This document shows positions 1 through 64,000 of a stretch of DNA of 64,000 nucleotides, in pieces (position 1 is the first letter of the stretch; the number at the start of each line of letters is the position of its first letter). Origin of the DNA: Streptomyces spinoverrucosus (GTDB lineage Bacteria > Actinomycetota > Actinomycetes > Streptomycetales > Streptomycetaceae). The notes under the pieces are model-generated. The model worked only from the letters and a program-made list of their open reading frames with translations, was not told where the DNA came from and did not search any database. Location: assembly GCF_015712165.1 (NCBI RefSeq), contig NZ_JADPZX010000001.1:5034001-5098000 (forward strand). Direction: 5' to 3'. Made by a program: the position numbers and the translations under genes.

Positions 1-218
1 ACGGCGTCGTCTGGGTGCCGTCGATGCGGATGGTGGTCAACCTCGACGACTTCGACAAGTCGAAGTGGATCAACCTCAGCGGCGCCTCCGGGCACGCCTA
101 CAGCTCGCACTACACCGACCAGACCGGCAAGTGGGCCAAGGGCGAGCTGCTGGACTGGTCGTTCACCAAGCAGGCGGTGGACAAGGGCACGGACGACACC
201 CTGGCCCTGAAGCCGTGA
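1..218 (+). CDS. Penicillin acylase family protein (3' end only)
   Basis: The reading frame is open from the window edge (codons start at base 3) and ends with TGA at 216-218. The visible 71 or so residues include VPSMRMVVNLDDFD, SGASGHAYSSHYTDQ and GELLDWSFT. These match the C-terminal part of the Ntn-hydrolase penicillin amidase family, which are usually secreted, self-processing amide hydrolases; the nucleophile region lies outside the window. The gene converges on the cyclo-ligase gene across a perfect palindromic terminator. Family assignment rests on recognition of the C-terminal signature only. Confidence 0.75.
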   Translation, partial: GVVWVPSMRMVVNLDDFDKSKWINLSGASGHAYSSHYTDQTGKWAKGELLDWSFTKQAVDKGTDDTLALKP

Positions 219-237
219 CCCACTGACGGCGACCGAC

Positions 238-275
238 CCGAAGGGCCCTCCACGCGCGCGTGGAGGGCCCTTCGG
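238..275. terminator. Bidirectional terminator between convergent genes
   Basis: A perfect 38-base palindrome centred at 256/257 (arms 238-256 and 257-275). It lies between the convergent stops at 218 (plus) and 288 (minus), so it can serve both genes. There is no strong T-tract, as is usual in Streptomyces. Confidence 0.8.
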
Positions 276-287
276 TCTGCCGGGGCC

Positions 288-914
288 TCACCTCCGGGAG
301 CGCGGGAAGCGGCGCACGCCCGACGGCGTCACCACCGCGTGCACCGGCCGGTCGTGCCGCTCCGTGGGGACGAGCGGGACGACCTCCGCGTCGTACAGCA
401 GCACCACCAGCGCGGGATGGGCGCCCGCGCGCTCCAGACGCGCCAGGACACGGTCGTACGACCCTCCGCCGCGCCCCAGCCGCATCCCGCGCGCGTCGAC
501 CGCGAGGCCCGGCAGCAGCACGGCGTCGGCGCCCGTCACCGCGTCCGGGCCGAGCCGCTCGCCGGCCGGCTCCCAAAGAGCCATCTTTCCGCCGTGTTGG
601 ACACGCGCGAGGGAGCCCTTCCCGGAGTAAACGCCCCAGTCAAGGTCGTTGTCGGGCAAAAGCGCCGGAAGCAGGACGCGTACCCCCCGCGCGTGCAGCG
701 CGTCGAGTAGCGCGAGCGTGCCGGGCTCGCTCCCCACGGAGACGTACGCCGCCACCGTGCGCGCATGCGCCAGCTCGCCCAGTTCGAGCGCGTGTTCGGC
801 CAGCGCGGCCGCCGCCGCCTCCACGTCACCTGCGGGCAACCTGCTTCTCACCGCGAGGAGCTCTCGCCGCAATGTGCGCTTGTCAGGCTCGCCCATGCGT
901 CCGAGGTGGCCCAT
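288..914 (-). CDS. 5-formyltetrahydrofolate cyclo-ligase
   Basis: Predicted to convert 5-formyl-THF to 5,10-methenyl-THF with ATP (MTHFS/YgfA family), in the cytosol. The 208-residue product has the C-terminal motif MRLGRGGGSYDR, typical of the phosphate/folate loop of this family, preceded by DAVLLPGLAVD. Longer in-frame starts exist (up to 1010) but would run into the divergent galU start. ATG 914 was chosen because GGGAG lies 6-7 bases upstream; ATG 896 is a weaker alternative. It is divergent from galU, as in other streptomycetes (from memory). Confidence 0.88.
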   Translation of the reverse strand: MGHLGRMGEPDKRTLRRELLAVRSRLPAGDVEAAAAALAEHALELGELAHARTVAAYVSVGSEPGTLALLDALHARGVRVLLPALLPDNDLDWGVYSGKGSLARVQHGGKMALWEPAGERLGPDAVTGADAVLLPGLAVDARGMRLGRGGGSYDRVLARLERAGAHPALVVLLYDAEVVPLVPTERHDRPVHAVVTPSGVRRFPRSRR

Positions 915-941
915 CCGTCGCTCCCGTACCGTGATCAAAGG

Positions 942-953
942 GCTCATATGAGC
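942..953. promoter_or_regulatory. 12-bp palindrome in the divergent promoter region
   Basis: GCTCATATGAGC is a perfect palindrome in the 94-bp gap between the cyclo-ligase and galU starts. It may be an operator, but no regulator is recognised and chance is possible. Confidence 0.3.
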
Positions 954-1008
954 GCCAACTGTCCGGAGCCTGTGATTCCTCACAAACGCACCGGATATGG
1001 TTGCGGAC

Positions 1009-1911
1009 ATGACTCAGGCGCAACCACGGATCAACAAGGCTGTCATTCCCGCAGCAGGCCTCGGCACCCGGTTCCTGCCGGCCACCAAAGCCACTCCCAA
1101 GGAGATGCTGCCGGTCGTGGACAAGCCGGCGATCCAGTACGTGGTCGAGGAGGCCGTCTCGGCCGGTCTCGACGACGTCCTCATGATCACCGGTCGCAAC
1201 AAGCGGCCCCTTGAGGACCACTTCGACCGCAACTACGAGCTCGAGTCGGCTCTGGAGAAGAAGGGCGACGCCGAGCGGCTCGCCAAGGTCCAGGAGTCGA
1301 GCGACCTCGCGACCATGCACTACGTGCGCCAGGGCGACCCCAGGGGACTGGGTCACGCCGTCCTGTGCGCGGCCCCCCACGTCGGCGACGAGCCCTTCGC
1401 GGTACTCCTCGGCGACGACCTGATCGACCCGCGCGACCCGCTCCTCAAGCGCATGATCGAGGTCCAGGAGCAGCACGGCGGCAGCGTCATCGCGCTCATG
1501 GAGGTGGCGCCCGAGCAGATCCATCTCTACGGCTGCGCGGCCGTAGAGGCCACCGAGGACGGCGACGTGGTCAAGGTGAGCGACCTGGTCGAGAAGCCGG
1601 ACGCGGCCGACGCCCCGTCGAACTACGCCATCATCGGCCGCTACGTCCTCGACCCGCGCATCTTCGACATACTGCGCAAGACCGAGCCCGGCCGCGGCGG
1701 CGAGATCCAGATCACCGACGCCCTCCAGCAGCTCGCCGCGGACGAGAAGGTCGGCGGCCCGGTGCACGGCGTCGTCTTCAAGGGCCGCCGCTATGACACC
1801 GGCGACCGCGGCGACTATCTGCGTGCCATTGTCAGACTCGCGTGCGAACGTGAAGACCTGGGCCCGGACTTCCGGACCTGGCTTCGCAGTTACGTCACCG
1901 AGGAGATGTAG
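1009..1911 (+). CDS. galU: UTP-glucose-1-phosphate uridylyltransferase
   Basis: Makes UDP-glucose from UTP and glucose-1-phosphate for glycan and cell-wall precursor synthesis. The 300-residue protein has the nucleotidyltransferase loop AAGLGTRFLPATKA at about residues 15-28, then KEMLPVVDKP, GLGHAVLCA, LLGDDL and EKP motifs, all characteristic of bacterial GalU. ATG 1009 (MTQAQPRINKAVIP) was preferred to ATG 997 because family members begin a few residues before the KAVIPAAG strand; neither has a strong ribosome binding site. moeA follows after four bases, so co-transcription is likely. Confidence 0.93.
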   Translation: MTQAQPRINKAVIPAAGLGTRFLPATKATPKEMLPVVDKPAIQYVVEEAVSAGLDDVLMITGRNKRPLEDHFDRNYELESALEKKGDAERLAKVQESSDLATMHYVRQGDPRGLGHAVLCAAPHVGDEPFAVLLGDDLIDPRDPLLKRMIEVQEQHGGSVIALMEVAPEQIHLYGCAAVEATEDGDVVKVSDLVEKPDAADAPSNYAIIGRYVLDPRIFDILRKTEPGRGGEIQITDALQQLAADEKVGGPVHGVVFKGRRYDTGDRGDYLRAIVRLACEREDLGPDFRTWLRSYVTEEM

Positions 1912-1915
1912 CCAC

Positions 1916-3238
1916 TTGAGCACCGCCGCGCCCCGCGCCACCGGCCAGGACCACCTGTGGTCGGTGGACGAACACCTGGAGGACATCCTCGAGACCGTCC
2001 GCCCCCTCGAACCCATCGAGCTGCAACTGCTCGACGCCCAGGGCTGCGTCCTGGTCGACGACGTCACGGTGCCGGTGTCCCTGCCACCGTTCGACAACAG
2101 CTCCATGGACGGGTACGCGGTACGGGTCGCGGATGTCGCGGGCGCGAGCGAGGAGTTCCCGGCCGTCCTGGAGGTCGTCGGGGACGTCGCGGCGGGCCAG
2201 GCCGAGCTGCGGACCGTGGGCCCCGGCCAGGCCGCCCGCATCATGACCGGCGCCCCGCTGCCGCCCGGCGCCGAGACGGTGGTGCCCGTGGAGTGGACCG
2301 ACGGCGGCCTCGGCGAGGGCCCCGTCAGCGGGATGCGGGCCCGCAGCCTCGGCCCCGAGGGCGCCTCCGGGCAGGTGCGCGTGCACCGGCCCGCCGAGGC
2401 ACGCGCGCACGTACGCGCGAAGGGCAGCGACGTGCGGGCCGGTGACCGCGCCCTCGAAGCGGGTACCGTCCTCGGCCCGCCGCAGATCGCGCTGCTCGCC
2501 GCGATCGGCCGCGGCACCGTGCGCGTCCGCCCGCGCCCGCGCGTGGTGGTGCTGTCCACCGGCAGCGAACTCGTCCAGCCCGGCGAGGAGCTGGCCGGCG
2601 GCCAGATCTACGACTCCAACAGCTTCGCCCTCACCGCGGCCGCCCGCGACGCCGGCGCCATCGCCTACCGGGTGGGCGCGGTCGCCGACGACGCCGAGAC
2701 CCTGCGCACCACCATCGAGGACCAGCTCGTCCGTGCCGACCTGATGGTCACCACGGGCGGCGTCAGCGTCGGGGCGTACGACGTCGTCAAGGAGGCGCTG
2801 TCGCACGTCGGCGACGAGGACGTGGCGGGCAGCGGCATCGAGTTCCGCAAGCTCGCCATGCAGCCCGGCAAGCCCCAGGGCTTCGGCTCCATCGGCCCCG
2901 ACCACACCCCCCTGCTGGCCCTCCCCGGCAACCCGGTGTCGTCGTACGTCTCCTTCGAACTGTTCGTGCGCCCCGCGATCCGCACCCTCATGGGCCTGAA
3001 GGACGTCCACCGGCCCAGAACGCGCGCGACGCTGACCGGGGACGAGCCGCTGACCTCCCCGAAGGGCCGCAGGCAGTTCCTGCGCGGCAGCTACGCCGAC
3101 GGCCGGGTGACGCCGGTCGGCGGGGCCGGGTCCCACCTGATCGCCGCCCTCGCGCACGCCGACGCGCTGATCGTCGTACCCGAGGACGTCCAGTCCGTCG
3201 AGCCCGGTGCCGAGGTCGAGGTGGTCCTGCTCGGCTGA
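1916..3238 (+). CDS. moeA: MoeA/Glp-type molybdopterin molybdotransferase
   Basis: MoeA inserts molybdate into adenylylated molybdopterin. The 440-residue product shows [14 protein letters not shown] (domain I/III junction), [11 protein letters not shown] in the MoCF-like domain and [13 protein letters not shown] near the C-terminus. The start is taken as TTG 1916, with AGGAG at 1901-1905 inside the galU stop region; this gives N-terminus [10 protein letters not shown]. It leads a run with moaC, mog, a GNAT gene and sepX. Actinobacterial genomes often have several MoeA paralogues, and in Corynebacterium the paralogue next to a membrane receptor (Glp/GlpR) acts in cell division. The location four genes from sepX makes a Glp-like role possible in addition to, or instead of, Moco synthesis. 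Confidence 0.88.
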
Positions 3239-3321
3239 CCACCCCAGGTTGGCGGTACCGTGTCGCGCACAGCAGGCCCGTGCGCCGCACCGCGACGGGC
3301 CCGGACCGGGAGCGCCACACC

Positions 3322-3801
3322 ATGAGCACGCAGGACCGACTGACGCACCTCGACGACGCGGGCGCCGCCCGCATGGTCGACGTATCCGGCAAAGACGTCA
3401 CCGCGCGCACCGCGCGCGCCAGCGGACGCGTCCTCGTCTCACCCAGTGTGATCGAGCTGCTGCGCGGCGAAGGGGTCCCCAAGGGAGACGCCCTCGCCAC
3501 CGCGCGGATCGCGGGGATCATGGGCGCCAAGCGGACGCCGGACCTGATCCCGCTGTGCCACCCGTTGTCGGTGTCCGGTGTGACACTGGACCTGTCGGTC
3601 GCGGACGACGCCGTGGAGATCACCGCCACGGTGAAGACGACGGACCGCACGGGCGTCGAGATGGAGGCGCTCACCGCGGTCTCCGTCGCCGCGCTCACCG
3701 TGATCGACATGGTCAAGGCGGTCGACAAGGGAGCGGTCATCACGGACGTGCGGGTGGAGGAGAAGACGGGCGGCAAGTCGGGCGACTGGAGCCGGGCATG
3801 A
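3322..3801 (+). CDS. moaC: Cyclic pyranopterin monophosphate synthase accessory protein MoaC
   Basis: MoaC acts with MoaA in the first step of molybdenum cofactor synthesis, converting the cyclic GTP intermediate to cPMP. The 159-residue product has the family-specific LIPLCHPL motif with the catalytic His, ADDAVEI, and [11 protein letters not shown] with the active-site lysines. ATG 3322 is chosen because GGGAG lies at 3308-3312; an upstream in-frame start at 3280 has no such site. The stop overlaps the mog start as ATGA. Confidence 0.95.
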
Positions 3802-4334
3802 CTCTCGACGCGGCGCTCGGCGGTGCGCTGGTCGCGCCGTACAGCGCTCTGGTGATCACGGCCTCCAACCGGGCCGCCGCCGGCGTCTACGAGGACAAGG
3901 GCGGCCCGCTGATCGCGGACGGCCTCAAGGGCTTCGGGTTCGCCGTCGACGGACCGCAGGTCGTCCGGGACGGGGACCCCGTTCAGGCCGCGCTGCGGGC
4001 GGGCGTGGACGCCGGGTACGACGTGATCGTCACCACGGGCGGCACGGGCATCTCGCCCACCGACCGCACCCCGGAGGCCACCCGCGCGGTGCTCGACCGC
4101 GAGGTGCCGGGCATCGCGGAGGCCATCCGCGCGTACGGCCGGGACAAGGTGCCGACCGCGGTGCTCTCCCGGGGCCTGGCCGGAGTGGCGGGCGGGACAC
4201 TGATCGTCAACCTGCCGGGATCGACCGGCGGCGTGCGCGACGGGCTGGCCGTCCTGGAGCCCCTGCTGATCCACGCCGTCGACCAGATCCGCGGTGGCGA
4301 CCACCCCAGACCCAGCAGCGGGGGTGCGAGCTGA
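3798..4334 (+). CDS. mog: MogA/MoaB family molybdopterin adenylyltransferase
   Basis: Adenylylates molybdopterin before metal insertion by MoeA. The 178-residue MoCF-fold protein has [11 protein letters not shown] at the N-terminus, the substrate loop [16 protein letters not shown] around residues 75-90 and [12 protein letters not shown] near the end. The start overlaps the moaC stop by four bases, which implies translational coupling. Whether it is MogA or MoaB by function cannot be decided from sequence alone. Confidence 0.9.
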
Positions 4335-4360
4335 ACAGCCCATCCTGGCCCGTCGAACTG

Positions 4361-5011
4361 GTGGAGGGCGATGTCGTCCTCCGTCCGATAAAGCTGCGCG
4401 ACCAACGGGCCTGGCGTGAGGTCAACCGGCGTAACCGGGACTGGCTGCGCCCCTGGGAGGCGACCATTCCGCCGCCCACGCCCGGCGGGCCGATCGCGCA
4501 CCGTCCGACGTACCGCCAGATGGTCCGCCATCTGCGCTCCGAGGCGAGCGCGGGCCGGATGCTGCCGTTCGTCATCGAGTACCAGGGGCGCCTGGTCGGG
4601 CAGTTGACGGTCGCCGGGATCACCTGGGGCTCGATGTGCTCGGGGCACGTCGGTTACTGGGTGGACGAGGCGGTGGCCGGGCGGGGCGTGATGCCTACGG
4701 CCGTGGCGCTGGCCGTCGACCACTGTTTCCGGACCGTCGGCCTGCACCGCATCGAGGTCTGCATTCGCCCCGAGAACGGGCCCAGCCGCCGCGTGGTGGA
4801 GAAACTCGGATTCCGCGAGGAGGGCCTCAGGCCCCGTTATCTCCACATCGACGGCGCCTGGCGCGACCATCTCGTGTTCGCGCTCACGGCGGAAGAAGTC
4901 CCCGAAGGACTGCTGGCCCGCTGGCGCCGGACCCGGATGCGGAAGACCCAGGGGAACGCGCAGGACATGCCGCAGAACGCCCCCGGGAATCCGGCCGGAC
5001 CCAGAAATTGA
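4361..5011 (+). CDS. GNAT acetyltransferase, RimJ/RimL-like
   Basis: A 216-residue acetyl-CoA-dependent N-acetyltransferase of the ribosomal-protein-alanine type. Visible features are VLRPIKLRDQRAW at the start, GHVGYWVDEAVAGRGVMPTA (motif A, acetyl-CoA loop) and NGPSRRVVEKLGFREEG (motif B). GTG 4361 is used. The frame continues upstream as [10 protein letters not shown] from a CTG at 4331 that overlaps the mog TGA as CTGA, so a CTG start ten codons earlier is possible. It sits between the Moco genes and sepX; this order is conserved in many actinobacteria, but its substrate is unknown. Confidence 0.85.
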   Translation: MEGDVVLRPIKLRDQRAWREVNRRNRDWLRPWEATIPPPTPGGPIAHRPTYRQMVRHLRSEASAGRMLPFVIEYQGRLVGQLTVAGITWGSMCSGHVGYWVDEAVAGRGVMPTAVALAVDHCFRTVGLHRIEVCIRPENGPSRRVVEKLGFREEGLRPRYLHIDGAWRDHLVFALTAEEVPEGLLARWRRTRMRKTQGNAQDMPQNAPGNPAGPRN

Positions 5012-5184
5012 ATACATGTTCGAAATTGATCGGTTCCCGACCGGTCCGGGGCAATGAATTTCGCGGGACCGGCAGCCTGCTGATCGCATCGGTCACAAAA
5101 AAAGCTCGAAATATCAGCCAGATCGTGCGACACACCGGCTCAATTGGCAGATGGCCTCACGCAAACCCCTCTACCGTGTGAGGC

Positions 5185-6435
5185 GTGAGCAGCAGCGGCC
5201 TCATCTACGCAGTCATTGTCGGGGCCTGGGCCGCCTACTTGGTGCCGATGTGGCTCCGTAGGCAGGACGAGCTGAACGAGGCCCGTCCGACGGAACGCTT
5301 CAGCACAGCCATCCGGTTGCTGTCCGGACGGGCGGGCATGGAGCGCCGATACGCCAAGGACCTGCGGGCGCGCTCCGCCGACGAGGGGGAGCCCGACGCG
5401 GACGACCCGGACGCCGTCACCGACTCGGTGGACGTCCGGGCCTTTGCCGTGTCTCCGACGCGCCCTCAGGTGGGCGGCGTCATGGAGACGGCGTCGGGAG
5501 CCGGGCAGGCGTCCGAGGCCCGCCCGGCCGGCACCGCCCCCGCCCGGGACGACACGTCCGCGCCCCCACACAAGGCGATCCCTCCGGCCCGTCGTGCCCC
5601 CGGCGCGGAGGCGGCCGCGGCACGCGCCCGGCGCTCGAAGGTGCTTGCGCGCCGCAGGCGCACCACCGTCATGCTCTTCCTCGCCTTCACGCTCGGCGCG
5701 ATCGTCGCGGCCGTCGGCGGGCTCGCCTTCCTCTGGGCGCCCGGTGTGCCCGCCGTGCTGCTCAGCGGGTACATCGCGTATCTGCGTACGCAGGAGCGCC
5801 GCCGGTTCGCGTACCAGATGGACCGGCGGCGGGCGGAGGCCGCGGCCCAGCGGCTGCGTGAGCGGGCCCGTCAGCCGCGTCGGCACGCGGCGGCCGAGGC
5901 CGAGGCCGGCGAACCCGAGGAGGGGCCCGAGCCGGAGGCCGACCCCGGGCTGTCGGCGCTGGCCGCGGACCGGCGGGCGCTGGTGGAGCAGACCGATCAC
6001 GCCGAGTGGGTCGATCAGCAGCGGGAGCGGCAGCGGCGGCCCGGGCGCGGGGAGAGCTGGGAGCCCGTGCCGGTGCCCTTGCCAACGTATGTGACGGCGC
6101 CGGTCGCGCCGCGGGCGACGCCGGATGTGGATCTCGGGGCGCCGACCGCGTGGAGTTCGGCGCGGTCGAGTTCGGTGGCGCGGGACCAGGATGCGGTCGC
6201 GGGCACGCGGGAGCACGGCTCCGGGGCGCCAGGCGTCGCGTCCCCGTCCGACGCGAAGGCGGGGGAGACGGGGCAGACCCGGGAGGCGGACGGCGCGGCG
6301 GACAGGGCCGACGGCGAGGGGCGCGGGGACGCGCGGCGCCGGGCGGCTTCGGCGCGACGGGCGCGGGAACGGGGGCGTACGCCGCTGTTCGACCAGTACG
6401 AGGACGGGGAGCGGCCGCGGGCGGCCAACGAGTAG
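5185..6435 (+). CDS. sepX: SepX-like actinobacterial divisome membrane protein (GlpR-type)
   Basis: A 416-residue protein. There is an N-terminal membrane segment at about residues 4-22 (LIYAVIVGAWAAYLVPMWL), followed by RRQDELNEA. A long disordered linker comes next, two adjacent membrane helices at about 161-182 and 183-200, then a basic/acidic low-complexity tail. This layout and the strongly conserved N-terminus match SepX, a Streptomyces membrane protein needed for cross-walls and sporulation septa, related to corynebacterial GlpR. GTG 5185 has no properly spaced ribosome binding site, and TACCGT lies just upstream, so a leaderless mRNA is plausible. Assignment is from recognition, not a search. 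Confidence 0.75.
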   Translation: MSSSGLIYAVIVGAWAAYLVPMWLRRQDELNEARPTERFSTAIRLLSGRAGMERRYAKDLRARSADEGEPDADDPDAVTDSVDVRAFAVSPTRPQVGGVMETASGAGQASEARPAGTAPARDDTSAPPHKAIPPARRAPGAEAAAARARRSKVLARRRRTTVMLFLAFTLGAIVAAVGGLAFLWAPGVPAVLLSGYIAYLRTQERRRFAYQMDRRRAEAAAQRLRERARQPRRHAAAEAEAGEPEEGPEPEADPGLSALAADRRALVEQTDHAEWVDQQRERQRRPGRGESWEPVPVPLPTYVTAPVAPRATPDVDLGAPTAWSSARSSSVARDQDAVAGTREHGSGAPGVASPSDAKAGETGQTREADGAADRADGEGRGDARRRAASARRARERGRTPLFDQYEDGERPRAANE

Positions 6436-6480
6436 CCGAGCCGGGACTCCGGCCCCGGGTCCAGCGGGAACGGATTTCCA

Positions 6481-6500
6481 AGCACCCCGATCGGGGTGCT
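6481..6500. terminator. Palindrome after sepX, before tRNA-Ala
   Basis: AGCACCCCGATCGGGGTGCT is a perfect 20-base palindrome located 45 bases after the sepX stop and 19 bases before the tRNA. It probably ends the sepX transcript. Confidence 0.6.
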
Positions 6501-6519
6501 AAAGTTTCACTCGTTGCAA

Positions 6520-6593
6520 GGGCCTGTGGCGCAGTCCGGTAGCGCACCTCGTTCGCATCGAGGGGGCCAGGGGTTCAAATCCCCTCAGGTCCA
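6520..6593 (+). tRNA. tRNA-Ala (anticodon CGC)
   Basis: A full cloverleaf can be drawn. The acceptor GGGCCTG pairs with CAGGTCC and includes the alanine identity pair G3-U70. The D arm is GCGC/GCGC. The anticodon stem CCTCG/CGAGG has loop TTCGCAT, giving anticodon CGC. The T arm is AGGGG/CCCCT with loop TTCAAAT, and the discriminator is A; CCA is not encoded. The 3' half from 6551 is the attachment core of the adjacent integrated element, but the gene remains complete. Confidence 0.95.
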
Positions 6594-6594
6594 C
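6551..6594 (+). other. attL (44-bp core repeat within tRNA-Ala)
   Basis: Runs from the last base of the 5' anticodon stem to one base past the tRNA 3' end. It is identical over 44 bases to 13891-13934, with flanking bases differing on both sides (6550 versus 13890, 6595 versus 13935). Confidence 0.95.
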
Positions 6595-6599
6595 GCAGC

Positions 6600-6637
6600 T
6601 CAGAGCCCCGGTTGGTGATCACCGACCGGGGCTCTGA
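6600..6637. terminator. Terminator supplied by the element next to tRNA-Ala
   Basis: Thirteen-base arms 6600-6612 and 6625-6637 (TCAGAGCCCCGGT / ACCGGGGCTCTGA) enclose a smaller palindrome GGTGATCACC at 6614-6623. It lies between the convergent tRNA and integrase genes and can stop transcription from both. It replaces the original tRNA terminator, displaced to 13940. Confidence 0.75.
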
Positions 6638-6666
6638 CGTGCCGTACAGCAGCGAAGTACAGCAAC
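6635..6666 (+). repeat. Left arm-type repeat (integrase/excisionase site candidate)
   Basis: Contains two copies of GTACAGCA (6644-6651 and 6657-6664). The 23 bases 6644-6666 recur with one change at 13786-13808, just inside the opposite att site. Paired short repeats at both ends are the usual layout of tyrosine-recombinase arm sites. Confidence 0.6.
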
Positions 6667-7889
6667 TACTTTGGATCTCGCTTCCCAAGGTGCTTGCCGA
6701 GCTTGCGAAGTGCCCGGCGAGTCGCCTCGGATGGGACGTGCGTGTACACCTCCATCGTCACCGCGATCTTGCTGTGGCGGAGGATCTGCATCGCGATCCG
6801 GGGGTGTACGTCGAGGGCAGCGAGGAGCGAGCCGCACGTGTGCCGGGTGTCGTGCAGACGGATACGACGGACACCCGCACGTTCCGACCGAGCGACGAAC
6901 AGCCGGTTGAAGTTGCGGGGTTCGTACGGCGTGCCGTAGCGGGTCGTGAACACGAAGTCGGATTCCGTCCACAGCTCACCGGCCGCTTGCTTCGCCAACT
7001 CCTGCTTCTTCAGCTGGAGTTGGAGCGCCGTGACGCAGATCTGCGGCAGCGGGAGCGTGGCCGTCGACGCCTCGGTCTTGGTCTCGTCATGGACCAGGCG
7101 CCGATTGATCCGCTGTAGCTGCATCTGCACGGTGATCTCTCCGGCGTCCAGGTTCACGTTTTCCCAGGTGAGGCCCAGCACCTCACCGCGCCGGAAGCCC
7201 AGCACGAGGATGAGCACGTAGGCCGCGTACAGCGGGTCACGGGCCGTGCTGGCCGACTCAAGGAACTGGCGAGCTTCTTCCACGGACCACGGGTGACGCT
7301 TCTTCTTCCGTGCCGATCGCACCTTGACCAGGCCCGCCACGTTCTTCGAGATCAGCTCTTCCGTCATGGCGTTGGTCAGCGCTGACCGCAGGACCGCGCG
7401 AGCATCCTGCACCGTGCGACGTGACGGGATGCGCTCGCAGCATTCACCGGCAGCGCAGCAGCGCGGCTCATCTCGCTTCGCGTCCAGGCCCTGAGCGCAG
7501 CACTGGCACTGATCCAAGAGGGTGTTCACCCAGTTCCGCACATCTCGCACGGTCAGCTTGTCGAGCCGCTTCGAGCCCAGCCCCGGCGCGATGTAGAGCC
7601 GGACGTGCATCGCGTACGTCTCGGCCGTCTTGGGCTTCAGATCGGGCTCTACGACCTCCCTGAGCCACCGCGTGAGGTACTGGGCCACCGTCGGCGTGGA
7701 CGTGGATACCGGCCCTTCCTTGGCCTCAGCATGCAGCTTGATCCACTTGTCGTGGACCTCTTCGCGTGTCTTGCCGTAGACGTACTTCCGCTTGCGCTGT
7801 CCCTCCGGGGTGGTCACCCAGGCGTACGCGGCGAAACCGTTCTTGTACGGATAGATCGAGCCCTCGCCGTTACCGCGCTTGCCGCTCAT
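6666..7889 (-). CDS. int: Tyrosine recombinase integrase
   Basis: Catalyses site-specific recombination at the tRNA-Ala att site. The 407-residue protein has an N-terminal AP2/SAM-like arm domain, a core-binding domain around residues 65-185 and a catalytic domain. Visible catalytic residues are R233 (GFRRGE), H346-x-x-R349 (HDTRH), H372 (LRHSK) and Y382 (VYTH). A Cys-rich insertion at residues 128-151 holds seven cysteines and may bind metal. The start overlaps the xis stop as ATGA; the 3' end points at attL, 72 bases away. Confidence 0.96.
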   Translation of the reverse strand: MSGKRGNGEGSIYPYKNGFAAYAWVTTPEGQRKRKYVYGKTREEVHDKWIKLHAEAKEGPVSTSTPTVAQYLTRWLREVVEPDLKPKTAETYAMHVRLYIAPGLGSKRLDKLTVRDVRNWVNTLLDQCQCCAQGLDAKRDEPRCCAAGECCERIPSRRTVQDARAVLRSALTNAMTEELISKNVAGLVKVRSARKKKRHPWSVEEARQFLESASTARDPLYAAYVLILVLGFRRGEVLGLTWENVNLDAGEITVQMQLQRINRRLVHDETKTEASTATLPLPQICVTALQLQLKKQELAKQAAGELWTESDFVFTTRYGTPYEPRNFNRLFVARSERAGVRRIRLHDTRHTCGSLLAALDVHPRIAMQILRHSKIAVTMEVYTHVPSEATRRALRKLGKHLGKRDPK

Positions 7890-8092
7890 GCTGACACCCC
7901 CTCAGATCCGGAGGCGACGCGCTGAACGTACTCGTCAACCCACTCCGGCAGGATGCGCCGGTTGCGACCGATCTTCACGGAGCGGATCTCTCCCGTGAGG
8001 ACGAGCATTTTGGTCTTGGAGAGGCCGAAGCCGAGCATGGCCGCAACCTCCGCTGTGGTGTGCCACTTCCGTGTGATCACGGTGGCGGTCAT
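7886..8092 (-). CDS. xis: Excisionase-like winged-helix protein
   Basis: A 68-residue protein with a MerR/Xis-type HTH: WHTTAEVAAMLGFGLSKTKM followed by EIRSVKIGRNRRILPEWVDEY. The position between rep and int and the 4-base overlaps on both sides (ATGA at 8089-8092 and 7886-7889) match the excision-directing protein of pSAM2-like elements. It should bend DNA at the arm sites to favour excision. Confidence 0.88.
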   Translation of the reverse strand: MTATVITRKWHTTAEVAAMLGFGLSKTKMLVLTGEIRSVKIGRNRRILPEWVDEYVQRVASGSEGVSA

Positions 8093-9510
8093 GCTGCTAC
8101 TTCCTCCCAGTCCAGTTGGTCTTGCAGAGCTTCCCGAGCGGTTTCGCGGTTCAAGCGGATGTCCCGAGCGATCGAGGCAGCCAGCCAGGACTCGCCGGGG
8201 GTGTGGCCTTGTCCTGCGTAGGTCCAGTGCGCGAGCACCAGGGTTGATCCCTCCGTTTCGTCGAGGTGTTCGGGAAGTCCGCGTTCGTGGCGTTCTTGGC
8301 GGGCGCGGTAGTCGGCGCGGACCTGGCGGCGTTCGGTCAGGGTGGTGGAGTAGGCCCGGGACTTGGTCATGAAGTGACCGCGGAAGCCGAGCATGTGAGC
8401 CCAGCGCCACAGCAGTCGGTCCGGGTAGGCGTCATCGAGCGCCCGGCAGGCTTCGATCAGGTGGCGGGTGTGCTCGGGCAGGGACAGCCGGTCTAGTTCC
8501 GCAAGCTCCCCGATCCGGCGGTCTACGGTCTCGGTGGTCTCGGCGGCTTTGGTGGCGTACTTGGCGACGTAGGAGGCGACCGCCTGATCGGTCAGTTCCA
8601 CGGTGTCCATGCCGCCGATGCCCTGCACGTCCACTTGCGATCCCCACCGGAGGGTGCGTCCGGAGAAAGCGCCGGCGGGGGGAACCGGCACGGCGACGCG
8701 AGCAGCAGCGGCCCGGATCGCATCGTCCAGGAGGGTCACGGTCGCCCAGGCCGGGGGAGCGTCGTGGGGTCCGGCCGGGCCGTCCAGGCGGATGACCGCG
8801 TGGAAGTGGACAGAGCCGCGCTTCTGGAACTCGGCGACCTTGCCGAAGGAGACCCGGCACACCTCCCGCATCGCGGCTTGGGTCAGGCCAGCGCGGGCGG
8901 CGATCTCGCGGCGCAGATAGATGGTGAAGCGCCGCCACAGGTCGCCTGCGTGGTTGTTCCACAGCACCGCCCCGGCGTAGTCGTACCGCTCCGGATCGAG
9001 CGCCGTGCCCAGGGCCGGATCGTCGGCAGGGTGCTGGGTGCCGCAACGGCAGCGGCCGATGTCGGGCCGGTTGTGGACCGGGCCGAACGAGGGGGCGGTG
9101 AGGGTGGCGAACACGCCGGGGTGCTGGCGGATCTCGCCGGGGATGCCCATCCGGGGATCACCGGTGATCCCGGCACGGATCAGGTGGTAGACGTCCCCGG
9201 CGTAGGTCCAGGCGCAGGCCGGGCAGCGCGAAGCCCGCCGGTTGCCGCAGGCGACCCGGAGCATGCCGCCCGGCTCGTGCTCGGTGCTGTAGGAGTACAG
9301 CACGTCACCGGTCTTGGCATCGCGGGTGACGGTCTGGCCCATCAGGCGGATGGGGTTGGAGCAGCCGCCGGTACGGCGGATCTGTTCCTGCCAGCGGTCG
9401 AAGCCGGGCGCGTTCGCCACCCGGAGCAGGTCGGCGAGGGTGATGGGGTCGGTGCCCAGGGAGGCCGCAGCACCGGCCACGGCCTCAGGGACGACGGGGA
9501 AGACCGTCAC
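8089..9510 (-). CDS. rep: Rolling-circle replication initiator (RepSA-like)
   Basis: A 473-residue initiator expected to nick the element's double-strand origin after excision. It has an HUH metal motif (SVHFHAVIRL, H235/H237), a likely catalytic tyrosine in ASYVAKYATK (Y314 or Y318), and cysteine pairs RCPACAW and RCRCGTQH suggesting zinc binding. It overlaps its neighbours by four bases on both sides, so it lies in the same translationally coupled operon. The nick site is not identified. Confidence 0.9.
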   Translation of the reverse strand: MTVFPVVPEAVAGAAASLGTDPITLADLLRVANAPGFDRWQEQIRRTGGCSNPIRLMGQTVTRDAKTGDVLYSYSTEHEPGGMLRVACGNRRASRCPACAWTYAGDVYHLIRAGITGDPRMGIPGEIRQHPGVFATLTAPSFGPVHNRPDIGRCRCGTQHPADDPALGTALDPERYDYAGAVLWNNHAGDLWRRFTIYLRREIAARAGLTQAAMREVCRVSFGKVAEFQKRGSVHFHAVIRLDGPAGPHDAPPAWATVTLLDDAIRAAAARVAVPVPPAGAFSGRTLRWGSQVDVQGIGGMDTVELTDQAVASYVAKYATKAAETTETVDRRIGELAELDRLSLPEHTRHLIEACRALDDAYPDRLLWRWAHMLGFRGHFMTKSRAYSTTLTERRQVRADYRARQERHERGLPEHLDETEGSTLVLAHWTYAGQGHTPGESWLAASIARDIRLNRETAREALQDQLDWEEVAA

Positions 9511-9719
9511 GCGTGGTCCTCCCTCGGGTAGCCGTGCCCGGGGGGCGGGTACTGGCCGGTGAGCTTGGCCCAGTCCTCCGCGTTCAGAGCGTCGTCCAAC
9601 AACGTCCAGAACGCATCACGCGGGCCGTTCTCGTTGACGGTCAGCCAGCAGGCGATCATGGTGCTGCGGTCCTCGTCGGCTGCCTCGGCCGCATGCTCGG
9701 GGTCGGGGAAGTAGATCAC
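9507..9719 (-). CDS. Small element protein of unknown function
   Basis: A 70-residue acidic protein (N-terminus MIYFPDPEHAAEAADEDRS; C-terminus GQYPPPGHGYPREDHA) with a GTG start overlapping the upstream HTH gene stop as GTGA. No known domain is recognised. Overlaps on both sides and the absence of another frame support it being a real gene of the rep operon. Similar small acidic genes precede rep in other actinomycete elements, but I cannot name a function. Confidence 0.7.
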   Translation of the reverse strand: MIYFPDPEHAAEAADEDRSTMIACWLTVNENGPRDAFWTLLDDALNAEDWAKLTGQYPPPGHGYPREDHA

Positions 9720-10138
9720 GCGACCACCGCCCCGAGCCGCGCAGAGAGCTGGATCACCAGGGTTTCCAGCGCCTGTACGCGATCAGCGAGCGCGGCCGTG
9801 TCCTCACCGGCCAGCGGAGCAGCTGGACAGGCAGCACGCCCGAAACCGAGTTCGGCGGGGGTGGCTCGCAGCACCGCGCAGAGCAGGACCTGATAGGTCT
9901 GGCTCGGCTCGTTGGCGCCGTTCTCCCAGCGGGAGAGCTGGACCTTCAACGAGGTCTCCGAGGCAACCGGCCAGCCCCAATGGGCGGCCAGCCGCATCAG
10001 CGATCGGATCACCTGCAGCTGCGACCAGCCACGGGCCGCACGCGCCTGCGCCAGCGGCGAGTCAGCCGGACGCTTGACCGGGGGCTGCACGGCGGGACGG
10101 GACCGGTCGGCCAGCGGGACAACGACGGAGGCGGTCAT
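9716..10138 (-). CDS. XRE-family helix-turn-helix protein
   Basis: A 140-residue protein with an XRE-type HTH at about residues 28-90: LAQARAARGWSQLQVIRSL, ETSLKVQLSRWENGANEPS, TYQVLLCAVLRATPAELGF. It ends in a short predicted coiled coil (LADRVQALETLVIQLSARL). It overlaps both neighbouring genes by four bases, and probably regulates replication or excision of the element. Confidence 0.82.
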   Translation of the reverse strand: MTASVVVPLADRSRPAVQPPVKRPADSPLAQARAARGWSQLQVIRSLMRLAAHWGWPVASETSLKVQLSRWENGANEPSQTYQVLLCAVLRATPAELGFGRAACPAAPLAGEDTAALADRVQALETLVIQLSARLGAVVA

Positions 10139-10884
10139 GCGACCACCGCCCGCAGACGGGCCACCGGACGCGCCGGGGTGGCAGTGGCGAACAGGTGGTC
10201 CAAGGTGGCCAGGTAACCGCCGACCATGGGAGCCGGGCCCAGCCGCCGCAGGTGCAGCACCGGAGCCAACGCCGGGGTCAGCCCGTCCACGGGCGTGGTG
10301 ACCAACAGGTCATCGTCGGCCCGCAGCACATCAGCGCGCAGACCGGGATGAGTGGCCAGACGTAAGCCGGGAGTGGCCGTCAGTGACGGGAAGACGTCGG
10401 CCAGGCCAGTGACCGGTCCAGCCGGATTCTCCGGGGTGATGATCCGAACCCGGACCCCGGCGGCCGTCTTGTCAGCCAGCAGGGCGGGCAGATCCCACAC
10501 CGCATCAGCCAGGAACAGCAGGTTCGCGACCGCCAGGTCAATGACCGTGGTGGCGTTCGCCAGGGTGGAGCGCCACAGGCTGTAGGGGACGGTGCTGCGC
10601 ATCGGGTAGCAGGCAACGACCTCATCCTGCGGGGTCGGTGTCGAGCGGTGCCGCTGACCCAGCTTGGGCCACAGGTGGTAGGGGTCGGCGCCGAGGTACT
10701 TCGCGGCGGCTGCGGCGTTGCGGGCGTGCGGAGTGCGGTCAGTGTTCAGCCACCGGTCGACCGACTTGGCGTCGATGCCCAGGTGTGCGGCCAGACCCTC
10801 GATGGTGACGTTGGCGGCGACCATGGCGCCACGTAGACGTTCGTTCCCGGTTGCGGAGTGCGAAGCGGTGAGCGTCGCAGGCAT
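10135..10884 (-). CDS. XRE HTH protein with C-terminal PLD-like domain
   Basis: First gene of the minus-strand operon; 249 residues. The N-terminal HTH (ERLRGAMVAANVTIEGLAAH, KSVDRWLNTDRTPHARN) is followed by a domain with RVRIITPENPAGPV and LRADVLRADDDLLVTT. This fits a family of Streptomyces regulators whose C-terminus resembles phospholipase-D-like folds. ATG 10884 is chosen for GAGGGAG eight bases upstream; ATG 10908 has none. It is divergent from the GntR gene across a region rich in TAGGT repeats. Confidence 0.75.
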   Translation of the reverse strand: MPATLTASHSATGNERLRGAMVAANVTIEGLAAHLGIDAKSVDRWLNTDRTPHARNAAAAAKYLGADPYHLWPKLGQRHRSTPTPQDEVVACYPMRSTVPYSLWRSTLANATTVIDLAVANLLFLADAVWDLPALLADKTAAGVRVRIITPENPAGPVTGLADVFPSLTATPGLRLATHPGLRADVLRADDDLLVTTPVDGLTPALAPVLHLRRLGPAPMVGGYLATLDHLFATATPARPVARLRAVVA

Positions 10885-10987
10885 GATGGAAGCTCCCTCA
10901 GGGGACAAGGGGGCGGCGAATCTGCTTGGCGGTAGGAGCGCCGCCCCCGGGCTTAGGCAGGTAATCAGCCTGTCTAACTTCTATTGT

Positions 10988-11059
10988 GTTACCTAGATTA
11001 GTTGCGCCAGGGCTGTACGCAAGACCTAGGGGCAGATTTCTTTAGGTCACTTAGGTAAC
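10988..11059. promoter_or_regulatory. Divergent control region with TAGGT(AAC) sites
   Basis: Between the two divergent regulator genes. GTTACCTA at 10988-10995 is the inverse of TAGGTAAC at 11052-11059; ACCTAGGG (11024-11031) and TTTAGGTCAC (11041-11050) are further related half-sites. These are likely operators for the element's GntR (KorSA-like) repressor or the HTH protein. Confidence 0.55.
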
Positions 11060-11067
11060 CTGGGGAC

Positions 11068-11427
11068 GTGACCGTGAGCCAGGACGATCCCCGTAGCGCC
11101 TACGAGCAAGTAGCCGACGACCTTCGGAAGAAGATTGCTTCCGGAGTTCTTAGGGCTGGTCAGAAGCTCGACGGTAACGCCAAGATGGCGGAGCACTACG
11201 GCGTTGCCGCCATGACGATCCGCCATGCCCTCGACATCCTTAGGGGCGAACGTTTGATCGTCAGCCAGCAAGGGCGCGGCACGTTCGTGGCCAGTGACCC
11301 AGTGGGCACGGACTCAGCCGAACGGGACGCCAACATGGCCGACGAGCTGAGCGAGATCAAAGCCGCCCTAGAGCTGATCAACTCGCGGCTTGATCGACTC
11401 GAAGACCGGGTTCACGAGCGTCCTTGA
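11068..11427 (+). CDS. GntR-family regulator (KorSA-like)
   Basis: A 119-residue protein with a winged-helix GntR domain: SAYEQVADDLRKKIASGVL, LDGNAKMAEHYGVAAMTIRH, GERLIVSQQGRGTFVAS. A short helix (DELSEIKAALELINSRLDRL) replaces an effector domain, as in KorSA/KorA-type repressors that hold pSAM2-like elements silent. GTG 11068 is used; GTG 11074 is equally plausible because GGGGA at 11062-11066 is better spaced for it. The gene sits downstream of candidate operators and probably represses both directions. Confidence 0.85.
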   Translation: MTVSQDDPRSAYEQVADDLRKKIASGVLRAGQKLDGNAKMAEHYGVAAMTIRHALDILRGERLIVSQQGRGTFVASDPVGTDSAERDANMADELSEIKAALELINSRLDRLEDRVHERP

Positions 11428-11527
11428 CCGAGGAAGACAACCGATCAACACGTTGAGTGGCTTCGGCGAGCTTCCTCCTGATCTCATGCAGCTCGATCAA
11501 TAACCGTGCCCTGTCCGCGACCCTCAC
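11378..11527 (-). CDS. Possible 49-residue coiled-coil protein
   Basis: GTG 11527 is preceded by a GGAAGGGGGAAG ribosome binding site. The encoded peptide (RVADRARLLIELHEIRRKLA, then EATQRVDRLSS) is amphipathic and likely helical. It lies 26 bases after the stop of the TPR-XRE regulator gene on the same strand, and its 3' end overlaps the end of the GntR gene in antisense. It may be a small partner of the XRE protein. No database support is available to me. Confidence 0.45.
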   Translation of the reverse strand: MRVADRARLLIELHEIRRKLAEATQRVDRLSSSVKDAREPGLRVDQAAS

Positions 11528-11553
11528 GGCAGTCTTCCCCCTTCCAGTAGTGA

Positions 11554-12768
11554 TCAGCTCAGCTTCATGCTCGTGGCGAGGCGCCTGATCTCCGCCGAGT
11601 GCGAATGCTTGTCGGTCGACCTCAGGTCGTCGACGAGGTTGCGGGCCAGCGGCCTGTTGCGCACGTGCTGAGGGGCGATCGCGTCGGCCTTCAGGATCGC
11701 GTCGGCGGCAAGCGCCGGTTTGCGGTTCATCATCTGCCCGGCCGCCGTGCACACCCAGAAGTGCGACTGTCGTTCGCCCGATGCAATCCGCGCGATGTTG
11801 ACCAGCTCAGCGCGCGAGAGCACGTCACGGGGATGCCCCAGCTCCAGGCTCACTTCCACTGAATGGATCTCTGTATTCACGGCGTTGAACTGAGTCTGGA
11901 AGGCATTCCCGCCCTCCGGTACGCCGGCGGCGGCTTGGCGCGCCTCAGTCAGGTGCGACTCGGCCTCCGACCGATCCCAGAGCCGCGACCACGCAACCGC
12001 CGCGCGAAGATGCATCGCACCCCACAACGCACGCACCGTCTGATCCTCCGTGGCCAGGTGAGGTTCCAGGTCATCGAGAGCCTTGCGTGCCATGTCACGT
12101 GCTGCGCTCAGCGCACCTTCGTGCAGCCAGACACCACAAAGATCCCAACGGGCGGCAGCCTGAAGAATGGGCGACTCGGCCCGATCGGCGGCCACCAGCT
12201 CACGCTGAACGGCGCTCCAGCCGAGATCATGATGTCCGAGCAGGTTGGAGGACACTCGCGCCATGTGACTCGCTCGAAGCATGAGCCCTTCAGCCCGAGG
12301 CACGTCCTCTCCATCGGCCGTATCGCAGAGGATGACCAGCTCACGGAGGATCTGGGGAAGGACGTCACCCAGGGCCGTGAACCTCGCATCCTGCCTCAGC
12401 CTTTCGGCTGCCGCAACGCGCGCCGCAAGGTCCGGAAGGGTGGGGGGTTCAGCCGTCGTGATCAGCGCCGCCCCTCCGGGCATGGTCGCGTGTTGGAGGG
12501 CAAGGCGGAGGCCGGGGATAGCAGCGTGACCGGAGTCGAGTTCCGCAGTCTCGTGGCGATACGGCTGTCCCGTCAGCTCGATGACTTCTACGCCGAGCAC
12601 TTCGGCGATCTGGCCGAGGACGCTCATACGGTCGAGCGGAAGGCGACCGGTTTCGATCTTAGAGACCCAGCTCACGGAGCGATCGACAGCGGCCGCCAGT
12701 TGCGCTTGATCCCAGCCGAGACGGCGCCGTGCTCTTGCTACCCGTTGCCCCGTGGTCAGTTCCTTCAT
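11554..12768 (-). CDS. XRE regulator with TPR-like C-terminal domain
   Basis: A 404-residue protein. The N-terminal HTH (TTGQRVARARRRLGWDQAQL, DRSVSWVSKIETGRL) is followed by about 300 residues of helical repeats resembling TPRs (AAARWDLCGVWLHEGALSAA, RALWGAMHLRAAVAWSRLWD). Such proteins act as peptide- or signal-sensing regulators in actinobacteria. ATG 12768 is preferred over the adjacent ATG 12771 by spacing from GGGAA. An inverted repeat 47-69 bases upstream (12815-12837) is a likely autoregulatory site. Confidence 0.85.
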   Translation of the reverse strand: MKELTTGQRVARARRRLGWDQAQLAAAVDRSVSWVSKIETGRLPLDRMSVLGQIAEVLGVEVIELTGQPYRHETAELDSGHAAIPGLRLALQHATMPGGAALITTAEPPTLPDLAARVAAAERLRQDARFTALGDVLPQILRELVILCDTADGEDVPRAEGLMLRASHMARVSSNLLGHHDLGWSAVQRELVAADRAESPILQAAARWDLCGVWLHEGALSAARDMARKALDDLEPHLATEDQTVRALWGAMHLRAAVAWSRLWDRSEAESHLTEARQAAAGVPEGGNAFQTQFNAVNTEIHSVEVSLELGHPRDVLSRAELVNIARIASGERQSHFWVCTAAGQMMNRKPALAADAILKADAIAPQHVRNRPLARNLVDDLRSTDKHSHSAEIRRLATSMKLS

Positions 12769-12814
12769 CATGGGTTCCCTTCGACACTACGAAGGTACCC
12801 GCGCCAATCCGTGG

Positions 12815-12837
12815 CACTGTCAGTAAAAGTGACAGTG
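12815..12837. promoter_or_regulatory. Inverted-repeat operator upstream of the TPR-XRE gene
   Basis: CACTGTCA (12815-12822) and TGACAGTG (12830-12837) form a perfect 8-base inverted repeat with a 7-base spacer. Position and symmetry fit binding of a dimeric HTH protein. Confidence 0.6.
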
Positions 12838-12914
12838 GGCGCTCGAACGGCCCCCCGGTAGTACCGAGTTACGGGTTTCTCTACCTCATCAAGTCCCCCG
12901 CGCACGGCGCGGGA

Positions 12915-12981
12915 GCGCGCCGCCTGTACGGCGGGGCCGCCGCCCTGTCTTCGCCAGCGGCGGCCCCGCCCGGCGGCGCGC
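12915..12981. repeat. GC-rich nested inverted repeat
   Basis: The outer arms GCGCGCCGCC (12915-12924) and GGCGGCGCGC (12972-12981) enclose perfect 14-base inner arms at 12930-12943 and 12957-12970 with a 13-base loop. No convincing gene covers it. It could be a terminator, a cruciform or part of a single-strand origin for the Rep-driven replication mode. Confidence 0.7.
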
Positions 12982-13055
12982 CGGCGACTGCGGGGGCGTG
13001 GGATGGGGAAACCCTCTGTGGCTGGGGCGGTCGGCTCCACGGCTTTAGGCAGCCA

Positions 13056-13166
13056 CTTTGGGGCGAGCCTCTAAGATCATGGCCCCAACGTCGTGCTTTA
13101 ACGGGCAGGTCCACAGACTGCCCGACTCGCCATCAGCTTACGGGGCCATGATCACTCGCCCCAAAG
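13056..13166. repeat. Three-tier inverted repeat in noncoding DNA of the element
   Basis: Arm pairs, all perfect: CTTTGGGGCGAG (13056-13067) with CTCGCCCCAAAG (13155-13166); GATCATGGCCCC (13075-13086) with GGGGCCATGATC (13142-13153); CGGGCAG (13102-13108) with CTGCCCG (13118-13124). The result is a 111-base stem-loop. Alternatives: single-strand origin, structured RNA, or a MITE-like insertion. No gene is seen in 12772-13244. Confidence 0.75.
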
Positions 13167-13244
13167 CAGCTCCAGCCCAAAGCCGCTCCACCGACCTCTT
13201 GGGAAGCGGACCACGCCCGTATCGGCACGTGACAAGCTTGGACC

Positions 13245-13778
13245 GTGGATATCTGGTTGCCAGCGATCTTCGGTGTTGTCGGTACGCTCCTCGGTGCTCT
13301 TGCCTCAGGTGCGACATCATTCCTCGTGCAGAAGCACCAGGCGAAGGCGGCACTGGATTTGCGCCGTACTGAAGCTGAGCTAGCTGCCATGACGAGCCTT
13401 GAGAGCGGGCTGTGGGAGATCAGCCAATATGCAAGGTCCGCGCCTTCGGAGAACGTGAAGCATTGGAGCGACGCAGAGCGTGCAGCATGGGGAAAGCCCA
13501 TCCACGACCTGATCGGCCCGTTGTCGATCGCAGCGCGAGGCGTCCGCAACTCCGAGGTACGGCAGCGCTTGGTGGACATCCTGCACATGATCGAAAACTG
13601 GGGCGCCATGAGTCGGCGTGCTCATCCGATCCGCTACGTGCCGCCTCTCGTCGAGCACGCACTGGATTGCCTAGGCGCGCTGCGGCGAGGGGATCAAGTG
13701 TCGCTTGAAGATGAGGCTTACAAGCAGCTCAAGGAGATGCATGATCGCGCATACGTATCAACATCGGGAAGTAGCTGA
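13245..13778 (+). CDS. Membrane-anchored protein of unknown function
   Basis: A 177-residue protein starting at GTG 13245. Residues 3-27 (IWLPAIFGVVGTLLGALASG and on) form one membrane anchor; the rest is soluble and helical with no recognised motif. It is the only cargo-like gene on the element and sits next to attR. Many actinobacterial accessory proteins share an N-terminal anchor plus helical body, so no function is assigned; superinfection exclusion or defence are untested ideas. Confidence 0.7.
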   Translation: MDIWLPAIFGVVGTLLGALASGATSFLVQKHQAKAALDLRRTEAELAAMTSLESGLWEISQYARSAPSENVKHWSDAERAAWGKPIHDLIGPLSIAARGVRNSEVRQRLVDILHMIENWGAMSRRAHPIRYVPPLVEHALDCLGALRRGDQVSLEDEAYKQLKEMHDRAYVSTSGSS

Positions 13779-13808
13779 CGTGGCTGTACAGCAGCGGAGT
13801 ACAGCAAC
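13776..13808 (+). repeat. Right arm-type repeat (integrase/excisionase site candidate)
   Basis: Near copy of 6635-6666: the 23 bases 13786-13808 match 6644-6666 with a single A/G change and keep both GTACAGCA boxes. It lies 82 bases inside attR. Confidence 0.6.
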
Positions 13809-13890
13809 CACACCGACCGCAGTCGACTGGCAGCACTCCCAGGACCACGGCTGACCGGCCGAATAGACCTCAGCAACCTCCCCGCCCGTA

Positions 13891-13934
13891 GTTCGCATCG
13901 AGGGGGCCAGGGGTTCAAATCCCCTCAGGTCCAC
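13891..13934 (+). other. attR (44-bp core repeat)
   Basis: Identical to 6551-6594 and equal to the 3' half of tRNA-Ala. No 5' tRNA half precedes it, so it is not a gene. It marks the right end of the integrated element. Confidence 0.95.
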
Positions 13935-13939
13935 TGCAC

Positions 13940-13985
13940 AACGAGATCCCGGCGATCATCACGATCGTCGGGATCTCGTCGTTTT
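13940..13985 (+). terminator. Original tRNA-Ala terminator, displaced by the element
   Basis: Arms 13941-13957 and 13963-13979 pair over 17 bases (one G-U), ACGAGATCCC... with ...GGGATCTCGT, followed by TTTT at 13982-13985. It sits just after attR, where the tRNA 3' end would be without the insertion. The rest of 13986-14207 holds no gene. Confidence 0.8.
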
Positions 13986-14079
13986 CGACTCGCCGCGGGC
14001 CGGGGGAAGTTCGTCCGCCGGTGGCGGGTCGGGGCGTTGTTCCTGGGAGAGTTGGGCGGCGAGCCGAGGTCGACCGTGA

Positions 14080-14102
14080 CGCAAATCTCATCACGTTGCG
14101 TA
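14080..14102. promoter_or_regulatory. Inverted repeat upstream of the LysR gene
   Basis: ACGCAA (14080-14085) and TTGCGT (14097-14102) are separated by 11 bases, a spacing typical of LysR-type binding sites. It lies about 106 bases before the LysR start. Weak evidence. Confidence 0.35.
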
Positions 14103-14207
14103 GCGAAGAGTGTCTACCTGTAGTTTTGTCGTCTTTGGGGTGCTGCACAAAGCTCATGAGGAAGGCATGATCCTCACGCCGTAACGTTTACTCACAGGGG
14201 GAACACG

Positions 14208-15110
14208 GTGGAGATACGCCACCTGGTGACATTTCAGAAGGTCGCGACGCTGTTGAGCTTCACCCGCGCCGCGGAGGAGCTGAGTTACGCGCAGTCGAGT
14301 GTGACGACCCAGATCCGGGCGTTAGAGACCTCGCTGGGGGTGGAGCTCTTCGACCGGCTGGGCGGGCGCATCCGGCTGACGCCGGCCGGTGAGAAGCTGC
14401 TGGAGTACGCCGAGCAGATCCTGGCTCTGACCGAAGCCGCTCGTGCGGACGTCGCCGGCGGGGACGGTCCGTCGGGGACCCTGGTGGTCGGCACGATGGA
14501 GAGCATCACCTCGTACCGCATGCCGCCGCTGCTGGAGTTCTTCCATCACCGCTATCCGAAGGTGCAGCTGTCGCTGCGGCCGAGTCTGTGCGCCGAGACC
14601 TGTCACGCACTGCGTCAGGGAAGCTTCGACATCGGGTTCCTGATGGAACAGGAGACCCGGCATCAGGGGCTGGAGACCGTGGTGTTGGCCGAGGAGCCGC
14701 TGGTGCTCGTCGCCGCCCCCGGCCACCCGTTGGCGCAACGGCAGGACCTGTCACTGCACGATCTTCGCTCGGCGTCCATCCTGGCCACCGAGGCCGGATG
14801 CGCCTACCGAGATCTGTTCGAGGAGGAGCTGCGGGGCGCGGAGACCACGCCGTTTCTCGAGTTCGGAACCATCGAGGCGATCAAGAGAGGCGTCATGTCC
14901 GGGCTGGGCGTCGCGCTGCTTCCCGCGGTGACCGTGGCCGGGGAACTGGAGAAGGAGGAGATGACGGCGCTGCCGTGGGACATCCCGTTCTCCGTCCATA
15001 CGCAGCTGGCCTGGCGCAGCGGCAGGCGGCTGTCACGGGAGCTGAAGTTGTTCATCGACCAGGCGGTGCGGTTGATGCGGGAGGACGGGCCGCTCGCCGA
15101 GTCGGGCTGA
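14208..15110 (+). CDS. LysR-family regulator with a TTA codon
   Basis: A 300-residue LysR-type regulator. It has an N-terminal winged HTH (RHLVTFQKVATLLSFTRAAE, YAQSSVTTQIRALETSLGVE, residues 4-60) and a periplasmic-binding-fold effector domain (LVVGTMESITSYRMPPLLEF onward). GTG 14208 follows AGGGGGAA. Residue Leu39 is encoded by TTA (14322-14324), which in Streptomyces needs the bldA tRNA and is common in regulators of secondary metabolism. It is the only regulator beside the minus-strand biosynthetic genes and the best candidate to bind the shared 49-bp blocks at 20535 and 23414. Confidence 0.9.
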   Translation: MEIRHLVTFQKVATLLSFTRAAEELSYAQSSVTTQIRALETSLGVELFDRLGGRIRLTPAGEKLLEYAEQILALTEAARADVAGGDGPSGTLVVGTMESITSYRMPPLLEFFHHRYPKVQLSLRPSLCAETCHALRQGSFDIGFLMEQETRHQGLETVVLAEEPLVLVAAPGHPLAQRQDLSLHDLRSASILATEAGCAYRDLFEEELRGAETTPFLEFGTIEAIKRGVMSGLGVALLPAVTVAGELEKEEMTALPWDIPFSVHTQLAWRSGRRLSRELKLFIDQAVRLMREDGPLAESG

Positions 15111-15172
15111 CCCCCGGCAGAGAACGGCACGAGAGCGGTACGAGAGCGGTACGCCCGGCGCGTGAAGGGACT

Positions 15173-15739
15173 TCACACCGCCACCGGTTCGGGGGCGAAG
15201 ACGGAGATCCGGTGGGTGACGTCGTCGGGTGTCCGCCGTCTCGGCGGCTGCGGCTCTGCCGGGGTGCCGATGTACAGCCAGCCCAGGAGGCGTTCGTTCG
15301 GCCCCAGGCCGAGCAGGCGGTGGGCCTGCGGGGATTCGGTGAACCTGCCGGTGCGCCAGATGCTTCCGAAGCCACGGGCGTGCAGCAGCAGGCCCAGGGA
15401 GCCGGCCATGGCGCTCGTCGCGGCCAACTGCTCCCACTCGGGCACGCGGTGATCGGTCACCGGTGTGAACACCAGCGTGGCGAGGAGCGGGGCCCGGCGG
15501 GTCTTGGCCTCGGTCCTGGCGCGTTGGAGGGCGGGCGCGGAGCTGTCGTCGGCGAAGCAGCGGCCGAGGGCGGCGCGTCCCTCACCGCGTACCAGGATCC
15601 ACCGCCAGGGGCGCAGCCTGCCGTGGTCCGGTGCGGTGGCGGCGGCCCGGAGCAGGTAGGCGAACTCGTCGTCAGTGGGGGCCGGTTCGACGAGATGGTG
15701 TTCGCTGCGGCGGCTCAGTACGGCCGTCATGACGTCCAT
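15173..15739 (-). CDS. Nitroreductase-fold protein (YdjA-like)
   Basis: A 188-residue FMN-dependent nitroreductase-family member. SRRSEHHLVEPAPTDDEF is the FMN phosphate-binding start, TAPDHGRLRPWRWILVRGEG the central motif, and ERLLGWLYIGTPA the C-terminal strand. ATG 15739 follows GAGGAAA. It is the last gene of the eamA-asd-ask-oxygenase transcript, set apart by a very strong hairpin (15762-15812), so its level may be attenuated. Here it could perform oxidation or reduction on an amino-acid intermediate; the substrate is unknown. Confidence 0.85.
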   Translation of the reverse strand: MDVMTAVLSRRSEHHLVEPAPTDDEFAYLLRAAATAPDHGRLRPWRWILVRGEGRAALGRCFADDSSAPALQRARTEAKTRRAPLLATLVFTPVTDHRVPEWEQLAATSAMAGSLGLLLHARGFGSIWRTGRFTESPQAHRLLGLGPNERLLGWLYIGTPAEPQPPRRRTPDDVTHRISVFAPEPVAV

Positions 15740-15761
15740 GCGCTTTCCTCCTCACAGACTG

Positions 15762-15812
15762 GGGGTGGGGCGGCCCGGGGGGTGTTGGTTTCCCCCCGGG
15801 CCACCCCACCCC
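15762..15812 (-). terminator. Strong intercistronic hairpin (terminator or attenuator)
   Basis: Arms 15762-15782 and 15792-15812 pair over 21 bases with one mismatch (core CCCGGGGGG / CCCCCCGGG), loop of nine bases. It lies between the oxygenase stop (15823) and the nitroreductase start (15739). It may uncouple the last gene or stabilise the upstream mRNA 3' end. Confidence 0.7.
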
Positions 15813-15822
15813 ACCGGACGGA

Positions 15823-16851
15823 TCAGTAGTGCACGCGGCGGTTGTCGGGGGTCTGCCGGTAGCGGATGGTCCACTGGCTGCGGCGTACGTAGGTCCGCTG
15901 CAGCCAGCGGTCGGCACCGTCGTAGCGGGCGGTGAACGGGGTGCGGGCGTGCAGGCCCTTGCGGTTGTTGATCAGCAGCGCCTCGCCGGGGCGCAGGTGG
16001 ACCTGGTGGGCGGTCTCGCGGCAGGCGGCCTGAAGACGGTCCAGGGCCGCCTCGGCGGCGGTGGTCATGGCGCGTACGCCGTTGGCGGAGGAGGAGATCT
16101 CGGGGAACTCCTCGGGCCCGCTGATCATGGCGACCGGGTCGGAGAGCACCTCGCGTCCGCCGGCCACGTCGCGTACGTAGCTGCCGGGCGCGTTGAGCCG
16201 GAACAGCGGGCTGCGCAGCAGCTCCAGGGTGCGGGAGTCGAGGGCGCGGACGATGTCCCGGGCGTCCGCGTAGTGGGTGGCGGCGATGCCCTCGTGGTCG
16301 GCGCGCAGGCAGCTGAGGACGAGGAAGTCGGGGTTGCTGACGTCGTAGCGGCCGATGGCGTCGTGAACGATGTCGTTGTGGAAGTTGAGGAAGACGGTCG
16401 ATCCCTGGTTGGTCTGCGTCATCGCGCCGCCCTCGACGGGGATGACGTCGTGGACGAGCTGACCGTTCTTCTCGGTGAGGAATCCGACCGGCTCGCCCAG
16501 CAGGCCGGACAGGCCGAGCAGGACGCCCTCGGCGACGAAGGTCTTCTTGCCGGTGGCCGGGCCGCCGTCGGCCGGAGTGGGAGGCAGCTCCGCGTCGACG
16601 GGCAGGTTGCGGACGTAGCCGACGCCGGGGGCGTCGTTGTGACGGCCGAAGTCCAGTATCTGCTGGAGCAGTTCGAGTGGCAGGGTGGCGAAGATCTGGT
16701 GGTAGCGCGCCATGGCCCGGTCGGGGTCCTGGGCCGGATCGGGCTCGGCGGCGAGTGCTCGTCCGATGGCGTCCCGGGCGGCGTCGGGAACTTCGATCAG
16801 GCCCAGGGTCTGCGGCGTGCGGATGCTGGTCTCGACGGTGGTCGTGGTCAT
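15823..16851 (-). CDS. Clavaminate synthase-like Fe(II)/2-oxoglutarate oxygenase (AsnO/VioC type)
   Basis: A 342-residue TauD/TfdA-superfamily enzyme. It shares with asparagine/arginine beta-hydroxylases the segments YVRNLPVD, LPPTPADGG, FLTEKNGQLVHDVIPV and GSTVFLNFHNDIVHDA. Metal ligands are H158 and D160 (HND) with distal H301 (GLHARTPF); an arginine near 315 (DRWLQRTYVRR) would bind 2-oxoglutarate. AsnO uses HxE where this has HxD. ATG 16851 follows AAGGAG. It likely hydroxylates (or desaturates) a free or activated amino acid such as an Asp/methyl-Asp derivative; substrate is inference. Confidence 0.85.
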   Translation of the reverse strand: MTTTTVETSIRTPQTLGLIEVPDAARDAIGRALAAEPDPAQDPDRAMARYHQIFATLPLELLQQILDFGRHNDAPGVGYVRNLPVDAELPPTPADGGPATGKKTFVAEGVLLGLSGLLGEPVGFLTEKNGQLVHDVIPVEGGAMTQTNQGSTVFLNFHNDIVHDAIGRYDVSNPDFLVLSCLRADHEGIAATHYADARDIVRALDSRTLELLRSPLFRLNAPGSYVRDVAGGREVLSDPVAMISGPEEFPEISSSANGVRAMTTAAEAALDRLQAACRETAHQVHLRPGEALLINNRKGLHARTPFTARYDGADRWLQRTYVRRSQWTIRYRQTPDNRRVHY

Positions 16852-16877
16852 GGTGACTGCTCCTTCGCTGAGTTGGG

Positions 16878-17963
16878 TCAGAGGGCTCGGATCCCGAGGG
16901 TGGTCTCGGGCAGTGCGTCGTGGAGCTTCTGCGCCAGATCGCGGGCTTCCTCGGGGTCGGCGGCGATGTGGGTGGTCGCCCGGCTCCCGGTGATCTCGGT
17001 GACGGGGATGCCCAGGACGCGGCCTTCGGGCAGGTTGTGGGCGCGCTGGAAGTGTTCGATGTCCAGGTAGCCGCCGACGATCACGAGGTGCGGTCCGTCC
17101 TCCAGCCGCACGGTGTCGACGTTCTCGGTGTGGAAGACGCTGTGCGCCAGATCGGCCTGGGCGGCGGTGTCGTAGGCGAGGACGCTGGACTTCGTGTTGA
17201 GTACGACTCCGGCCGCCGGGCCGCCCTCCGCGCTGATGACCGTGCCGGAGGGGAAGGGCGACCGGTTGTGGCGGCAGACCAGGGTGATGCCGTGCTGCTT
17301 GGCGGTCCGTACCGACCTGCGGTGCAGGACCTTCGCCCCGTACCGCGACATCAGCGCGGCGGTGTCGTACGTCACCTCGGACAGCAGACGGGCGCCGGTG
17401 ACCGCGTTCGGGTCCGCGCTGTAGATGCCGTCGACGTCCGAGTGGATCTCGCAGGCTTCGGCGCCGAGCGCCGCGGCGACGAGGACCGCGGACAGGTCGG
17501 AGCTGTTCTTGCCGAGCCAGGTGGGGCGGCCCTGCTGGTCGGCGGCCTGGCCGCCGGGGATGATGACGACCTCGTGCTCCTCCAGGGCCTGCCGCAGCGG
17601 GGCGGCGTCCAGCCGTGCCACCTTCGCCCACATGAACGTGCTGTCGGTGACGAGGCCCTGCTGGTGGCCGGCGAGCACGGTGGCTGTCACTCCGGCCCGG
17701 TGCAGGGCGGTGGCGAGCAGGTGGGCGCTGATGGTGTCGGCGAGGGTGAGGAGTCCGGCGACGGTGGCGTCCTGCGGCTGCGGGTTGGTCTCCCGCAGCA
17801 GGCCGCGCAGCTTCTCGGTCTCGCCGGGCATGGCGCTGACGACGACGGCCATGGGCCGCTGCTCGTCCTCGATCCGCTGCCGCAGGGCCGTGGCGAGGTC
17901 GGCGTAGGCCCCCAGGGTGGGGAAGGTGGAGCCTCCGAACTTCAGGACGGCGGGTGTGGTCAC
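16878..17963 (-). CDS. Aspartokinase, secondary copy with reduced regulatory domain
   Basis: A 361-residue aspartate kinase: KFGGS at residues 8-12, GGQAADQQGRPTWLGKNSSD substrate loop, and SDVDGIYSADPNAV. About 100 residues follow the kinase domain, and I do not recognise the usual tandem ACT repeats, so lysine/threonine feedback may be lost. GTG 17963 overlaps the asd stop as GTGA. Located with glutamate mutase genes, it may phosphorylate 3-methylaspartate (or aspartate). It is presumably a paralogue of the housekeeping enzyme, which is outside the window. Confidence 0.87.
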   Translation of the reverse strand: MTTPAVLKFGGSTFPTLGAYADLATALRQRIEDEQRPMAVVVSAMPGETEKLRGLLRETNPQPQDATVAGLLTLADTISAHLLATALHRAGVTATVLAGHQQGLVTDSTFMWAKVARLDAAPLRQALEEHEVVIIPGGQAADQQGRPTWLGKNSSDLSAVLVAAALGAEACEIHSDVDGIYSADPNAVTGARLLSEVTYDTAALMSRYGAKVLHRRSVRTAKQHGITLVCRHNRSPFPSGTVISAEGGPAAGVVLNTKSSVLAYDTAAQADLAHSVFHTENVDTVRLEDGPHLVIVGGYLDIEHFQRAHNLPEGRVLGIPVTEITGSRATTHIAADPEEARDLAQKLHDALPETTLGIRAL

Positions 17964-19003
17964 AGCACACCTCGCCTGGTGAGGGCCTCGGCGATCTGCA
18001 GCGCGTTGAGGGCGGCGCCGATGCGCACGTTGTCCGCGACGATCCACAGCCACAGACCACGCGGGTTGTGGCCGGCCACGCGGATGCGGCCGACGTGGAC
18101 CCGGTTGGGGTCGCCCGCGGTGCGGGGGGTGGGGAAGGTGCCCTCGGTGCTGGGGTCGTGGACGGTGACCTCGGGCTGCTCGGCCAGCAGGCCGACGAGT
18201 TCGTCGCGGTCGACGGGGTTGTGGCACTCGACCCAGGCCGCCTCCGAGTGGCTGTTGACCACGGGGACCCGTACGCAGGTGGTGGTGACGTCCAGGTGCG
18301 GCAGGCCGAGGATCTTGCGGGACTCCTGGAGCATCTTCTGCTCCTCGAAGGTGAAGCCGTCGTCCAGGAGGCGGTCGATGCTCGGGATGACGTCGAAGGC
18401 GAGGGAGGGGGTGAAGGTCCCGGTCACGCCGGCGCTGTCGGGATCGTCGAGGACGGTACGGGTGCCGGCTTGCAGTTCCTCGATGCCGGAGTAGCCCGCG
18501 CCGGAGGCTGCCTGGTACGTGCTGACCACGGCCTGGCGTATGCCCCAGCGTTCCTCGATGGGTTTGAGCAGTCGGACCAGCGGGATGGTGGAGCAGTTCG
18601 GGTTGGCGATGATCCCGCCGGCCGGGCGGGTGTCCAGTTCGTGGGCGTTGACCTGGGGGACGACCAGCGGGATGTCGGGGTCCATCCGGAAGGCGCTGGT
18701 GTTGTCGATGACGAGGGCGCCCTGGGCGACGGCCTTGGGTACGAAGGTGTTGCTCACCCTGGCGCCGGCGGAGAAGAAGGCGACGTCGACGTCGGCGAAG
18801 TCGAAGCCGTCCAGGTCCTGCACGCGGTAGGCGTGGCCCTCCACGGTGACCTCGCGCCCGGCCGAGCGGGCGGAGGCGACCAGGTGCAGGTCGCGGTAGC
18901 GGAAGCCGCGCTCCTCGATGAGCTGCAGGAGGGTGGTGCCGACCACTCCGGTGGCGCCGACCAGGGCGATGCGCGGTGCGGTGGGATCGGTGACGCGGGG
19001 CAT
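17960..19003 (-). CDS. asd: Aspartate-semialdehyde dehydrogenase, secondary copy
   Basis: A 347-residue NADPH-dependent dehydrogenase that reduces 4-aspartyl phosphate to the semialdehyde. It has the nucleotide loop VGATGVVGTTLL, FFSAGARVSN, catalytic Cys137 in NPNCSTIPL, QAASGAGYSG and LWIVADNVRIGAALNALQ. AAGGA lies nine bases before ATG 19003. It forms a coupled pair with the aspartokinase, consistent with acting on (methyl)aspartyl phosphate. A 365-bp tandem repeat separates it from the upstream transporter gene. Confidence 0.9.
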   Translation of the reverse strand: MPRVTDPTAPRIALVGATGVVGTTLLQLIEERGFRYRDLHLVASARSAGREVTVEGHAYRVQDLDGFDFADVDVAFFSAGARVSNTFVPKAVAQGALVIDNTSAFRMDPDIPLVVPQVNAHELDTRPAGGIIANPNCSTIPLVRLLKPIEERWGIRQAVVSTYQAASGAGYSGIEELQAGTRTVLDDPDSAGVTGTFTPSLAFDVIPSIDRLLDDGFTFEEQKMLQESRKILGLPHLDVTTTCVRVPVVNSHSEAAWVECHNPVDRDELVGLLAEQPEVTVHDPSTEGTFPTPRTAGDPNRVHVGRIRVAGHNPRGLWLWIVADNVRIGAALNALQIAEALTRRGVL

Positions 19004-19020
19004 GGCGGGGGTTCCTTTCA

Positions 19021-19385
19021 GACGGTGGTTGCGCTGGGCTGTTGGGATCTGGCGGTGGTGTGGTGGGGGTTGCCGGGGTCGGGCGGTGGTTGCGCTGGGC
19101 TGTCGGGATCTGGCGGTGGTGTGGTGGGGGGTTGCCGGGGTCGGGCGGTGGTTGCGCTGGGCTGTCGGGATCTGGCGGTGGTGTGGTGGGGGGTTGCCGG
19201 GATCTGGCGGTGGTGTGGTGGGGGTTGCCGGGGTCGGGCGGTGGTTGCGCTGGGCTGTCGGGATCTGGCGGTGGTGTGGTGGGGGGTTGCCGGGATCTGG
19301 CGGTGGTGCGGTGCGGGGTGCCGGGATCGGACGGTGGTTGCACTGGGCTGCCGGGCGAGGCGGTGGTGTGTGGTGCGGGCCGCCG
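19021..19385. repeat. Tandem repeat array, about 61-bp units
   Basis: About six G-rich units built from GGCGGTGGTTGCGCTGGGCT, TGTCGGGATCTGGCGGTGGT and GTGGTGGGGGGTTGCCGGGG. Some copies are shortened to a sub-unit of about 33 bases, and the last ones are degenerate. It fills the gap between the transporter stop (19389) and the asd ribosome binding site; no gene is evident. The G-runs could fold as quadruplexes on the plus strand. Confidence 0.9.
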
Positions 19386-19388
19386 GGA

Positions 19389-20366
19389 TCAGACGGTCGT
19401 GCGCTTGCGGGCTGCCGGGGTCGGCTGGGCCGGGGTGCTGGTGTCGGAGTCCGAGGCGGAGGTGGAGGCCGCGCGGAGGCGGGGGCGCCAGCCGAGGTTG
19501 ATGCCGAGGGAGGCGGCCACGATGAGCGGGATGCCCAGCGCCTGGGTCCAGGTGACGTGGTGTCCGTAGACGGCCCAGTCGCAGATCATGGCGGCGGCCG
19601 GGTACACGAAGGCCAGGACGGCGATCTTCGAGGTGGGCAGCTTCTGGTACGAGGAGTACATCAGCACGTACATGACGCCGGTGTGGATGAAGCCGAGGCC
19701 GACGAGCCAGGCCCAGCCGGTGCCGAAGTCGGCGCTCTGGTCGAGCTGGGTGAAGGGCAGCAGCAGCGGGATGCCCAGCAGCACCTGGACCAGCGCGACG
19801 AGGTGGGGCTTCACGCCGGTGACGCGCTTGGTGATGATCGTCGACAGGCCGTAGAAGAGGGCGGCCAGCAGCGCGTATCCGAGACCGACCAGGTAGCTGC
19901 TGCCGCCGGAGAGGTCGGACGTCGAGACGCCGGCGACGAGGATGAGCCCGAGGAAGGCGACGAGCAGCCAGCCCGCCTTGTGCGCGGTGATGCGGTCCTT
20001 GAACAGCAGGGCCCCGAGCATGACCACGAAGAACGGTTGCGTGTGGTAGACGACGGTGGCCACGGAGATGGACGTCGAGCTGTAGGACTCGAAGAGGAAC
20101 GCCCAGTTGAACACGATGAACACGCCGCCGAGTGCGGCGAGGCCGAGCTTCTTCGCGGTGAAGCCGTGGTTCTTGAAGAAGCCGCGGATCAGGCAGTACA
20201 GGCCGAGGAAGAGGGTGCCGAACACGCACCGGTAGAAGACCACGTTGAACGGCGAGGCGCCGGACTCGACGACGAAGACGCCGAGGGTGCCGGACAGCAG
20301 CATGGCCGCCGTCAGTTCCACTGCTCCACGCGACTCCTGACGTGCCGTCGCTTCTGATGTGCTCAT
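19389..20366 (-). CDS. DMT-superfamily (EamA) transporter
   Basis: A 325-residue integral membrane protein with about ten hydrophobic helices in two EamA repeats (for example LGVFVVESGASPFNVVFYRC, GGVFIVFNWAFLFESYSSTS, LAFVYPAAAMICDWAVYG). Such proteins export amino acids and related metabolites. ATG 20366 follows GGAG. It is the first gene of the operon driven from the promoter at 20497-20526. In this setting it is the likely exporter of the cluster product or a resistance factor. Confidence 0.88.
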   Translation of the reverse strand: MSTSEATARQESRGAVELTAAMLLSGTLGVFVVESGASPFNVVFYRCVFGTLFLGLYCLIRGFFKNHGFTAKKLGLAALGGVFIVFNWAFLFESYSSTSISVATVVYHTQPFFVVMLGALLFKDRITAHKAGWLLVAFLGLILVAGVSTSDLSGGSSYLVGLGYALLAALFYGLSTIITKRVTGVKPHLVALVQVLLGIPLLLPFTQLDQSADFGTGWAWLVGLGFIHTGVMYVLMYSSYQKLPTSKIAVLAFVYPAAAMICDWAVYGHHVTWTQALGIPLIVAASLGINLGWRPRLRAASTSASDSDTSTPAQPTPAARKRTTV

Positions 20367-20496
20367 GTCATACTCCTGCTCTGGGGGGAAACGGGTCTCC
20401 CCGGCGTCCGGGGTGGAGGTCGGTGAGGCGGGGTGTGCTGGTCGGCGGCTCGGCGATGGTCCGCATCGCCCGGCCCCGAGAAGCCGGCCTACGAAC

Positions 20497-20526
20497 AAGC
20501 TACGAACTTCTGGCAGTCCGGGTCCA
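20497..20526 (-). promoter_or_regulatory. Promoter of the transporter-asd-kinase-oxygenase operon
   Basis: On the minus strand, -35 TGGACC (20526-20521) and -10 TAGCTT (20502-20497) are 18 bases apart. The same -35 and spacer length occur at 23376-23405. The leader to ATG 20366 is about 125 bases. Confidence 0.55.
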
Positions 20527-20534
20527 CGGCCGGC

Positions 20535-20583
20535 TGGGGAACGAAATCGATGCCCGCATCAAGGCTGTCGATCGGGGCGTGCG
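20535..20583. promoter_or_regulatory. Shared 49-bp upstream element, copy 1
   Basis: Matches 23414-23462 at 46 of 49 positions. It starts TGGGGAACGAAATCGATG and contains the inverted repeat GATGC-CC-GCATC. It lies directly upstream of the -35 box, so it is a probable activator site. Confidence 0.7.
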
Positions 20584-20596
20584 AGCAGGCGAAACG

Positions 20597-21538
20597 TCAG
20601 TGCAGGGGCAGGGGGTAGTGCAGGCCGCCGTCGGTCCACAGGGCGTTGGTGCCACGGCTGACGTCCAGGCCGGAGGCCGCGCCCAGGTTGCGGTCGTAGA
20701 CGTCGCCGTAGGTGCCGACGGCGTCGAGGACACGGCGTGCCCAGCCCTCGTCCAGACCCAGCGTGGGTCCGTGCCGGCCGGCCAACTCGGCAGCGGCGTA
20801 CGCCGCCTGCGTCGAGCCGTCCTCCCGGACGGCGTGTTCGGCGGCGACGAGGAACTGCAACACCCACCGGGCCACCCGGAACCAGGCCGGGTCGTCGTCG
20901 CGGACGGCGAGCGCCATGGGTTCCCGGGAGATGGCGGTCTCCAGCACCGTGTGGTCGGCGGGGCGGGGCAGCGTGGCGCGGGCACCGGCCAGCGCGATGC
21001 GGTCCAGGACGTATGCCGCGCACCCGCCGTCCGCGTAGCCGGCCAGCGCCTCGGCCGGGGTGGCGTAGGCGACGGGCTCGACCTTCAGCCCGCGCGCGCC
21101 GAACCACGCCGCCAGATTGCTCGCGGTGGTGGTGCCCTCCTGGGTGGCGACCCGCCGCCCGGCCAGCTGCTCCGGGGTGGATATCCCGTCCGCCGTCCGG
21201 ACCAGGAAGCCCTCCCCGTCATAGCAGGTGACGCCGGCGAACAGGACGGGGTGGGAGGCCTCGCGCCCCAGGGTCCACGACAGGTTGCAGGTGGCCACGT
21301 CCGCTCCGCCCGAGGTGAGCCGTGCCAGCCGCTCGGCGGGGTCCGTCGGCAGCCACTCCACGGCACCGGCGTCGCCGAGCACCGCCGCGGCCACCGCGCG
21401 GGCGATGTCGGCGTCGAGCCCGCTCCACGTGCCCTGCGCGTCGGGCAGGGACAGGCCGCGGATTCCCTGGCTGACCACCGCCCGGACCTTGCCGTGCGCG
21501 CGCACCGCTTTCAGAGTGTTGTGCGTTCCGGTCGTCAC
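20597..21538 (-). CDS. AapJ-like amino-acid-binding fold protein without signal peptide
   Basis: A 313-residue type II periplasmic-binding-fold protein. VVSQGIRGLSLPD, WSGLDADIARAVAAAVLGD, RRVATQEGTTTASNLAAWF and GTNALWTDGGLHYPLPL match the general L-amino-acid ABC-binding protein AapJ. It lacks a signal peptide or lipobox, and no permease or ATPase gene is nearby. GTG 21538 overlaps the glmE stop as GTGA. It should therefore be cytoplasmic and may be an enzyme on this scaffold (cyclohexadienyl dehydratase is a precedent) or a product-binding protein. Confidence 0.8.
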   Translation of the reverse strand: MTTGTHNTLKAVRAHGKVRAVVSQGIRGLSLPDAQGTWSGLDADIARAVAAAVLGDAGAVEWLPTDPAERLARLTSGGADVATCNLSWTLGREASHPVLFAGVTCYDGEGFLVRTADGISTPEQLAGRRVATQEGTTTASNLAAWFGARGLKVEPVAYATPAEALAGYADGGCAAYVLDRIALAGARATLPRPADHTVLETAISREPMALAVRDDDPAWFRVARWVLQFLVAAEHAVREDGSTQAAYAAAELAGRHGPTLGLDEGWARRVLDAVGTYGDVYDRNLGAASGLDVSRGTNALWTDGGLHYPLPLH

Positions 21539-22869
21539 AGCATCCCCCTCACCGCGGCGCCGACCAACTCCTCGCGGTCGAAGCGGCGTTCGTTGTAGCC
21601 GAGCATCTCGATCAGTGAGTGCGCCGTCACCGGTCCGCGGCCGTGTCCGCCGAAGCCGGTCACGGGCATGGCTCCCGGGTCGGACCAGCGCAGGGTTCCC
21701 GCGGGATCGATGGCCGCCCGCGAGCGGTTGGCGTTGTCCTGGTGCAGGCAGAACGGCACGTCCAGGTGCCCGTGGGCGAAGGCGCCCACCAGCGCGGATC
21801 CGACGTCGCCGCCGAAGCCCAGCGTCGACGTGATCAACCGCAGTGCCTCTTCGTAGATGCCGGTCTGCTGAAACGTTTGCTCTGAGGGGATGTGGCGTGC
21901 CTCGTCGGTGGCCACGGCGGCCGCGAACTCCAGGGCGTCCACGTTCTCCTCGATGGTCGGAATACGGTGCGCTTCCACGGCGGTCTTCACAATGAGCCGC
22001 TCGGTGCCGCTGCGGACCGCGAGGCGGACGCTGTCCTCCAGCATCCGGTACGCGCCCACCGGCGTCCTCGGATACACCCCCATGTACGTGTAGAGCACCA
22101 CGTGCCAGTCGACGTCCCCCAGCCACTGCGCGGCGAGGCGGCGCAGCGCGGCGAGCGCTTCGAGGTCCTGCTCGGGGCTGGTCTGCTGGGCGTAGCTGAC
22201 CGAGATGCTCCGCACACCGTGCTCCCGGAAGAACAGCCCCTCCAGGATGCTGAGGGCGATCAGCAGACTGGGCGGGCACAACTGGCCGAGCATGCAGCCG
22301 CCGAAGCTCTCCAGGTGCACCGTCCGCGGCTGGTCCGCCAGGATGCGGCAGCACTCGGCCCAGGCCGCCGTCGCCTGCGGCAGCGGCACCCGGCTGTAGG
22401 GCAGGCAGTACGAGACCGGGCCGCCCTCGGTGGCGTCCGCGCCGACGCGGGCCAGCGCCGCGAACAGTTCCTGGGGGAGCGCGGAGCCGTGGCGGAACTG
22501 GACGGGGAAGTCCTCACCGGCCACACCCTCCAGCAGGCGGCGGGTCTCCTGCGTGCCGTGGGCCACCACGGGGTAACCGTTGAGGTCGTCGCCCCGCTCC
22601 AGCGCCCGCCGGGCGGAGTCGTGGTCGTTGACCCGGGTGTAGCTGTCGACGGTGACCGTGCCGACGGATGCCCCGTGCACCGCCCGCACCGCCTCGAGAC
22701 CGCGCCGCATGGTCGCCGAGTCGGCGAACCCCATCCGCGGCTGCACCACCAGGCGCCCCTGTTCGTGGCTGCGCCGGACGAAGCGGGAGAACCGGCCGCC
22801 GGCCGGCACGATCGGCGACGGCGTGGCGGGAGCGGACCGGGCAGGCGCGTTGCTTTCGAAGCCGCTCAT
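21535..22869 (-). CDS. glmE: Methylaspartate (glutamate) mutase, E subunit
   Basis: The catalytic TIM-barrel subunit of B12-dependent glutamate mutase, which interconverts L-glutamate and 3-methyl-L-aspartate. The 444-residue product has LVVQPRMGFAD, TVTVDSYTRVNDHDSA, LNGYPVVAHGTQETR, ESFGGCMLGQLCPPSLLIAL and RLITSTLGFGGDVGS, typical of GlmE. ATG 22869 is chosen: it follows the glmS stop by one base and has GGGGGG eight bases upstream; GTG 22902 has no ribosome binding site. Secondary-metabolite clusters (friulimicin, vicenistatin) use such pairs to make methylaspartate. Confidence 0.9.
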   Translation of the reverse strand: MSGFESNAPARSAPATPSPIVPAGGRFSRFVRRSHEQGRLVVQPRMGFADSATMRRGLEAVRAVHGASVGTVTVDSYTRVNDHDSARRALERGDDLNGYPVVAHGTQETRRLLEGVAGEDFPVQFRHGSALPQELFAALARVGADATEGGPVSYCLPYSRVPLPQATAAWAECCRILADQPRTVHLESFGGCMLGQLCPPSLLIALSILEGLFFREHGVRSISVSYAQQTSPEQDLEALAALRRLAAQWLGDVDWHVVLYTYMGVYPRTPVGAYRMLEDSVRLAVRSGTERLIVKTAVEAHRIPTIEENVDALEFAAAVATDEARHIPSEQTFQQTGIYEEALRLITSTLGFGGDVGSALVGAFAHGHLDVPFCLHQDNANRSRAAIDPAGTLRWSDPGAMPVTGFGGHGRGPVTAHSLIEMLGYNERRFDREELVGAAVRGML

Positions 22870-22870
22870 C

Positions 22871-23338
22871 TCAGGCCCCCCTGCCGGCCGTGGCGAGTTC
22901 ACGGGCAGGTGCCTTTTCCAGCCCGCCGAGAAAGGCGTCGAATTCGGCGAGTCCGGCTTCCGCCTCGAATGCCGCGTCGAACCCGGCCGCTACGAGCTCG
23001 GTGCCGAACCGAGCGTTTTCGGACCCTCGAATACCTAGTTTTCCGCCGATGACCACACGCAGATCGGCCAGTTCGGAATCGGAGCGGATCCGCTGGATGA
23101 GCCGGAGCCCGTCCAGGTGCCCGTGGCCGTTGACGGTGCTCACCACCAGCGCGTCAGGGCGGACTCTTCGGCACTCGGCGAGGATCACGTCGTCCGGAAC
23201 ACACGCTCCGAGGTTGACCACCTCCCCGCCTCGTTCCTCCAGCAGTAACTGCAGAAATACGAGGTTCCACATGTGGGCATCTGATGACACGCTGGTGACG
23301 ATGAAACGTCCGGAGCGTGCCGGGGATATCTCGTCCAT
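22871..23338 (-). CDS. glmS: Methylaspartate mutase S subunit (cobalamin-binding), TTA-containing
   Basis: A 155-residue B12-binding Rossmann protein, partner of GlmE. The base-off cobalamin motif appears as D20-A-H22-M-W-N25, with Asn where the classic motif DxHxxG has Gly. VVNLGACVPD, VVSTVNGHGHLDG and VVIGGKLGIRG follow as in the family. Leu31 is a TTA codon (23246-23248 on the plus strand), making translation dependent on bldA tRNA. It is the first gene of the glmS-glmE-AapJ-like operon. Confidence 0.9.
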   Translation of the reverse strand: MDEISPARSGRFIVTSVSSDAHMWNLVFLQLLLEERGGEVVNLGACVPDDVILAECRRVRPDALVVSTVNGHGHLDGLRLIQRIRSDSELADLRVVIGGKLGIRGSENARFGTELVAAGFDAAFEAEAGLAEFDAFLGGLEKAPARELATAGRGA

Positions 23339-23375
23339 TACTCCCGTCCGCAGGTCGGCGAAGCTGACGTACTGG

Positions 23376-23405
23376 AACCTACGAGTTCGGGTGACAGCCG
23401 GTCCA
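23376..23405 (-). promoter_or_regulatory. Promoter of the glmS-glmE operon
   Basis: On the minus strand, -35 TGGACC (23405-23400) and -10 TAGGTT (23381-23376) lie 18 bases apart. The expected start is about 30 bases before the glmS ATG. Confidence 0.6.
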
Positions 23406-23413
23406 CAACACGG

Positions 23414-23462
23414 TGGGGAACGAAATCGATGCCCGCATCAAGGGTGTCGATAGGGGAGTGCG
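23414..23462. promoter_or_regulatory. Shared 49-bp upstream element, copy 2
   Basis: Differs from 20535-20583 at three positions. It keeps the same 14-base offset to the GGTCCAC (-35) block and carries the inverted repeat GATGC-CC-GCATC. It lies between the glmS promoter and the GNAT stop. Confidence 0.7.
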
Positions 23463-23471
23463 GAGGCCTTG

Positions 23472-23951
23472 TCAGGCGAGGAACTTCGCGTAGCAGCGGC
23501 TGGACTCGTAGGAGCGGTAGTAGCCGAACTTGGCGCACGGCTCGTAGCCGCTGGAGGTGTAGAGGGCGATGGCCTCCGGCTGCTGGGTGCCGGTCTCCAG
23601 GACCATGCGGACACGGCCGGCGGCGCGGGCGTCGTCCTCCAGGGCGGCGAGCATGCGCCGGGCGATGCCGCGGCCGCGCAGCTCCCTGACCACGTACATC
23701 CGCTTCAGCTCGGCGTCGCCGTCCTCGTTGCCCTCGGCGTTCTTGTCCTGGCTGCGCCAGCCGCCGGTGGCGACGGGGCGGTCGGTGTCGTCGTAGGCGA
23801 TCAGGTACACGCCGTTCGGCGGCTGGAAGTCCGACGGGTCGAGGGCGGTGGCGTCGCCGCCGTCGCCGTAGCGCTCGTGGTACTCGGCCTGGACCTCGTC
23901 GTTGAGCTTCACGGCGTCGGGGTGGTCGAAGGGGACGCGACGTATATTCAT
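23472..23951 (-). CDS. GNAT-family N-acetyltransferase
   Basis: A 159-residue acetyltransferase with ELKRMYVVRELRGRGIARRM as the acetyl-CoA-binding motif A (about residues 81-100) and AIALYTSSGYEPCAKFG as motif B. The substrate is unknown. It shares a short intergenic region with the glmS promoter but reads away from it only in position; it is on the same strand and probably has its own promoter near 23960. It appears to be the first core gene after the variable island. Confidence 0.85.
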   Translation of the reverse strand: MNIRRVPFDHPDAVKLNDEVQAEYHERYGDGGDATALDPSDFQPPNGVYLIAYDDTDRPVATGGWRSQDKNAEGNEDGDAELKRMYVVRELRGRGIARRMLAALEDDARAAGRVRMVLETGTQQPEAIALYTSSGYEPCAKFGYYRSYESSRCYAKFLA

Positions 23952-24019
23952 GCCGGGGATCGTACACCTATGCGAAATCGGAATCTGGACTTTGTCCAGT
24001 GTGCCGGTAGGGTGCCCCG

Positions 24020-24826
24020 GTGCTCATTGTGACCTCTGTGAATGTGAACGGGCTGCGGGCCGCCGCGAGGAAGGGCTTCGTGGAGTGGCTCGCCGGTACG
24101 CAGGCCGATGTGGTCTGCCTGCAGGAGGTGCGTGCCGAGCCGCAGCAACTGCCCGAGCATGTACGGGCGCCGGAGGGCTGGCATGTGGTGCACGCGCCGG
24201 CGGCCGCCAAGGGGCGCGCGGGCGTCTCCCTGTACACCCGGCGCGAACCGGACGCCGTGCGGGTCGGATTCGGCTCGGCCGAGTTCGACGGCAGTGGGCG
24301 CTACGTCGAGGCGGACCTGCCCGGTGTGACGATCGCCTCCCTCTATCTCCCGTCCGGCGAGGTCGGCACCGAGCGGCAGGACGAGAAGGTCCGCTTCATG
24401 GGCGAGTTCCTCGCCCACCTCAAGGGCCTGCGCGAGCGGGCCGCGGCCGACGGGCGTGAGGTGCTCGTCTGCGGCGACTGGAACATCGCCCACCAGCGGG
24501 CGGACCTGAAGAACTGGCGCGGCAACACCAAGAACTCCGGCTTCCTGCCGGAGGAACGGGAGTGGCTCACCGCCGTGTTCGACGCCCAGTCCGGCGGTTA
24601 CGTCGACGTCGTACGCGCCCTGCACCCGGACGTCGAGGGCCCGTACACCTGGTGGTCGTACCGGGGGCGGGCCTTCGACAACGACACGGGATGGCGCATC
24701 GACTACCAGGTCGCCACGCCGGGGCTCGCCCAGCGGGCGCGCAAGGCGTATGTGGAGCGCGCCGCCAGCCATGGCGAGCGGTGGTCGGATCACGCGCCGG
24801 TGACCGTGGTCTACGACCGGTCCTAG
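24020..24826 (+). CDS. xth: Exodeoxyribonuclease III (AP endonuclease)
   Basis: A 268-residue EEP-superfamily nuclease acting at abasic sites and DNA 3' ends. Features: TSVNVNGLRAA, DVVCLQEVRAE (metal Glu), SLYLPSGEVG, LVCGDWNIAH (DxN), GPYTWWSYRGRAFDNDTGWR and the C-terminal WSDHAPV with the catalytic His. GTG 24020 fits the family N-terminus (LIVTSVNVNG). It is divergent from the GNAT gene and overlaps the MerR gene tail to tail by four bases. Confidence 0.93.
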   Translation: MLIVTSVNVNGLRAAARKGFVEWLAGTQADVVCLQEVRAEPQQLPEHVRAPEGWHVVHAPAAAKGRAGVSLYTRREPDAVRVGFGSAEFDGSGRYVEADLPGVTIASLYLPSGEVGTERQDEKVRFMGEFLAHLKGLRERAAADGREVLVCGDWNIAHQRADLKNWRGNTKNSGFLPEEREWLTAVFDAQSGGYVDVVRALHPDVEGPYTWWSYRGRAFDNDTGWRIDYQVATPGLAQRARKAYVERAASHGERWSDHAPVTVVYDRS

Positions 24827-25467
24827 GCGCCCTTGCGCATCCTCCGGTCCAGCGCCAGCGAAAGCTCCGCCTCCACCACGCTGCGGGCCAGGGGGCGCAG
24901 GCGGGGCAGGTCGGATTCCGAGGCGTGGCGCAGGACCAGGTCGGCGAAGAGTTCGGCCAGGGCGTCGGCGTGTGAGCGGACCTCCTTGCCCGCCCGGATC
25001 ACCTCCGCGAGCGGGATGCCCTCCCGTACCAGCGCCGAGGACACGTCCAGCAGGCGGCGGCTGATGTGGACGATCTCGTCGCCGTCGGTGCCGAGGTAGC
25101 CGAGTTCCATCGCGGCGGCCAGGTTCTCGGGCGTGACCTCGCCCTCGAAGCGGGCGGCGAGCTCCTCGGGGGTGAGGCGGACCGGCTCCTCCTCGGTGGG
25201 GGCGCCGACGCCGAGCAGGTCGGCGACGCCCCGGCCGTGGTCGAAGGCCTCCGCCAGCTCCGCTATGCCGGTGAGGGTGTGGCCGCGTTCCAGCAGCGCC
25301 GCGATCGTGCGCAGGCGGGCCAGGTGGTGGTCGTCGTACCAGGCGATACGGCCCTCGCGGCGGGGCGGCGGTATCAGCTTGCGTTCGCGGTAGAAGCGCA
25401 GGGTGCGCACCGTGATGCCGGCCAGCCGGGCCAGCTCCTCCATGCGGTACTCACGCTTGTCTGCCAC
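24823..25467 (-). CDS. MerR-family regulator
   Basis: A 214-residue protein with the MerR winged HTH at the N-terminus: YRMEELARLAGITVRTLRFY, RERKLIPPPRREGRIAWYDD, HLARLRTIAALLERGHTLTG. A long helical region of unknown effector specificity follows (EVTPENLAAAMELGYLGTDG). It is divergently arranged with the monooxygenase operon that starts at 25636 and is the natural candidate regulator. No cysteine pair typical of metal sensors is visible. Confidence 0.88.
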   Translation of the reverse strand: MADKREYRMEELARLAGITVRTLRFYRERKLIPPPRREGRIAWYDDHHLARLRTIAALLERGHTLTGIAELAEAFDHGRGVADLLGVGAPTEEEPVRLTPEELAARFEGEVTPENLAAAMELGYLGTDGDEIVHISRRLLDVSSALVREGIPLAEVIRAGKEVRSHADALAELFADLVLRHASESDLPRLRPLARSVVEAELSLALDRRMRKGA

Positions 25468-25635
25468 GTCCGAACCCTAAGTCGTACCGCCGGTAACTTT
25501 CCTCGTACCGACCCCTACCCATCAGTACGCCGCTCCTCTAGTCTCCCGATTGTGCCAGTGTTCACTGGCAGAGTCGCAGAGTACGCACAGTACGCAGAGC
25601 CGCAGAGTCGCGGAACGGCATGGAGGGGCATCGGT

Positions 25636-27174
25636 ATGGCCGAGCACGAGCATGTACGGGTGGCGGTGGTCGGGTCGGGGTTCGGCGGGCTCGGTGCCGC
25701 CGTGCGGCTGCGCCGCGAAGGGATCACCGACTTCGTCGTCCTGGAGCGGGCCGACAGCGTCGGCGGCACCTGGCGGGACAACAGCTACCCCGGGTGCGCG
25801 TGCGACGTACCGTCCCATCTCTACTCGTTCTCCTTCGCGCCCAACCCCGACTGGCCGCGCACCTTCTCCGGGCAGGAGCACATCCGCGGCTACCTGGAGC
25901 GCGTCACGGATGTCTTCCGGCTGCGCCCGCACATCCGCTTCAACTCGGAGGTGAAGCGGATGACCTGGGACGGTGACGAGTTGAGGTGGGAGATCGAGAC
26001 CGCGTCCGGCACCCTCACCGCCGACCTCGTCGTCTCCGCCACCGGGCCGCTGTCCGACCCGAAGGTCCCGGACATCCCGGGGCTCGACACCTTCCCCGGC
26101 AAGGTGTTCCACTCGGCCCGCTGGGACCACGACTACGACCTGCGCGGCAAGCGGGTCGCCATGGTCGGCACGGGCGCGTCCGCCATCCAGATCGTGCCCG
26201 CCATCCAGCCCGACGTGTCGAAGCTCGTCCTCTTCCAGCGCACCCCGCCCTGGGTGATGCCCCGCGTCGACCGCGCGATCAGCGGCGCCGAGCGCCGGCT
26301 GCACCGCGCCCTTCCGCTGACGACCCAGCTCCGGCGCGGACTGCTGTGGGGCATCCGGGAGTTGCAGGTCCAGGCCTTCACCAAGCGCCCGGGCGAGCTG
26401 GGCTTCGTGGAGCAGCTGGCCAAGCGCAACATGGCCCGCGCCATCAAGGACCCGGCCCTGCGCGCCAAGCTCACCCCCGACTACCGCATCGGCTGCAAGC
26501 GGATCCTGCTGTCGAGCGACTACTACCCGGCGATCGCACGGCCCAATGTGGACGTCGTCGCGAGCGGGCTCGGCGAGATCCGCGGCTCGACGGTCGTCGC
26601 CGCCGACGGCACCGAGGCCGAGGTCGACGCGATCGTCTTCGGCACCGGCTTCCACGTCACCGACATGCCGATCGCCGAGCGGGTCGTCGGGGCGGACGGC
26701 CGGACGCTCGCCGAGGTCTGGAAGGGCGGCATGGAGGCCCTGCGCGGCGCCTCGGCCGCCGGGTTCCCGAACTGGATGACGATCATCGGGCCCAACACCG
26801 GCCTCGGCAACTCGTCCATGATCCTCATGATCGAGTCCCAGCTGAACTACATGGCCGACTTCGTACGGCAGTTGGAGGTGCTCGGCGGACGCGTCGCACT
26901 CGACGCGCGCCCCTCCGCCGTCCGCGCGTGGAACCACCGGGTGCAGGAGCGCATGAAGCGCACGGTGTGGAACACCGGTGGCTGCACCAGCTGGTACCTG
27001 GACGCGGGCGGCCGCAACACGACCATCTGGCCCGGTACGACGAGCGAGTTCCGGCGCGCGACGCGGCGGGTGGATCTGGGCGAGTACGAGGTAGTGCGCC
27101 CGTCCGCGGCACGGGTCACCGAGGAGACCGCGCGGGAGACCGCCGAGGAGACCGCGCGGGAGGCCGCCGTATGA
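25636..27174 (+). CDS. Baeyer-Villiger flavin monooxygenase
   Basis: A 512-residue FAD/NADPH monooxygenase. The FAD loop is GSGFGGLG (residues 13-20), the NADPH loop GTGASA (about 178-183), and the Baeyer-Villiger fingerprint FxGxxxHxxxW runs from F153 to W163 (FPGKVFHSARW). It would insert oxygen next to a ketone to give an ester or lactone. ATG 25636 follows GGAGGGG by seven bases. It is the first gene of a three-gene coupled operon with a hydrolase and an SDR. Repetitive EETARE residues close the C-terminus. Confidence 0.92.
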   Translation: MAEHEHVRVAVVGSGFGGLGAAVRLRREGITDFVVLERADSVGGTWRDNSYPGCACDVPSHLYSFSFAPNPDWPRTFSGQEHIRGYLERVTDVFRLRPHIRFNSEVKRMTWDGDELRWEIETASGTLTADLVVSATGPLSDPKVPDIPGLDTFPGKVFHSARWDHDYDLRGKRVAMVGTGASAIQIVPAIQPDVSKLVLFQRTPPWVMPRVDRAISGAERRLHRALPLTTQLRRGLLWGIRELQVQAFTKRPGELGFVEQLAKRNMARAIKDPALRAKLTPDYRIGCKRILLSSDYYPAIARPNVDVVASGLGEIRGSTVVAADGTEAEVDAIVFGTGFHVTDMPIAERVVGADGRTLAEVWKGGMEALRGASAAGFPNWMTIIGPNTGLGNSSMILMIESQLNYMADFVRQLEVLGGRVALDARPSAVRAWNHRVQERMKRTVWNTGGCTSWYLDAGGRNTTIWPGTTSEFRRATRRVDLGEYEVVRPSAARVTEETARETAEETAREAAV

Positions 27175-28097
27175 GCCGCCTGCTGCACGTCTCGTCCGGC
27201 CCCTACGCCCCACCCGTCCCCGCCCGCGAACTGACCGTCAGCTCCGCCGACGGCGCTCGCCTGCACGTCGAGGTGCACGGCCCCGAACGCGCGCCCGCCG
27301 TCGTCCTGGTGCACGGCTGGACCTGCTCCACCGCCTTCTGGGCCGCGCAGATCCGCGCCCTCGCCGTCGACCACCGCGTCATCGCCTACGACCAGCGCGG
27401 CCACGGACGCAGCCCCGCGAGCCGCGCGTGCGGTACGGAGGCCCTCGCCGACGACCTGGAAGCCGTACTCGCCGCGACGCTCGCGCCCGGGGAGCGGGCC
27501 GTGATCGCCGGGCACTCCATGGGCGGCATGACGGTGATGGCGGCGGCCGAGCGGGAACGTTTCCGCGCGCACGCGGCGGCCGTCCTGCTGTGCAGCACGG
27601 GCAGTTCGCGGCTGGTCGCCGAGTCGACCGTCGTACCGATCAGGGCGGGACGCCTGCGGACCTGGCTGACCCGGCACATCCTCGGCTCCCGCGCTCCCCT
27701 CGGTCCGGTCACGCCCGTGGCGCGCAGGATCCTCAAGTACGCCACCATGGGCGCCGGTTCCGCCCCGCACATGGTGGAGGCGTGCGCGCGGATCGTGCAC
27801 GCCTGCCCGCGCGCCGTGCGCCACACCTGGTCGCACGTACTGAGCCTGCTCGATCTCGACCACGCCGTACGGCAGTTGCAGGCGCCCACGGCGGTCGTCG
27901 TCGGCGCGCAGGACCGCCTCACGCCCCCGGTGCACGCCCGTGCGCTGGTCGCCGCGCTGCCGCGCTGCGTCGGACTCACCGAGCTTCCCGGGCTCGGCCA
28001 CATGACACCGGTGGAGGCTCCCGAGCTGGTCACCGGGAAGATACGCGAACTCGTCACCACGTACGCGCCGGAGGAACCGGTCAAGGAGGGCGCATGA
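27171..28097 (+). CDS. Alpha/beta hydrolase
   Basis: A 308-residue alpha/beta-hydrolase: oxyanion loop VLVHGWTCS, nucleophile S116 in GHSMGG, acid in VVGAQDRLTP and His in GLGHMTPVE. It overlaps the monooxygenase stop by ATGA. It would hydrolyse the ester or lactone made by the upstream enzyme, a standard pairing; the actual substrate is unknown. Confidence 0.9.
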   Translation: MSRLLHVSSGPYAPPVPARELTVSSADGARLHVEVHGPERAPAVVLVHGWTCSTAFWAAQIRALAVDHRVIAYDQRGHGRSPASRACGTEALADDLEAVLAATLAPGERAVIAGHSMGGMTVMAAAERERFRAHAAAVLLCSTGSSRLVAESTVVPIRAGRLRTWLTRHILGSRAPLGPVTPVARRILKYATMGAGSAPHMVEACARIVHACPRAVRHTWSHVLSLLDLDHAVRQLQAPTAVVVGAQDRLTPPVHARALVAALPRCVGLTELPGLGHMTPVEAPELVTGKIRELVTTYAPEEPVKEGA

Positions 28098-28978
28098 GCA
28101 GGGTCAGCCTGGAGGGGCACGTCGCGGTCGTCACCGGGGCCGCGCGGGGCGTCGGGGAACTGCTCGCCCGCAAGCTGTCGGCGCGCGGCGCCAAGGTGGC
28201 GCTGGTCGGCCTGGAGCCGGACGAGCTCAAGCAGGTCTCCGCTCGGCTGCACAGCGAGAGCGAGCACTGGTACGCCGACGTCACCGACCACGTGGCCATG
28301 ACGAAGGTGGCCCAGGAGGTCAAGGAGCGGTTCGGCAAGGTCGACATCGTCGTCGCCAACGCGGGCGTCGCGACCGGTGGGCCGTTCGCCGAGTCCGATC
28401 CGCGGGCCTGGCAGCGGGTCATCGAGGTCAACCTCATCGGCTCCGCGGTGACCGCCCGCGCCTTCCTGCCGGTGCTCACCGAGAGCCGGGGCTATCTGCT
28501 GCAGATCGCGTCCCTCGCCGCGATCACTCCGGCGCCGATGATGACCGCCTACTGCGCGTCCAAGTCGGGCGTCGAGGCGTACGCGCACAGTCTGCGCGCC
28601 GAGGTCGGGCACCAGGGCGTGAAGGTCGGCGTCGCGTATCTGTCCTGGACCGACACCGACATGGTGCGCGGGGCCGATCAGGACGACGTCATGCGGGAGT
28701 TGAGGCAGCGGCTGCCGTGGCCGGCCAACAAGACGTATCCGCTGGGACCGGCGGTGGACCGGATCGTGGCCGGGATCGAGCGGCGGTCGAGCCATGTGTA
28801 CGGGCAGTGGTGGCTGCGCGGAATGCAGGGCGTGCGGGGGTACTTGCCGGGGATCGTCGGGACCGTGGGGCAGCGCGAGATGCGGCGGTTCGCGTCCCGG
28901 TTGCCGGGGATGCGTACGGGACTTGTGGGCGCGGGTGGCGCGGCCGATGAGCAGCAGAGAACTACGGTGCGTAAGTGA
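28094..28978 (+). CDS. Short-chain dehydrogenase/reductase
   Basis: A 294-residue classical SDR with the cofactor loop VTGAARGVGE near residue 14, VANAGVATGG, and the catalytic YxxxK in TAYCASKSGVEAYA. The start overlaps the hydrolase stop as ATGA. It may oxidise an alcohol to the ketone used by the monooxygenase, so the three genes form an alcohol-to-ester-to-acid route; this order is inferred. Confidence 0.9.
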   Translation: MSRVSLEGHVAVVTGAARGVGELLARKLSARGAKVALVGLEPDELKQVSARLHSESEHWYADVTDHVAMTKVAQEVKERFGKVDIVVANAGVATGGPFAESDPRAWQRVIEVNLIGSAVTARAFLPVLTESRGYLLQIASLAAITPAPMMTAYCASKSGVEAYAHSLRAEVGHQGVKVGVAYLSWTDTDMVRGADQDDVMRELRQRLPWPANKTYPLGPAVDRIVAGIERRSSHVYGQWWLRGMQGVRGYLPGIVGTVGQREMRRFASRLPGMRTGLVGAGGAADEQQRTTVRK

Positions 28979-29054
28979 TCGACATGCGCTGGGTTATCGC
29001 CCGTGTGAATCTGGTCGTGCCAGATTCCCTCACCCCCCACGGGAGTGAACCCAC

Positions 29055-29234
29055 ATGGGTATGAAGGACCAGTTCCAGGAGAAGTCGGAGCGTCTGCAGG
29101 AGCAGGCCAAGCAGAAGATCGGCGACGCCAAGGAGCGTGGCCAGCAGCGGGGGCGCCAGCCGCGTGACGACGAGGAGATGGAGCGTCAGCGGCGTGAGGA
29201 GCAGGACCGGTTCGATCAGGACTACGACGCCTGA
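29055..29234 (+). CDS. Small charged CsbD-like protein
   Basis: A 59-residue, highly hydrophilic helical protein beginning MGMKDQFQEKSERLQEQAKQ and rich in Lys, Arg, Glu and Gln, with a tail ending FDQDYDA. It resembles small stress-related CsbD-type or antitoxin-like helical proteins of actinobacteria. GGGAG lies nine bases before ATG 29055, and a good terminator follows, supporting a real single-gene unit. The function is unknown. Confidence 0.75.
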   Translation: MGMKDQFQEKSERLQEQAKQKIGDAKERGQQRGRQPRDDEEMERQRREEQDRFDQDYDA

Positions 29235-29262
29235 CGACTGATGTCTGATCGGCTTCGCCCGT

Positions 29263-29303
29263 GAATGCAGGGTGCCCTTGCTCTCCGAGGGTGCCCTGCG
29301 TTC
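29263..29303. terminator. Terminator between the small gene and tricorn
   Basis: Arms 29263-29277 and 29289-29303 pair over 15 bases (three G-U pairs) around an 11-base loop. It lies between convergent genes and is followed by TTC rather than a T-tract. Confidence 0.7.
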
Positions 29304-29311
29304 TTCGTGTT

Positions 29312-29428
29312 CGGGTGCGGGTTGTGTTTTCGGGTGCGGGTTGTGGTGGGTTGGTCGCGCCCACGCGGCGGAGCCGCAAATCGATACAGCCCCGCGCCCC
29401 TGGGTTAGTTGCCCTGGCGCCCCTGGGA
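29312..29428. repeat. REP-like Streptomyces intergenic repeat
   Basis: Contains two copies of TCGGGTGCGGGTTGTG and then GGTCGCGCCCACGCGGCGGA and CAGCCCCGCGCCCCTGGG, with the internal palindrome GCGGCGGAGCCGC. This wording recurs between genes across Streptomyces genomes (from memory). It occupies the 220-base gap before tricorn; no gene is seen. Confidence 0.55.
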
Positions 29429-29454
29429 AAGCGAAGCGCCTTATGGGAAAAGCC

Positions 29455-32400
29455 TCACGCCCTTGGGGGGAGTTTCGGTCTCGATCTGTCTGGGACGTGG
29501 CTGTAGTCCGGGGGCGTTGCCGCCGGTTCTGTTTCCAGGAGGTTCAGGGCCAGTTGGACCGCGTCGTCGAGTTGGGCGTAGCGGCCCTCCGCCCAGTCGA
29601 GGGGGGTGCGCAGGGCCTCCACGTCGGGGGAGACGCCGTGGTTCTCGACGGACCAGCCGTAGGCGTCGAACCAGGCCGCGTTCATCGGCACGGTGATGAT
29701 CGTGCCGTCGCCCAGGCGGTGGCGGCCGGTCATGCCGACGACGCCGCCCCAGGTGCGCTGGCCGACGACCGGGCCCAGTTTGAGGAGTTTGAAGGCGGCC
29801 GTGATCATGTCGCCGTCGGACGACGTGGCCTCGTCAGCGAGTGCCACCACCGGGCCGCGCGGCGCGTTCGAGGTGTACGACACCGGCTGGGCGTTGCGTG
29901 TGAGGTCCCAGCCCAGGATCGTGCGGGTCAGCTTCTCGATGACCAGTTCGCTGATGTGCCCGCCCGCGTTGCCGCGCACGTCCACGATCAGTGCGGGCCG
30001 GGACACCTCCATGCGCAGGTCGCGGTTGAACTGGGCCCAGCCGGAGCCGCCCATGTCGGGGATGTGCAGATAGCCGCACCGGCCACCGCTCAACTCCCGT
30101 ACCACGGCCCGGCGTTTGGCCACCCAGTCCTGGTAGCGCAGCGGGCGTTCGTCGACGAGCGGGACGACGGCTACCCGCCGGGAGCGTCCCGCCCCCTCGG
30201 CCGGGGTGAACGTCAGCTCCACCGTCGTACCGCCCGCGCCCGCGAGGAGTGGGTAGGGGCCGGTCACCGGGTCGACCGGGCGGCCGTCCACGTGGGTCAG
30301 GACCGCGCCCTCGCGGATGCCCGAACCGGCCAGCGGGGAACGGGCCTTGGAGTCGGAGGAGTCGCCGGGGAGGATGCGGCTGACCATCCAGCCGCCCTCG
30401 CGGTGCACGAAGTTGGCGCCGAGCAGGCCCTGTCGGCGCTGGTAGTGGGGCGGGCCCTCGTTGCGGCGGGCGGCGCTGACGTAGGCGTGGGAGGTGCCCA
30501 GTTCGCCCAGCACCTCGCGGAGCAGGTCGGCGAACTCGTCCGGCGAGGCGACCCGTTCGACCAGCGGCCGGTACTGGTCGAGCACGGCGTCCCAGTCGAT
30601 CCCGCACATGCCGGGCTCCCAGAAGTAGGCGCGGATGAGCCGGCCCGCCTCCTCGTACGCCTGACGCCATTCGGCGCCCGGGTCGACCTCGTGCATGATG
30701 CGGCGTACGTCGATCCAGGTCGTCGTGTCGCTGTCGCCGACCTCGGTGGACGGCACCGCGCGCAGCTCGCCCTCGTCGACCACGACGAGGCGGGTGCCGT
30801 CGCCGCTGACGGTGAAGAAGTCGATGTGCTCGACGAGTTCGGACTTCTTCGCCTTGGTGATGTTGAAGTACTCCAGGGTGGGGCGGCCGCTGGTGTCGTC
30901 CGGGTTGACGAAGGTCTCGCCGAGCGCGCCCGAGATCGGCCAGCGCAGCCAGACCAGCCCGCCGCCCGCGACCGGGAGCAGCCCGGAGTACTTGGAGGCG
31001 GCGACCGGGAAGGGCGTGACCCTGCTCTCCAGGCCCTCGACCTCGACCGTCACCGTGCCGCCCTCACCGCCCTCGGCGCCGGCCTCGTCCTCGACCGGGT
31101 CCAGGCCGCCGGCGGCGGGACGCCCGTCCGGGTTGAGCGCGAAGGGGGAGGGGGTGGCCGAGGACAGCGGGACCAGATACGGGCGGCAGCCGAGCGGGAA
31201 GGAGAGGTCGCCGGTGTGGACGTCGTAGACGGGGTCGAAGCCGCGCCAGGACAGGAAGGCGAGGTAGCGGCCGTCGCGGGTGAAGACCGGGTTCTCGTCC
31301 TCGAAGCGGCCGTTGGTGACGTCGACGATGAAACGGTCCTTGATCCGGGCCAGTTTGATCTGGCGCAGGGTCCGGCCGATGCCCGGGTGCGACCAGGTCA
31401 GCCAGGAGCCGTCGGGTGAGAAGGCGAGGTCCCGCACCGGCCCGTTGATCGACCGGATCAGCTCGGTCACCTCGCCGTTCGAGTCCTCCGTTGCGTCGAT
31501 CAGCAGCAGCCGCCCGTCGTGCGCGGCGACGGCGAGCCGCTCGCCCTCCGGGTCGGACACCATCTCCAGCACCCGGCCCAGTTCCCCCTGGGCCAGTCGC
31601 CGCGGCCGGCGGTCGCCGGTGGCGCGCGGCAGATAGGCGATCTCGATCGCGTCCTCGCCCTCCGCGTCCGTCACATACGCGACCTGGCCGCCCGAGCCGA
31701 GCATCTCCGGCAGCCGCACCCGGACGCCCTTGGTGTCGGTGATGGTGCGGGCCGGGCCGTCGCGATGGGTCAGCCAGTACAGACTCCCGCGGACGACGAC
31801 CGCGCTCGCACGCCCGGTCTCGTCGACCGAGATGCCGTCCACGTGGTGGGCGGCGGGCACCTGGTACGTACGCCGTCCCGCGCGCGGACCGCTCAGGCGC
31901 ACGTCGAGACGGCGGGGCGCCGAGTCCGCGGCGAGGTCGTCGACGAGCCACAGGTCCCCGGCGCACTGGTACACCACCCGCGTGCCGTCGCCGGCGGCGT
32001 GCCGGGCGTAGAAGGCGTCGTGGTCGGTGTGGCGGCGCAGGTCGGAGCCGTCGTAGGCGCACGAGTAGAGGTTCCCGACGCCCTCGTGGTCGGAGAGGAA
32101 GGCGATCCGGCCGCCGACGAACATCGGGCAGTGCAGATGGCCGTCGAGGTCGTCGAGCAGGCGCTGCCCGTGCAGCCAGAGGCGGCCCATCGCGCCGCCG
32201 CGGTAGCGCTTCCAGGAGGCCGGTTCGTGGGGTGGGGTGCCGGTGAGGAGCAGGGTTCGGTGTCCGTCCTCGATGTCGGCGACCTGGATGTCCGCGACCG
32301 GGCCCCAGGGCAGTTTGCGGCCCGGGTCGCCGTCCGGGGAAACCTTGTAGGCCCATGTGTAGTGCGAGAACGGCTCCCCGTGCGAGGCGACGGCGAGGAT

Positions 32401-32694
32401 GTCGCCGTCCGGGGTCCAGCCGCACACCTGGGTGTCCGGACTGCCCCAGTACGTGAGGCGGTGGCCGGTACCGCCCTCCACCGGCACCAGGTGCACCTCC
32501 GGCACGAGGCTGCGCCAGCTCGTGTACGCGATCCGGCGGCCGTCGGGGGAGAAGCGGGGGTGGCCGACCTTGGTGCGGTCGACAGTGAGCCGCCAGGCGC
32601 GGCCCGGGCCGTCGAGGGGGGCGAGCCAGAGGTCGTCCTCGGCGACGAAGCACAGCAGGTCACCGCTGAGGTGGGGGAGACGCAAATAGGTCAC
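29455..32694 (-). CDS. tri: Tricorn protease
   Basis: A 1079-residue cytosolic tricorn-type peptidase that trims oligopeptides. The N-terminal half holds WD/propeller repeats (GHPRFSPDGRRIAYTSW, DLAFSPDGSWLTWSH). A PDZ region follows (GSGIREGAVLTHVDGRPVDP), then a C-terminal S41-like serine protease. Likely catalytic elements are SH in ELGTSHAYVSAAR, the nucleophile in TSSDGDMITAAFK and Glu in SVENHGVSPDVE. GTG 32694 gives the usual N-terminus TYLRLPHLSGDLLCFVAEDD; the open frame further upstream runs through tandem repeats and is not coding. Confidence 0.92.
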   Translation of the reverse strand: MTYLRLPHLSGDLLCFVAEDDLWLAPLDGPGRAWRLTVDRTKVGHPRFSPDGRRIAYTSWRSLVPEVHLVPVEGGTGHRLTYWGSPDTQVCGWTPDGDILAVASHGEPFSHYTWAYKVSPDGDPGRKLPWGPVADIQVADIEDGHRTLLLTGTPPHEPASWKRYRGGAMGRLWLHGQRLLDDLDGHLHCPMFVGGRIAFLSDHEGVGNLYSCAYDGSDLRRHTDHDAFYARHAAGDGTRVVYQCAGDLWLVDDLAADSAPRRLDVRLSGPRAGRRTYQVPAAHHVDGISVDETGRASAVVVRGSLYWLTHRDGPARTITDTKGVRVRLPEMLGSGGQVAYVTDAEGEDAIEIAYLPRATGDRRPRRLAQGELGRVLEMVSDPEGERLAVAAHDGRLLLIDATEDSNGEVTELIRSINGPVRDLAFSPDGSWLTWSHPGIGRTLRQIKLARIKDRFIVDVTNGRFEDENPVFTRDGRYLAFLSWRGFDPVYDVHTGDLSFPLGCRPYLVPLSSATPSPFALNPDGRPAAGGLDPVEDEAGAEGGEGGTVTVEVEGLESRVTPFPVAASKYSGLLPVAGGGLVWLRWPISGALGETFVNPDDTSGRPTLEYFNITKAKKSELVEHIDFFTVSGDGTRLVVVDEGELRAVPSTEVGDSDTTTWIDVRRIMHEVDPGAEWRQAYEEAGRLIRAYFWEPGMCGIDWDAVLDQYRPLVERVASPDEFADLLREVLGELGTSHAYVSAARRNEGPPHYQRRQGLLGANFVHREGGWMVSRILPGDSSDSKARSPLAGSGIREGAVLTHVDGRPVDPVTGPYPLLAGAGGTTVELTFTPAEGAGRSRRVAVVPLVDERPLRYQDWVAKRRAVVRELSGGRCGYLHIPDMGGSGWAQFNRDLRMEVSRPALIVDVRGNAGGHISELVIEKLTRTILGWDLTRNAQPVSYTSNAPRGPVVALADEATSSDGDMITAAFKLLKLGPVVGQRTWGGVVGMTGRHRLGDGTIITVPMNAAWFDAYGWSVENHGVSPDVEALRTPLDWAEGRYAQLDDAVQLALNLLETEPAATPPDYSHVPDRSRPKLPPRA

Positions 32695-32749
32695 CTTCCC
32701 ATGCTTTGCCCCCGGGACGTACCGGAGCAAGTCGTGAAAATACCGGCCA

Positions 32750-32804
32750 CGATCCGACCGCGATCCGACCGCGATCCGGGCGCGATCCGGCCGCGATCCG
32801 CACG
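32750..32804. repeat. Five 11-bp tandem repeats upstream of tricorn
   Basis: Five contiguous units CGATCCGnnCG (CGATCCGACCG twice, then GGGCG, GGCCG and GCACG endings), 56-110 bases before the tricorn start. The 11-base period places each on the same helix face, as expected for a cooperative binding site. Confidence 0.85.
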
Positions 32805-32834
32805 ACGACGTGTGACACGTGACCCGAGACACGT

Positions 32835-32849
32835 ACGAAACGGTTTCGT
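32835..32849. promoter_or_regulatory. TetR-type operator, site 1
   Basis: ACGAAAC-G-GTTTCGT is a perfect 7-base inverted repeat between the divergent tricorn and TetR genes. Confidence 0.65.
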
Positions 32850-32879
32850 TTCCCTAGGTCCTGCGCTACATTCGTTCGT

Positions 32880-32898
32880 GTACGAGACCGTGTCGTAC
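32880..32898. promoter_or_regulatory. TetR-type operator, site 2
   Basis: GTACGAGAC-C-GTGTCGTAC, an inverted repeat with one mismatch, lies about 35 bases before the TetR start and resembles site 1 (ACGA-AC/GT-TCGT). Probable autoregulation. Confidence 0.65.
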
Positions 32899-32932
32899 GG
32901 AGACGGATGACCGAGCGGGAAGGGTGAGTCGC

Positions 32933-33532
32933 ATGACTGAGGTCGCAACGGCGCGTCGCAGTCGGATCACACCCGAGCGAGCGGCCGAGTTGTACGAGGC
33001 CGTGCTCGAACTGCTCCGGGAAGTCGGCTACGACGCCCTGACCATGGACGCCGTGGCCGCCCGTACCAAGTCCAGCAAGGCGACGCTCTACCGCCAGTGG
33101 GGCGGCAAGGCCGAGCTGGTGGCCAGGGCGATCCGGCACAACAAACCGGGCAACATCGCCGACGTCGACACCGGGTCCCTGCGGGGCGACTTCCACGCCC
33201 TGATGGCCCATGAGGACGACTGCACCATGGAGCAGAACGCCGCGCTGATGCGGGGTCTGGCCATGGCGGCGCACACCAACCCGGACCTCATGCGGGCGTT
33301 CAAGGAACTGCTCGTGGAGCCGGAAACGCAGGAGTTCCGCAAGCTGATCCAGCGGGCGGTGGACCGGGGTGAGGTCCGGGCGGACAACCCCGCGCTGAAC
33401 TACGTCGTGCACATGATGCTCGGCGCGTTCGCCACCCGGGCGCTGATCGACGACCTGCCGCCGACGAAGGCCTTCCTCATCTCGTACATCGACGCCGTGG
33501 TCCTCCCCGCTCTCGGCGTCCCCACCGCCTGA
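32933..33532 (+). CDS. TetR-family repressor
   Basis: A 199-residue TetR regulator. The HTH spans about residues 10-55 (ELYEAVLELLREVGYDALTM, AVAARTKSSKATLYRQWGGK) and is followed by a helical ligand domain. ATG 32933 has AAGGG eight bases upstream. It precedes the MMPL transporter gene by 101 bases, and two matching inverted repeats sit in its promoter, so it probably controls itself and the exporter. Confidence 0.92.
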   Translation: MTEVATARRSRITPERAAELYEAVLELLREVGYDALTMDAVAARTKSSKATLYRQWGGKAELVARAIRHNKPGNIADVDTGSLRGDFHALMAHEDDCTMEQNAALMRGLAMAAHTNPDLMRAFKELLVEPETQEFRKLIQRAVDRGEVRADNPALNYVVHMMLGAFATRALIDDLPPTKAFLISYIDAVVLPALGVPTA

Positions 33533-33633
33533 GCACCCTCTCAGCCAGTACCAGCACCTGACGCGACCGCTCACTCGTCGGGCTGATCTCCCCTGCCCTG
33601 AAACACCCCACGACTGACCGGGAGTACGCCCTC

Positions 33634-35844
33634 GTGGCCACGTTCCTCTACAAACTCGGCCGACTCGCCTTCCGGCGACGGCACTTCGTCGCCCTGATCT
33701 GGGTGGCGCTGCTGACCCTCGCCGGTGTCGGCGCGGCCAGCGCGCCCACGCCCGGCACCACGTCCTTCTCGATCCCCGGCACCGAGGCCCAGAAGGCCTT
33801 CGACCTGCTGGAGGAACGATTCCCCGGTATGAGCGCCGACGGAGCGACCGCCCGTGTCGTCTTCAAGGCGCCGGCCGGCGAGAAGATGACCGACGCCGCC
33901 AACAAGTCGACGGTCGAGGACACCGTCCAGGAGCTGTCCGACGGCTCCGAGGTCGCCTCCGTCGCCGACCCGTTCGCCGCGAAGGCCGTCAGCAGGGACG
34001 GCACGATCGCGTACGCGCAGGTCAAGTACGACGTCTCCGGCATGGAACTGGAGGACTCGTCACGAGAAGCCCTTCAGGAGGCCGCGCAGGAGGCGCGGGA
34101 CGCCGGGCTGACCGTGGAGATCGGCGGTGACGCGCTCCAGACGACGCCGGAGACCGGTGCCACGGAGATCATCGGCATCGGGGTCGCGGCGGTCGTCCTC
34201 GTCATCACCTTCGGCTCGCTGCTCGCGGCCGGACTCCCGCTGCTGACGGCCATCATCGGCGTCGGCATCGGCGTCGCGACGATCACGGCGCTGGCGAGCA
34301 CCCTGGACCTGGGCTCGACGACCTCCACCCTGGCCACGATGATCGGCCTCGCGGTCGGCATCGACTACGCGCTGTTCATCGTCTCCCGCTACCGGGCGGA
34401 ACTGGCCGAGGGCCGCGAGCGCGAGGAGGCGGCCGGCCGGGCCGTCGGCACGGCGGGCTCGGCGGTGGTCTTCGCGGGCCTCACGGTCGTGATCGCGCTG
34501 GTCGGCCTGTCGGTCGTCAACATCCCGATGCTGACGAAGATGGGCATCGCGGCGGCGGGCACGGTGGCCATCGCGGTCCTGATCGCGCTGACGATGATTC
34601 CGGCGCTGCTCGGTTACGCGGGCCGCAAGGTGCGTCCGGCGGGCGAGAAGAGCAAGCTGCTGGGCGGAACGCGCGCCTCGAAGCGGGGGCGCCCGAACAT
34701 GGGCACGCGCTGGGCGAGCTTCGTCGTACGCCGCCCTGTCGCCGTGCTCCTGCTGGGCGTGCTCGGCCTCGGTGCGGCGGCCGTCCCGGCGGCGTCGCTC
34801 GAACTGGGCCTGCCCGACGACGGCTCCCAGCCGACGTCGACGACACAGCGCCGGGCGTACGACCTGCTGTCGGAGGGCTTCGGCCCCGGCTTCAACGGCC
34901 CGCTGATGGTGGTGGTCGACGCCAAGACGAGCGACGACCCGCAGGCCGCCTTCGGTGAGGTGACCGACGAGATCAAGGGCCTCGCGAACGTCGTGACGGT
35001 GACGCCACCGGTGCCAAACGAGAGCGGCGACACGGCGACGATCACCGTGATCCCCGACTCCAAGCCGTCGTCGGTGACGACCGAGGACCTGGTGCACGCC
35101 ATCCGTGACACCGGCGCGCAGGTCAAGGCCGACACGGACGCGGAGGTGCTGGTCACCGGCTCAACGGCGATGAACATCGACGTGTCGGAGAAACTGAACG
35201 ACGCGCTGATCCCGTACCTGATCCTGGTGGTGGGTCTGGCGTTCCTGCTCCTGATCGTGGTCTTCCGCTCGATCCTGGTCCCGCTGAAGGCGGCGCTCGG
35301 CTTCCTGCTGAGCGTGATGGCGGCGCTGGGCGCGGTGGTCGCGGTCTTCCAGTGGGGCTGGCTGTCGGGGCTGATGGGCGTCGAGGAGACCGGTCCGGTC
35401 ATGTCGATGATGCCGATCTTCATGGTGGGCGTGGTCTTCGGTCTGGCGATGGACTACGAGGTGTTCCTCGTGACACGGATGCGGGAGGCCTACGTCCACG
35501 GGGAGAAGCCCAGCCAGGCGGTGGTGACGGGCTTCCGGCACGGCGCCAGGGTCGTCACGGCCGCGGCGGTCATCATGATGGCGGTCTTCGCGGGCTTCAT
35601 CGGCTCCAGCGAGTCGATGGTGAAGATGATCGGCTTCGGCCTGGCGATCGCGGTCTTCTTCGACGCGTTCGTCGTCCGCATGGCGATCGTCCCGGCGGTG
35701 CTGGCGCTGCTCGGCAAGAAGGCCTGGTGGCTGCCGAAGTGGCTGGACCGCGCGCTGCCCAACGTCGACGTGGAGGGCGAGGGCCTGCGCACGGCGGCGG
35801 ACCGCGCATCCAAGGACGAGGACCGGGAGCTGATCCGCGCATGA
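33634..35844 (+). CDS. MMPL/RND-family transporter
   Basis: A 736-residue inner-membrane transporter with two homologous halves, each with one N-terminal helix, an extracytoplasmic domain and about five helices. Conserved pieces include TMIGLAVGIDYALFIVSRYR in half one and FGLAMDYEVFLVTRMRE in half two, which hold the Asp-Tyr pairs used in proton coupling. GTG 33634 follows GGGAG. In actinobacteria such proteins export lipids or lipophilic compounds; the TetR neighbour suggests induction by a substrate. Confidence 0.93.
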   Translation: MATFLYKLGRLAFRRRHFVALIWVALLTLAGVGAASAPTPGTTSFSIPGTEAQKAFDLLEERFPGMSADGATARVVFKAPAGEKMTDAANKSTVEDTVQELSDGSEVASVADPFAAKAVSRDGTIAYAQVKYDVSGMELEDSSREALQEAAQEARDAGLTVEIGGDALQTTPETGATEIIGIGVAAVVLVITFGSLLAAGLPLLTAIIGVGIGVATITALASTLDLGSTTSTLATMIGLAVGIDYALFIVSRYRAELAEGREREEAAGRAVGTAGSAVVFAGLTVVIALVGLSVVNIPMLTKMGIAAAGTVAIAVLIALTMIPALLGYAGRKVRPAGEKSKLLGGTRASKRGRPNMGTRWASFVVRRPVAVLLLGVLGLGAAAVPAASLELGLPDDGSQPTSTTQRRAYDLLSEGFGPGFNGPLMVVVDAKTSDDPQAAFGEVTDEIKGLANVVTVTPPVPNESGDTATITVIPDSKPSSVTTEDLVHAIRDTGAQVKADTDAEVLVTGSTAMNIDVSEKLNDALIPYLILVVGLAFLLLIVVFRSILVPLKAALGFLLSVMAALGAVVAVFQWGWLSGLMGVEETGPVMSMMPIFMVGVVFGLAMDYEVFLVTRMREAYVHGEKPSQAVVTGFRHGARVVTAAAVIMMAVFAGFIGSSESMVKMIGFGLAIAVFFDAFVVRMAIVPAVLALLGKKAWWLPKWLDRALPNVDVEGEGLRTAADRASKDEDRELIRA

Positions 35845-35869
35845 CGCGGTGACGGCTTCCTGAGAGCCG

Positions 35870-35917
35870 GCCGGTGAGGGCACCGTGGGGACGGGGCTTG
35901 CCCTCACCGGCTTTTTT
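35870..35917 (+). terminator. Rho-independent terminator after the MMPL gene
   Basis: Perfect 13-base arms GCCGGTGAGGGCA (35870-35882) and TGCCCTCACCGGC (35899-35911), then TTTTTT (35912-35917). Confidence 0.92.
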
Positions 35918-35925
35918 CAGGCGTC

Positions 35926-36180
35926 CTAGGCCGTGGAGCGGTGGCCGACGTGAACGACCCACACCACCAGTTCTCCGTTGTCGATCGTGTAGATGATGCG
36001 GTAGTCGCCGACGCGGAGTCGGCGTCGGTCCGGCTGCGAGACAAGGGCGGTGGTGTTACAGCCGAGCGGGTCGCTTTCCAGCTCCGTGAGCTTGACCAGG
36101 ATGCGGAGCGCCATGTCCCGGGGGATCTTGGGGAGCTCTGCCTGAGCCTCTGGCCGGAAGACAGTGCGGTACTTACTCAC
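35926..36180 (-). CDS. RelE/ParE-family toxin
   Basis: An 84-residue toxin of the RelE superfamily: YRTVFRPEAQAELPKIPRDM at the N-terminus, RRLRVGDYRIIYTIDNGELV in the core, HVGHR near the end. RelE-type members cut mRNA on the ribosome. GTG 36180 overlaps the antitoxin stop by eight bases, so the two are translated together, antitoxin first. Confidence 0.9.
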   Translation of the reverse strand: MSKYRTVFRPEAQAELPKIPRDMALRILVKLTELESDPLGCNTTALVSQPDRRRLRVGDYRIIYTIDNGELVVWVVHVGHRSTA

Positions 36181-36439
36181 TGCGCTCCAGCGTCTCCCTC
36201 ATGACGTCCTCGATCGGGATGCCGGCTGCCGGGTTGGCCATCCGCTCGTCGATGATCCGGTTGATCTCGCGCTCTTCCCACTCCTGGTACTTGCGCAGGA
36301 CCTCGATCGACACGACGGCGGCGACCTGCTTGCCGCGCCGGGTGATGACCGTAGGCGTGTCATCGCGGTCGGCCCGCTCGACCACCTCGGCCAGATGAGC
36401 GCGCACGTCACGGATGGACTCTATGGGCATCTGCGTCAT
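36173..36439 (-). CDS. Phd/YefM-type antitoxin
   Basis: An 88-residue antitoxin with the Phd/YefM DNA-binding start MPIESIRDVRAHLAEVVERA, then DTPTVITRRGKQVAAVVSIE, and an acidic helical tail (EWEEREINRIIDERM) that should neutralise the toxin. ATG 36439 or ATG 36430 could start it; neither has a clear ribosome binding site. An inverted repeat overlapping the start (36438-36454) suggests self-repression and possibly a leaderless mRNA. Confidence 0.88.
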   Translation of the reverse strand: MTQMPIESIRDVRAHLAEVVERADRDDTPTVITRRGKQVAAVVSIEVLRKYQEWEEREINRIIDERMANPAAGIPIEDVMRETLERSE

Positions 36440-36899
36440 GCACCAAAGGTGCATCGCGTCCCATGTGTACACATTGTCCTTTGTGTAGTTCGGCCCACAC
36501 CGTCTTGCGTGGCTGTGGGCCGTGGGTCACGCCCCAGCGGTCGGCGAGTGTGTCGACGAGGAGGAGGCCGCGGCCGGAGTCGGTGTGTGGGGTGGGGTGG
36601 GTGAGCCGGGGGAGGCGGTCACCGCGGGTGTCGGTGACCTCGATGCGGAGGGTGTCGCCGACGACGTAGAGCGTCAGGCGGAAGTCGCGTCCCGGGACGC
36701 GGCCGTGGGTGGCGGCGTTCGCGGCGAGCTCGGCGAGGATGTGCTCCGCCGGGTGCAACGGGAGTCCCCAGGCGCGGAGTTGTTCGACACCGAGGAGGCG
36801 CGCGAGGCGGGCTCCGCGTGGGGTGGGGGACAGGAGCACGGTGAAGTTGCGGATGGGGTGGTCGAGTTGGGGCTCGGCGGGGGCGGCTTCTTGGTTCAT
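36408..36899 (-). CDS. ATP-binding HATPase (RsbW-like regulatory) protein
   Basis: A 163-residue single-domain GHKL ATPase of the anti-sigma kinase type. The N box is ILAELAANAATHGRVPGRDF, the G1-like box VTDTRGDRLPRL, and SGRGLLLVDTLADRWG the G2 lid. Such proteins accompany DUF397 and DUF5753 XRE genes in streptomycete regulatory sets. Its 3' end overlaps the antitoxin start by 32 bases, so the toxin-antitoxin promoter lies within this gene. It is divergent from the XRE gene. Confidence 0.82.
   Translation of the reverse strand: MNQEAAPAEPQLDHPIRNFTVLLSPTPRGARLARLLGVEQLRAWGLPLHPAEHILAELAANAATHGRVPGRDFRLTLYVVGDTLRIEVTDTRGDRLPRLTHPTPHTDSGRGLLLVDTLADRWGVTHGPQPRKTVWAELHKGQCVHMGRDAPLVHDADAHRVHP
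36438..36454. promoter_or_regulatory. Operator at the antitoxin start
   Basis: ATGCACC-AAA-GGTGCAT is a perfect 7-base inverted repeat covering the antitoxin start codon. A second perfect palindrome, ATGTGTACACAT, lies at 36463-36474. Together they fit cooperative autoregulation by a toxin-antitoxin complex. Confidence 0.6.
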
Positions 36900-37039
36900 G
36901 TCACTCAGCGTGGCGGAACGTGCTTGCCTTGACGTGGGGTGACGCCTGTGCGTACCGGGACTGTCTCGGCGTTGTCTCGTTTTGTCTTGGCTGTCTCGGG
37001 TGTCGCGGGGGAACGGAAGCCCGTTGGAGGTGGGTGGGC

Positions 37040-37888
37040 ATGAGTAACGAGGGTGTGGACGAGGCCGGTTGGGACGTCGAGCCGGGGGACGAGAACGCGC
37101 CGTTGGTGGAGGCGGTAGGGCGCCTGGCCAAGCTCTGCCGGGAGGAAGCCGGGATGCGGGTTGCCGAGTTCGCGAGGGCGGTCGGCTACGGCGAGGACAT
37201 GATCCGCAAGATCGAGCGGGGAGCGCGCATTCCCCGGGTGGAGTTCCTGGAGCGGGCCGATGAGGTGCTGAACGCCGGTGGACATCTGAAGGCGTTCAAG
37301 GAGGACATGCGCAGGGCCAGGTATCCGCAGAAGGTGCGGGAGCTCGCGCAGTTGGAGGGGCGTGCGGTGGAGCTCCAGCTGTACGGCAACCACAACATCC
37401 ACGGGCTGTTGCAGACGCCGGAGTACGCGCGAGCGCTGCTGCAGACGTGGCGCCCCCGCTTGTCGGACGACGAACTGGAGCGTGCCGTGGCCGCACGGGT
37501 GGCTCGACAGTCGATCTTCGAGCGGGTCCCTGCTCCTGAGCTCAGCTTTGTCCAGGAGCAGGTGACGCTCGAACGCCCGGTCGGGGGGACAATGACCCTG
37601 CGTCGACAGCTCGAACGTTTGCTGGAGGTGGCTCAGTTGCCGAACGTCGAATTCCAGGTGATGCCGACGTCGTGCGCGGACCACCCGGGAACAGGCGGGC
37701 GAATCCAGATGCTGAAGTTCGGGGACGGTACGGCATTGGGGCGCACCGACGACGAGTTCGGTGGGCGGCCGGTCTCGGACCCGAGGCACCTCCGGGTCCT
37801 TGAGCTGCGGTATGGCATCATCCGGGCCCAGGCTCTCACGCCGAGGGAGTCCCTGGCCTTCATCGAGCAAGCCCTGGGGAGACTATGA
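37040..37888 (+). CDS. WhiJ-like XRE regulator (DUF5753)
   Basis: A 282-residue protein with an N-terminal XRE HTH (LAKLCREEAGMRVAEFARAV, GEDMIRKIERGARIPRVEFL) and the C-terminal DUF5753 domain (YGNHNIHGLLQTPEYARALL, QLPNVEFQVMPTSCADHPG). ATG 37040 is supported by GGAGG nine bases upstream. It overlaps the DUF397 gene by four bases. Such pairs modulate development and antibiotic production in Streptomyces (WhiJ family). Confidence 0.9.
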   Translation: MSNEGVDEAGWDVEPGDENAPLVEAVGRLAKLCREEAGMRVAEFARAVGYGEDMIRKIERGARIPRVEFLERADEVLNAGGHLKAFKEDMRRARYPQKVRELAQLEGRAVELQLYGNHNIHGLLQTPEYARALLQTWRPRLSDDELERAVAARVARQSIFERVPAPELSFVQEQVTLERPVGGTMTLRRQLERLLEVAQLPNVEFQVMPTSCADHPGTGGRIQMLKFGDGTALGRTDDEFGGRPVSDPRHLRVLELRYGIIRAQALTPRESLAFIEQALGRL

Positions 37889-38094
37889 GCACGCCGGAAC
37901 TCCACTGGTTCAAGAGCAGCTACAGCGACAGCAGCAACCCCAGTGACTGCGTCGAAATAGCCATCACATCCGCCACTATCCACATCCGCGACTCCAAGGC
38001 GCCCGGCGTTGCACAGCTCACCGTCACTCCCGCCGCCTGGTCGGACTTCTTGACGCACGTCTCCGACTGGCCTACGCCCGGCCCCGCGTGCTGA
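37885..38094 (+). CDS. DUF397 small regulatory partner
   Basis: A 69-residue DUF397 protein: LHWFKSSYSDSSNPSDCVEI at the start, IHIRDSKAPG in the middle and AWSDFLTHV at the end, all family hallmarks. The start overlaps the XRE stop as ATGA, and the 3' end overlaps the convergent methyltransferase gene by 23 bases. In the WhiJ system the DUF397 protein is thought to bind and modulate the XRE regulator. Confidence 0.92.
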   Translation: MSTPELHWFKSSYSDSSNPSDCVEIAITSATIHIRDSKAPGVAQLTVTPAAWSDFLTHVSDWPTPGPAC

Positions 38095-38866
38095 TCAGGG
38101 GGTACGAGTTGACGACGAACGCCGGGTCGTCCAGCAGCGCGTAGAAGCGGGTCAGCTGGGCCTCCGTGACGCCGTCCGCCAGCAGGCCCTCCCTCGCCTG
38201 TTGCATGTTCACGCGGTGCAAGGAGATGCCCTTGCCGCCTCCCGCCCAGGACTCGCCGTACGTCATGGACGTGACCTCGTGCAGGCCCGCCTTCGTCATC
38301 GCGGCATGCGTGCGCACGCCCCACCGTACGTCGGCACCCGCCTTCTCCAGTTGGGTGAGGAGGGCGGAATGGAGGTCCTGGAAGAGGGACGCCGATTCCT
38401 CGTCGGGGGCGGCCAGGATCGGCGTCCAGGTGCAGTCGAACTCGTCCAGGACCAGCCGGCCGCCGGGGCGGAGTGCCGCCACCAGACGGTCCAGGACGTC
38501 CAGGCGTTCGGGCAGGTGCAGCAGGACCAGGCGGGCGTGGATCAGGTCGTAGCCCTCGCCCGGGAGCGGGTCGTTGACGATGTCGTGGCGGAGGAGGCGC
38601 ACCTGGGGAGGGTGTGGGCGTGACTGTGCCCAGCGAGGGTCCAGGTCGGTGATGGTGACCTCGCCGCCCGGGCCGACCTGTTGGGCCAGCCAGTCGCCCA
38701 GTGAACCGCCTCCTCCGCCGACCTCCAGGCACCGCCAGCCGGGCGCGAGGCCGGTGAGCTGGAGTTGGCGGCGCGAGAAGGGGTCGTAGCAGGACTCCAG
38801 GACGGAGAAGCGGTCGGGCGTGCGCGCGTCGGTGTTGTCGAACAGGTAACGGGACATATCGGCCAT
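38072..38866 (-). CDS. SAM-dependent methyltransferase
   Basis: A 264-residue class I methyltransferase. Motif I is CLEVGGGGGSLGDWL (near residue 47), acidic motif II VTITDLDPRWA, motif IV YDLIHARLVLLHLPER and GGRLVLDEFD. Start ATG 38866 or ATG 38857; no clear ribosome binding site. The substrate is unknown. Confidence 0.85.
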   Translation of the reverse strand: MADMSRYLFDNTDARTPDRFSVLESCYDPFSRRQLQLTGLAPGWRCLEVGGGGGSLGDWLAQQVGPGGEVTITDLDPRWAQSRPHPPQVRLLRHDIVNDPLPGEGYDLIHARLVLLHLPERLDVLDRLVAALRPGGRLVLDEFDCTWTPILAAPDEESASLFQDLHSALLTQLEKAGADVRWGVRTHAAMTKAGLHEVTSMTYGESWAGGGKGISLHRVNMQQAREGLLADGVTEAQLTRFYALLDDPAFVVNSYPLISTRGRA

Positions 38867-38977
38867 GATCGGGGAGCGCCACGGCGTATCGGCGGGGGCG
38901 CGCGGAGCAGCTGCTCAGCGTGTGGGTCGGCCTAACTCAGTCGCATGTGCCGTACACGGGTCGCTAGCGTGCCCTTC

Positions 38978-39469
38978 ATGACCACTAGCAGTGCCCATCC
39001 CCGTTTCGCCGCCGCGCTCGACGCCCTCGGGCTCAGTGAGCTGCAGGCGCGGATCCGCCGGTTTCCCGACGCCACCCGTACCGCCGCCGAGGCCGCCGCG
39101 GCCATCGGGTGCGAGCTCAGCCAGATCTGCAAGTCGCTCGTCTTCGCCGCCGACGGGGTTCCCGTGCTGGTGTTGATGGACGGGGCGTCCCGGGTCGACG
39201 TGGAGCTGGTGCGGCAGGAGCTCGGCGCCGGGAAGGTCACGCGGGCCGACGCCGACGTCGTACGGGAGACGACCGGGTACGCCATCGGCGGGGTGCCGCC
39301 GTTCGGGCATCGCAGCAGGACGCGGGTGCTCGCGGACCGCTCGCTGCTCGACCACGACGTGGTGTGGGCGGCGGCCGGAACGCCGCACACCGTCTTCCCC
39401 ATGGAACCCAAGGCGCTGATCACCCACGCCGGCGGCACCCTCGTGGACGTCCGCGAGCGCACTGCGTGA
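38978..39469 (+). CDS. YbaK/EbsC-type aminoacyl-tRNA deacylase
   Basis: A 163-residue editing-domain protein: QICKSLVFAADGVPVLVLMD with the conserved Lys, ETTGYAIGGVPPFGH, and WAAAGTPHTVFPMEPKAL. It likely hydrolyses mischarged tRNA-Pro species. ATG 38978 lacks a ribosome binding site but has TAGCGT 7-12 bases upstream, which suggests a leaderless transcript. It is coupled to the next transporter gene by GTGA. Confidence 0.88.
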   Translation: MTTSSAHPRFAAALDALGLSELQARIRRFPDATRTAAEAAAAIGCELSQICKSLVFAADGVPVLVLMDGASRVDVELVRQELGAGKVTRADADVVRETTGYAIGGVPPFGHRSRTRVLADRSLLDHDVVWAAAGTPHTVFPMEPKALITHAGGTLVDVRERTA

Positions 39470-40305
39470 CCCCACTGGTCACCGCGGCCGTCCTGCTCGC
39501 GGCGGTGACGCACGCGAGCTGGAACGCCATCGCCCACCGCATCACCGACAAGCTCGTCGGGTTCGCGCTCATATCGGGTGGTGGCCTGGTCATCGGGCTC
39601 GCGCTGCTGCCGTTCGTCGCGGTGCCGGCGGCGCGGGCGTGGCCGTATCTGCTGTTGTCGGCCGCGGTGCACATGGCGTACTACGCGCTGTTGATGAAGT
39701 CCTTCCGGCTCGGTGACTTCGGGCAGGCCTATCCGATCGCGCGCGGCAGTGCGCCGCTCGTCGTCACCGTGCTGGCCGCGGTCTTCGCGCACGAGGTGCC
39801 CGACGGATGGGTCGTGGCCGGGATCGCGGTGAGCTGTGCGGGGCTGACCGGCGCCGCGTTGTGGGGGTTGCGCGGGCGGCAGCCCCACTGGCGGGCGATC
39901 GGCGCGGCGCTGGCGACCGGGCTGTCCATCGCCGTGTACACCGTCGTGGACGGGCTGGGCGTGCGGGCGTCGGGGTCGTCGCTCGGGTATGTGGCGTGGC
40001 TGATGGCGGTGCAGGGAGTCGTGATACCGGCGTACGCGGTGTGCGTCTGGCGCGCGGAGACCGTCGCGCGCCTGCGGCCGTTCCTCGGGCTGGGGCTGTT
40101 GGGTGCCGCGCTGTCCGTGGGCGCGTACGCCCTGATCCTCTGGGCGCAGACCCGCGCCGAACTCGCGCCCATCGCCGCCCTGCGCGAGTCCTCGGTCATC
40201 GTGGGCGCGGCCATCGGTGCCGTGGTTTTCAAGGAGCGCTTCGGGGCGGCGCGGATCGCCGCCGCGGGGTTGGTGGTGGTGGGAATCGGCCTCATGCTCG
40301 GCTGA
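39466..40305 (+). CDS. DMT-superfamily (EamA) transporter
   Basis: A 279-residue membrane protein with about ten helices in two EamA repeats (THASWNAIAHRITDKL near the start; AALRESSVIVGAAIGAVVFK, ERFGAARIAAAGLVVVGIGL at the end). GTG 39466 overlaps the YbaK stop. It is a probable metabolite exporter and not related in position to the biosynthetic cluster. Confidence 0.88.
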   Translation: MTPLVTAAVLLAAVTHASWNAIAHRITDKLVGFALISGGGLVIGLALLPFVAVPAARAWPYLLLSAAVHMAYYALLMKSFRLGDFGQAYPIARGSAPLVVTVLAAVFAHEVPDGWVVAGIAVSCAGLTGAALWGLRGRQPHWRAIGAALATGLSIAVYTVVDGLGVRASGSSLGYVAWLMAVQGVVIPAYAVCVWRAETVARLRPFLGLGLLGAALSVGAYALILWAQTRAELAPIAALRESSVIVGAAIGAVVFKERFGAARIAAAGLVVVGIGLMLG

Positions 40306-40357
40306 GTCGCCCGCCCAAGGCCCAACCACCCGGGCTACCGGGAAATCCCCGTGCCCG

Positions 40358-40747
40358 TCACACGGGGTGCTCGCCGGACACAACGGCAAGTGTCCAATTG
40401 GCGGTGCCACCGCGTATCTGGACAGAGAGCTTCTGGGTGGTGATTTCCGTAAAGACTCGCCCAACGGTGATAGGCCCGTTGCAACCGATCTTGCTGGGGT
40501 CGTCCCCCGGATTGTTGCGGTCGACGATTGTCATCCTGCCTTTGCCGGTGCAGGTGGCATAGATGGTGTATACGTCTGTTTCTGGTTTGAAAACAGGCAG
40601 GTCAGTGCTGCCGCCGCCCCTGGTCTCAGGTATGAGAATCTCCGCATCGGCGGGCAGGTCGAGCGCCGATTGCGTGGCGCCGGCTCCCGAGCAGGCTGCG
40701 GTGAACATCAGGACGAGCAGGGCGGGCGCCGTGGCGTAACGGCCCAT
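40358..40747 (-). CDS. Lipoprotein of unknown function
   Basis: A 129-residue protein with a lipoprotein signal: MGRYATAPALLVLMFTAACS, lipobox TAAC with Cys19. The mature part is a small beta-rich domain (VYTIYATCTGKGRMTIVD, VQIRGGTANWTLAVVSGEH) with two cysteines that may pair. No family name is recognised. Confidence 0.82.
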   Translation of the reverse strand: MGRYATAPALLVLMFTAACSGAGATQSALDLPADAEILIPETRGGGSTDLPVFKPETDVYTIYATCTGKGRMTIVDRNNPGDDPSKIGCNGPITVGRVFTEITTQKLSVQIRGGTANWTLAVVSGEHPV

Positions 40748-40774
40748 GGGGCACTCTCCTCAGGGACGGAACGC

Positions 40775-42358
40775 TTAGCGACCTTGCAGTTGCTTGTTCG
40801 GCCCCAGGTGAGGGCCGGTGTGGTCAGGTTGATCAGAACACCTGAACCGATCAGAGGGGAAGGGAACTTGAGCAAGATATGAGGTGAACGCGTCACGTTT
40901 GGGGCGGGTGATGCCCGAGAGGTCGTGGGCCGCGACGCTGTTGCGGTCCGTCACCGAGTGGCCGAGGGCGTGGTGCGGCCACAGGCCGCCCGCGATCCGG
41001 CGGCTGCGTTCCGCCCAGACGCGGGCCGGGGTGTCGCGGGGCGTGTAGTGGTTGAGGGCGTAACCGGCCGAGTGGATACGGAGGAGACTGAAGCCGCCCG
41101 GGTAGTCCTTCACCGCGCTGACCTCCTGGAACGTCACGTGCGGCGCCTCGTCCAGGACCGTGCGCTTGTTGCGGTGGGTGTGGCCGGCGTGGTGCAGGAA
41201 GACGCCCCGCGCCGCCGCGTAGGCCGCGAGGATCGCCCGGGCCTGCCGACGGGCCAGGCGCTGGCCGGCGCTCACCGGGAACAGGGAGTGCCGTACCGTC
41301 AGCGGATGGTGGCCGAAGACCAGCGTCGGCTGTTCCCGCGCCTGCCGCAGCCGCGCCCGCAGCCACGCCAGCTGCTCCGCCCCCATCCCGCCCGCGTCGG
41401 CGCCGCTGCCCGCCTTCTCGTAGGTGTCCAGGCCGATGATCCGCAGGCCGCCCACCTCATGGGCGAAGTACGTGGCATCCCCGGGGGCGCTGAGGAACGC
41501 CCTGTGGAAGGGGTCGTCCTCGGGGCCCGCGCGGTCGTGGTTGCCCCGTACGACGAAGTAGTCGCGTCCGTGCACGCCGAAACCGTCCAGGATGCGCCTC
41601 GCCGTCGCCAGGTCGCCGGGCGCGCCGCCCGCCGAGATGTCCCCGGCGGCCAGCAGCAGATCCGCCCCGCGCCGCCGGGCCTCCGCGACCACCGCCCGGC
41701 TCATGATCTCCGGGTAAGGGGCCCGGCCCGGCGCCTGCGAGACGCCGCGCAGGAGGGGGAGTCCGGCCACCAGTCCCGCCGTCGTCTCGCCCAGGTGCAG
41801 GTCGTTGCAGAGGGCGATCGAGAGGAGATGGCGGCCCGGTGGGGGCTGGGGTGTGGTGAAGGAGTAGGGGCCCGCGGGAGTGCCGAGGCCGTGCGGCGAG
41901 GTGCCCACCGCGTTGCCGCCGGCCAGGTGCAGGGGCGTCGGAGTGGCGGGGACGCCCCGGGAGCGGGCCTGGTAGTAGTACGTCTGGCCGGGCTCCAGGC
42001 CGGTCAGCTCGACCTGGTGGTGAGCGGTCGGGCGGTCCTCGCCGGCGACCCGGTTCAGTCGGGCCGGGTGGGTGCCGTACACCACCTCGCCCTCGGTGAT
42101 CGCCGGGATCATCTGGCCGAGCCCGTCGTCGGTGCCGGGTACGCCGGTGAACCAGGTGAGCACGGCGTGGTCCTCGGCCAGCGTGACCAGTTCCAACTGG
42201 ACGGCGGCGACTGGGCCGGAGTGCCGGGTGCGCAGGGCGTGCAGGACGACGGGAGTGACGAGGGCGGCGGAGCGCAGGACGTGGTGGGGAGCGGGGAGCG
42301 CGGAGAGGGATGCGAGGGCTGAGCGGGCGGCTTGGGGAGCGGTCAGGCAACAGCGCAT
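40775..42358 (-). CDS. Metallophosphoesterase with N-terminal Fn3-like domain
   Basis: A 527-residue calcineurin-like phosphoesterase. An N-terminal purple-acid-phosphatase-type Fn3 region (VELTGLEPGQTYYYQARSRG) precedes metal motifs ALCNDLHLG (DxH), LLLAAGDISAGG (GDxx), VVRGNHDRAG (GNHD), FGHHPLT and HHAGHTHRN (GHxH). ATG 42358 is used because AAGG precedes it; the frame is open to 42451. There is no obvious signal peptide, so location is uncertain. Confidence 0.85.
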   Translation of the reverse strand: MRCCLTAPQAARSALASLSALPAPHHVLRSAALVTPVVLHALRTRHSGPVAAVQLELVTLAEDHAVLTWFTGVPGTDDGLGQMIPAITEGEVVYGTHPARLNRVAGEDRPTAHHQVELTGLEPGQTYYYQARSRGVPATPTPLHLAGGNAVGTSPHGLGTPAGPYSFTTPQPPPGRHLLSIALCNDLHLGETTAGLVAGLPLLRGVSQAPGRAPYPEIMSRAVVAEARRRGADLLLAAGDISAGGAPGDLATARRILDGFGVHGRDYFVVRGNHDRAGPEDDPFHRAFLSAPGDATYFAHEVGGLRIIGLDTYEKAGSGADAGGMGAEQLAWLRARLRQAREQPTLVFGHHPLTVRHSLFPVSAGQRLARRQARAILAAYAAARGVFLHHAGHTHRNKRTVLDEAPHVTFQEVSAVKDYPGGFSLLRIHSAGYALNHYTPRDTPARVWAERSRRIAGGLWPHHALGHSVTDRNSVAAHDLSGITRPKRDAFTSYLAQVPFPSDRFRCSDQPDHTGPHLGPNKQLQGR

Positions 42359-42547
42359 GCCGCCTTGGTGCCCCACGGCAGTGAACGGCGGCCGTGGTCG
42401 CGGCGGCGTCCGCAGGTCCGTAACACGGCAAGAGCGCCGGGAACGCGACAAGTCGGGCAGTCAAGGAGCACCCTGGAAGCAATCCCGGAGACAGGTGATC
42501 CCGGGAGCAGATGATCCTGGAGTCCAGGTGATCCGGAGGTGATCATC

Positions 42548-42823
42548 ATGATGCACACCACTGTGGGATGGCATGTCGAGCTCGAGTTCCAGGAGGACGA
42601 CACCCACACGAAGGCGGCGGCGCTGGTGCGCTTGCCCGACGGTTCCGAGGTGCGGGCCCACGGACAGGCCAGCAGGCACCACACCGACGCGAATCAGCCG
42701 AGGGTCGGCGAGGAGATCGCCGGGGCAAGGGCGTTGAACGAACTCGCCATGCGCCTGCTGACCAAGGCGCACGACGAGATCGACTCGGCGTCGGGGCGCA
42801 CGTCCCACCCGATTCACGTCTGA
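42548..42823 (+). CDS. DUF1876 (dsRBD-fold-like) protein
   Basis: A 91-residue protein of the actinobacterial DUF1876 family (VGWHVELEFQEDDTHTKAAA, VRLPDGSEVRAHGQASRH, RALNELAMRLLTKAHDEID). GGAGG lies eight bases before ATG 42548. Three imperfect GRTGATCCnGGAG repeats occupy the leader (42494-42540). The function is unknown. Confidence 0.82.
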   Translation: MMHTTVGWHVELEFQEDDTHTKAAALVRLPDGSEVRAHGQASRHHTDANQPRVGEEIAGARALNELAMRLLTKAHDEIDSASGRTSHPIHV

Positions 42824-43036
42824 CCGGCATTCCTCACGGCCGAACCGCCGATACCCAGGGGCGTGGCGGCGTCCGGAGCGGGTCGACTTCCGCGAAGACG
42901 GGCCGTCACGCCCTCGGCTGCCGTGCCGGGTCCCGGGAGAACCCGGGGATCCGGGGCCGCTTGCTCATCGCGCCGTCCCTGTAGAAAAGTGACGCCACGA
43001 CACTTCTGATCACCGATCCCCGGCGGAAGGCCGCAC

Positions 43037-44002
43037 TTGAGCCCCGAACGCATACTGGTGACCGGCGGCACCGGTTTCATCGGCTCGCATGTCGTCCCCC
43101 TCCTGCGGACCGCGTCCGCCGCCCCCGACGGCCCCGCCCTCCGCCTGCTCACCCACCACCGCCCCGGCCCCGACGCCACCGGCGGCGGCCTGGAAACCGC
43201 GCACGGCGACCTCGCCGACCCCGCCTCGCTGCACGGACTGTGCGACGGCGTCACCACCGTCCTCCACCTCGCCTCCCGCATCGGCGGCACCCCCGAGGAG
43301 TGCCGGACCGTCAACGAGGAGGGCACCCGCGCCCTCCTCGCCGAGGCGGCCCGGGCGGGCGTACGCCGGATCGTGCAACTCGGCACCGCCGCCGTGTACG
43401 GCGACGGACCGCACCGCGGCGAGCGCGAGGGCCGTATCACCGAGGCGCCGGTCTCCCCGACCAGCGCGACCCGCCTCGCCGGCGAGCGACTGGTCCTGGC
43501 CGCCGGCGGCACCGTCGTACGCCCGTACCTCGTCTACGGCGAGGGCGACACCTGGGTCGTCCCCGGCCTCGCGCGGTTGCTGCGCCGCCTGCCCCACTGG
43601 GTGAACGGCGCCGACTCCCGCCTGTCCCTGATCTCGGCGCCCGTCCTCGCCCGCGCCCTGACCGAACTGGCCCTCGCGCCCCACGAGCCGACACCGACCG
43701 CGGGCCGCGTCCTGCACGCCGCGCACCCCGAGCCGGTGACCCTGCGCGAACTCCTCACGACCGTCTGCGGGGCCCTGGACCTGCCCCTGCCCACCGGCGA
43801 GATCACCCTCGACGAGGCCCTGCACCGACTCGACGCCCACGGCCCCGGCGCCCGGCGCCCGCTGGCACTGGTCACCGTGGACCGCTGGTACGACAGCAGC
43901 GCCCTGTGGTCACTGCTGAGCACCGACCCGGGAGCCCCCTTCATGGAGGCGTTCAAGGAATGCGCCCCCTGGTACCGCCAAGCCCTCGCCGGCACCCGCT
44001 AG
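43037..44002 (+). CDS. NAD(P)-binding epimerase-like protein with altered active site
   Basis: A 321-residue extended-SDR protein with TGGTGFIGSH at residues 9-18 and AVYGDG. The usual catalytic Tyr-x3-Lys is replaced by Thr142-x3-Arg146 (SPTSATRLAGERL), so normal SDR redox chemistry is doubtful. TTG 43037 follows GGAAGG by six bases. The TAG stop lies in the CTAG that also borders the MITE, so the reading frame ends exactly where the mobile elements begin. Confidence 0.8.
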   Translation: MSPERILVTGGTGFIGSHVVPLLRTASAAPDGPALRLLTHHRPGPDATGGGLETAHGDLADPASLHGLCDGVTTVLHLASRIGGTPEECRTVNEEGTRALLAEAARAGVRRIVQLGTAAVYGDGPHRGEREGRITEAPVSPTSATRLAGERLVLAAGGTVVRPYLVYGEGDTWVVPGLARLLRRLPHWVNGADSRLSLISAPVLARALTELALAPHEPTPTAGRVLHAAHPEPVTLRELLTTVCGALDLPLPTGEITLDEALHRLDAHGPGARRPLALVTVDRWYDSSALWSLLSTDPGAPFMEAFKECAPWYRQALAGTR

Positions 44003-44111
44003 GGCCTGTTGCGAAAGTGGCCTCTGCCGCGCGACGCCCGGCACGCCGAGAGCACGCACCGGACGCCGCGCGGCCGCCCTCCGGGCGACGAGGCCACTTT
44101 CGCAACAGGCC
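44003..44111. mobile_element. 109-bp MITE with 21-bp perfect terminal repeats
   Basis: The terminal inverted repeats GGCCTGTTGCGAAAGTGGCC(T) at 44003-44023 and 44091-44111 are perfect. CTAG flanks both sides (43999-44002 and 44112-44115). There is no coding capacity. The ends resemble IS5-family (IS427-type) elements of Streptomyces, which could mobilise it. Confidence 0.85.
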
Positions 44112-44115
44112 CTAG

Positions 44116-45557
44116 TAGTGCTTGGTCAGGTGGGTATCGGTTCTGGCATGTTGCGGTGACAGGTGGGGCAGGCGCCGGTCCAGACCGCGAGGAGTAGCTG
44201 CAGTTCGCGGGCGACCTTGTAGAGGCTCAGGCCGACGCCGTCTCTTTTGGGGACCGGGTGATGCGCTGGAGGGTGCAGAAGGCGTGGGCGACGGAGACGA
44301 GGGTGACGTGGTGGTGCCAGCCTCGCCAGGTGCGGCCTTCGAAGTGGGCCAGGCCGAGGGCCTGTTTCATCTCGCGGTAGTCGTGCTCGATGCGCCAGCG
44401 CAGTTTCGCGGTGCGCACCAGGGTGGCCAGTGGGGTGTCGGCGGGCAGGTTGGACAGCCAGAACTGGACGGGTTCGGGCTGGTCGGCGGGCCATTCGGCC
44501 AGCAGCCAGCAGACGGGCAGCTCCGGGCCGTCGCAGGCTTTGCGGATCTCGCGTCCGGCGGGCCGCACGTGCAGGGCCACGAAGCGGGAGTACATGCGCT
44601 TCACGCCGCTGCGGCCGCTGCCCGGGCGGGAGCCTTCCCGCCACTGCACCGGCCGGGCTGTCTGCTTGCCGGCCTCGATGACCAGCTTCTTCACCGTCTT
44701 GGCCGCCTCGGGATAGACCGGCTGGGGCCGGGGTCCGCGACCGCCGTAGGGCGGGGTATGCGGCCGTGCCGTTTCCGGGTGGGCGGTGGTCGTGGTGGAG
44801 ATGCCGACCGCGTAGTCGAGCCCGCGTTCTTCCAGGCCGAGGCGGAAAGCTGCGGTATCGCCATAGCCGCCGTCGGCGACGACGAGCGGGACGTCGATGC
44901 CCCACGACCTGGTCTCGTCGATCATGTCCAGGGCCAGCTGCCACTTCTCGACGTGTCCGACGTCGGTGGGGATGCCGCATCTGGTGCGGCGGGCCACCTT
45001 GCCCGGATCGGCCTTGGGCGAGGCGGGATCCCAGCTCTCGGGCAGGAACAGACGCCAGTCGACAGCAGCCGACGCGTCGTCGGAGGCCAGGTGCAGGGAC
45101 ACCCCGGCCTGGCAGTTGGTGACCTTGCCCGCGGTTCCGGTGTACTGCCGGGCCACGCAGGCCGAGGCGTCCCCGTCCTTGAGGAAGCCTGTGTCATCGA
45201 CGATCAGCGCGGTCGGCTTGATCACGTGCTGCATCCGCCAGGCGAGGCGAGCGCGGACATGCGCCGCGTCCCACGGGCTGGTGGTGATGAAGTTCGCCAG
45301 GGCCTGCCGGTTGCCGTCCTCGCCCAGCCGGGCGGCCATCGGTTCCACCGACTTGCGCCGGCCGTCCAGCAGCAGGCCCCGCAGATAGACCTGGCCCCAC
45401 CGGCGTTGATCCGCCCGCGAGAACGGCTCGAACATCTCTGCCGCGAAGTCCTCCAGATCGCACCGGACCGCGGCCAGCTCCCCACCCATCACAACAGGTC
45501 AACGACACACCCGATCAAACGGACACGCCACCAGTGACTGAACCTGACCAGGCACTA
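44116..45557. mobile_element. IS701-family insertion sequence
   Basis: 1442 bp with imperfect terminal repeats TAGTGCTTGGTCAGGT (left) and ACCTGACCAGGCACTA (right), flanked by CTAG on both sides (44112-44115 and 45558-45561). CTAG duplication is typical of IS701. The left CTAG is shared with the MITE. Confidence 0.9.
44227..45492 (-). CDS. IS701-family transposase, frameshifted near its end
   Basis: A 421-residue DDE transposase: TALIVDDTGFLKDGDASACV (first Asp), VVADGGYGDTAAFRLGLEER (second Asp), AKLRWRIEHDYREMKQALGL (Glu region). The frame stops at 44227, but the family-like C-terminus (GLSLYKVARELQLLLAVWTG, ACPTCHRNMP) continues in the -1 frame to 44126. The junction is CCCAAAA (44251-44245), a perfect in-frame slippery heptamer, so either -1 ribosomal frameshifting or a mutation separates the parts. 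Confidence 0.88.
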   Translation of the reverse strand: MMGGELAAVRCDLEDFAAEMFEPFSRADQRRWGQVYLRGLLLDGRRKSVEPMAARLGEDGNRQALANFITTSPWDAAHVRARLAWRMQHVIKPTALIVDDTGFLKDGDASACVARQYTGTAGKVTNCQAGVSLHLASDDASAAVDWRLFLPESWDPASPKADPGKVARRTRCGIPTDVGHVEKWQLALDMIDETRSWGIDVPLVVADGGYGDTAAFRLGLEERGLDYAVGISTTTTAHPETARPHTPPYGGRGPRPQPVYPEAAKTVKKLVIEAGKQTARPVQWREGSRPGSGRSGVKRMYSRFVALHVRPAGREIRKACDGPELPVCWLLAEWPADQPEPVQFWLSNLPADTPLATLVRTAKLRWRIEHDYREMKQALGLAHFEGRTWRGWHHHVTLVSVAHAFCTLQRITRSPKETASA

Positions 45558-46718
45558 CTAGGACAGCACTCCCCGCAGCGCCCCCACCAGCGCCTGCGCC
45601 CGCGGATCCGCCGTCACGCTCTTGCGGAAGCCGTTGGTGACATAGCCGAACGCGACACCCGACTCGGGGTCCGCGAAGCCGAGCGCGCCGCCGCGCCCCG
45701 GGTGGCCGAACGACGTGGGGGACAGCAGCGGGGACGCGCTGCCGTGCAGCATGTAGCCGAGCCCGAAGCGGGTGCCGACGACCAGCACCCGGTCCGGCCC
45801 CGCCGACTCCTCCGCGCGCGCCAGCTCCACCGTCTCCGGTGTGAACAGCCGTACCCCGCCCTCCACTTCGCCGATCAGCGCGGCGTAGCAGCGGGCGAGT
45901 CCGTCCGCCGTCGCGATGCCGTTGGAGGCGGGCAGGGCGGCGGCCCGGTAGACGGGGTCGTTCTCGTCGGGCAGCGGGGATATCGCGGCGAAGGCACGGC
46001 GGGTGACGGAGTCCGGGTCGGCGTACGCGTCGGACACCGCCCGCTTGGGCCGCGTCCTCAGCCCGTTCGCCGCTTCCGGCGCCTCGACCTTGCCGACCCG
46101 CCCCACGCGCGCGGTCTCACCGGCCGGCAGCCCGAGCCACAGCTCGGCCCCGACCGGCCCGGCGATCTCGTCGGCGATCCACCGCCCGACCGAACGCCCG
46201 CTGACCCGCCGTACCACCTCACCGACGAGCCAGCTGTACGTCTGCGCGTGGTACCCGTGCGCGGTCCCCGGCTCCCACACCGGCGCCTGCGCGGCCACCG
46301 CCGCCGCGCCGAGGTCCGGGTCGGCGGCCTCGGCCACGGTCAGCGGCCGGTCCAGCACCGGCACCCCGGCCCGGTGCGCGAGCAGATGCCGTACGAGCGT
46401 CCGCTCCTTGCCCGCCGCCTTGTACTCCGGCCACAGCTCCCCGACCGGCGCGTCCAGGTCCAGCTCGCCCCGCTGACACAGCAGCAGGAGTACGGCGGCG
46501 GCGACGCCCTTCGTCGCCGAGCGCACGATCTGCGCGGTGCCGTGCTCCCAGGGCGCCGTCCCGTCGACGTCCTTCGTGCCGCCCCACAGGTCGACGACCT
46601 TGCGCCCGTCCCGGTAGACGGTCACGGCGGCGCCCCGGTCGCCGAGCACCTCGAAGTTCCGTATGAACGCTTCCCTGACCGGCTCGAAGCCGTCGGCCAC
46701 TGTGCCGTTCACGTCCAC
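45558..46718 (-). CDS. Serine hydrolase of the beta-lactamase/EstB family
   Basis: A 386-residue class C-like serine hydrolase. SATK (SxxK nucleophile motif) lies in IVRSATKGVAAAV, YSW near GYHAQTYSWLVGEVV replaces YxN, and HPGRGGALGF is the KTG-equivalent. GTG 46718 follows GGAG by seven bases. Its TAG stop lies in the right-hand CTAG of the IS. It is an esterase or peptidase rather than a true beta-lactamase. Confidence 0.88.
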   Translation of the reverse strand: MDVNGTVADGFEPVREAFIRNFEVLGDRGAAVTVYRDGRKVVDLWGGTKDVDGTAPWEHGTAQIVRSATKGVAAAVLLLLCQRGELDLDAPVGELWPEYKAAGKERTLVRHLLAHRAGVPVLDRPLTVAEAADPDLGAAAVAAQAPVWEPGTAHGYHAQTYSWLVGEVVRRVSGRSVGRWIADEIAGPVGAELWLGLPAGETARVGRVGKVEAPEAANGLRTRPKRAVSDAYADPDSVTRRAFAAISPLPDENDPVYRAAALPASNGIATADGLARCYAALIGEVEGGVRLFTPETVELARAEESAGPDRVLVVGTRFGLGYMLHGSASPLLSPTSFGHPGRGGALGFADPESGVAFGYVTNGFRKSVTADPRAQALVGALRGVLS

Positions 46719-46806
46719 GTCCGTACTCCGTTCACTTCACTCACCCGCGACAGTGGGTGCAACGTGCACGGACAGCCTGCGATTCCTTTGTTTCGGCCGG
46801 TTTGAC

Positions 46807-47256
46807 TCAACCCAGCAGAATCGTGACGTCGATGTTGCCGCGGGTGGCGTTGGAGTACGGGCACACCTCGTGGGCCTCGTCCACCAGCTTCGCCGCGATG
46901 TCCGCGTCCAGGACCGGCAGGGAGACGCTCAGGGCGACGGCGAGTCCGTAGCCGCGCTGCTTGTTGGGGCCGATGCCGACCTTCGCGGCGACCGTGGAGC
47001 CGGTCAGGTCGTAGCCGGACCGGTTGCCGACCAGGATCAGGGCGTTGTGGAAGCAGGTGCTGTAGCCGGCCGCGAACAGTTGCTCGGGGTTGGTGCCGTT
47101 GCCGTCACCGCCCAGCTCCGGCGGCATCGCCACCTTCAGCTCGATCTGCCCGTCCTGGCTGGTGACATAGCCCTCACGGCCGCCGTGCGAGGTGGCCTCG
47201 GCGACGTACATGATCTTCCTCGGACGGGTGTCGACAGCGGTGCCCTCGTCGGTCAA
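46807..47256 (-). CDS. ohr: Organic hydroperoxide resistance protein (Ohr)
   Basis: A 149-residue OsmC/Ohr peroxidase reducing organic hydroperoxides. It has KIMYVAEATSHGGREGYVTS, the first active Cys in AAGYSTCFHNALIL and the second in EVCPYSNATRGN. TTG 47256 was chosen for the strong GGGGGAGG five bases upstream, rather than ATG 47292. No OhrR gene is adjacent. Confidence 0.92.
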   Translation of the reverse strand: MTDEGTAVDTRPRKIMYVAEATSHGGREGYVTSQDGQIELKVAMPPELGGDGNGTNPEQLFAAGYSTCFHNALILVGNRSGYDLTGSTVAAKVGIGPNKQRGYGLAVALSVSLPVLDADIAAKLVDEAHEVCPYSNATRGNIDVTILLG

Positions 47257-47377
47257 GGTGGCCTCCCCCAGGAAAAAACGTGAACCCGGCAACTACATCG
47301 AGCACAAGGTACTGGCCAGCAGTCCGGCTGTTGTTACCAGGGGGTAGCAACCCGGGGTAACCCCGATCGGCGCCGGG

Positions 47378-48130
47378 TCACGCGCCCGTCGGCACCGAGC
47401 GCGGGTCGAAGCCGAAGGGCAGCTCCAGGCGGTGGGCGCGCATCAGGGCGTCGTCGGAGAGCAGTTCGCCGGTCGGGCCGTCCGCCGCGATCACGCCCTC
47501 GCTCAGGACGAGTGAGCGCGGGCACAGTTCGAGGGCGTAGGGCAGGTCGTGCGTGACCATCAGCACGGTCACGTCCAGGGAGCGCAGGATGTCGGCGAGT
47601 TCGCGGCGTGAGGCGGGGTCGAGGTTGGACGACGGCTCGTCCAGGACGAGGATCTCCGGCTCCATCGCCAGCACGGTCGCGACCGCCACCCGGCGGCGCT
47701 GCCCGAAGGACAGATGGTGCGGCGGGCGGTCCCTGAACTCCGCCATCCCGACCTGCTCCAGCGCCCGCTCCACCCGCGCCTGAAGCTCCGCCCCCTTCAG
47801 TCCGGCCGCCGCCGGTCCGAAGGCCACGTCCTCGCGGACGGTCGGCATGAAGAGCTGGTCGTCGGGGTCCTGGAAGACGATGCCGACCCGGCGCCTGATC
47901 TCGGCCATGTGGGTGCGGTCCACGGGCAGCCCGGCGACCCGCACCGAGCCCGTACCGCCGCCGAGGATGCCGTTGAGGTGCAGCACCAGCGTGGTCTTCC
48001 CGGCACCGTTCGGCCCGAGCAGCGCGACCCGCTCGCCGCGCTCGATGCGGAAGTCCACGCCGAACAGGGCCTGGTGCCCGTCGGGGTAGGCGAAGGCGAG
48101 GCCCGAGACCTCCAGGGAAACGTCAGTCAC
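47378..48130 (-). CDS. cbiO: ECF transporter ATPase (CbiO/NikO)
   Basis: A 250-residue ABC ATPase: Walker A LLGPNGAGKTTLV, Q-loop FQDPDDQLF, signature HLSFGQRRRVAVA (variant of LSGGQ), Walker B ILVLDEPSSNLDP, switch VTHD. It powers the nickel/cobalt energy-coupling transporter with the two upstream genes. GTG 48130 overlaps the cbiQ stop as GTGA; ATG 48139 is an alternative. Confidence 0.92.
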   Translation of the reverse strand: MTDVSLEVSGLAFAYPDGHQALFGVDFRIERGERVALLGPNGAGKTTLVLHLNGILGGGTGSVRVAGLPVDRTHMAEIRRRVGIVFQDPDDQLFMPTVREDVAFGPAAAGLKGAELQARVERALEQVGMAEFRDRPPHHLSFGQRRRVAVATVLAMEPEILVLDEPSSNLDPASRRELADILRSLDVTVLMVTHDLPYALELCPRSLVLSEGVIAADGPTGELLSDDALMRAHRLELPFGFDPRSVPTGA

Positions 48131-48888
48131 AGCACCCATCCCAGCAGACACACGATCAGGGCGGCACACGGCAGGGCGAGGGCGTACGACCACTGCGCCC
48201 GGGACGCGGTCACCTCGTCGATCACGGGCATGACGCCGGCGTACCCCCGGCTCACCATCGCCAGGTGCACGCGCTCCCCGCGCTCGTAGGAGCGGATGAA
48301 CAGCGCCCCCGCCGACTTCGCGAGCACGCCCCAGTGCCGCAGGCCGCGTGCCTCGAACCCGCGTGACTCCCGGGCGATCCGCATGCGCCGCATCTCGTCG
48401 GTGATGACATCGCCGTACCGGATCATGAAGGACGCGATCTGCACCAGCAGCGGCGGCAGTTTCAGCCGTTGCAGGCCGAGCAGCAGCTCCCGCAGTTCGG
48501 TGGTGGCGGCCAGCAGGACGGACGCGGCGACGCCCAGGGTGCCCTTGGCGAGCACGTTCCAGGCGCCCCACAGTCCGCTTGCGCTCAGCGACATGCCCAG
48601 CACCTCGACCCGCTCGCCCTCCGCCACGAACGGCAGCAGCACGGCGAACGCGACGAACGGCACCTCGATCAGCAGCCGCTTCAGCAGGAACAGCGGGGGC
48701 ACGCGCGCGAACCCGGCGACCACGCCCAGCAGTACGGCGTACGCCCCGAACGCCCACATCGCCTCGCGTGGCGTGGAGACCACGACCACGACGAAGGCGA
48801 AGGTGGCGGCGAGTTTGGTGTGCGGCGGGAGGGCGTGCACGGGTGACGAGGCCCGCCGGTAGAGCTTGTGGGCGTGCCCCGCACCCAT
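48127..48888 (-). CDS. cbiQ: ECF transporter transmembrane subunit (CbiQ/NikQ)
   Basis: A 253-residue CbiQ-type T component with several membrane helices (KLAATFAFVVVVVSTP, LIEVPFVAFAVLLPFVAEG) and the coupling motifs MRIARESRGFEARG and LAMVSRGYAGVMP (Ala-Arg-Gly type) that contact the ATPase. ATG 48888 is one base after the cbiMN stop. It forms a complex with CbiMN and CbiO. Confidence 0.92.
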   Translation of the reverse strand: MGAGHAHKLYRRASSPVHALPPHTKLAATFAFVVVVVSTPREAMWAFGAYAVLLGVVAGFARVPPLFLLKRLLIEVPFVAFAVLLPFVAEGERVEVLGMSLSASGLWGAWNVLAKGTLGVAASVLLAATTELRELLLGLQRLKLPPLLVQIASFMIRYGDVITDEMRRMRIARESRGFEARGLRHWGVLAKSAGALFIRSYERGERVHLAMVSRGYAGVMPVIDEVTASRAQWSYALALPCAALIVCLLGWVL

Positions 48889-48889
48889 G

Positions 48890-49945
48890 TCAGACGCTCG
48901 TGCTGGAGGGCGAGGCGTCGGGCGCCTCGTCGATACGGCGCCGGCGCACCGCCCAGAAGACCGCGCTGCCCGCGACGACGGTCACGCCCACCCCGATCAC
49001 ACCGGCCAGGCCGCCGGAGAGGCGGGCGTTGTCGACGTCCTTGACGCCGTAGTCGGCGAGCGGGCCGTCGGCGTAGTGGTGGTCCTCGGCGGACTCCGCG
49101 AAGCCCTTGTCCTCGGCGACCTTCTCCAGGCCGTCGGGGCTGGCGGAGGCGTAGAAGCTGACGATCCCGGCGAGGACGAGGGAGGTGACGAGGCCGCTGA
49201 TCCACAGGGTGCGGTGCGGGGTCCGGGCGGCGGGCGCGGGCGCCTCGGGTGCCGGGGCGTCGACGAGTTCGCCGCCCACCCGCAGCTTGAGCGGTCGGCG
49301 CAGATCGCGGGCGCCGTACACGAGGTCCGGGCGTACGGCGATGACGGCGCCGACGGTCAGCGCGGTGATCGCGGCCTCGCCGATGCCGATCAGGATGTGC
49401 ACGCCGACCATGGCGGTGGCGACCTTGCCGATGGCGACGTCGGTGGTGCCGCCGATCGCGTAGAACGCCGTGAAGGCGAGGGCGGCGGCCGGCACCGAGA
49501 TCAGCGCGGCGACGAAGGAGGCGGCGGTGATCGACCGCTGGGTGCGCGGCAGCACCTTCACCAGGGCGCGGAAGACGACGTAGGCGACGCCGACGCCGAC
49601 GACCGACATGTCGGTGATGTTCACGCCGAGCGCGGTCAGGCCGCCGTCGGCGAAGAGCAGGCCCTGCATCAGCAGGACGACGGATATACAGAGGGCGCCT
49701 GTGTAGGGGCCGACGAGTATCGCGGCGAGGGCGCCGCCGAGTAGATGGCCGCTGGTCCCGGCCGCGACCGGGAAGTTCAGCATCTGCACCGCGAAGATGA
49801 ACGCCGCCACCAGACCGGCCAGCGGCGCCGTCCGCTCGTCCAGCTCCCGGCGCGCGCCGCGCAGGCTCACGGCGATGGCGCCGGCGGCGACGACTCCGGC
49901 CACGGCGGAGGTCGGGGCGTTGATGAATCCGTCAGGTACATGCAC
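48890..49945 (-). CDS. cbiM: Ni/Co ECF substrate-binding subunit, CbiM-CbiN fusion
   Basis: A 351-residue protein. The first 220 residues are CbiM/NikM, beginning M-HVPDGFINAPTSAV (the N-terminal His loop binds the metal) with GLVAAFIFAVQMLNFPVAAG and SGHLLGGALAAILVGP. The C-terminal part carries SASPDGLEKVAEDKGF, the PDGLE motif of the N component, plus two helices. GTG 49945 puts His2 in place as required. A Nur-box-like site 20 bases upstream suggests nickel rather than cobalt. Confidence 0.92.
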   Translation of the reverse strand: MHVPDGFINAPTSAVAGVVAAGAIAVSLRGARRELDERTAPLAGLVAAFIFAVQMLNFPVAAGTSGHLLGGALAAILVGPYTGALCISVVLLMQGLLFADGGLTALGVNITDMSVVGVGVAYVVFRALVKVLPRTQRSITAASFVAALISVPAAALAFTAFYAIGGTTDVAIGKVATAMVGVHILIGIGEAAITALTVGAVIAVRPDLVYGARDLRRPLKLRVGGELVDAPAPEAPAPAARTPHRTLWISGLVTSLVLAGIVSFYASASPDGLEKVAEDKGFAESAEDHHYADGPLADYGVKDVDNARLSGGLAGVIGVGVTVVAGSAVFWAVRRRRIDEAPDASPSSTSV

Positions 49946-49964
49946 GGTTCGATGATGTGGCTTA

Positions 49965-49981
49965 ATGCGAACGCTTTGCAA
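49965..49981. promoter_or_regulatory. Candidate Nur (nickel uptake regulator) box
   Basis: ATGCGA-N5-TTGCAA resembles the Streptomyces Nur site TTGCAA-N5-TTGCAA. It sits 20-36 bases before the cbiMN start. There is no cobalamin-riboswitch-like leader in the 166-base gap. Confidence 0.5.
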
Positions 49982-50111
49982 GAGCGAGCCGGTCCCCGTT
50001 GTGAAGATGAGATAAGAGTCTCCAGCGGGCGTAAGCCAGGAAATATGGGACATTGGATGGGAAACGGATTCACAGTTTCCGCACAGGTCACGCACGGTAA
50101 GGGGTCGCCCG

Positions 50112-50471
50112 ATGTCCGTAGTCGAGCAGTACGCGCGAGCCCATATCGTCACGGACGCCGATGTCCAGGTACTGGACGAGCGGGGAGCGATTCCGGTCGT
50201 TCTGCGCTACGACCCGGACCAGGACCCGCGCGCGGTCCGCATAGGCCTGCCCGGCCCGCACGAGTGGACCTTCTCCCGGGACCTCCTCGAACAGGGCCTG
50301 CGCGCCCCGGCGGGCTCCGGAGATGTCCGGGTCTGGCCGTGCGGGCGGGTGCAGGCCGTCATCGAGTTCCACTCCCCGCAGGGGACCGCGGTCGTCCAGT
50401 TCGACATGAAGGCGCTGATCCGCTTCCTGCGGCGCACCTACATGGCCGCCCCCACCCCCGTACGCGGCTGA
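50112..50471 (+). CDS. ssgE: SsgA-like sporulation protein (SsgE type)
   Basis: A 119-residue SsgA-like protein, a family confined to sporulating actinomycetes. Motifs: VVLRYDPDQDPRAVRIGLP, EWTFSRDLLEQGL, GDVRVWPCG and FDMKALIRFLRRTYMAAP. SALPs steer septum placement and spore wall steps. The context (ECF genes on one side, two PBP genes on the other) matches my memory of ssgE in S. coelicolor. It is divergent from cbiMN. Confidence 0.87.
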   Translation: MSVVEQYARAHIVTDADVQVLDERGAIPVVLRYDPDQDPRAVRIGLPGPHEWTFSRDLLEQGLRAPAGSGDVRVWPCGRVQAVIEFHSPQGTAVVQFDMKALIRFLRRTYMAAPTPVRG

Positions 50472-50484
50472 CCGGAAGCCGCCG

Positions 50485-52161
50485 TCAGCCGCCCTGCTTC
50501 AGCAGCGCCGCCACGATCGGCCCCGCCGTCTCCCCGCCGTGCCCGGCCGACTGGACGACACCGGCGGCGGCGAGATCGCCCCGGTACGCGGTGAACCAGC
50601 CGTTGGGCTTCTTCTGCCCGTCGACCTCCGCGGAGCCGGTCTTGGCGCCGACGTCACCGGTGACCCCCGCCATCGCCTCCGCCGCCGTACCGTACGCCGC
50701 CGTGTAGGCCATCAGTTCGCGCAGCTTCGCCAGCGTGTCCCCGGACATCGTGCGCGAGGCCGTGGCCAGTGTGCGGTCGTCCACGGACGGGGCGACCAGG
50801 TACGGCTGGTGGAAGACGCCCGCCTTCACCGTCGCCGACACCGACGCCATGTTCAGCGGGTTCATCCGCACCCCGCCCTGACCGATGAGCGACGCCGCCA
50901 TCGGCGCGGCCGACTGCACCGGCACGGCACCGTCGAAGGTCGGCACACCGACCGCCCAGTTGTTCAGCGACAGGCCGAACACCTGCTGCGCCTGCTTGGT
51001 CAGGTCGTCGTCGTCCAGCTCGGGCGCCTGGCTGATGAACGCCGTGTTGCAGGACCGGGCGAAACTCGCCTTGAACGTGCCGCCCTTGATCTCGAACTTG
51101 TCGTCGTTCTGGAACTTCCAGCCGCCGTACGAGAAGTACTTGGGGCACGGATGTTCCTCGTCCGGCGAGGCGAGGCCCTTCTCCATGAGCAGCGACGACG
51201 TGATGACCTTCATCGTCGAGCCGGGCGCCAGCGAGCCCTGGAACGCGGTGTTGAAGCCGGGGTTGGAGTTCGCGACCGCCAGGATCTCGCCCGTGGACGG
51301 CCGCAGTACGACCACGGAGGCACGCGCGCGGGAGGCGACCTGCTTCTCCGCGGCCGTCTGCATGCTCGCGCTGAGCGTCGTCTTCACCTCGCCCGGCGTG
51401 CCCTCGCTCAGCTCCAGGACCGTCTTGTCGGACAGCTTCTGCTGCTGAGAGTCCTTGCCGCGCACCACCCGGAGCTCGACGCCGGCCTTGCCGCCGGCCG
51501 TCTTGCCGTACTTCTCGCGCAGCCCGTCCAGCACCGGCCCCAGCGACGCGTACCGCTCGGTGGTCAGCTCGTCGCCGTCCCGGTCCAGCGCCTTGACCGG
51601 CGGCGTGCCCGCCTCGCCGGTGACGAGCCGGTCGCCCTCGCGCAGGTCGGGATGGAGCACGGACGGCTGCCAGCCGACCAGCGGTTTGCCGTCCGCGGCC
51701 CGGCGGACGACCTTCAGTGAACTCCGGTACGTCAGCGGCTTGCTGACGTCCTCGAACGACACCGTGCCCTTCACCGTGAACGGCACGGTGTCGCCCGTGC
51801 GCGCGCCCGGGGTGAGCGTGAGGTTCTCGATGTGGGCGTCCTTGGCGTAGGCGGCCAGCAGTGTCTTCGCCGCCGTGGCGTCGTCGGTGACGGCCGCCGC
51901 GCCGGTCGTCTCGCCCCGCTGCCAGGCCGTCAGGAACGCCTGGGCGGCGGTGGTGACCTCCTTCGCCGACAGCGGACCGGTCTTCACCGACTTCTCCCGC
52001 TCGCCGTCGGCCGCGATGGACGTGCCGTTCTCGGCCGCGGCCCCGGTGCCGAACAGCGCGTAGGCACCGACGCCGGCGCCGCCCACGACCACGGCGATCA
52101 CACCGCCGATCACGGCGGGCCTCGTCTTCCGTCGCTCGGCGACGCGCCTTCTCTTGCCCAC
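50485..52161 (-). CDS. Penicillin-binding protein (class B-like transpeptidase)
   Basis: A 558-residue membrane-anchored transpeptidase: one N-terminal helix (AVIGGVIAVVVGGAGVGAYA), an NTF2-like MecA_N domain (about 60-160), a dimerisation region and the transpeptidase domain with S315-T-M-K (SxxK), S370-C-N (SxN) and KTGSAEV (KTG). It likely cross-links peptidoglycan during development. It is paralogous to the next gene and separated from it by 130 bases. Confidence 0.92.
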   Translation of the reverse strand: MGKRRRVAERRKTRPAVIGGVIAVVVGGAGVGAYALFGTGAAAENGTSIAADGEREKSVKTGPLSAKEVTTAAQAFLTAWQRGETTGAAAVTDDATAAKTLLAAYAKDAHIENLTLTPGARTGDTVPFTVKGTVSFEDVSKPLTYRSSLKVVRRAADGKPLVGWQPSVLHPDLREGDRLVTGEAGTPPVKALDRDGDELTTERYASLGPVLDGLREKYGKTAGGKAGVELRVVRGKDSQQQKLSDKTVLELSEGTPGEVKTTLSASMQTAAEKQVASRARASVVVLRPSTGEILAVANSNPGFNTAFQGSLAPGSTMKVITSSLLMEKGLASPDEEHPCPKYFSYGGWKFQNDDKFEIKGGTFKASFARSCNTAFISQAPELDDDDLTKQAQQVFGLSLNNWAVGVPTFDGAVPVQSAAPMAASLIGQGGVRMNPLNMASVSATVKAGVFHQPYLVAPSVDDRTLATASRTMSGDTLAKLRELMAYTAAYGTAAEAMAGVTGDVGAKTGSAEVDGQKKPNGWFTAYRGDLAAAGVVQSAGHGGETAGPIVAALLKQGG

Positions 52162-52291
52162 TGCTTCCCGATCCTCCGCGCAATCCCGGGTCCGCCCCTA
52201 CGAGGCGCGGCCCTACGGCCGTACCGGCCTCGTGGTCCTCACAGTCCCCAACGACGGCACCACCCTAGAGTCCCCGCCTGTGCGGGTGACG

Positions 52292-53923
52292 TCAGCCACC
52301 CGCGCGCAGCACGGCCGCCACGATCGGGCCCGCCGCCTCGCCGCCCCGACCGCCCTGCTGGGCCATGGCCGCCGCGGCGATGTCGTCGCGGTAGCCAGTG
52401 AACCAGCTGTCCGCCTTGGCGTTGCCGTCGACCTCGGCCGACCCGGTCTTCGCACCGATGCTGCCGGGCAGCCCGGACATCACGGAGGCGGCGGTGCCGC
52501 TGGTGGCGGTGCGGTTCATCATGGCGCGCAGCTGGGCGACGGTGTTCCCCGACAGCCCCTGCGCCTTGGCCAGTTCACGTCCGTCCAGGCTCTGCGGCAC
52601 GATCACCGGCTGCCGGAAGGCACCCGTCATCGCGGTCGCCGTGACCGACGCCATGTTCAGCGGGCTCATCTGCACCTGGCCCTGGCCGATCAGGTTGGCG
52701 GCGGTGTCCGGGCCGCCGGCGGCGGGGACCGAGCCGTCGAAGGAGGGGACGCCGACCTTCCAGTCGTCGCGGCCGATACCGAACCGTTCCTGCGCCTCCC
52801 GGGTCAGGGAGTCCACCTGCACCTCGTCCGCGAACTTGATGAAGGCGGTGTTGCAGGAACGCGCGAAGCTCTCCGAGAGGGTGGCGTTCTCGTTCGGGGT
52901 CATACCGGTGAGGTTGTGGAACGTCTGGCTCTCCGAGATCGCCGAGTCCGGGCAGGGCGCAGGACCGTTCATGCTGGTGAGCCCGTTGTCGATGAGCATC
53001 GCCGCGCTGAGGATCTTCATCGTCGAGCCGGGCGCCACCTCACCGAGGAAGGCCGCGTTCCAGTCGTCCGCCCGGTTGTTGGCGACGGCCAGGATCTCGC
53101 CGGTGCTCGGCTTGACGGCGACCACGGAGGACTCGTCGTACTGCGCGACCGCCTTCTCGGCGGCCGCCTGCGCGGTCGCGCTCAGCGTCGTGCGCAGCTT
53201 GCCGGGCTCGCCCTCGGAGAGGGTGAGCAGGGTGGTGTCGGCGGCCTCGGTGGCGGTGTGCCGGACGGCGAGTTCGACGCCGGGCGTGCCGCCGGCCTTG
53301 TCGCCGTAGCGGGCGCGCAGTTCGTCCAGGATCGGGCCGAGGGAGGGGTACTTGTCCTTCGCCAGCACGGTGCCGTTGCGGTCCACCGCCTCGATCGGCG
53401 GGCTCGCCGCCTCCTCGGTGACAAGGATGTCACCGTCCTTCAGGCTGGGGTGCACGACGGACGGCTCCCAGTCGACCAGCGCCCGCCCGGTGGTCTCCCC
53501 GCGCACCACGGTGAGCCGGCTCTCGTACGCCAGCGGCTTGGACTTCCCGTCGTACGACACCGTCGCCTTCACCGAGAACGGCACGGTACGGCCCTGCGCC
53601 GCGCCCGGCGTGATCTTCACGTCGGTGAGGTGCGCGTCCTGCCCGAACGACGTCAGCACGGGCTCGGCCGCCTCCGCGAAGTCCGTGTACGACGCCGCCT
53701 TAACACCCTGGCCCTGCTCCCAGGCCGTGAAGAACGCGCGGGACGTCTCCTGAACCTCCGCACTGCTCGGCGGCCCGGTCCGCACCGGGTCCGGCTCGCT
53801 CGCGGCCGCCGTTCCGCCGTCACCGCTCAGTGCGGAGACGAAGTTGTAGGCGCCGTACCCGGCCCCTCCCACCATCACCGCGAACACACTGCCGACGACG
53901 GCAGCCTTGACCCCCTTGCGCAC
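52292..53923 (-). CDS. Penicillin-binding protein, paralogue of the previous
   Basis: A 543-residue protein with the same layout: N-terminal anchor (VVGSVFAVMVGGAGYGAYNF), MecA_N-like domain, and transpeptidase motifs STMK, SCN and KTGSAEVDG. Divergence between the two copies outside the motifs is considerable, indicating an old tandem duplication. ATG 53923. Confidence 0.92.
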   Translation of the reverse strand: MRKGVKAAVVGSVFAVMVGGAGYGAYNFVSALSGDGGTAAASEPDPVRTGPPSSAEVQETSRAFFTAWEQGQGVKAASYTDFAEAAEPVLTSFGQDAHLTDVKITPGAAQGRTVPFSVKATVSYDGKSKPLAYESRLTVVRGETTGRALVDWEPSVVHPSLKDGDILVTEEAASPPIEAVDRNGTVLAKDKYPSLGPILDELRARYGDKAGGTPGVELAVRHTATEAADTTLLTLSEGEPGKLRTTLSATAQAAAEKAVAQYDESSVVAVKPSTGEILAVANNRADDWNAAFLGEVAPGSTMKILSAAMLIDNGLTSMNGPAPCPDSAISESQTFHNLTGMTPNENATLSESFARSCNTAFIKFADEVQVDSLTREAQERFGIGRDDWKVGVPSFDGSVPAAGGPDTAANLIGQGQVQMSPLNMASVTATAMTGAFRQPVIVPQSLDGRELAKAQGLSGNTVAQLRAMMNRTATSGTAASVMSGLPGSIGAKTGSAEVDGNAKADSWFTGYRDDIAAAAMAQQGGRGGEAAGPIVAAVLRAGG

Positions 53924-54020
53924 GATGCGCCCCCTCCCCGGTCACAGACCTCCGCACTCTAAGCGCGCGCCGTGACGAACGGGGCGGGAGTTTCTCAGAT
54001 TGTTAGCCCCACGTATGTGT

Positions 54021-55766
54021 TCAGACCCATGTGTCCAGCCACATCCGTGAACGCCAGTCGTCGATGGGGATCGTCTGACCGGTGTAGATCGGCCAGAAGT
54101 AGATGAAGTTCCAGGCGATCAGCAGGACGACGACGCCCGCGCCCGTGGCGCCGGCCACGCGGCGGGTGTCGGTGGAGCCGGGTGGGCCGACCAGGGCGCC
54201 GACCAGCATCGCGACCGCCAGACAGAGGAACGGCACGAAGATCACGGCGTAGAAGAAGAAGATCGTCCGCTCCTGGTAGAGGAACCAGGGCAGGTAGCCG
54301 GCCGCGATGCCGCAGGCGATGGCGCCCGCCCGCCAGTCACGACGGAAGAACCAGCGCCACAGCACGTACAGCAGCGCGAAGCAGCCCACCCACCACAGCA
54401 CCGGCGTGCCCAGCGCCAGTACCTCGCGCGCGCACTTCTCGCCCGCGTCCGCCGGGCAGCCGTCCGTGCCGGGGGCGGGGGACTCGTAGAAGTACGAGAC
54501 CGGTCGGCCGGTGACGATCCAGCTCCACGGGTTGGACTGGTACGTGTGCGGCGAGGACAGGCCGACGTGGAACTCGTACACCTGGGTCTCGTAGTGCCAC
54601 AGGCTGCGCCACCAGTCCGGGAACAGCCACGACCAGGCGCTGTCCTTGCCGTCGGTCGCCGCCCAGTTGCGGTAGTAGCCGCCCGAGCCGTCGCTGGGGG
54701 AGAGGATCCAGCCGATCCACGACGCGAAGTAGGTGACGATCGCCACCGGGACCGTCGACAGGAACGCCCAGCCCAGATCGCGCCTGATCACCGCCTTGTA
54801 CGGGTGCCGGGCCCCCGCCACCTTCCGGGCGCCGACGTCCCACAGCACCGCCATCACGCAGAACGCGGCCAGGATGTACAGGCCGTTCCACTTGGTGCCG
54901 ATGGCCAGGCCCAGCATCAGGCCCGCCGCGAGCCGCCACGGCCGCAGGCCGATGCGCGTGTGCTCCGCCGTGTGCGCGTGCGGGCGGACCCGGCCCTCGG
55001 CGTCCACGGGCAGCGCGGCGGCCAGTTTCGCGCGCGCCCGGTCCCGGTCCACGAGCAGACAGCCGAACGCCGCCAGCACGAAGAACATCAGCACGCCGTC
55101 CAGCAGCGCGGTGCGGCTCATCACGAAGTGCAGCCCGTCCACCGCCACCAGCGCGCCCGCCAGGCAGCCGAGGAACGTGGAGCGGAACAGACGGCGGCCG
55201 ATCCGGCAGAGGAGAAGGACGGACAGCGTGCCCAGCAGGGCGGTCATGAAGCGCCAGCCGAACGGGTTGAACCCGAACATCAGCTCGCCGAGCCCGATGA
55301 CGTACTTGCCGACCGGCGGGTGCACGACATACGCCGCGTCCGTCGGGATGGGGACGTTCCCGTTCGAGGAGAGGATGAGGTCGTTGACGTTCTTGTCCCA
55401 GTTGACCTCGAACCCGCGGTGGACGAGCGCCCACGCGTCCTTGGCGTAGTACGTCTCGTCGAATATCACCGCCTTCGGGCTGCCCAGGTTCCAGAACCGC
55501 AGCACCCCCGCGAACAGCGTCACCAGCAGCGGCCCGACCCAGCCCGACCAGCGGGTGATCCGCTCGGCCGGCGGATACCCGATGCCGAGCGCCGCCCACA
55601 TCCGCGGGCTCGGCTCCGCGTACGGCGGCACGAGCCGGTCCCGGACGTCGCCGCGTGGTCCGGCCGGCGCGTATCCGAAACGGCGCAGCCGCTGCTGCCA
55701 CGAGGGCCGCGGCTCGTGGGGGGCCTGGTCCTGACGGATGTCCGTGGAGGACGCGGTACTGGTCAC
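54021..55766 (-). CDS. pmt: Protein O-mannosyltransferase (GT39)
   Basis: A 581-residue polytopic GT39 enzyme that transfers mannose from polyprenyl phosphate to exported proteins. The catalytic loop is VIFDETYYAKDAW (the Asp-Glu pair), followed by HPPVGKYVIGLGELMFG, and IGTKWNGLYI further on. GTG 55766. In S. coelicolor, pmt is needed for phage phiC31 infection and affects cell-wall antibiotic sensitivity (established knowledge). It is divergent from rsmI. Confidence 0.93.
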   Translation of the reverse strand: MTSTASSTDIRQDQAPHEPRPSWQQRLRRFGYAPAGPRGDVRDRLVPPYAEPSPRMWAALGIGYPPAERITRWSGWVGPLLVTLFAGVLRFWNLGSPKAVIFDETYYAKDAWALVHRGFEVNWDKNVNDLILSSNGNVPIPTDAAYVVHPPVGKYVIGLGELMFGFNPFGWRFMTALLGTLSVLLLCRIGRRLFRSTFLGCLAGALVAVDGLHFVMSRTALLDGVLMFFVLAAFGCLLVDRDRARAKLAAALPVDAEGRVRPHAHTAEHTRIGLRPWRLAAGLMLGLAIGTKWNGLYILAAFCVMAVLWDVGARKVAGARHPYKAVIRRDLGWAFLSTVPVAIVTYFASWIGWILSPSDGSGGYYRNWAATDGKDSAWSWLFPDWWRSLWHYETQVYEFHVGLSSPHTYQSNPWSWIVTGRPVSYFYESPAPGTDGCPADAGEKCAREVLALGTPVLWWVGCFALLYVLWRWFFRRDWRAGAIACGIAAGYLPWFLYQERTIFFFYAVIFVPFLCLAVAMLVGALVGPPGSTDTRRVAGATGAGVVVLLIAWNFIYFWPIYTGQTIPIDDWRSRMWLDTWV

Positions 55767-55828
55767 CGCGCCATCGTAGGGAACCCTTCTGTGGGAGTCC
55801 CGTGGACCGCCCCTGCGAGGATGGAAAC

Positions 55829-56674
55829 GTGACAGGAACCCTTGTTTTGGCAGGCACCCCCATCGGCGACATCGCGGACGCGCCGCCGAGGCTCTCCGAG
55901 GAGCTGGAGCGGGCGGACGTGGTCGCCGCCGAGGACACGCGACGGCTGCGGCGGCTGACCCAGGCGCTGGGGGTGACCCCCAAGGGGCGGGTCGTGTCGT
56001 ACTTCGAGGGGAACGAGGCGGCGCGTACGCCGGAGCTTGTCGAGGAGCTCGTGGGGGGCGCGCGTGTGTTGCTCGTCACGGATGCCGGGATGCCGTCGGT
56101 GTCGGACCCGGGGTACCGGCTGGTGGCGGCGGCGGTGGAGCGGGACGTCCGGGTCACCGCCGTGCCGGGGCCCTCCGCCGTGCTGACCGCTCTGGCGCTG
56201 TCCGGGCTGCCGGTGGACCGGTTCTGCTTCGAGGGGTTTCTGCCGCGCAAGGCGGGGGAGCGGTTGTCGCGGCTGCGGGAGGTCTCCGGCGAGCGGCGGA
56301 CGCTGGTCTACTTCGAGGCCCCGCATCGGCTCGATGACACCCTCGCCGCGATGGCCGAGGTATTCGGGGTGGAGCGGCGGGCGGCTGTGTGCCGTGAGCT
56401 GACCAAGACGTATGAGGAGGTAAGGCGGGGGACGCTGGGGGAGTTGGCGGCGTGGGCCGCCGAGGGGGTGCGGGGGGAGATCACCGTCGTGGTCGAGGGG
56501 GCTCCGGAGAGGGGTGCGGAGGTCGTCGACGAGGAGGAGTTGGTGCGGCGGGTGCGGGTTCGGGAGGAGGCGGGGGAGCGGCGTAAGGAGGCGATCGCGG
56601 CGGTGGCTGTGGAGGCGGGGGTTCCCAAGCGGGTTGTCTTTGATGCTGTGGTTGCCGCGAAACGTGCGTTGTGA
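55829..56674 (+). CDS. rsmI: 16S rRNA (cytidine-2'-O-)-methyltransferase RsmI
   Basis: A 281-residue tetrapyrrole-methylase-fold enzyme that methylates C1402 of 16S rRNA. Motifs: LVLAGTPIGDIADAP, VVAAEDTRRLRRL, LVTDAGMPSVSDPGYRLV, VPGPSAVLTALALSGLPVDR, RELTKTYEEVRRGTLGEL. GTG 55829 follows GAGGATGG. Complete C-terminal RsmI domain present. Confidence 0.94.
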   Translation: MTGTLVLAGTPIGDIADAPPRLSEELERADVVAAEDTRRLRRLTQALGVTPKGRVVSYFEGNEAARTPELVEELVGGARVLLVTDAGMPSVSDPGYRLVAAAVERDVRVTAVPGPSAVLTALALSGLPVDRFCFEGFLPRKAGERLSRLREVSGERRTLVYFEAPHRLDDTLAAMAEVFGVERRAAVCRELTKTYEEVRRGTLGELAAWAAEGVRGEITVVVEGAPERGAEVVDEEELVRRVRVREEAGERRKEAIAAVAVEAGVPKRVVFDAVVAAKRAL

Positions 56675-56680
56675 TGTGCG

Positions 56681-56730
56681 GGTGGGTTTGTGGCTTGGCG
56701 CGCAGTTCCCCGCGCCCCTGAGGGTGTTGT
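56681..56730. repeat. REP-like Streptomyces intergenic repeat
   Basis: The core GGCGCGCAGTTCCCCGCGCC, then CCTGAGGG, is a wording widely dispersed in Streptomyces genomes (from memory), often after stop codons. It follows the rsmI stop by a few bases and may act as a transcript end. No gene is seen in 56675-56880. Confidence 0.55.
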
Positions 56731-56880
56731 GCCAACCGCCGGTAAAGGGTGCCGGGGCGTTCGGCAAGGGACGTCCAAGTCCCGTCCATTACTGGACAGA
56801 TCCCGTGCTTTCGGGCTCGTTCAGCAGTCCACTGGGTGGCGGAACGGAAACCGTTCCTCCAGCGGACCACAGGAGCTGGT

Positions 56881-57267
56881 ATGAGCGAGATCACAGGGCA
56901 GACCGGCCTTCGCAACGGGGCGACCGCCGTCGTGAACGAGTCGTACTCCTTCGCCTGCATGCGCTGCGGGCACGGGTGGGAGCAGTCGTACGAGATAGAG
57001 CACCACGTCGATGGTGAGGGCCACGAGTTCGTCCTGTACGTGGCCGACGGGCGGGTCGTGCCGTCGCCGCTGAGCCGGCCGGCGTGCGCCCGGTGCGGCG
57101 GTCACGTCGTGCGGATCATGCGGCCGGGCCGGGTGTCGTCGGCGCGCGACGCGGCGCGACGGCAGCAGCAGCCGCCTCCGCCGGTGGAGGTGTCGGCGGT
57201 CCCCCGCCAGCGGCACCACTGGCATCTGTCCGATCTGCTGCACGCGTTCCAGCGCCGGGCGAGCTGA
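56881..57267 (+). CDS. Zinc-ribbon protein of unknown function
   Basis: A 128-residue protein with two CxxC knuckles, CMRCGHGW (about residue 26) and CARCGGHV (about residue 64), likely binding one zinc. A basic, Gln/Pro-rich tail follows and ends RQRHHWHLSDLLHAFQRRAS. AGGAG lies five bases before ATG 56881. It is an actinobacterial conserved hypothetical; possibly nucleic-acid binding. Confidence 0.85.
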   Translation: MSEITGQTGLRNGATAVVNESYSFACMRCGHGWEQSYEIEHHVDGEGHEFVLYVADGRVVPSPLSRPACARCGGHVVRIMRPGRVSSARDAARRQQQPPPPVEVSAVPRQRHHWHLSDLLHAFQRRAS

Positions 57268-57301
57268 ACGGTGGGGCGTGCCCCTTTCGTAGGATCGGGG
57301 C

Positions 57302-58189
57302 ATGCCCTCCTCCGAGCCCACCTCCGGCAAGAACACCGCACCGCCCCTCCCGCCGCCCCTGGCCGTGCCCGTCGCCGACTCGCACACGCACCTCGACATG
57401 CAGTCCGGCACGGTGGAGGAAGGCCTCGCGAAGGCCGCGTCGGTCGGTGTCACCACGGTCGTGCAGGTCGGCTGCGATGTGAACGGCTCCCGGTGGGCGG
57501 CCGAGACGGCGACGGCGTACGAGAACGTGCACGCGGCCGTCGCGCTGCACCCCAACGAGGCCCCGCGCATCGTCCACGGCGACCCCGACGGCTGGTCCCG
57601 GCAGGGGGCGCGCGAGCCCGGCGGGGACGCGGCGCTGGACGAGGCGCTCGCCGAGATCGAACGGCTGGCCGCGCTGCCCCACGTGAAAGCGGTCGGCGAG
57701 ACGGGGCTGGACCACTTCCGTACCGGGCCCGAGGGCAAGGCGGCGCAGGAGCGGTCGTTCCGCGCGCACATCGAGATCGCCAAGCGGCACGGCAAGGCGC
57801 TGGTCATCCACGACCGCGAGGCCCACACGGACGTGCTGCGCATCCTGAAGGAGGAGGGCGCGCCGGAGCGGACGGTGTTCCACTGCTACTCCGGGGACGC
57901 CGAGATGGCCGAGGTGTGCGCCCGCGCCGGGTACTACATGTCCTTCGCCGGCAACGTCACCTTCAAGAACGCCCAGAACCTGCGCGACGCGCTGGCCGTG
58001 GCCCCGCTGGAGCTGGTCCTGGTGGAGACCGACGCGCCCTTCCTGACGCCCGCGCCCTACCGCGGACGGCCCAACGCCCCGTATCTCGTTCCGGTCACGG
58101 TGCGTGCGATGGCCGCCGTGCGCGGCATCGACGAGGACGCGATGGCCACCGCACTCGGCGCGAACACGGCGCGCGCCTTCGGTTACTGA
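57302..58189 (+). CDS. tatD: TatD-family metal-dependent DNase
   Basis: A 295-residue TIM-barrel hydrolase: DSHTHLD (metal HxH), VGETGLDHFR (Glu), LVIHDREAH and VFHCYSGD (His ligands), VLVETDAPFLTP (Asp). It is the first member of the tatD-rpfB-ksgA-ispE run conserved with mycobacteria. The proline-rich N-terminal 20 residues are an extension. Confidence 0.93.
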   Translation: MPSSEPTSGKNTAPPLPPPLAVPVADSHTHLDMQSGTVEEGLAKAASVGVTTVVQVGCDVNGSRWAAETATAYENVHAAVALHPNEAPRIVHGDPDGWSRQGAREPGGDAALDEALAEIERLAALPHVKAVGETGLDHFRTGPEGKAAQERSFRAHIEIAKRHGKALVIHDREAHTDVLRILKEEGAPERTVFHCYSGDAEMAEVCARAGYYMSFAGNVTFKNAQNLRDALAVAPLELVLVETDAPFLTPAPYRGRPNAPYLVPVTVRAMAAVRGIDEDAMATALGANTARAFGY

Positions 58190-58310
58190 CCCACGACACG
58201 CCCCACTCTGTGTAGTCGAGTCGCTTTGGAGAGTGACGAACGCTCCGCTAGGTTCTGGGGGCCCGATCCGGACCCCCCTGGACCCCTCCGGCCCCCTGGA
58301 GCGTGTCGGC

Positions 58311-59759
58311 GTGAGCAACTCGCAGTTCGAGACATACGGGACCGACCAGTCGTACGAGACCTTCGAGACGTATGAGCCCTCGCCGGTCCACGGCGGGTTC
58401 GACGTGCACGGCGCGCCGACACTGCCCTACGGCACCACATATGCGGCCTATGCGGCCCATGCCGCTCATTCCGAGCCTGACGTGTATGACGTGTACGACG
58501 TGTATGACTCATATGACTCGCACGTGGACACCTACCGGCCCGCTTATGAGACGGCCGAAGTCCTGCTGCCCCGGCAGAGCGCGCCGGAGGCCCCCGCGTC
58601 CGTCGCGCGCCCCCGAGTGGACCGGCGTGCCGCACGCCGGCGCAGGGGGCGGTTCGCCGAGCGCTCGGACGTCTCCGTGCGCCGGTTGCTGCCGCGGGCG
58701 CTGGTCGTCGCGTTCCTCGCCGGTGGTACCACCGCCTTCGTCGCCGAGGACAAGGCCGTCGAGCTGAACATCGACGGCGAGCCCCGTCGCCTGCACACCT
58801 TCGCCGACGACGTCAGTGAGCTGCTCGCCGAGGAGGGCGTCGAGGTCGGCGCGCACGACGTGGTCGCGCCCGCGCAGGGCACGGAGCTGGACAGCGGCGA
58901 CGAGATCGCCGTGCACTACGGCCGTCCCGTACGGCTCACCCTCGACGGTCACCGGCGTGAGGTGTGGACGACGGCGCGGACGGTCGAGGGGGCGCTCAGA
59001 CAGCTCGGGGTGCGAGCGGAGGGCGCTTACCTGTCCACCTCGCGCTCCCAGCGCATCGGACGTGCCGGTCTCGCGCTCGATGTGCGCACCGAGCGGTCGG
59101 TCACCGTCATGGCCGACGGCCGGGCCCGCACCATCCGCACCAACGCCGCCACCGTCGGCGAGGTTGTCGAGGAGGCCGGGATCACCCTGCGCGGCCAGGA
59201 CACCACCTCCGTCCCGCAGGACAGCTTCCCGCGCGACGGTCAGACGGTCACCGTGCTGCGGATCACCGGCGGCAACGAGACCCGCGAGGAGGAGATCCCG
59301 TTCGAGGTGCGGCGGATCGAGGACCCGACGGTGTTCAAGGGCACCGAGGTGGTCGAGCAGGCGGGGCAGCCGGGGCTGCGCCGGGTCACGTACTCCGTGC
59401 GGACCGTCAACGGGGTCCGGCAGAAGCCGCGCAGGCTCAGGACCGAGCTGGTGCGTGAGCCGACCGCGCGGATCGTGAAGGTCGGCACCAAGCCGCTGCC
59501 GGCCTCCGTCCGGGGCGCCGACAATCTCGACTGGCAGGGCCTCGCCACCTGCGAGTCCGGTGGCCGCCCCGACGCCGTCGACTCCTCGGGGACGTACGGC
59601 GGCCTCTACCAGTTCGATCCCGGGACCTGGCGCAGCCTCGGCGGCACCGGCCGCCCCCAGGACGCCTCGGCGGCGGAACAGACGTACCGGGCGAAGAAGT
59701 TGTACACCCGACGCGGGACCAGCCCCTGGCCACACTGCGGGGCGCGGTTGCATCGGTGA
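58311..59759 (+). CDS. rpfB: Resuscitation-promoting factor, RpfB type
   Basis: A 482-residue cell-wall lytic enzyme. It begins with about 110 Tyr/Asp/Ala-rich residues (including DVYDVYDVYDSYDSH), then one membrane helix (LLPRALVVAFLAGGTTAFVA), three DUF348 repeats (LNIDGEPRRLHTFADDVSEL and relatives), a G5 domain (EEEIPFEVRRIEDPTVFKG) and the C-terminal Rpf transglycosylase domain (DWQGLATCESGGRPDAVDSS, catalytic Glu in CESGG). Synteny tatD-rpfB-ksgA-ispE supports RpfB. GTG 58311. The long N-terminal extension is unusual. Confidence 0.92.
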   Translation: MSNSQFETYGTDQSYETFETYEPSPVHGGFDVHGAPTLPYGTTYAAYAAHAAHSEPDVYDVYDVYDSYDSHVDTYRPAYETAEVLLPRQSAPEAPASVARPRVDRRAARRRRGRFAERSDVSVRRLLPRALVVAFLAGGTTAFVAEDKAVELNIDGEPRRLHTFADDVSELLAEEGVEVGAHDVVAPAQGTELDSGDEIAVHYGRPVRLTLDGHRREVWTTARTVEGALRQLGVRAEGAYLSTSRSQRIGRAGLALDVRTERSVTVMADGRARTIRTNAATVGEVVEEAGITLRGQDTTSVPQDSFPRDGQTVTVLRITGGNETREEEIPFEVRRIEDPTVFKGTEVVEQAGQPGLRRVTYSVRTVNGVRQKPRRLRTELVREPTARIVKVGTKPLPASVRGADNLDWQGLATCESGGRPDAVDSSGTYGGLYQFDPGTWRSLGGTGRPQDASAAEQTYRAKKLYTRRGTSPWPHCGARLHR

Positions 59760-59780
59760 CCCACGGTTAGGCTTGTCGCC

Positions 59781-60641
59781 GTGAGCAGCCCCACCCCCGA
59801 CGCCCTCCTGGGCCCCGCCGACGTCCGTGAACTCGCGGCAGCCCTCGGCGTCCGGCCCACCAAGCAGCGCGGCCAGAACTTCGTCATCGACGCGAACACC
59901 GTCCGCCGTATCGTCCGCACCGCGCAGGTCCGGCCCGACGACGTGGTCGTGGAGGTCGGGCCGGGGCTCGGGTCGCTCACGCTGGCGCTGCTGGAGGTGG
60001 CCGACCGGGTCACCGCCGTCGAGATCGACGACGTACTCGCCGCCGCGCTGCCCGCCACCATCGCGGCGCGCATGCCGGCGCGCGCCGACCGGTTCGCGCT
60101 GGTGCACTCCGACGCGATGCACCTCACCGAGCTGCCCGGCCCCGCGCCGACCGCGCTGGTGGCGAACCTGCCGTACAACGTGGCCGTCCCCGTCCTGCTG
60201 CACATGCTCGACACCTTCCCGAGCATCGAGCGCACCCTCGTGATGGTGCAGTCCGAGGTCGCCGACCGGCTGGCGGCGCCGCCCGGTTCGAAGGTGTACG
60301 GCGTGCCGTCGGTGAAGGCCAACTGGTTCGCCGAGGTCAAGCGGGCCGGCGCCATCGGCCGCAACGTCTTCTGGCCCGCGCCGAACGTCGACAGCGGGCT
60401 CGTCTCGCTCACCCGCCGCGCCGAGCCGATCAAGACCACCGCCTCCCAGCGCGAGGTCTTCGCCGTGATCGACGCGGCGTTCGCCCAGCGTCGCAAGACC
60501 CTGCGGGCCGCCCTCGCCGGGTGGGCCGGGTCGGCGGCGGCCGCCGAGGCGGCGCTCGTCGCGGCGGGCGTCTCGCCGCAGGCGCGCGGAGAGTCCCTGA
60601 CAGTCGAAGAGTTCGCACGGATCGCGGAGAGCAAACAGTGA
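59781..60641 (+). CDS. ksgA: 16S rRNA dimethyladenosine transferase KsgA
   Basis: A 286-residue enzyme dimethylating A1518 and A1519 of 16S rRNA. Motifs: [30 protein letters not shown] (SAM loop), [23 protein letters not shown] (NLPY catalytic motif), [11 protein letters not shown] 59781. It overlaps ispE by four bases. Confidence 0.95.
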
Positions 60642-61540
60642 GCGTGACGGTACGCGTCCCCGCCAAGGTCAACGTCCAGCTCGCGGTCGGCGCCGCCCGC
60701 CCCGACGGCTACCACGACCTGGCCAACGTCTTCCTGGCGGTCGGGCTCTTCGACGAGGTCACGGTCACCGAGGCCGACGAGCTGCGGGTCACCTGCGAGG
60801 GGCCCGACGCCGACCAGGTCCCCCTCGACCGTACGAACCTGGCGGCCCGCGCGGCCGAAGCGCTCGCCGAGCGGTACGGCCGCACCCCCGACGTCCACAT
60901 CCACATCGCCAAGGACATCCCCGTCGCCGGCGGCATGGCGGGCGGCAGCGCGGACGGCGCGGGTGCGCTGCTCGCCTGTGACGCGCTGTGGGGCACGGGC
61001 GCGTCCCGCGACGAGCTCCTCGACATCTGCGCCGAGTTGGGCAGTGACGTGCCGTTCAGCCTGGTCGGCGGGGCGGCGCTCGGCACCGGGCGGGGCGAGA
61101 GGCTGACGGCGCTCGACGCCGGCGGCACCTTCCACTGGGTGTTCGCGATGGCGGACCGGGGGCTGTCCACCCCGGCGGTCTTCCGGGAGTTCGACCGGCT
61201 CGGCGAGGGCACGGACATCCCCGAGCCCGTCGCCTCCCGGGACCTCATCGACGCCCTCGCCAAGGGCGACCCCGACGCGCTCGCCGCCACCGTCTCCAAC
61301 GACCTCCAGCCCGCCGCCCTCTCCCTCTTCCCGGCCCTCGCCGACACCCTCGCGGCGGGTCGCGCCGCAGGCGCCCTCACCGCGCTGGTCTCGGGCTCCG
61401 GCCCGACCACCGCGTTCCTCACCCGGGACCCCGAGTCCGCGGCGCGGGTGGCTCAGGTGCTGCGCGCGTCGGGGACGTGCCGGACGGTGCGCACGGCGTC
61501 GGGGCCGGTGCCGGGGGCGAAGGTGCTCGGCGGGGCGTGA
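60638..61540 (+). CDS. ispE: 4-diphosphocytidyl-2-C-methyl-D-erythritol kinase
   Basis: A 300-residue GHMP kinase of the MEP isoprenoid pathway. Motifs: [40 protein letters not shown] (ATP loop), [35 protein letters not shown] 60638 overlaps the ksgA stop as GTGA, indicating coupling. Confidence 0.95.
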
Positions 61541-61634
61541 GTCAAACGCCGGTTGATCTCCTTTGCCCGATCTCCACGAGGAGTTGGCAGAGTTGTGGTG
61601 CTGGTGGGGCTGTGGCGGTCAATAGCTTTGTTTT

Positions 61635-62717
61635 GTGTTTCAAGCCTCCTCCCACCGCAGGCAGAACCCCCTCTCCCGCCGCGGCATGCTCGGCGCCGCC
61701 GGAGCCGTGGCCGCCGGGACCGCGCTGACCCCGGCGGTCTTCGCGGCCACCGAACCCGACACCCCCACCCCCCACCCGGAGCCGGGCACGACCCCGGAGA
61801 CCTTCCCGGCCACCCGCACCGCCGCCGCCACCGGCACCGACTCCCTCCCCTTCGCCGCCTCCTACGTCGCCGTCCGCTGGACCGGCGACCGGGACGGCGC
61901 CGGGATCCGCTTCCCGGACGGCTCCTGGCAGCCGCTGACCGCCGGCTGCGCCACCGTCGAGGACGGCGGTACGGCACTCGTCCCGGCCGGGGCGGCCACC
62001 TCGTACGAGGTGAAGGCGCCGAGGGGCGCCAAACGGGTCCGCTCCCTGGCCATCGACCCCACCGACGGGCCGGACCGCACCTTCGAGGTGCCGTCGCAGC
62101 CCACGCGCCTGCGCGGCGTGCGCTGTCTCTCCCGCCCGGCCTGGGGCGCCGACGAGTCCAAGCGCTACAAGGACGGCAAGGTCAACTCGCCCGAGCAGTA
62201 CTACCCGTTGCAGACGATCACCGTCCACCACACCGCCACCCCCAACGCCGACCCCGACCCGGCGGCCACCGTGCGGAGCATCTACGAGTTCCACGCGATC
62301 ACCAACGACTGGGGCGACATCGGCTACAACTTCCTGATCGACGAGGCCGGCGTCATCTACGAGGGCCGCTACTCCGGCGACGACGGCATCCCCGCCTTCG
62401 ACCCGGACGGCAGGCTCGTCACCGCCTTCCACACCGCCGGCTTCAACTCCGGCAACCTCGGCATCGCCCTCCTCGGCACCCTCGACACCCGGGGCCCCAC
62501 GCACGCCGCCAAGGCCTCCCTCACCCGGCTGATCAAGGTGATCGCCCGCTTCAAGGGCCTGGACCCGCGGGCGAGGACCACCTTCGTCAACCCGGTCAAC
62601 GGCGTGACCAGGGACGTGCCGCTGGTCAGCGGCCACCGCGACTGGCTCCAGACCGACTGCCCGGGGCAGACCATGTACGACCTCCTCACCGAGGTACGCC
62701 TGGCAGCCACCCGCTGA
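61635..62717 (+). CDS. Tat-exported PGRP-family N-acetylmuramoyl-L-alanine amidase
   Basis: A 360-residue secreted amidase. The Tat signal SRRGMLGAAGAVAAGTALTP (ending AVFA-A) is followed by a Pro/Thr linker, a beta domain, and a C-terminal amidase_2/PGRP domain with zinc ligands in TVHHTATPN, AFHTAGFNSGNLG and SGHRDWLQTDCPG. GTG 61635 has no ribosome binding site, so the start is approximate or leaderless. It cleaves cell-wall stem peptides. Confidence 0.9.
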   Translation: MFQASSHRRQNPLSRRGMLGAAGAVAAGTALTPAVFAATEPDTPTPHPEPGTTPETFPATRTAAATGTDSLPFAASYVAVRWTGDRDGAGIRFPDGSWQPLTAGCATVEDGGTALVPAGAATSYEVKAPRGAKRVRSLAIDPTDGPDRTFEVPSQPTRLRGVRCLSRPAWGADESKRYKDGKVNSPEQYYPLQTITVHHTATPNADPDPAATVRSIYEFHAITNDWGDIGYNFLIDEAGVIYEGRYSGDDGIPAFDPDGRLVTAFHTAGFNSGNLGIALLGTLDTRGPTHAAKASLTRLIKVIARFKGLDPRARTTFVNPVNGVTRDVPLVSGHRDWLQTDCPGQTMYDLLTEVRLAATR

Positions 62718-62789
62718 CCTGCGCGGATCGGTCAGCCTCCTTCGACCGTTAGGCTGGGAGGCTGACCGATCCCCGCGAGCAGGAGCGAA

Positions 62790-64000
<1,211 letters not shown>

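Follow-up and report, generated by a model that had tools for sequence, protein, structure and literature searches.

Glutamate mutase genes serve as supply genes in the sceliphrolactam, friulimicin and vicenistatin clusters, where 3-methylaspartate is employed either unchanged or after decarboxylation, and GlmS and GlmE are the first enzymes of the methylaspartate pathway of glutamate degradation. The ectoine-type route runs through Ask, Asd and EctB, and asparagine oxygenase (AsnO) is a C3-hydroxylase. The stretch analysed here (the window, 64,000 nucleotides of a Streptomyces chromosome) carries relatives of the mutase, kinase, Asd and oxygenase in one cassette. The first-pass annotation had described it as an unassigned, dedicated amino-acid-type cluster, and its reading is partly supported: the gene set is conserved, the kinase–Asd pair is extra, the kinase pocket is altered, and a relative in S. 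xanthii bears a transaminase. We consider it probable (about 0.7) that the cassette is a self-contained, horizontally moving amino acid unit operating via 3-methylaspartate semialdehyde, with the product oxidised and then exported.

All genes of the initial roster (LysR, nitroreductase, oxygenase, aspartokinase, Asd, DMT protein, AapJ homologue, GlmE and GlmS) are present in the window (Table 1). The span first given for the cassette, 14208..23462, ends about 120 bp beyond glmS. The GNAT gene that precedes glmS (23951-23472) had no counterpart in the other loci compared at that stage and was rejected as a core gene. In a consensus scan for promoters and terminators, a single promoter-like site was found, and terminator-like sites were about as frequent as chance predicts. 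Because the cassette is interrupted by a tandem repeat and by intergenic gaps (230 and 385 bp), a single transcript cannot be assumed.

Table 1. Features of the cassette (positions in the window)
Feature	Position	Strand	Evidence and remarks
LysR-family regulator	14208..15110	+	Pfam HTH_1 and LysR_substrate; homologue in 31/32 cassette loci
Nitroreductase-family protein (accessory)	15173..15739	-	PF00881; among the 32 loci, only in the window, L052, L053 and L054
Fe(II)/2-oxoglutarate oxygenase, AsnO/clavaminate synthase type	15823..16851	-	TauD; H158-x-D160...H301, R315
Divergent aspartokinase, 361 aa, proposed 3-methylaspartate kinase (D76, K152)	16878..17963	-	AA_kinase; sequence and fold searches of the PDB give aspartokinases
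Asd homologue, proposed 3-methylaspartate-semialdehyde dehydrogenase (C137, Q164, R245, H252)	17960..19003	-	PRK14874 and TIGR01296, both above cutoff
GC-rich tandem repeat, 62/93/155-bp periods	19021..19424		Lies over the DMT gene's 3' end and the DMT–asd gap
DMT/EamA exporter	19389..20366	-	PF00892; 26/32 loci
AapJ-like amino-acid-binding protein, no recognisable signal peptide	20597..21538	-	SBP_bac_3
GlmE, glutamate mutase E subunit; R45, R79, R126, E148, Y154, Y158, K295	21535..22869	-	PF06368, E 1.5e-102; alignment to 6h9e
GlmS, glutamate mutase S (cobalamin-binding) subunit, DAHMWN motif	22871..23338	-	PF02310 and PRK02261 matches
Conserved block upstream of glmS, candidate LysR operator	23414..23451	-	Alignment of 7 upstream regions; dyad by eye, putative function

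The 80 named loci (the best 80 of 520) and 20 others made up the 100 loci examined around glmE. Cassette loci were those with gene calls for GlmE, Asd and the kinase: 41 including the window, or 32 once nine duplicates were dropped, with near copies (L035/L036 and L049/L065) still among them. Five more cassettes (L155, L156, L157, L172 and L173) stand outside this count, and the exporter is absent from L157 and L173. The first-pass annotation had suggested looking for the gene set in other genomes, and it does recur, in 32 non-redundant loci including the window: glmS, glmE, asd, the divergent aspartokinase and the cytosolic binding protein stand together in 31 loci besides the window, accompanied by the AsnO-like oxygenase in 30, LysR in 30 and the DMT exporter in 25 (with the window, binding protein 32/32, oxygenase 31/32, LysR 31/32, exporter 26/32). 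Since the loci were picked on GlmE, Asd and the kinase, and the remaining genes appeared independently, the cassette is a true gene set, more than a chance neighbourhood. The nitroreductase, initially taken for a member of the set, was found in just 4/32 loci including the window; it was rejected as a core gene and belongs to the closest clade as an accessory.

The pairwise distances of eight cassette genes correlate (r 0.69-0.93, L077 excluded), and for each of the 28 pairs none of 500 permutations gave a value as high. Oxygenase homologues of at least 63% occur in 19 of 392 Streptomyces genomes; the oxygenase–glmE gap is 3.2-4.7 kb in 18 of them and 13.7 kb in one, on the S. xanthii plasmid. 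Reduced forms exist as well: L077 keeps the kinase, Asd and GlmSE without oxygenase or LysR, and two of the 21 Streptomyces genomes with a cassette-type kinase lack both oxygenase and glmE (an orphan kinase in G033, a remnant in G258). Remnants include L166, whose kinase is without the K of the K-F-G-G motif, and L167, which retains LysR, kinase and exporter.

The cassette of the window adjoins an element integrated in tRNA-Ala. In other strains it is found beside NRPS, PUFA-synthase-like PKS or ATP-grasp genes, and also on linear plasmids, so the early remark that NRPS and PKS are lacking holds for the window but not for the relatives, in which the cassette amino acid probably goes into peptides or lipids as a building block. 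For the azabicycle-type cluster of G041, two adenylation domains compared by eye with specificity codes (one Gly-like) gave no link to the cassette amino acid. In the plasmid cluster of S. xanthii, GlmS/E, kinase, Asd and oxygenase are accompanied by a transaminase of the diaminobutyrate family that scores above the cutoff of TIGR00709 and below those of the ectB and PRK06938 models. This type of transaminase works on a 4-semialdehyde and could use methylaspartate semialdehyde. However, the S. xanthii glmSE may serve another branch, because its GlmE groups with a different GlmE set.

In the alignment to 6h9e, GlmE R45, R79, R126, E148, Y154 and Y158 match claw and radical-site residues, which we take to be the arginine claw R66, R100 and R149 plus E171, Y177 and Y181 in C. 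cochlearium numbering; they are invariant in 32/32 cassette rows (for R45, 26/26 of the rows having a residue at that column). All but one of the 32 cassette GlmEs fall into one supported set of 35 rows, which also holds 4 non-cassette rows. In the DxHxxG cobalamin motif of GlmS, D and H are kept in 31/31 relatives (for seven, whose gene calls start too late, the motif was taken from tblastn) and G is replaced by N. This replacement was rejected as a cassette-specific trait, being found in 45/54 non-cassette GlmS, with 8/54 giving no motif match. Both subunits reach the Pfam cutoffs (PF06368, PF02310) but stay below the NCBIfam equivalog ones (GlmE 183.9 vs 390.1 bits, GlmS 55 vs 110).

The genome has another aspartokinase with an adjacent Asd elsewhere, plus a third Asd, so the cassette kinase and Asd are extra copies, and primary lysine/threonine synthesis was rejected as their sole role. 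The kinase has the KFGG motif and the kinase fold, is 34% identical to the genome's other aspartokinase, and falls short of the NCBIfam aspartate kinase cutoffs (best 196 vs 376 bits; TIGR00657 182.5 vs 208.7). It has no Pfam ACT match, and in its predicted model the C-terminal 100 residues or so form an alpha/beta part. According to PMC5481828, Glu119 and Arg198 of E. coli LysC anchor aspartate through its amino and carboxyl groups. At these positions (R198 agreeing with the numbering of the match to 2j0w, E119 assigned via the GE motif) Asp and Lys stand in 36/36 cassette-type kinases, and Glu and Arg in 6/6 controls, a small set in which four are related and four come from other gene groups without a cassette-type glmE in the 20 kb read. 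Allowing at most one exception per group and no overlap, 5 of 361 kinase positions separate the two groups, D76 and K152 without exception; the orphan kinase (G033, L166), with D76 kept but P at 152, was left out of this comparison. The first-pass idea of a dedicated aspartokinase–Asd pair agrees with these data: the pair is additional to the other one, and its pocket residues are consistently unlike those of aspartate-type kinases. As the salt-bridge Glu and Arg are replaced throughout, the enzyme may work like an aspartokinase, but we do not class it as aspartate-specific. The D76/K152 pocket fits a switch from aspartate to 3-methylaspartate, although the E-to-D and R-to-K changes could instead reflect altered kinetics and not a methyl group.

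The cassette Asd is 44-45% identical to the genome's other two Asd proteins, passes TIGR01296 (385 vs 324 bits) and retains the usual active-site residues, with C137, Q164, R245 and H252 invariant in 32/32. The best PDB match of the oxygenase is asparagine oxygenase 2og5 (E 3.6e-42), and H158, D160, H301, E127 and N148 are kept in 31/31 loci. On the 2og5 alignment, E127 and N148 correspond to E125 and N146 of AsnO. The position of AsnO D241, which we take to contact the side-chain amide, is occupied by S (28) or A (3) in the 31 cassette oxygenases, so a carboxamide substrate is unlikely. The binding protein, with R92 and D179 conserved in 32/32, is nearest to AapJ-type 4z9n by sequence (E 3.2e-67) and in the top Foldseek matches of the predicted fold. 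AncCDT ranks below 4z9n on both counts, and a cyclohexadienyl-dehydratase-like enzyme, though conceivable, is not supported. That the protein is signal-less, as first noticed, agrees with its N-terminal hydrophobicity, which is at most 1.15 in 30/32 against 1.33-1.87 for three control N-termini (L059 is too short to score, and L073, at 1.61, is ambiguous).

The observed gene content, conservation, co-inheritance, catalytic residues and altered kinase pocket of the cassette suggest the following scheme. Adenosylcobalamin-dependent GlmS/GlmE would convert L-glutamate into (2S,3S)-3-methylaspartate, the divergent aspartokinase would phosphorylate its 4-carboxylate, and the dedicated Asd would reduce the acyl phosphate to 3-methylaspartate 4-semialdehyde (2-amino-3-methyl-4-oxobutanoate, or 4-oxovaline). 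The Fe(II)/2-oxoglutarate oxygenase may then oxidise C3 or a neighbouring position of the semialdehyde or of an intermediate before it. The cytosolic binding protein could hold a reactive or toxic amino acid, which the DMT protein would export as the putative final product under the control of LysR. As the window cassette has neither aminotransferase nor alcohol dehydrogenase, the aldehyde would have to be processed by the oxygenase or by enzymes encoded elsewhere.

We count against this scheme the absence of oxygenase and LysR from L077, the G033 and G258 kinases without oxygenase and glmE, and the canonical residues of Asd. The last point would suit a pair making ordinary aspartate semialdehyde, with the mutase separately giving 3-methylaspartate and both units either coupled or used in parallel; moreover, kinase–Asd pairs with an ordinary pocket exist in further Streptomyces gene groups that have no cassette-type glmE nearby. 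Yet the pocket change tracks with glmE (36/36 vs 0/6), a loss of feedback alone needs no change at both salt-bridge positions, and no ligase that could couple two units is encoded in the core, which makes this arrangement decidedly improbable. An oxygenase acting before the kinase, so that 3-methylaspartate is C3-hydroxylated and kinase and Asd reduce 3-hydroxy-3-methylaspartate, is somewhat less doubtful, since the nearest solved relative is asparagine oxygenase, E127 and N148 are kept and the D241 position holds S or A. Nevertheless, L077, with kinase, Asd and GlmSE but no oxygenase, is easier to explain if the oxidation is late.

A decaying or inactive island, which the remnants L166 and L167 and the tandem repeat between the DMT gene and asd might indicate, is very unlikely, as the window genes are all open, their catalytic residues are intact and close relatives are conserved. 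Catabolic glutamate degradation has in its favour just the entry reaction of GlmS/GlmE; it offers no place for kinase, Asd and oxygenase, methylaspartate ammonia-lyase was not found among the ten proteins scanned, and the presence in 19/392 genomes is sporadic. It was rejected on gene content and is scarcely credible.

Returning to the semialdehyde route, we put forward only tentatively, as a speculation with the odds against it, that the product is an exported branched-chain amino acid mimic, an oxidised 4-oxovaline made by a previously undescribed route, which poisons branched-chain metabolism. A leuC–leuD pair lies directly downstream of three cassettes (L156 and the near relatives L035 and L036), and both genomes checked (G013, G226) have it in addition to another leuC, with about 65% identity between the two leuC genes. 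Such a copy fits a resistant target of the mimic, but could equally be biosynthetic.

If the scheme is true, a primary-metabolism aspartokinase–Asd module was duplicated and turned towards a branched substrate through a few changes in the pocket, a natural counterpart of LysC engineering that yields a new non-proteinogenic amino acid, for use by itself or as a building block. That the D76/K152 kinase prefers 3-methylaspartate is a prediction open to direct test in vitro, and the spread of the cassette, with or without the exporter, gives a handle for mining amino-acid antibiotics and peptides. No description of the gene set was found in the PMC literature among the matches listed, taken by titles and the starts of abstracts, a collection mostly outside subscription papers. 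A review covering both glutamate mutase and aspartate kinase (PMC7341569) deals, in the sections available, with engineered mesaconate and malate routes.

The cassette resembles the sceliphrolactam, friulimicin and vicenistatin systems in the proposed use of GlmS/GlmE to make 3-methylaspartate for a specialised metabolite, and differs in the kinase–Asd pair placed after it. With the ectoine-type route it shares a dedicated kinase–Asd pair for a specialised product, and the S. xanthii relative adds the diaminobutyrate-family transaminase, but the window cassette has no transaminase, acetyltransferase or cyclase and has glutamate mutase upstream. The oxygenase has the family, Fe ligands and amino-acid substrate site of AsnO, clavaminate synthase and VioC, whereas HxE of AsnO and clavaminate synthase 1 is HxD here, and S or A stands in place of D241. 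The binding protein is closest to AapJ-type ABC binding proteins in sequence and predicted fold (4z9n), but has no recognisable signal peptide and no ABC transporter genes beside it. Primary ask–asd pairs consist of the same two adjacent enzyme families, while the cassette kinase is set apart by D76/K152, the missing Pfam ACT match and 34% identity, and its Asd by 44-45% identity. Finally, in the engineered E. coli LysC malate kinase, as PMC5481828 describes, substrate choice was altered via Glu119 (E119S and others); the cassette kinase is proposed from its sequence to have changed substrate through the same position, but by a natural E-to-D plus R-to-K exchange for 3-methylaspartate instead of a laboratory E119S for malate.

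The genes that a first-pass annotation had grouped as an unassigned amino-acid-type cluster (glutamate mutase, aspartokinase, Asd and AsnO-like oxygenase) lie in a Streptomyces genome of 8.85 Mb; gene calling relied on start codons, on ribosome-binding sites and on codon usage, and the protein families of the cassette are backed by Pfam and NCBIfam. A single transcript for the minus-strand cassette genes is likely, given 4-base overlaps at two junctions (glmE/binding protein and asd/kinase), but the exporter gene is flanked by gaps of 230 and 385 bp, the larger of which holds a tandem repeat. Just 5' of glmS is a GNAT acetyltransferase gene, not found in any of the other loci searched, which could be a strain-specific protection gene.

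Positions of the features discussed (window coordinates unless a locus or genome is named; L-numbers are loci and G-numbers genomes of other strains)
Feature	Position	Strand	Remark
glmS	23338-22871	minus	
glmE	22869-21535	minus	
AapJ-like binding protein	21538-20597	minus	
DMT exporter	20366-19389	minus	
asd	19003-17960	minus	
aspartokinase	17963-16878	minus	
AsnO-like oxygenase	16851-15823	minus	
nitroreductase	15739-15173	minus	
LysR	14208-15110	plus	
tandem repeat	19021-19424		GC-skewed, 62/93/155-bp periods; between exporter and asd genes
GNAT acetyltransferase	23472-23951		
tRNA-Ala 3' 44 bases	6551-6594		exact copy at 13891-13934
integrated element	6551-13934		
integrase	6666-7889		within 44-bp direct repeats
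RepSA, pSAM2-type	8089-9510		within 44-bp direct repeats
GlmS-GlmE fusion	L067 9614-11308		
remnant, orphan kinase	L166 9228-10379		without catalytic-motif lysine
remnant, LysR-kinase-DMT	L167 8596-11618		
monooxygenase-inserted NRPS	G041 gene 31 (L041/L140); L157 19061-24331		adjoins cassette
leuC-leuD and second LysR	L035 2953-4953; L036 16696-18704; L156 13186-15205		directly downstream of cassette
kinases of L168-L171	9313, 9138, 9345, 8875		second family of gene groups
kinase position 48			cassette E (35/36), controls T
kinase position 70			cassette G, controls M
kinase position 76			cassette D, controls E
kinase position 152			cassette K, controls R
kinase position 229			cassette V (35/36), controls H (5/6)

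A one-genome-per-species collection was scanned with a GlmE alignment, and the best 80 of 520 loci, together with 20 further loci, were each searched with ten window proteins. Gene calls for GlmE, Asd and kinase defined a cassette; 41 loci including the window had them, and removal of 9 duplicates left at least 32, all of which carry these three genes because they were selected on them. Beyond the selection genes, the binding protein was present in 32/32, the oxygenase and LysR in 31/32 each and the DMT exporter in 26/32, while GlmS was located by tblastn in all 31 cassette loci other than the window. The proposed gene set is real, being present in the window, confirmed by family and recurrent in at least 32 non-redundant loci; the nitroreductase, found in 4/32, is not part of the conserved set. 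In Thermoactinospora rubra, GlmS and GlmE are fused in a single reading frame, whose product (P0069) has both Pfam domains. Mean pairwise identities of the cassette genes are 0.62-0.71, and their distance matrices are correlated for 28 of 28 gene pairs (r 0.69-0.93; as high in 0 of 500 permutations each), which represents co-inheritance, insufficient alone to establish one pathway.

The best-supported reading, with a probability of about 70%, is a route from glutamate via 3-methylaspartate and its 4-phosphate to 3-methylaspartate 4-semialdehyde. The predicted kinase structure matches aspartokinases, and the same genome has a second aspartokinase (425 aa, 34% identity) adjoining a second Asd (44%), as well as a third Asd (45%). 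Ordinary aspartokinases have the GE motif and GRGGSD, whereas the cassette kinases have D instead of the glutamate of the former and GKNSSD. When 36 cassette-type kinases (those of the 32 loci plus S. xanthii, L172, L173 and the L167 remnant) were set against six controls, five columns separated the two groups, no more than one exception being allowed in either. The controls are few and partly related: two are primary kinases, and four come from Streptomyces neighbourhoods with the gene content given below for L168-L171 and no cassette-type glmE within the 20 kb read. According to published work on E. coli LysC, Glu119 and Arg198 form salt bridges with the alpha-amino and alpha-carboxylate groups of aspartate, and variants with shorter side chains at position 119 gained activity on malate (PMC5481828). 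D76 occupies the Glu119 position by motif and K152 the Arg198 position, consistent with the numbering of the 2j0w match; position 48 is next to the Thr45 equivalent. The strongest evidence for an altered kinase substrate is that both changes, D76 and K152, accompany glmE. In Asd, C137, Q164, R245 and H252 are retained in 32/32; four columns separate cassette Asds (n=35) from controls (n=7), with no meaning attached to them. A dedicated kinase-Asd pair also occurs in another family of gene groups in Streptomyces (L168-L171), where genes of ATP-grasp-like, alcohol dehydrogenase, aldehyde dehydrogenase and MFS type were recognised by eye; no cassette-type glutamate mutase was found in the 20 kb read.

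Conserved GlmE residues align with the substrate claw and radical site of the C. cochlearium glutamate mutase; the GlmS and GlmE scores are both below the NCBI equivalog cutoffs. The N replacing G in the GlmS motif D-A-H-M-W-N was rejected as a cassette-specific feature because 45/54 non-cassette GlmS share it. Asparagine oxygenase is the closest match of the oxygenase among solved structures; the metal motif is HxD, and the column presumably corresponding to the position that binds the side-chain amide has S or A in 31/31. The binding protein resembles AapJ and retains R92 and D179, presumably ligand contacts, in 32/32. Extended in frame, its N-termini show no clear hydrophobicity (1.15 or less in 30/32, against 1.33-1.87 for three control N-termini), the exceptions being L059, which is too short, and L073, whose value of 1.61 is ambiguous. 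The protein may keep a reactive amino acid bound in the cytosol, or alternatively may have an enzymatic role.

Among 392 Streptomyces genomes, 145 encode a GlmE of any type, 19 the cassette oxygenase (at least 63% identity) and 21 the cassette-type kinase (at least 55%), two of these 21 lacking the oxygenase: G033 has an orphan kinase and G258 a remnant with LysR, kinase and exporter. The oxygenase was matched at 1e-40 in 9/394 genomes of a class-wide sample, in which no match above 40% identity was found outside Streptomyces; relatives from Streptacidiphilus, Thermoactinospora and Couchioplanes have the whole cassette or most of it. In a GlmE tree of 93 rows, a quick search with long branches flagged, 31/32 cassette rows fall into one 35-row set (SH-aLRT 98), which also includes four non-cassette rows; L077 is outside it.

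The last 44 bases of tRNA-Ala recur exactly (chance expectation 0), and the enclosed integrase and RepSA genes mark a pSAM2-type element integrated in tRNA-Ala; the cassette begins 274 bp past its distal repeat. Since no second att copy was seen past the cassette, it can be called cargo of this element at most tentatively. Each gene flanking the element-cassette region was searched for in 41 genomes, and both were on one contig in 21 relatives. Measured between match ends and for the flanking genes alone, without regard to the tRNA in relatives, the spacing is 0.8-30 kb in 20/21 (six at 0.77-1.05 kb), 2.8 Mb in G012 and 17.6 kb in the window; neither flanking gene turned up in the remaining cassette-bearing stretches that were fetched. 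The cassette also lies on linear plasmids in S. cattleyicolor, NBC_01003 and NBC_01006, and one linear plasmid of S. xanthii has a split version: kinase, Asd, two oxygenases, three ATP-grasp genes, one glutathione-synthase-like gene and a diaminobutyrate-family transaminase, with no binding-protein gene among the genes listed.

The neighbours of the cassette differ among strains. PUFA-synthase-like PKS, acyl-CoA dehydrogenase and PPTase genes, identified mostly by eye, adjoin it in G011, G315 and G269 and partially in G071. L070 and L077 have a class-IV aminotransferase (Pfam) and, by eye, prephenate-decarboxylase-like and ATP-grasp-like genes. leuC-leuD, an extra copy in 2/2 genomes tested, adjoins three cassettes, possibly as a target copy or tailoring enzyme. 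Among the six loci without the DMT gene, L068, L070 and L113 adjoin NRPS and L047 adjoins PUFA-type PKS genes, L092 and L110 having the same neighbour families as L047; the exporter is retained in five loci sharing such families (L069, L071, L073, L074 and L079). In the NRPS type, a luciferase-like monooxygenase is inserted in the adenylation domain, and LysX, DegT and transketolase genes accompany it; these neighbourhoods, read by eye in G041 and from annotation in NBC_01006, resemble azabicycle clusters.
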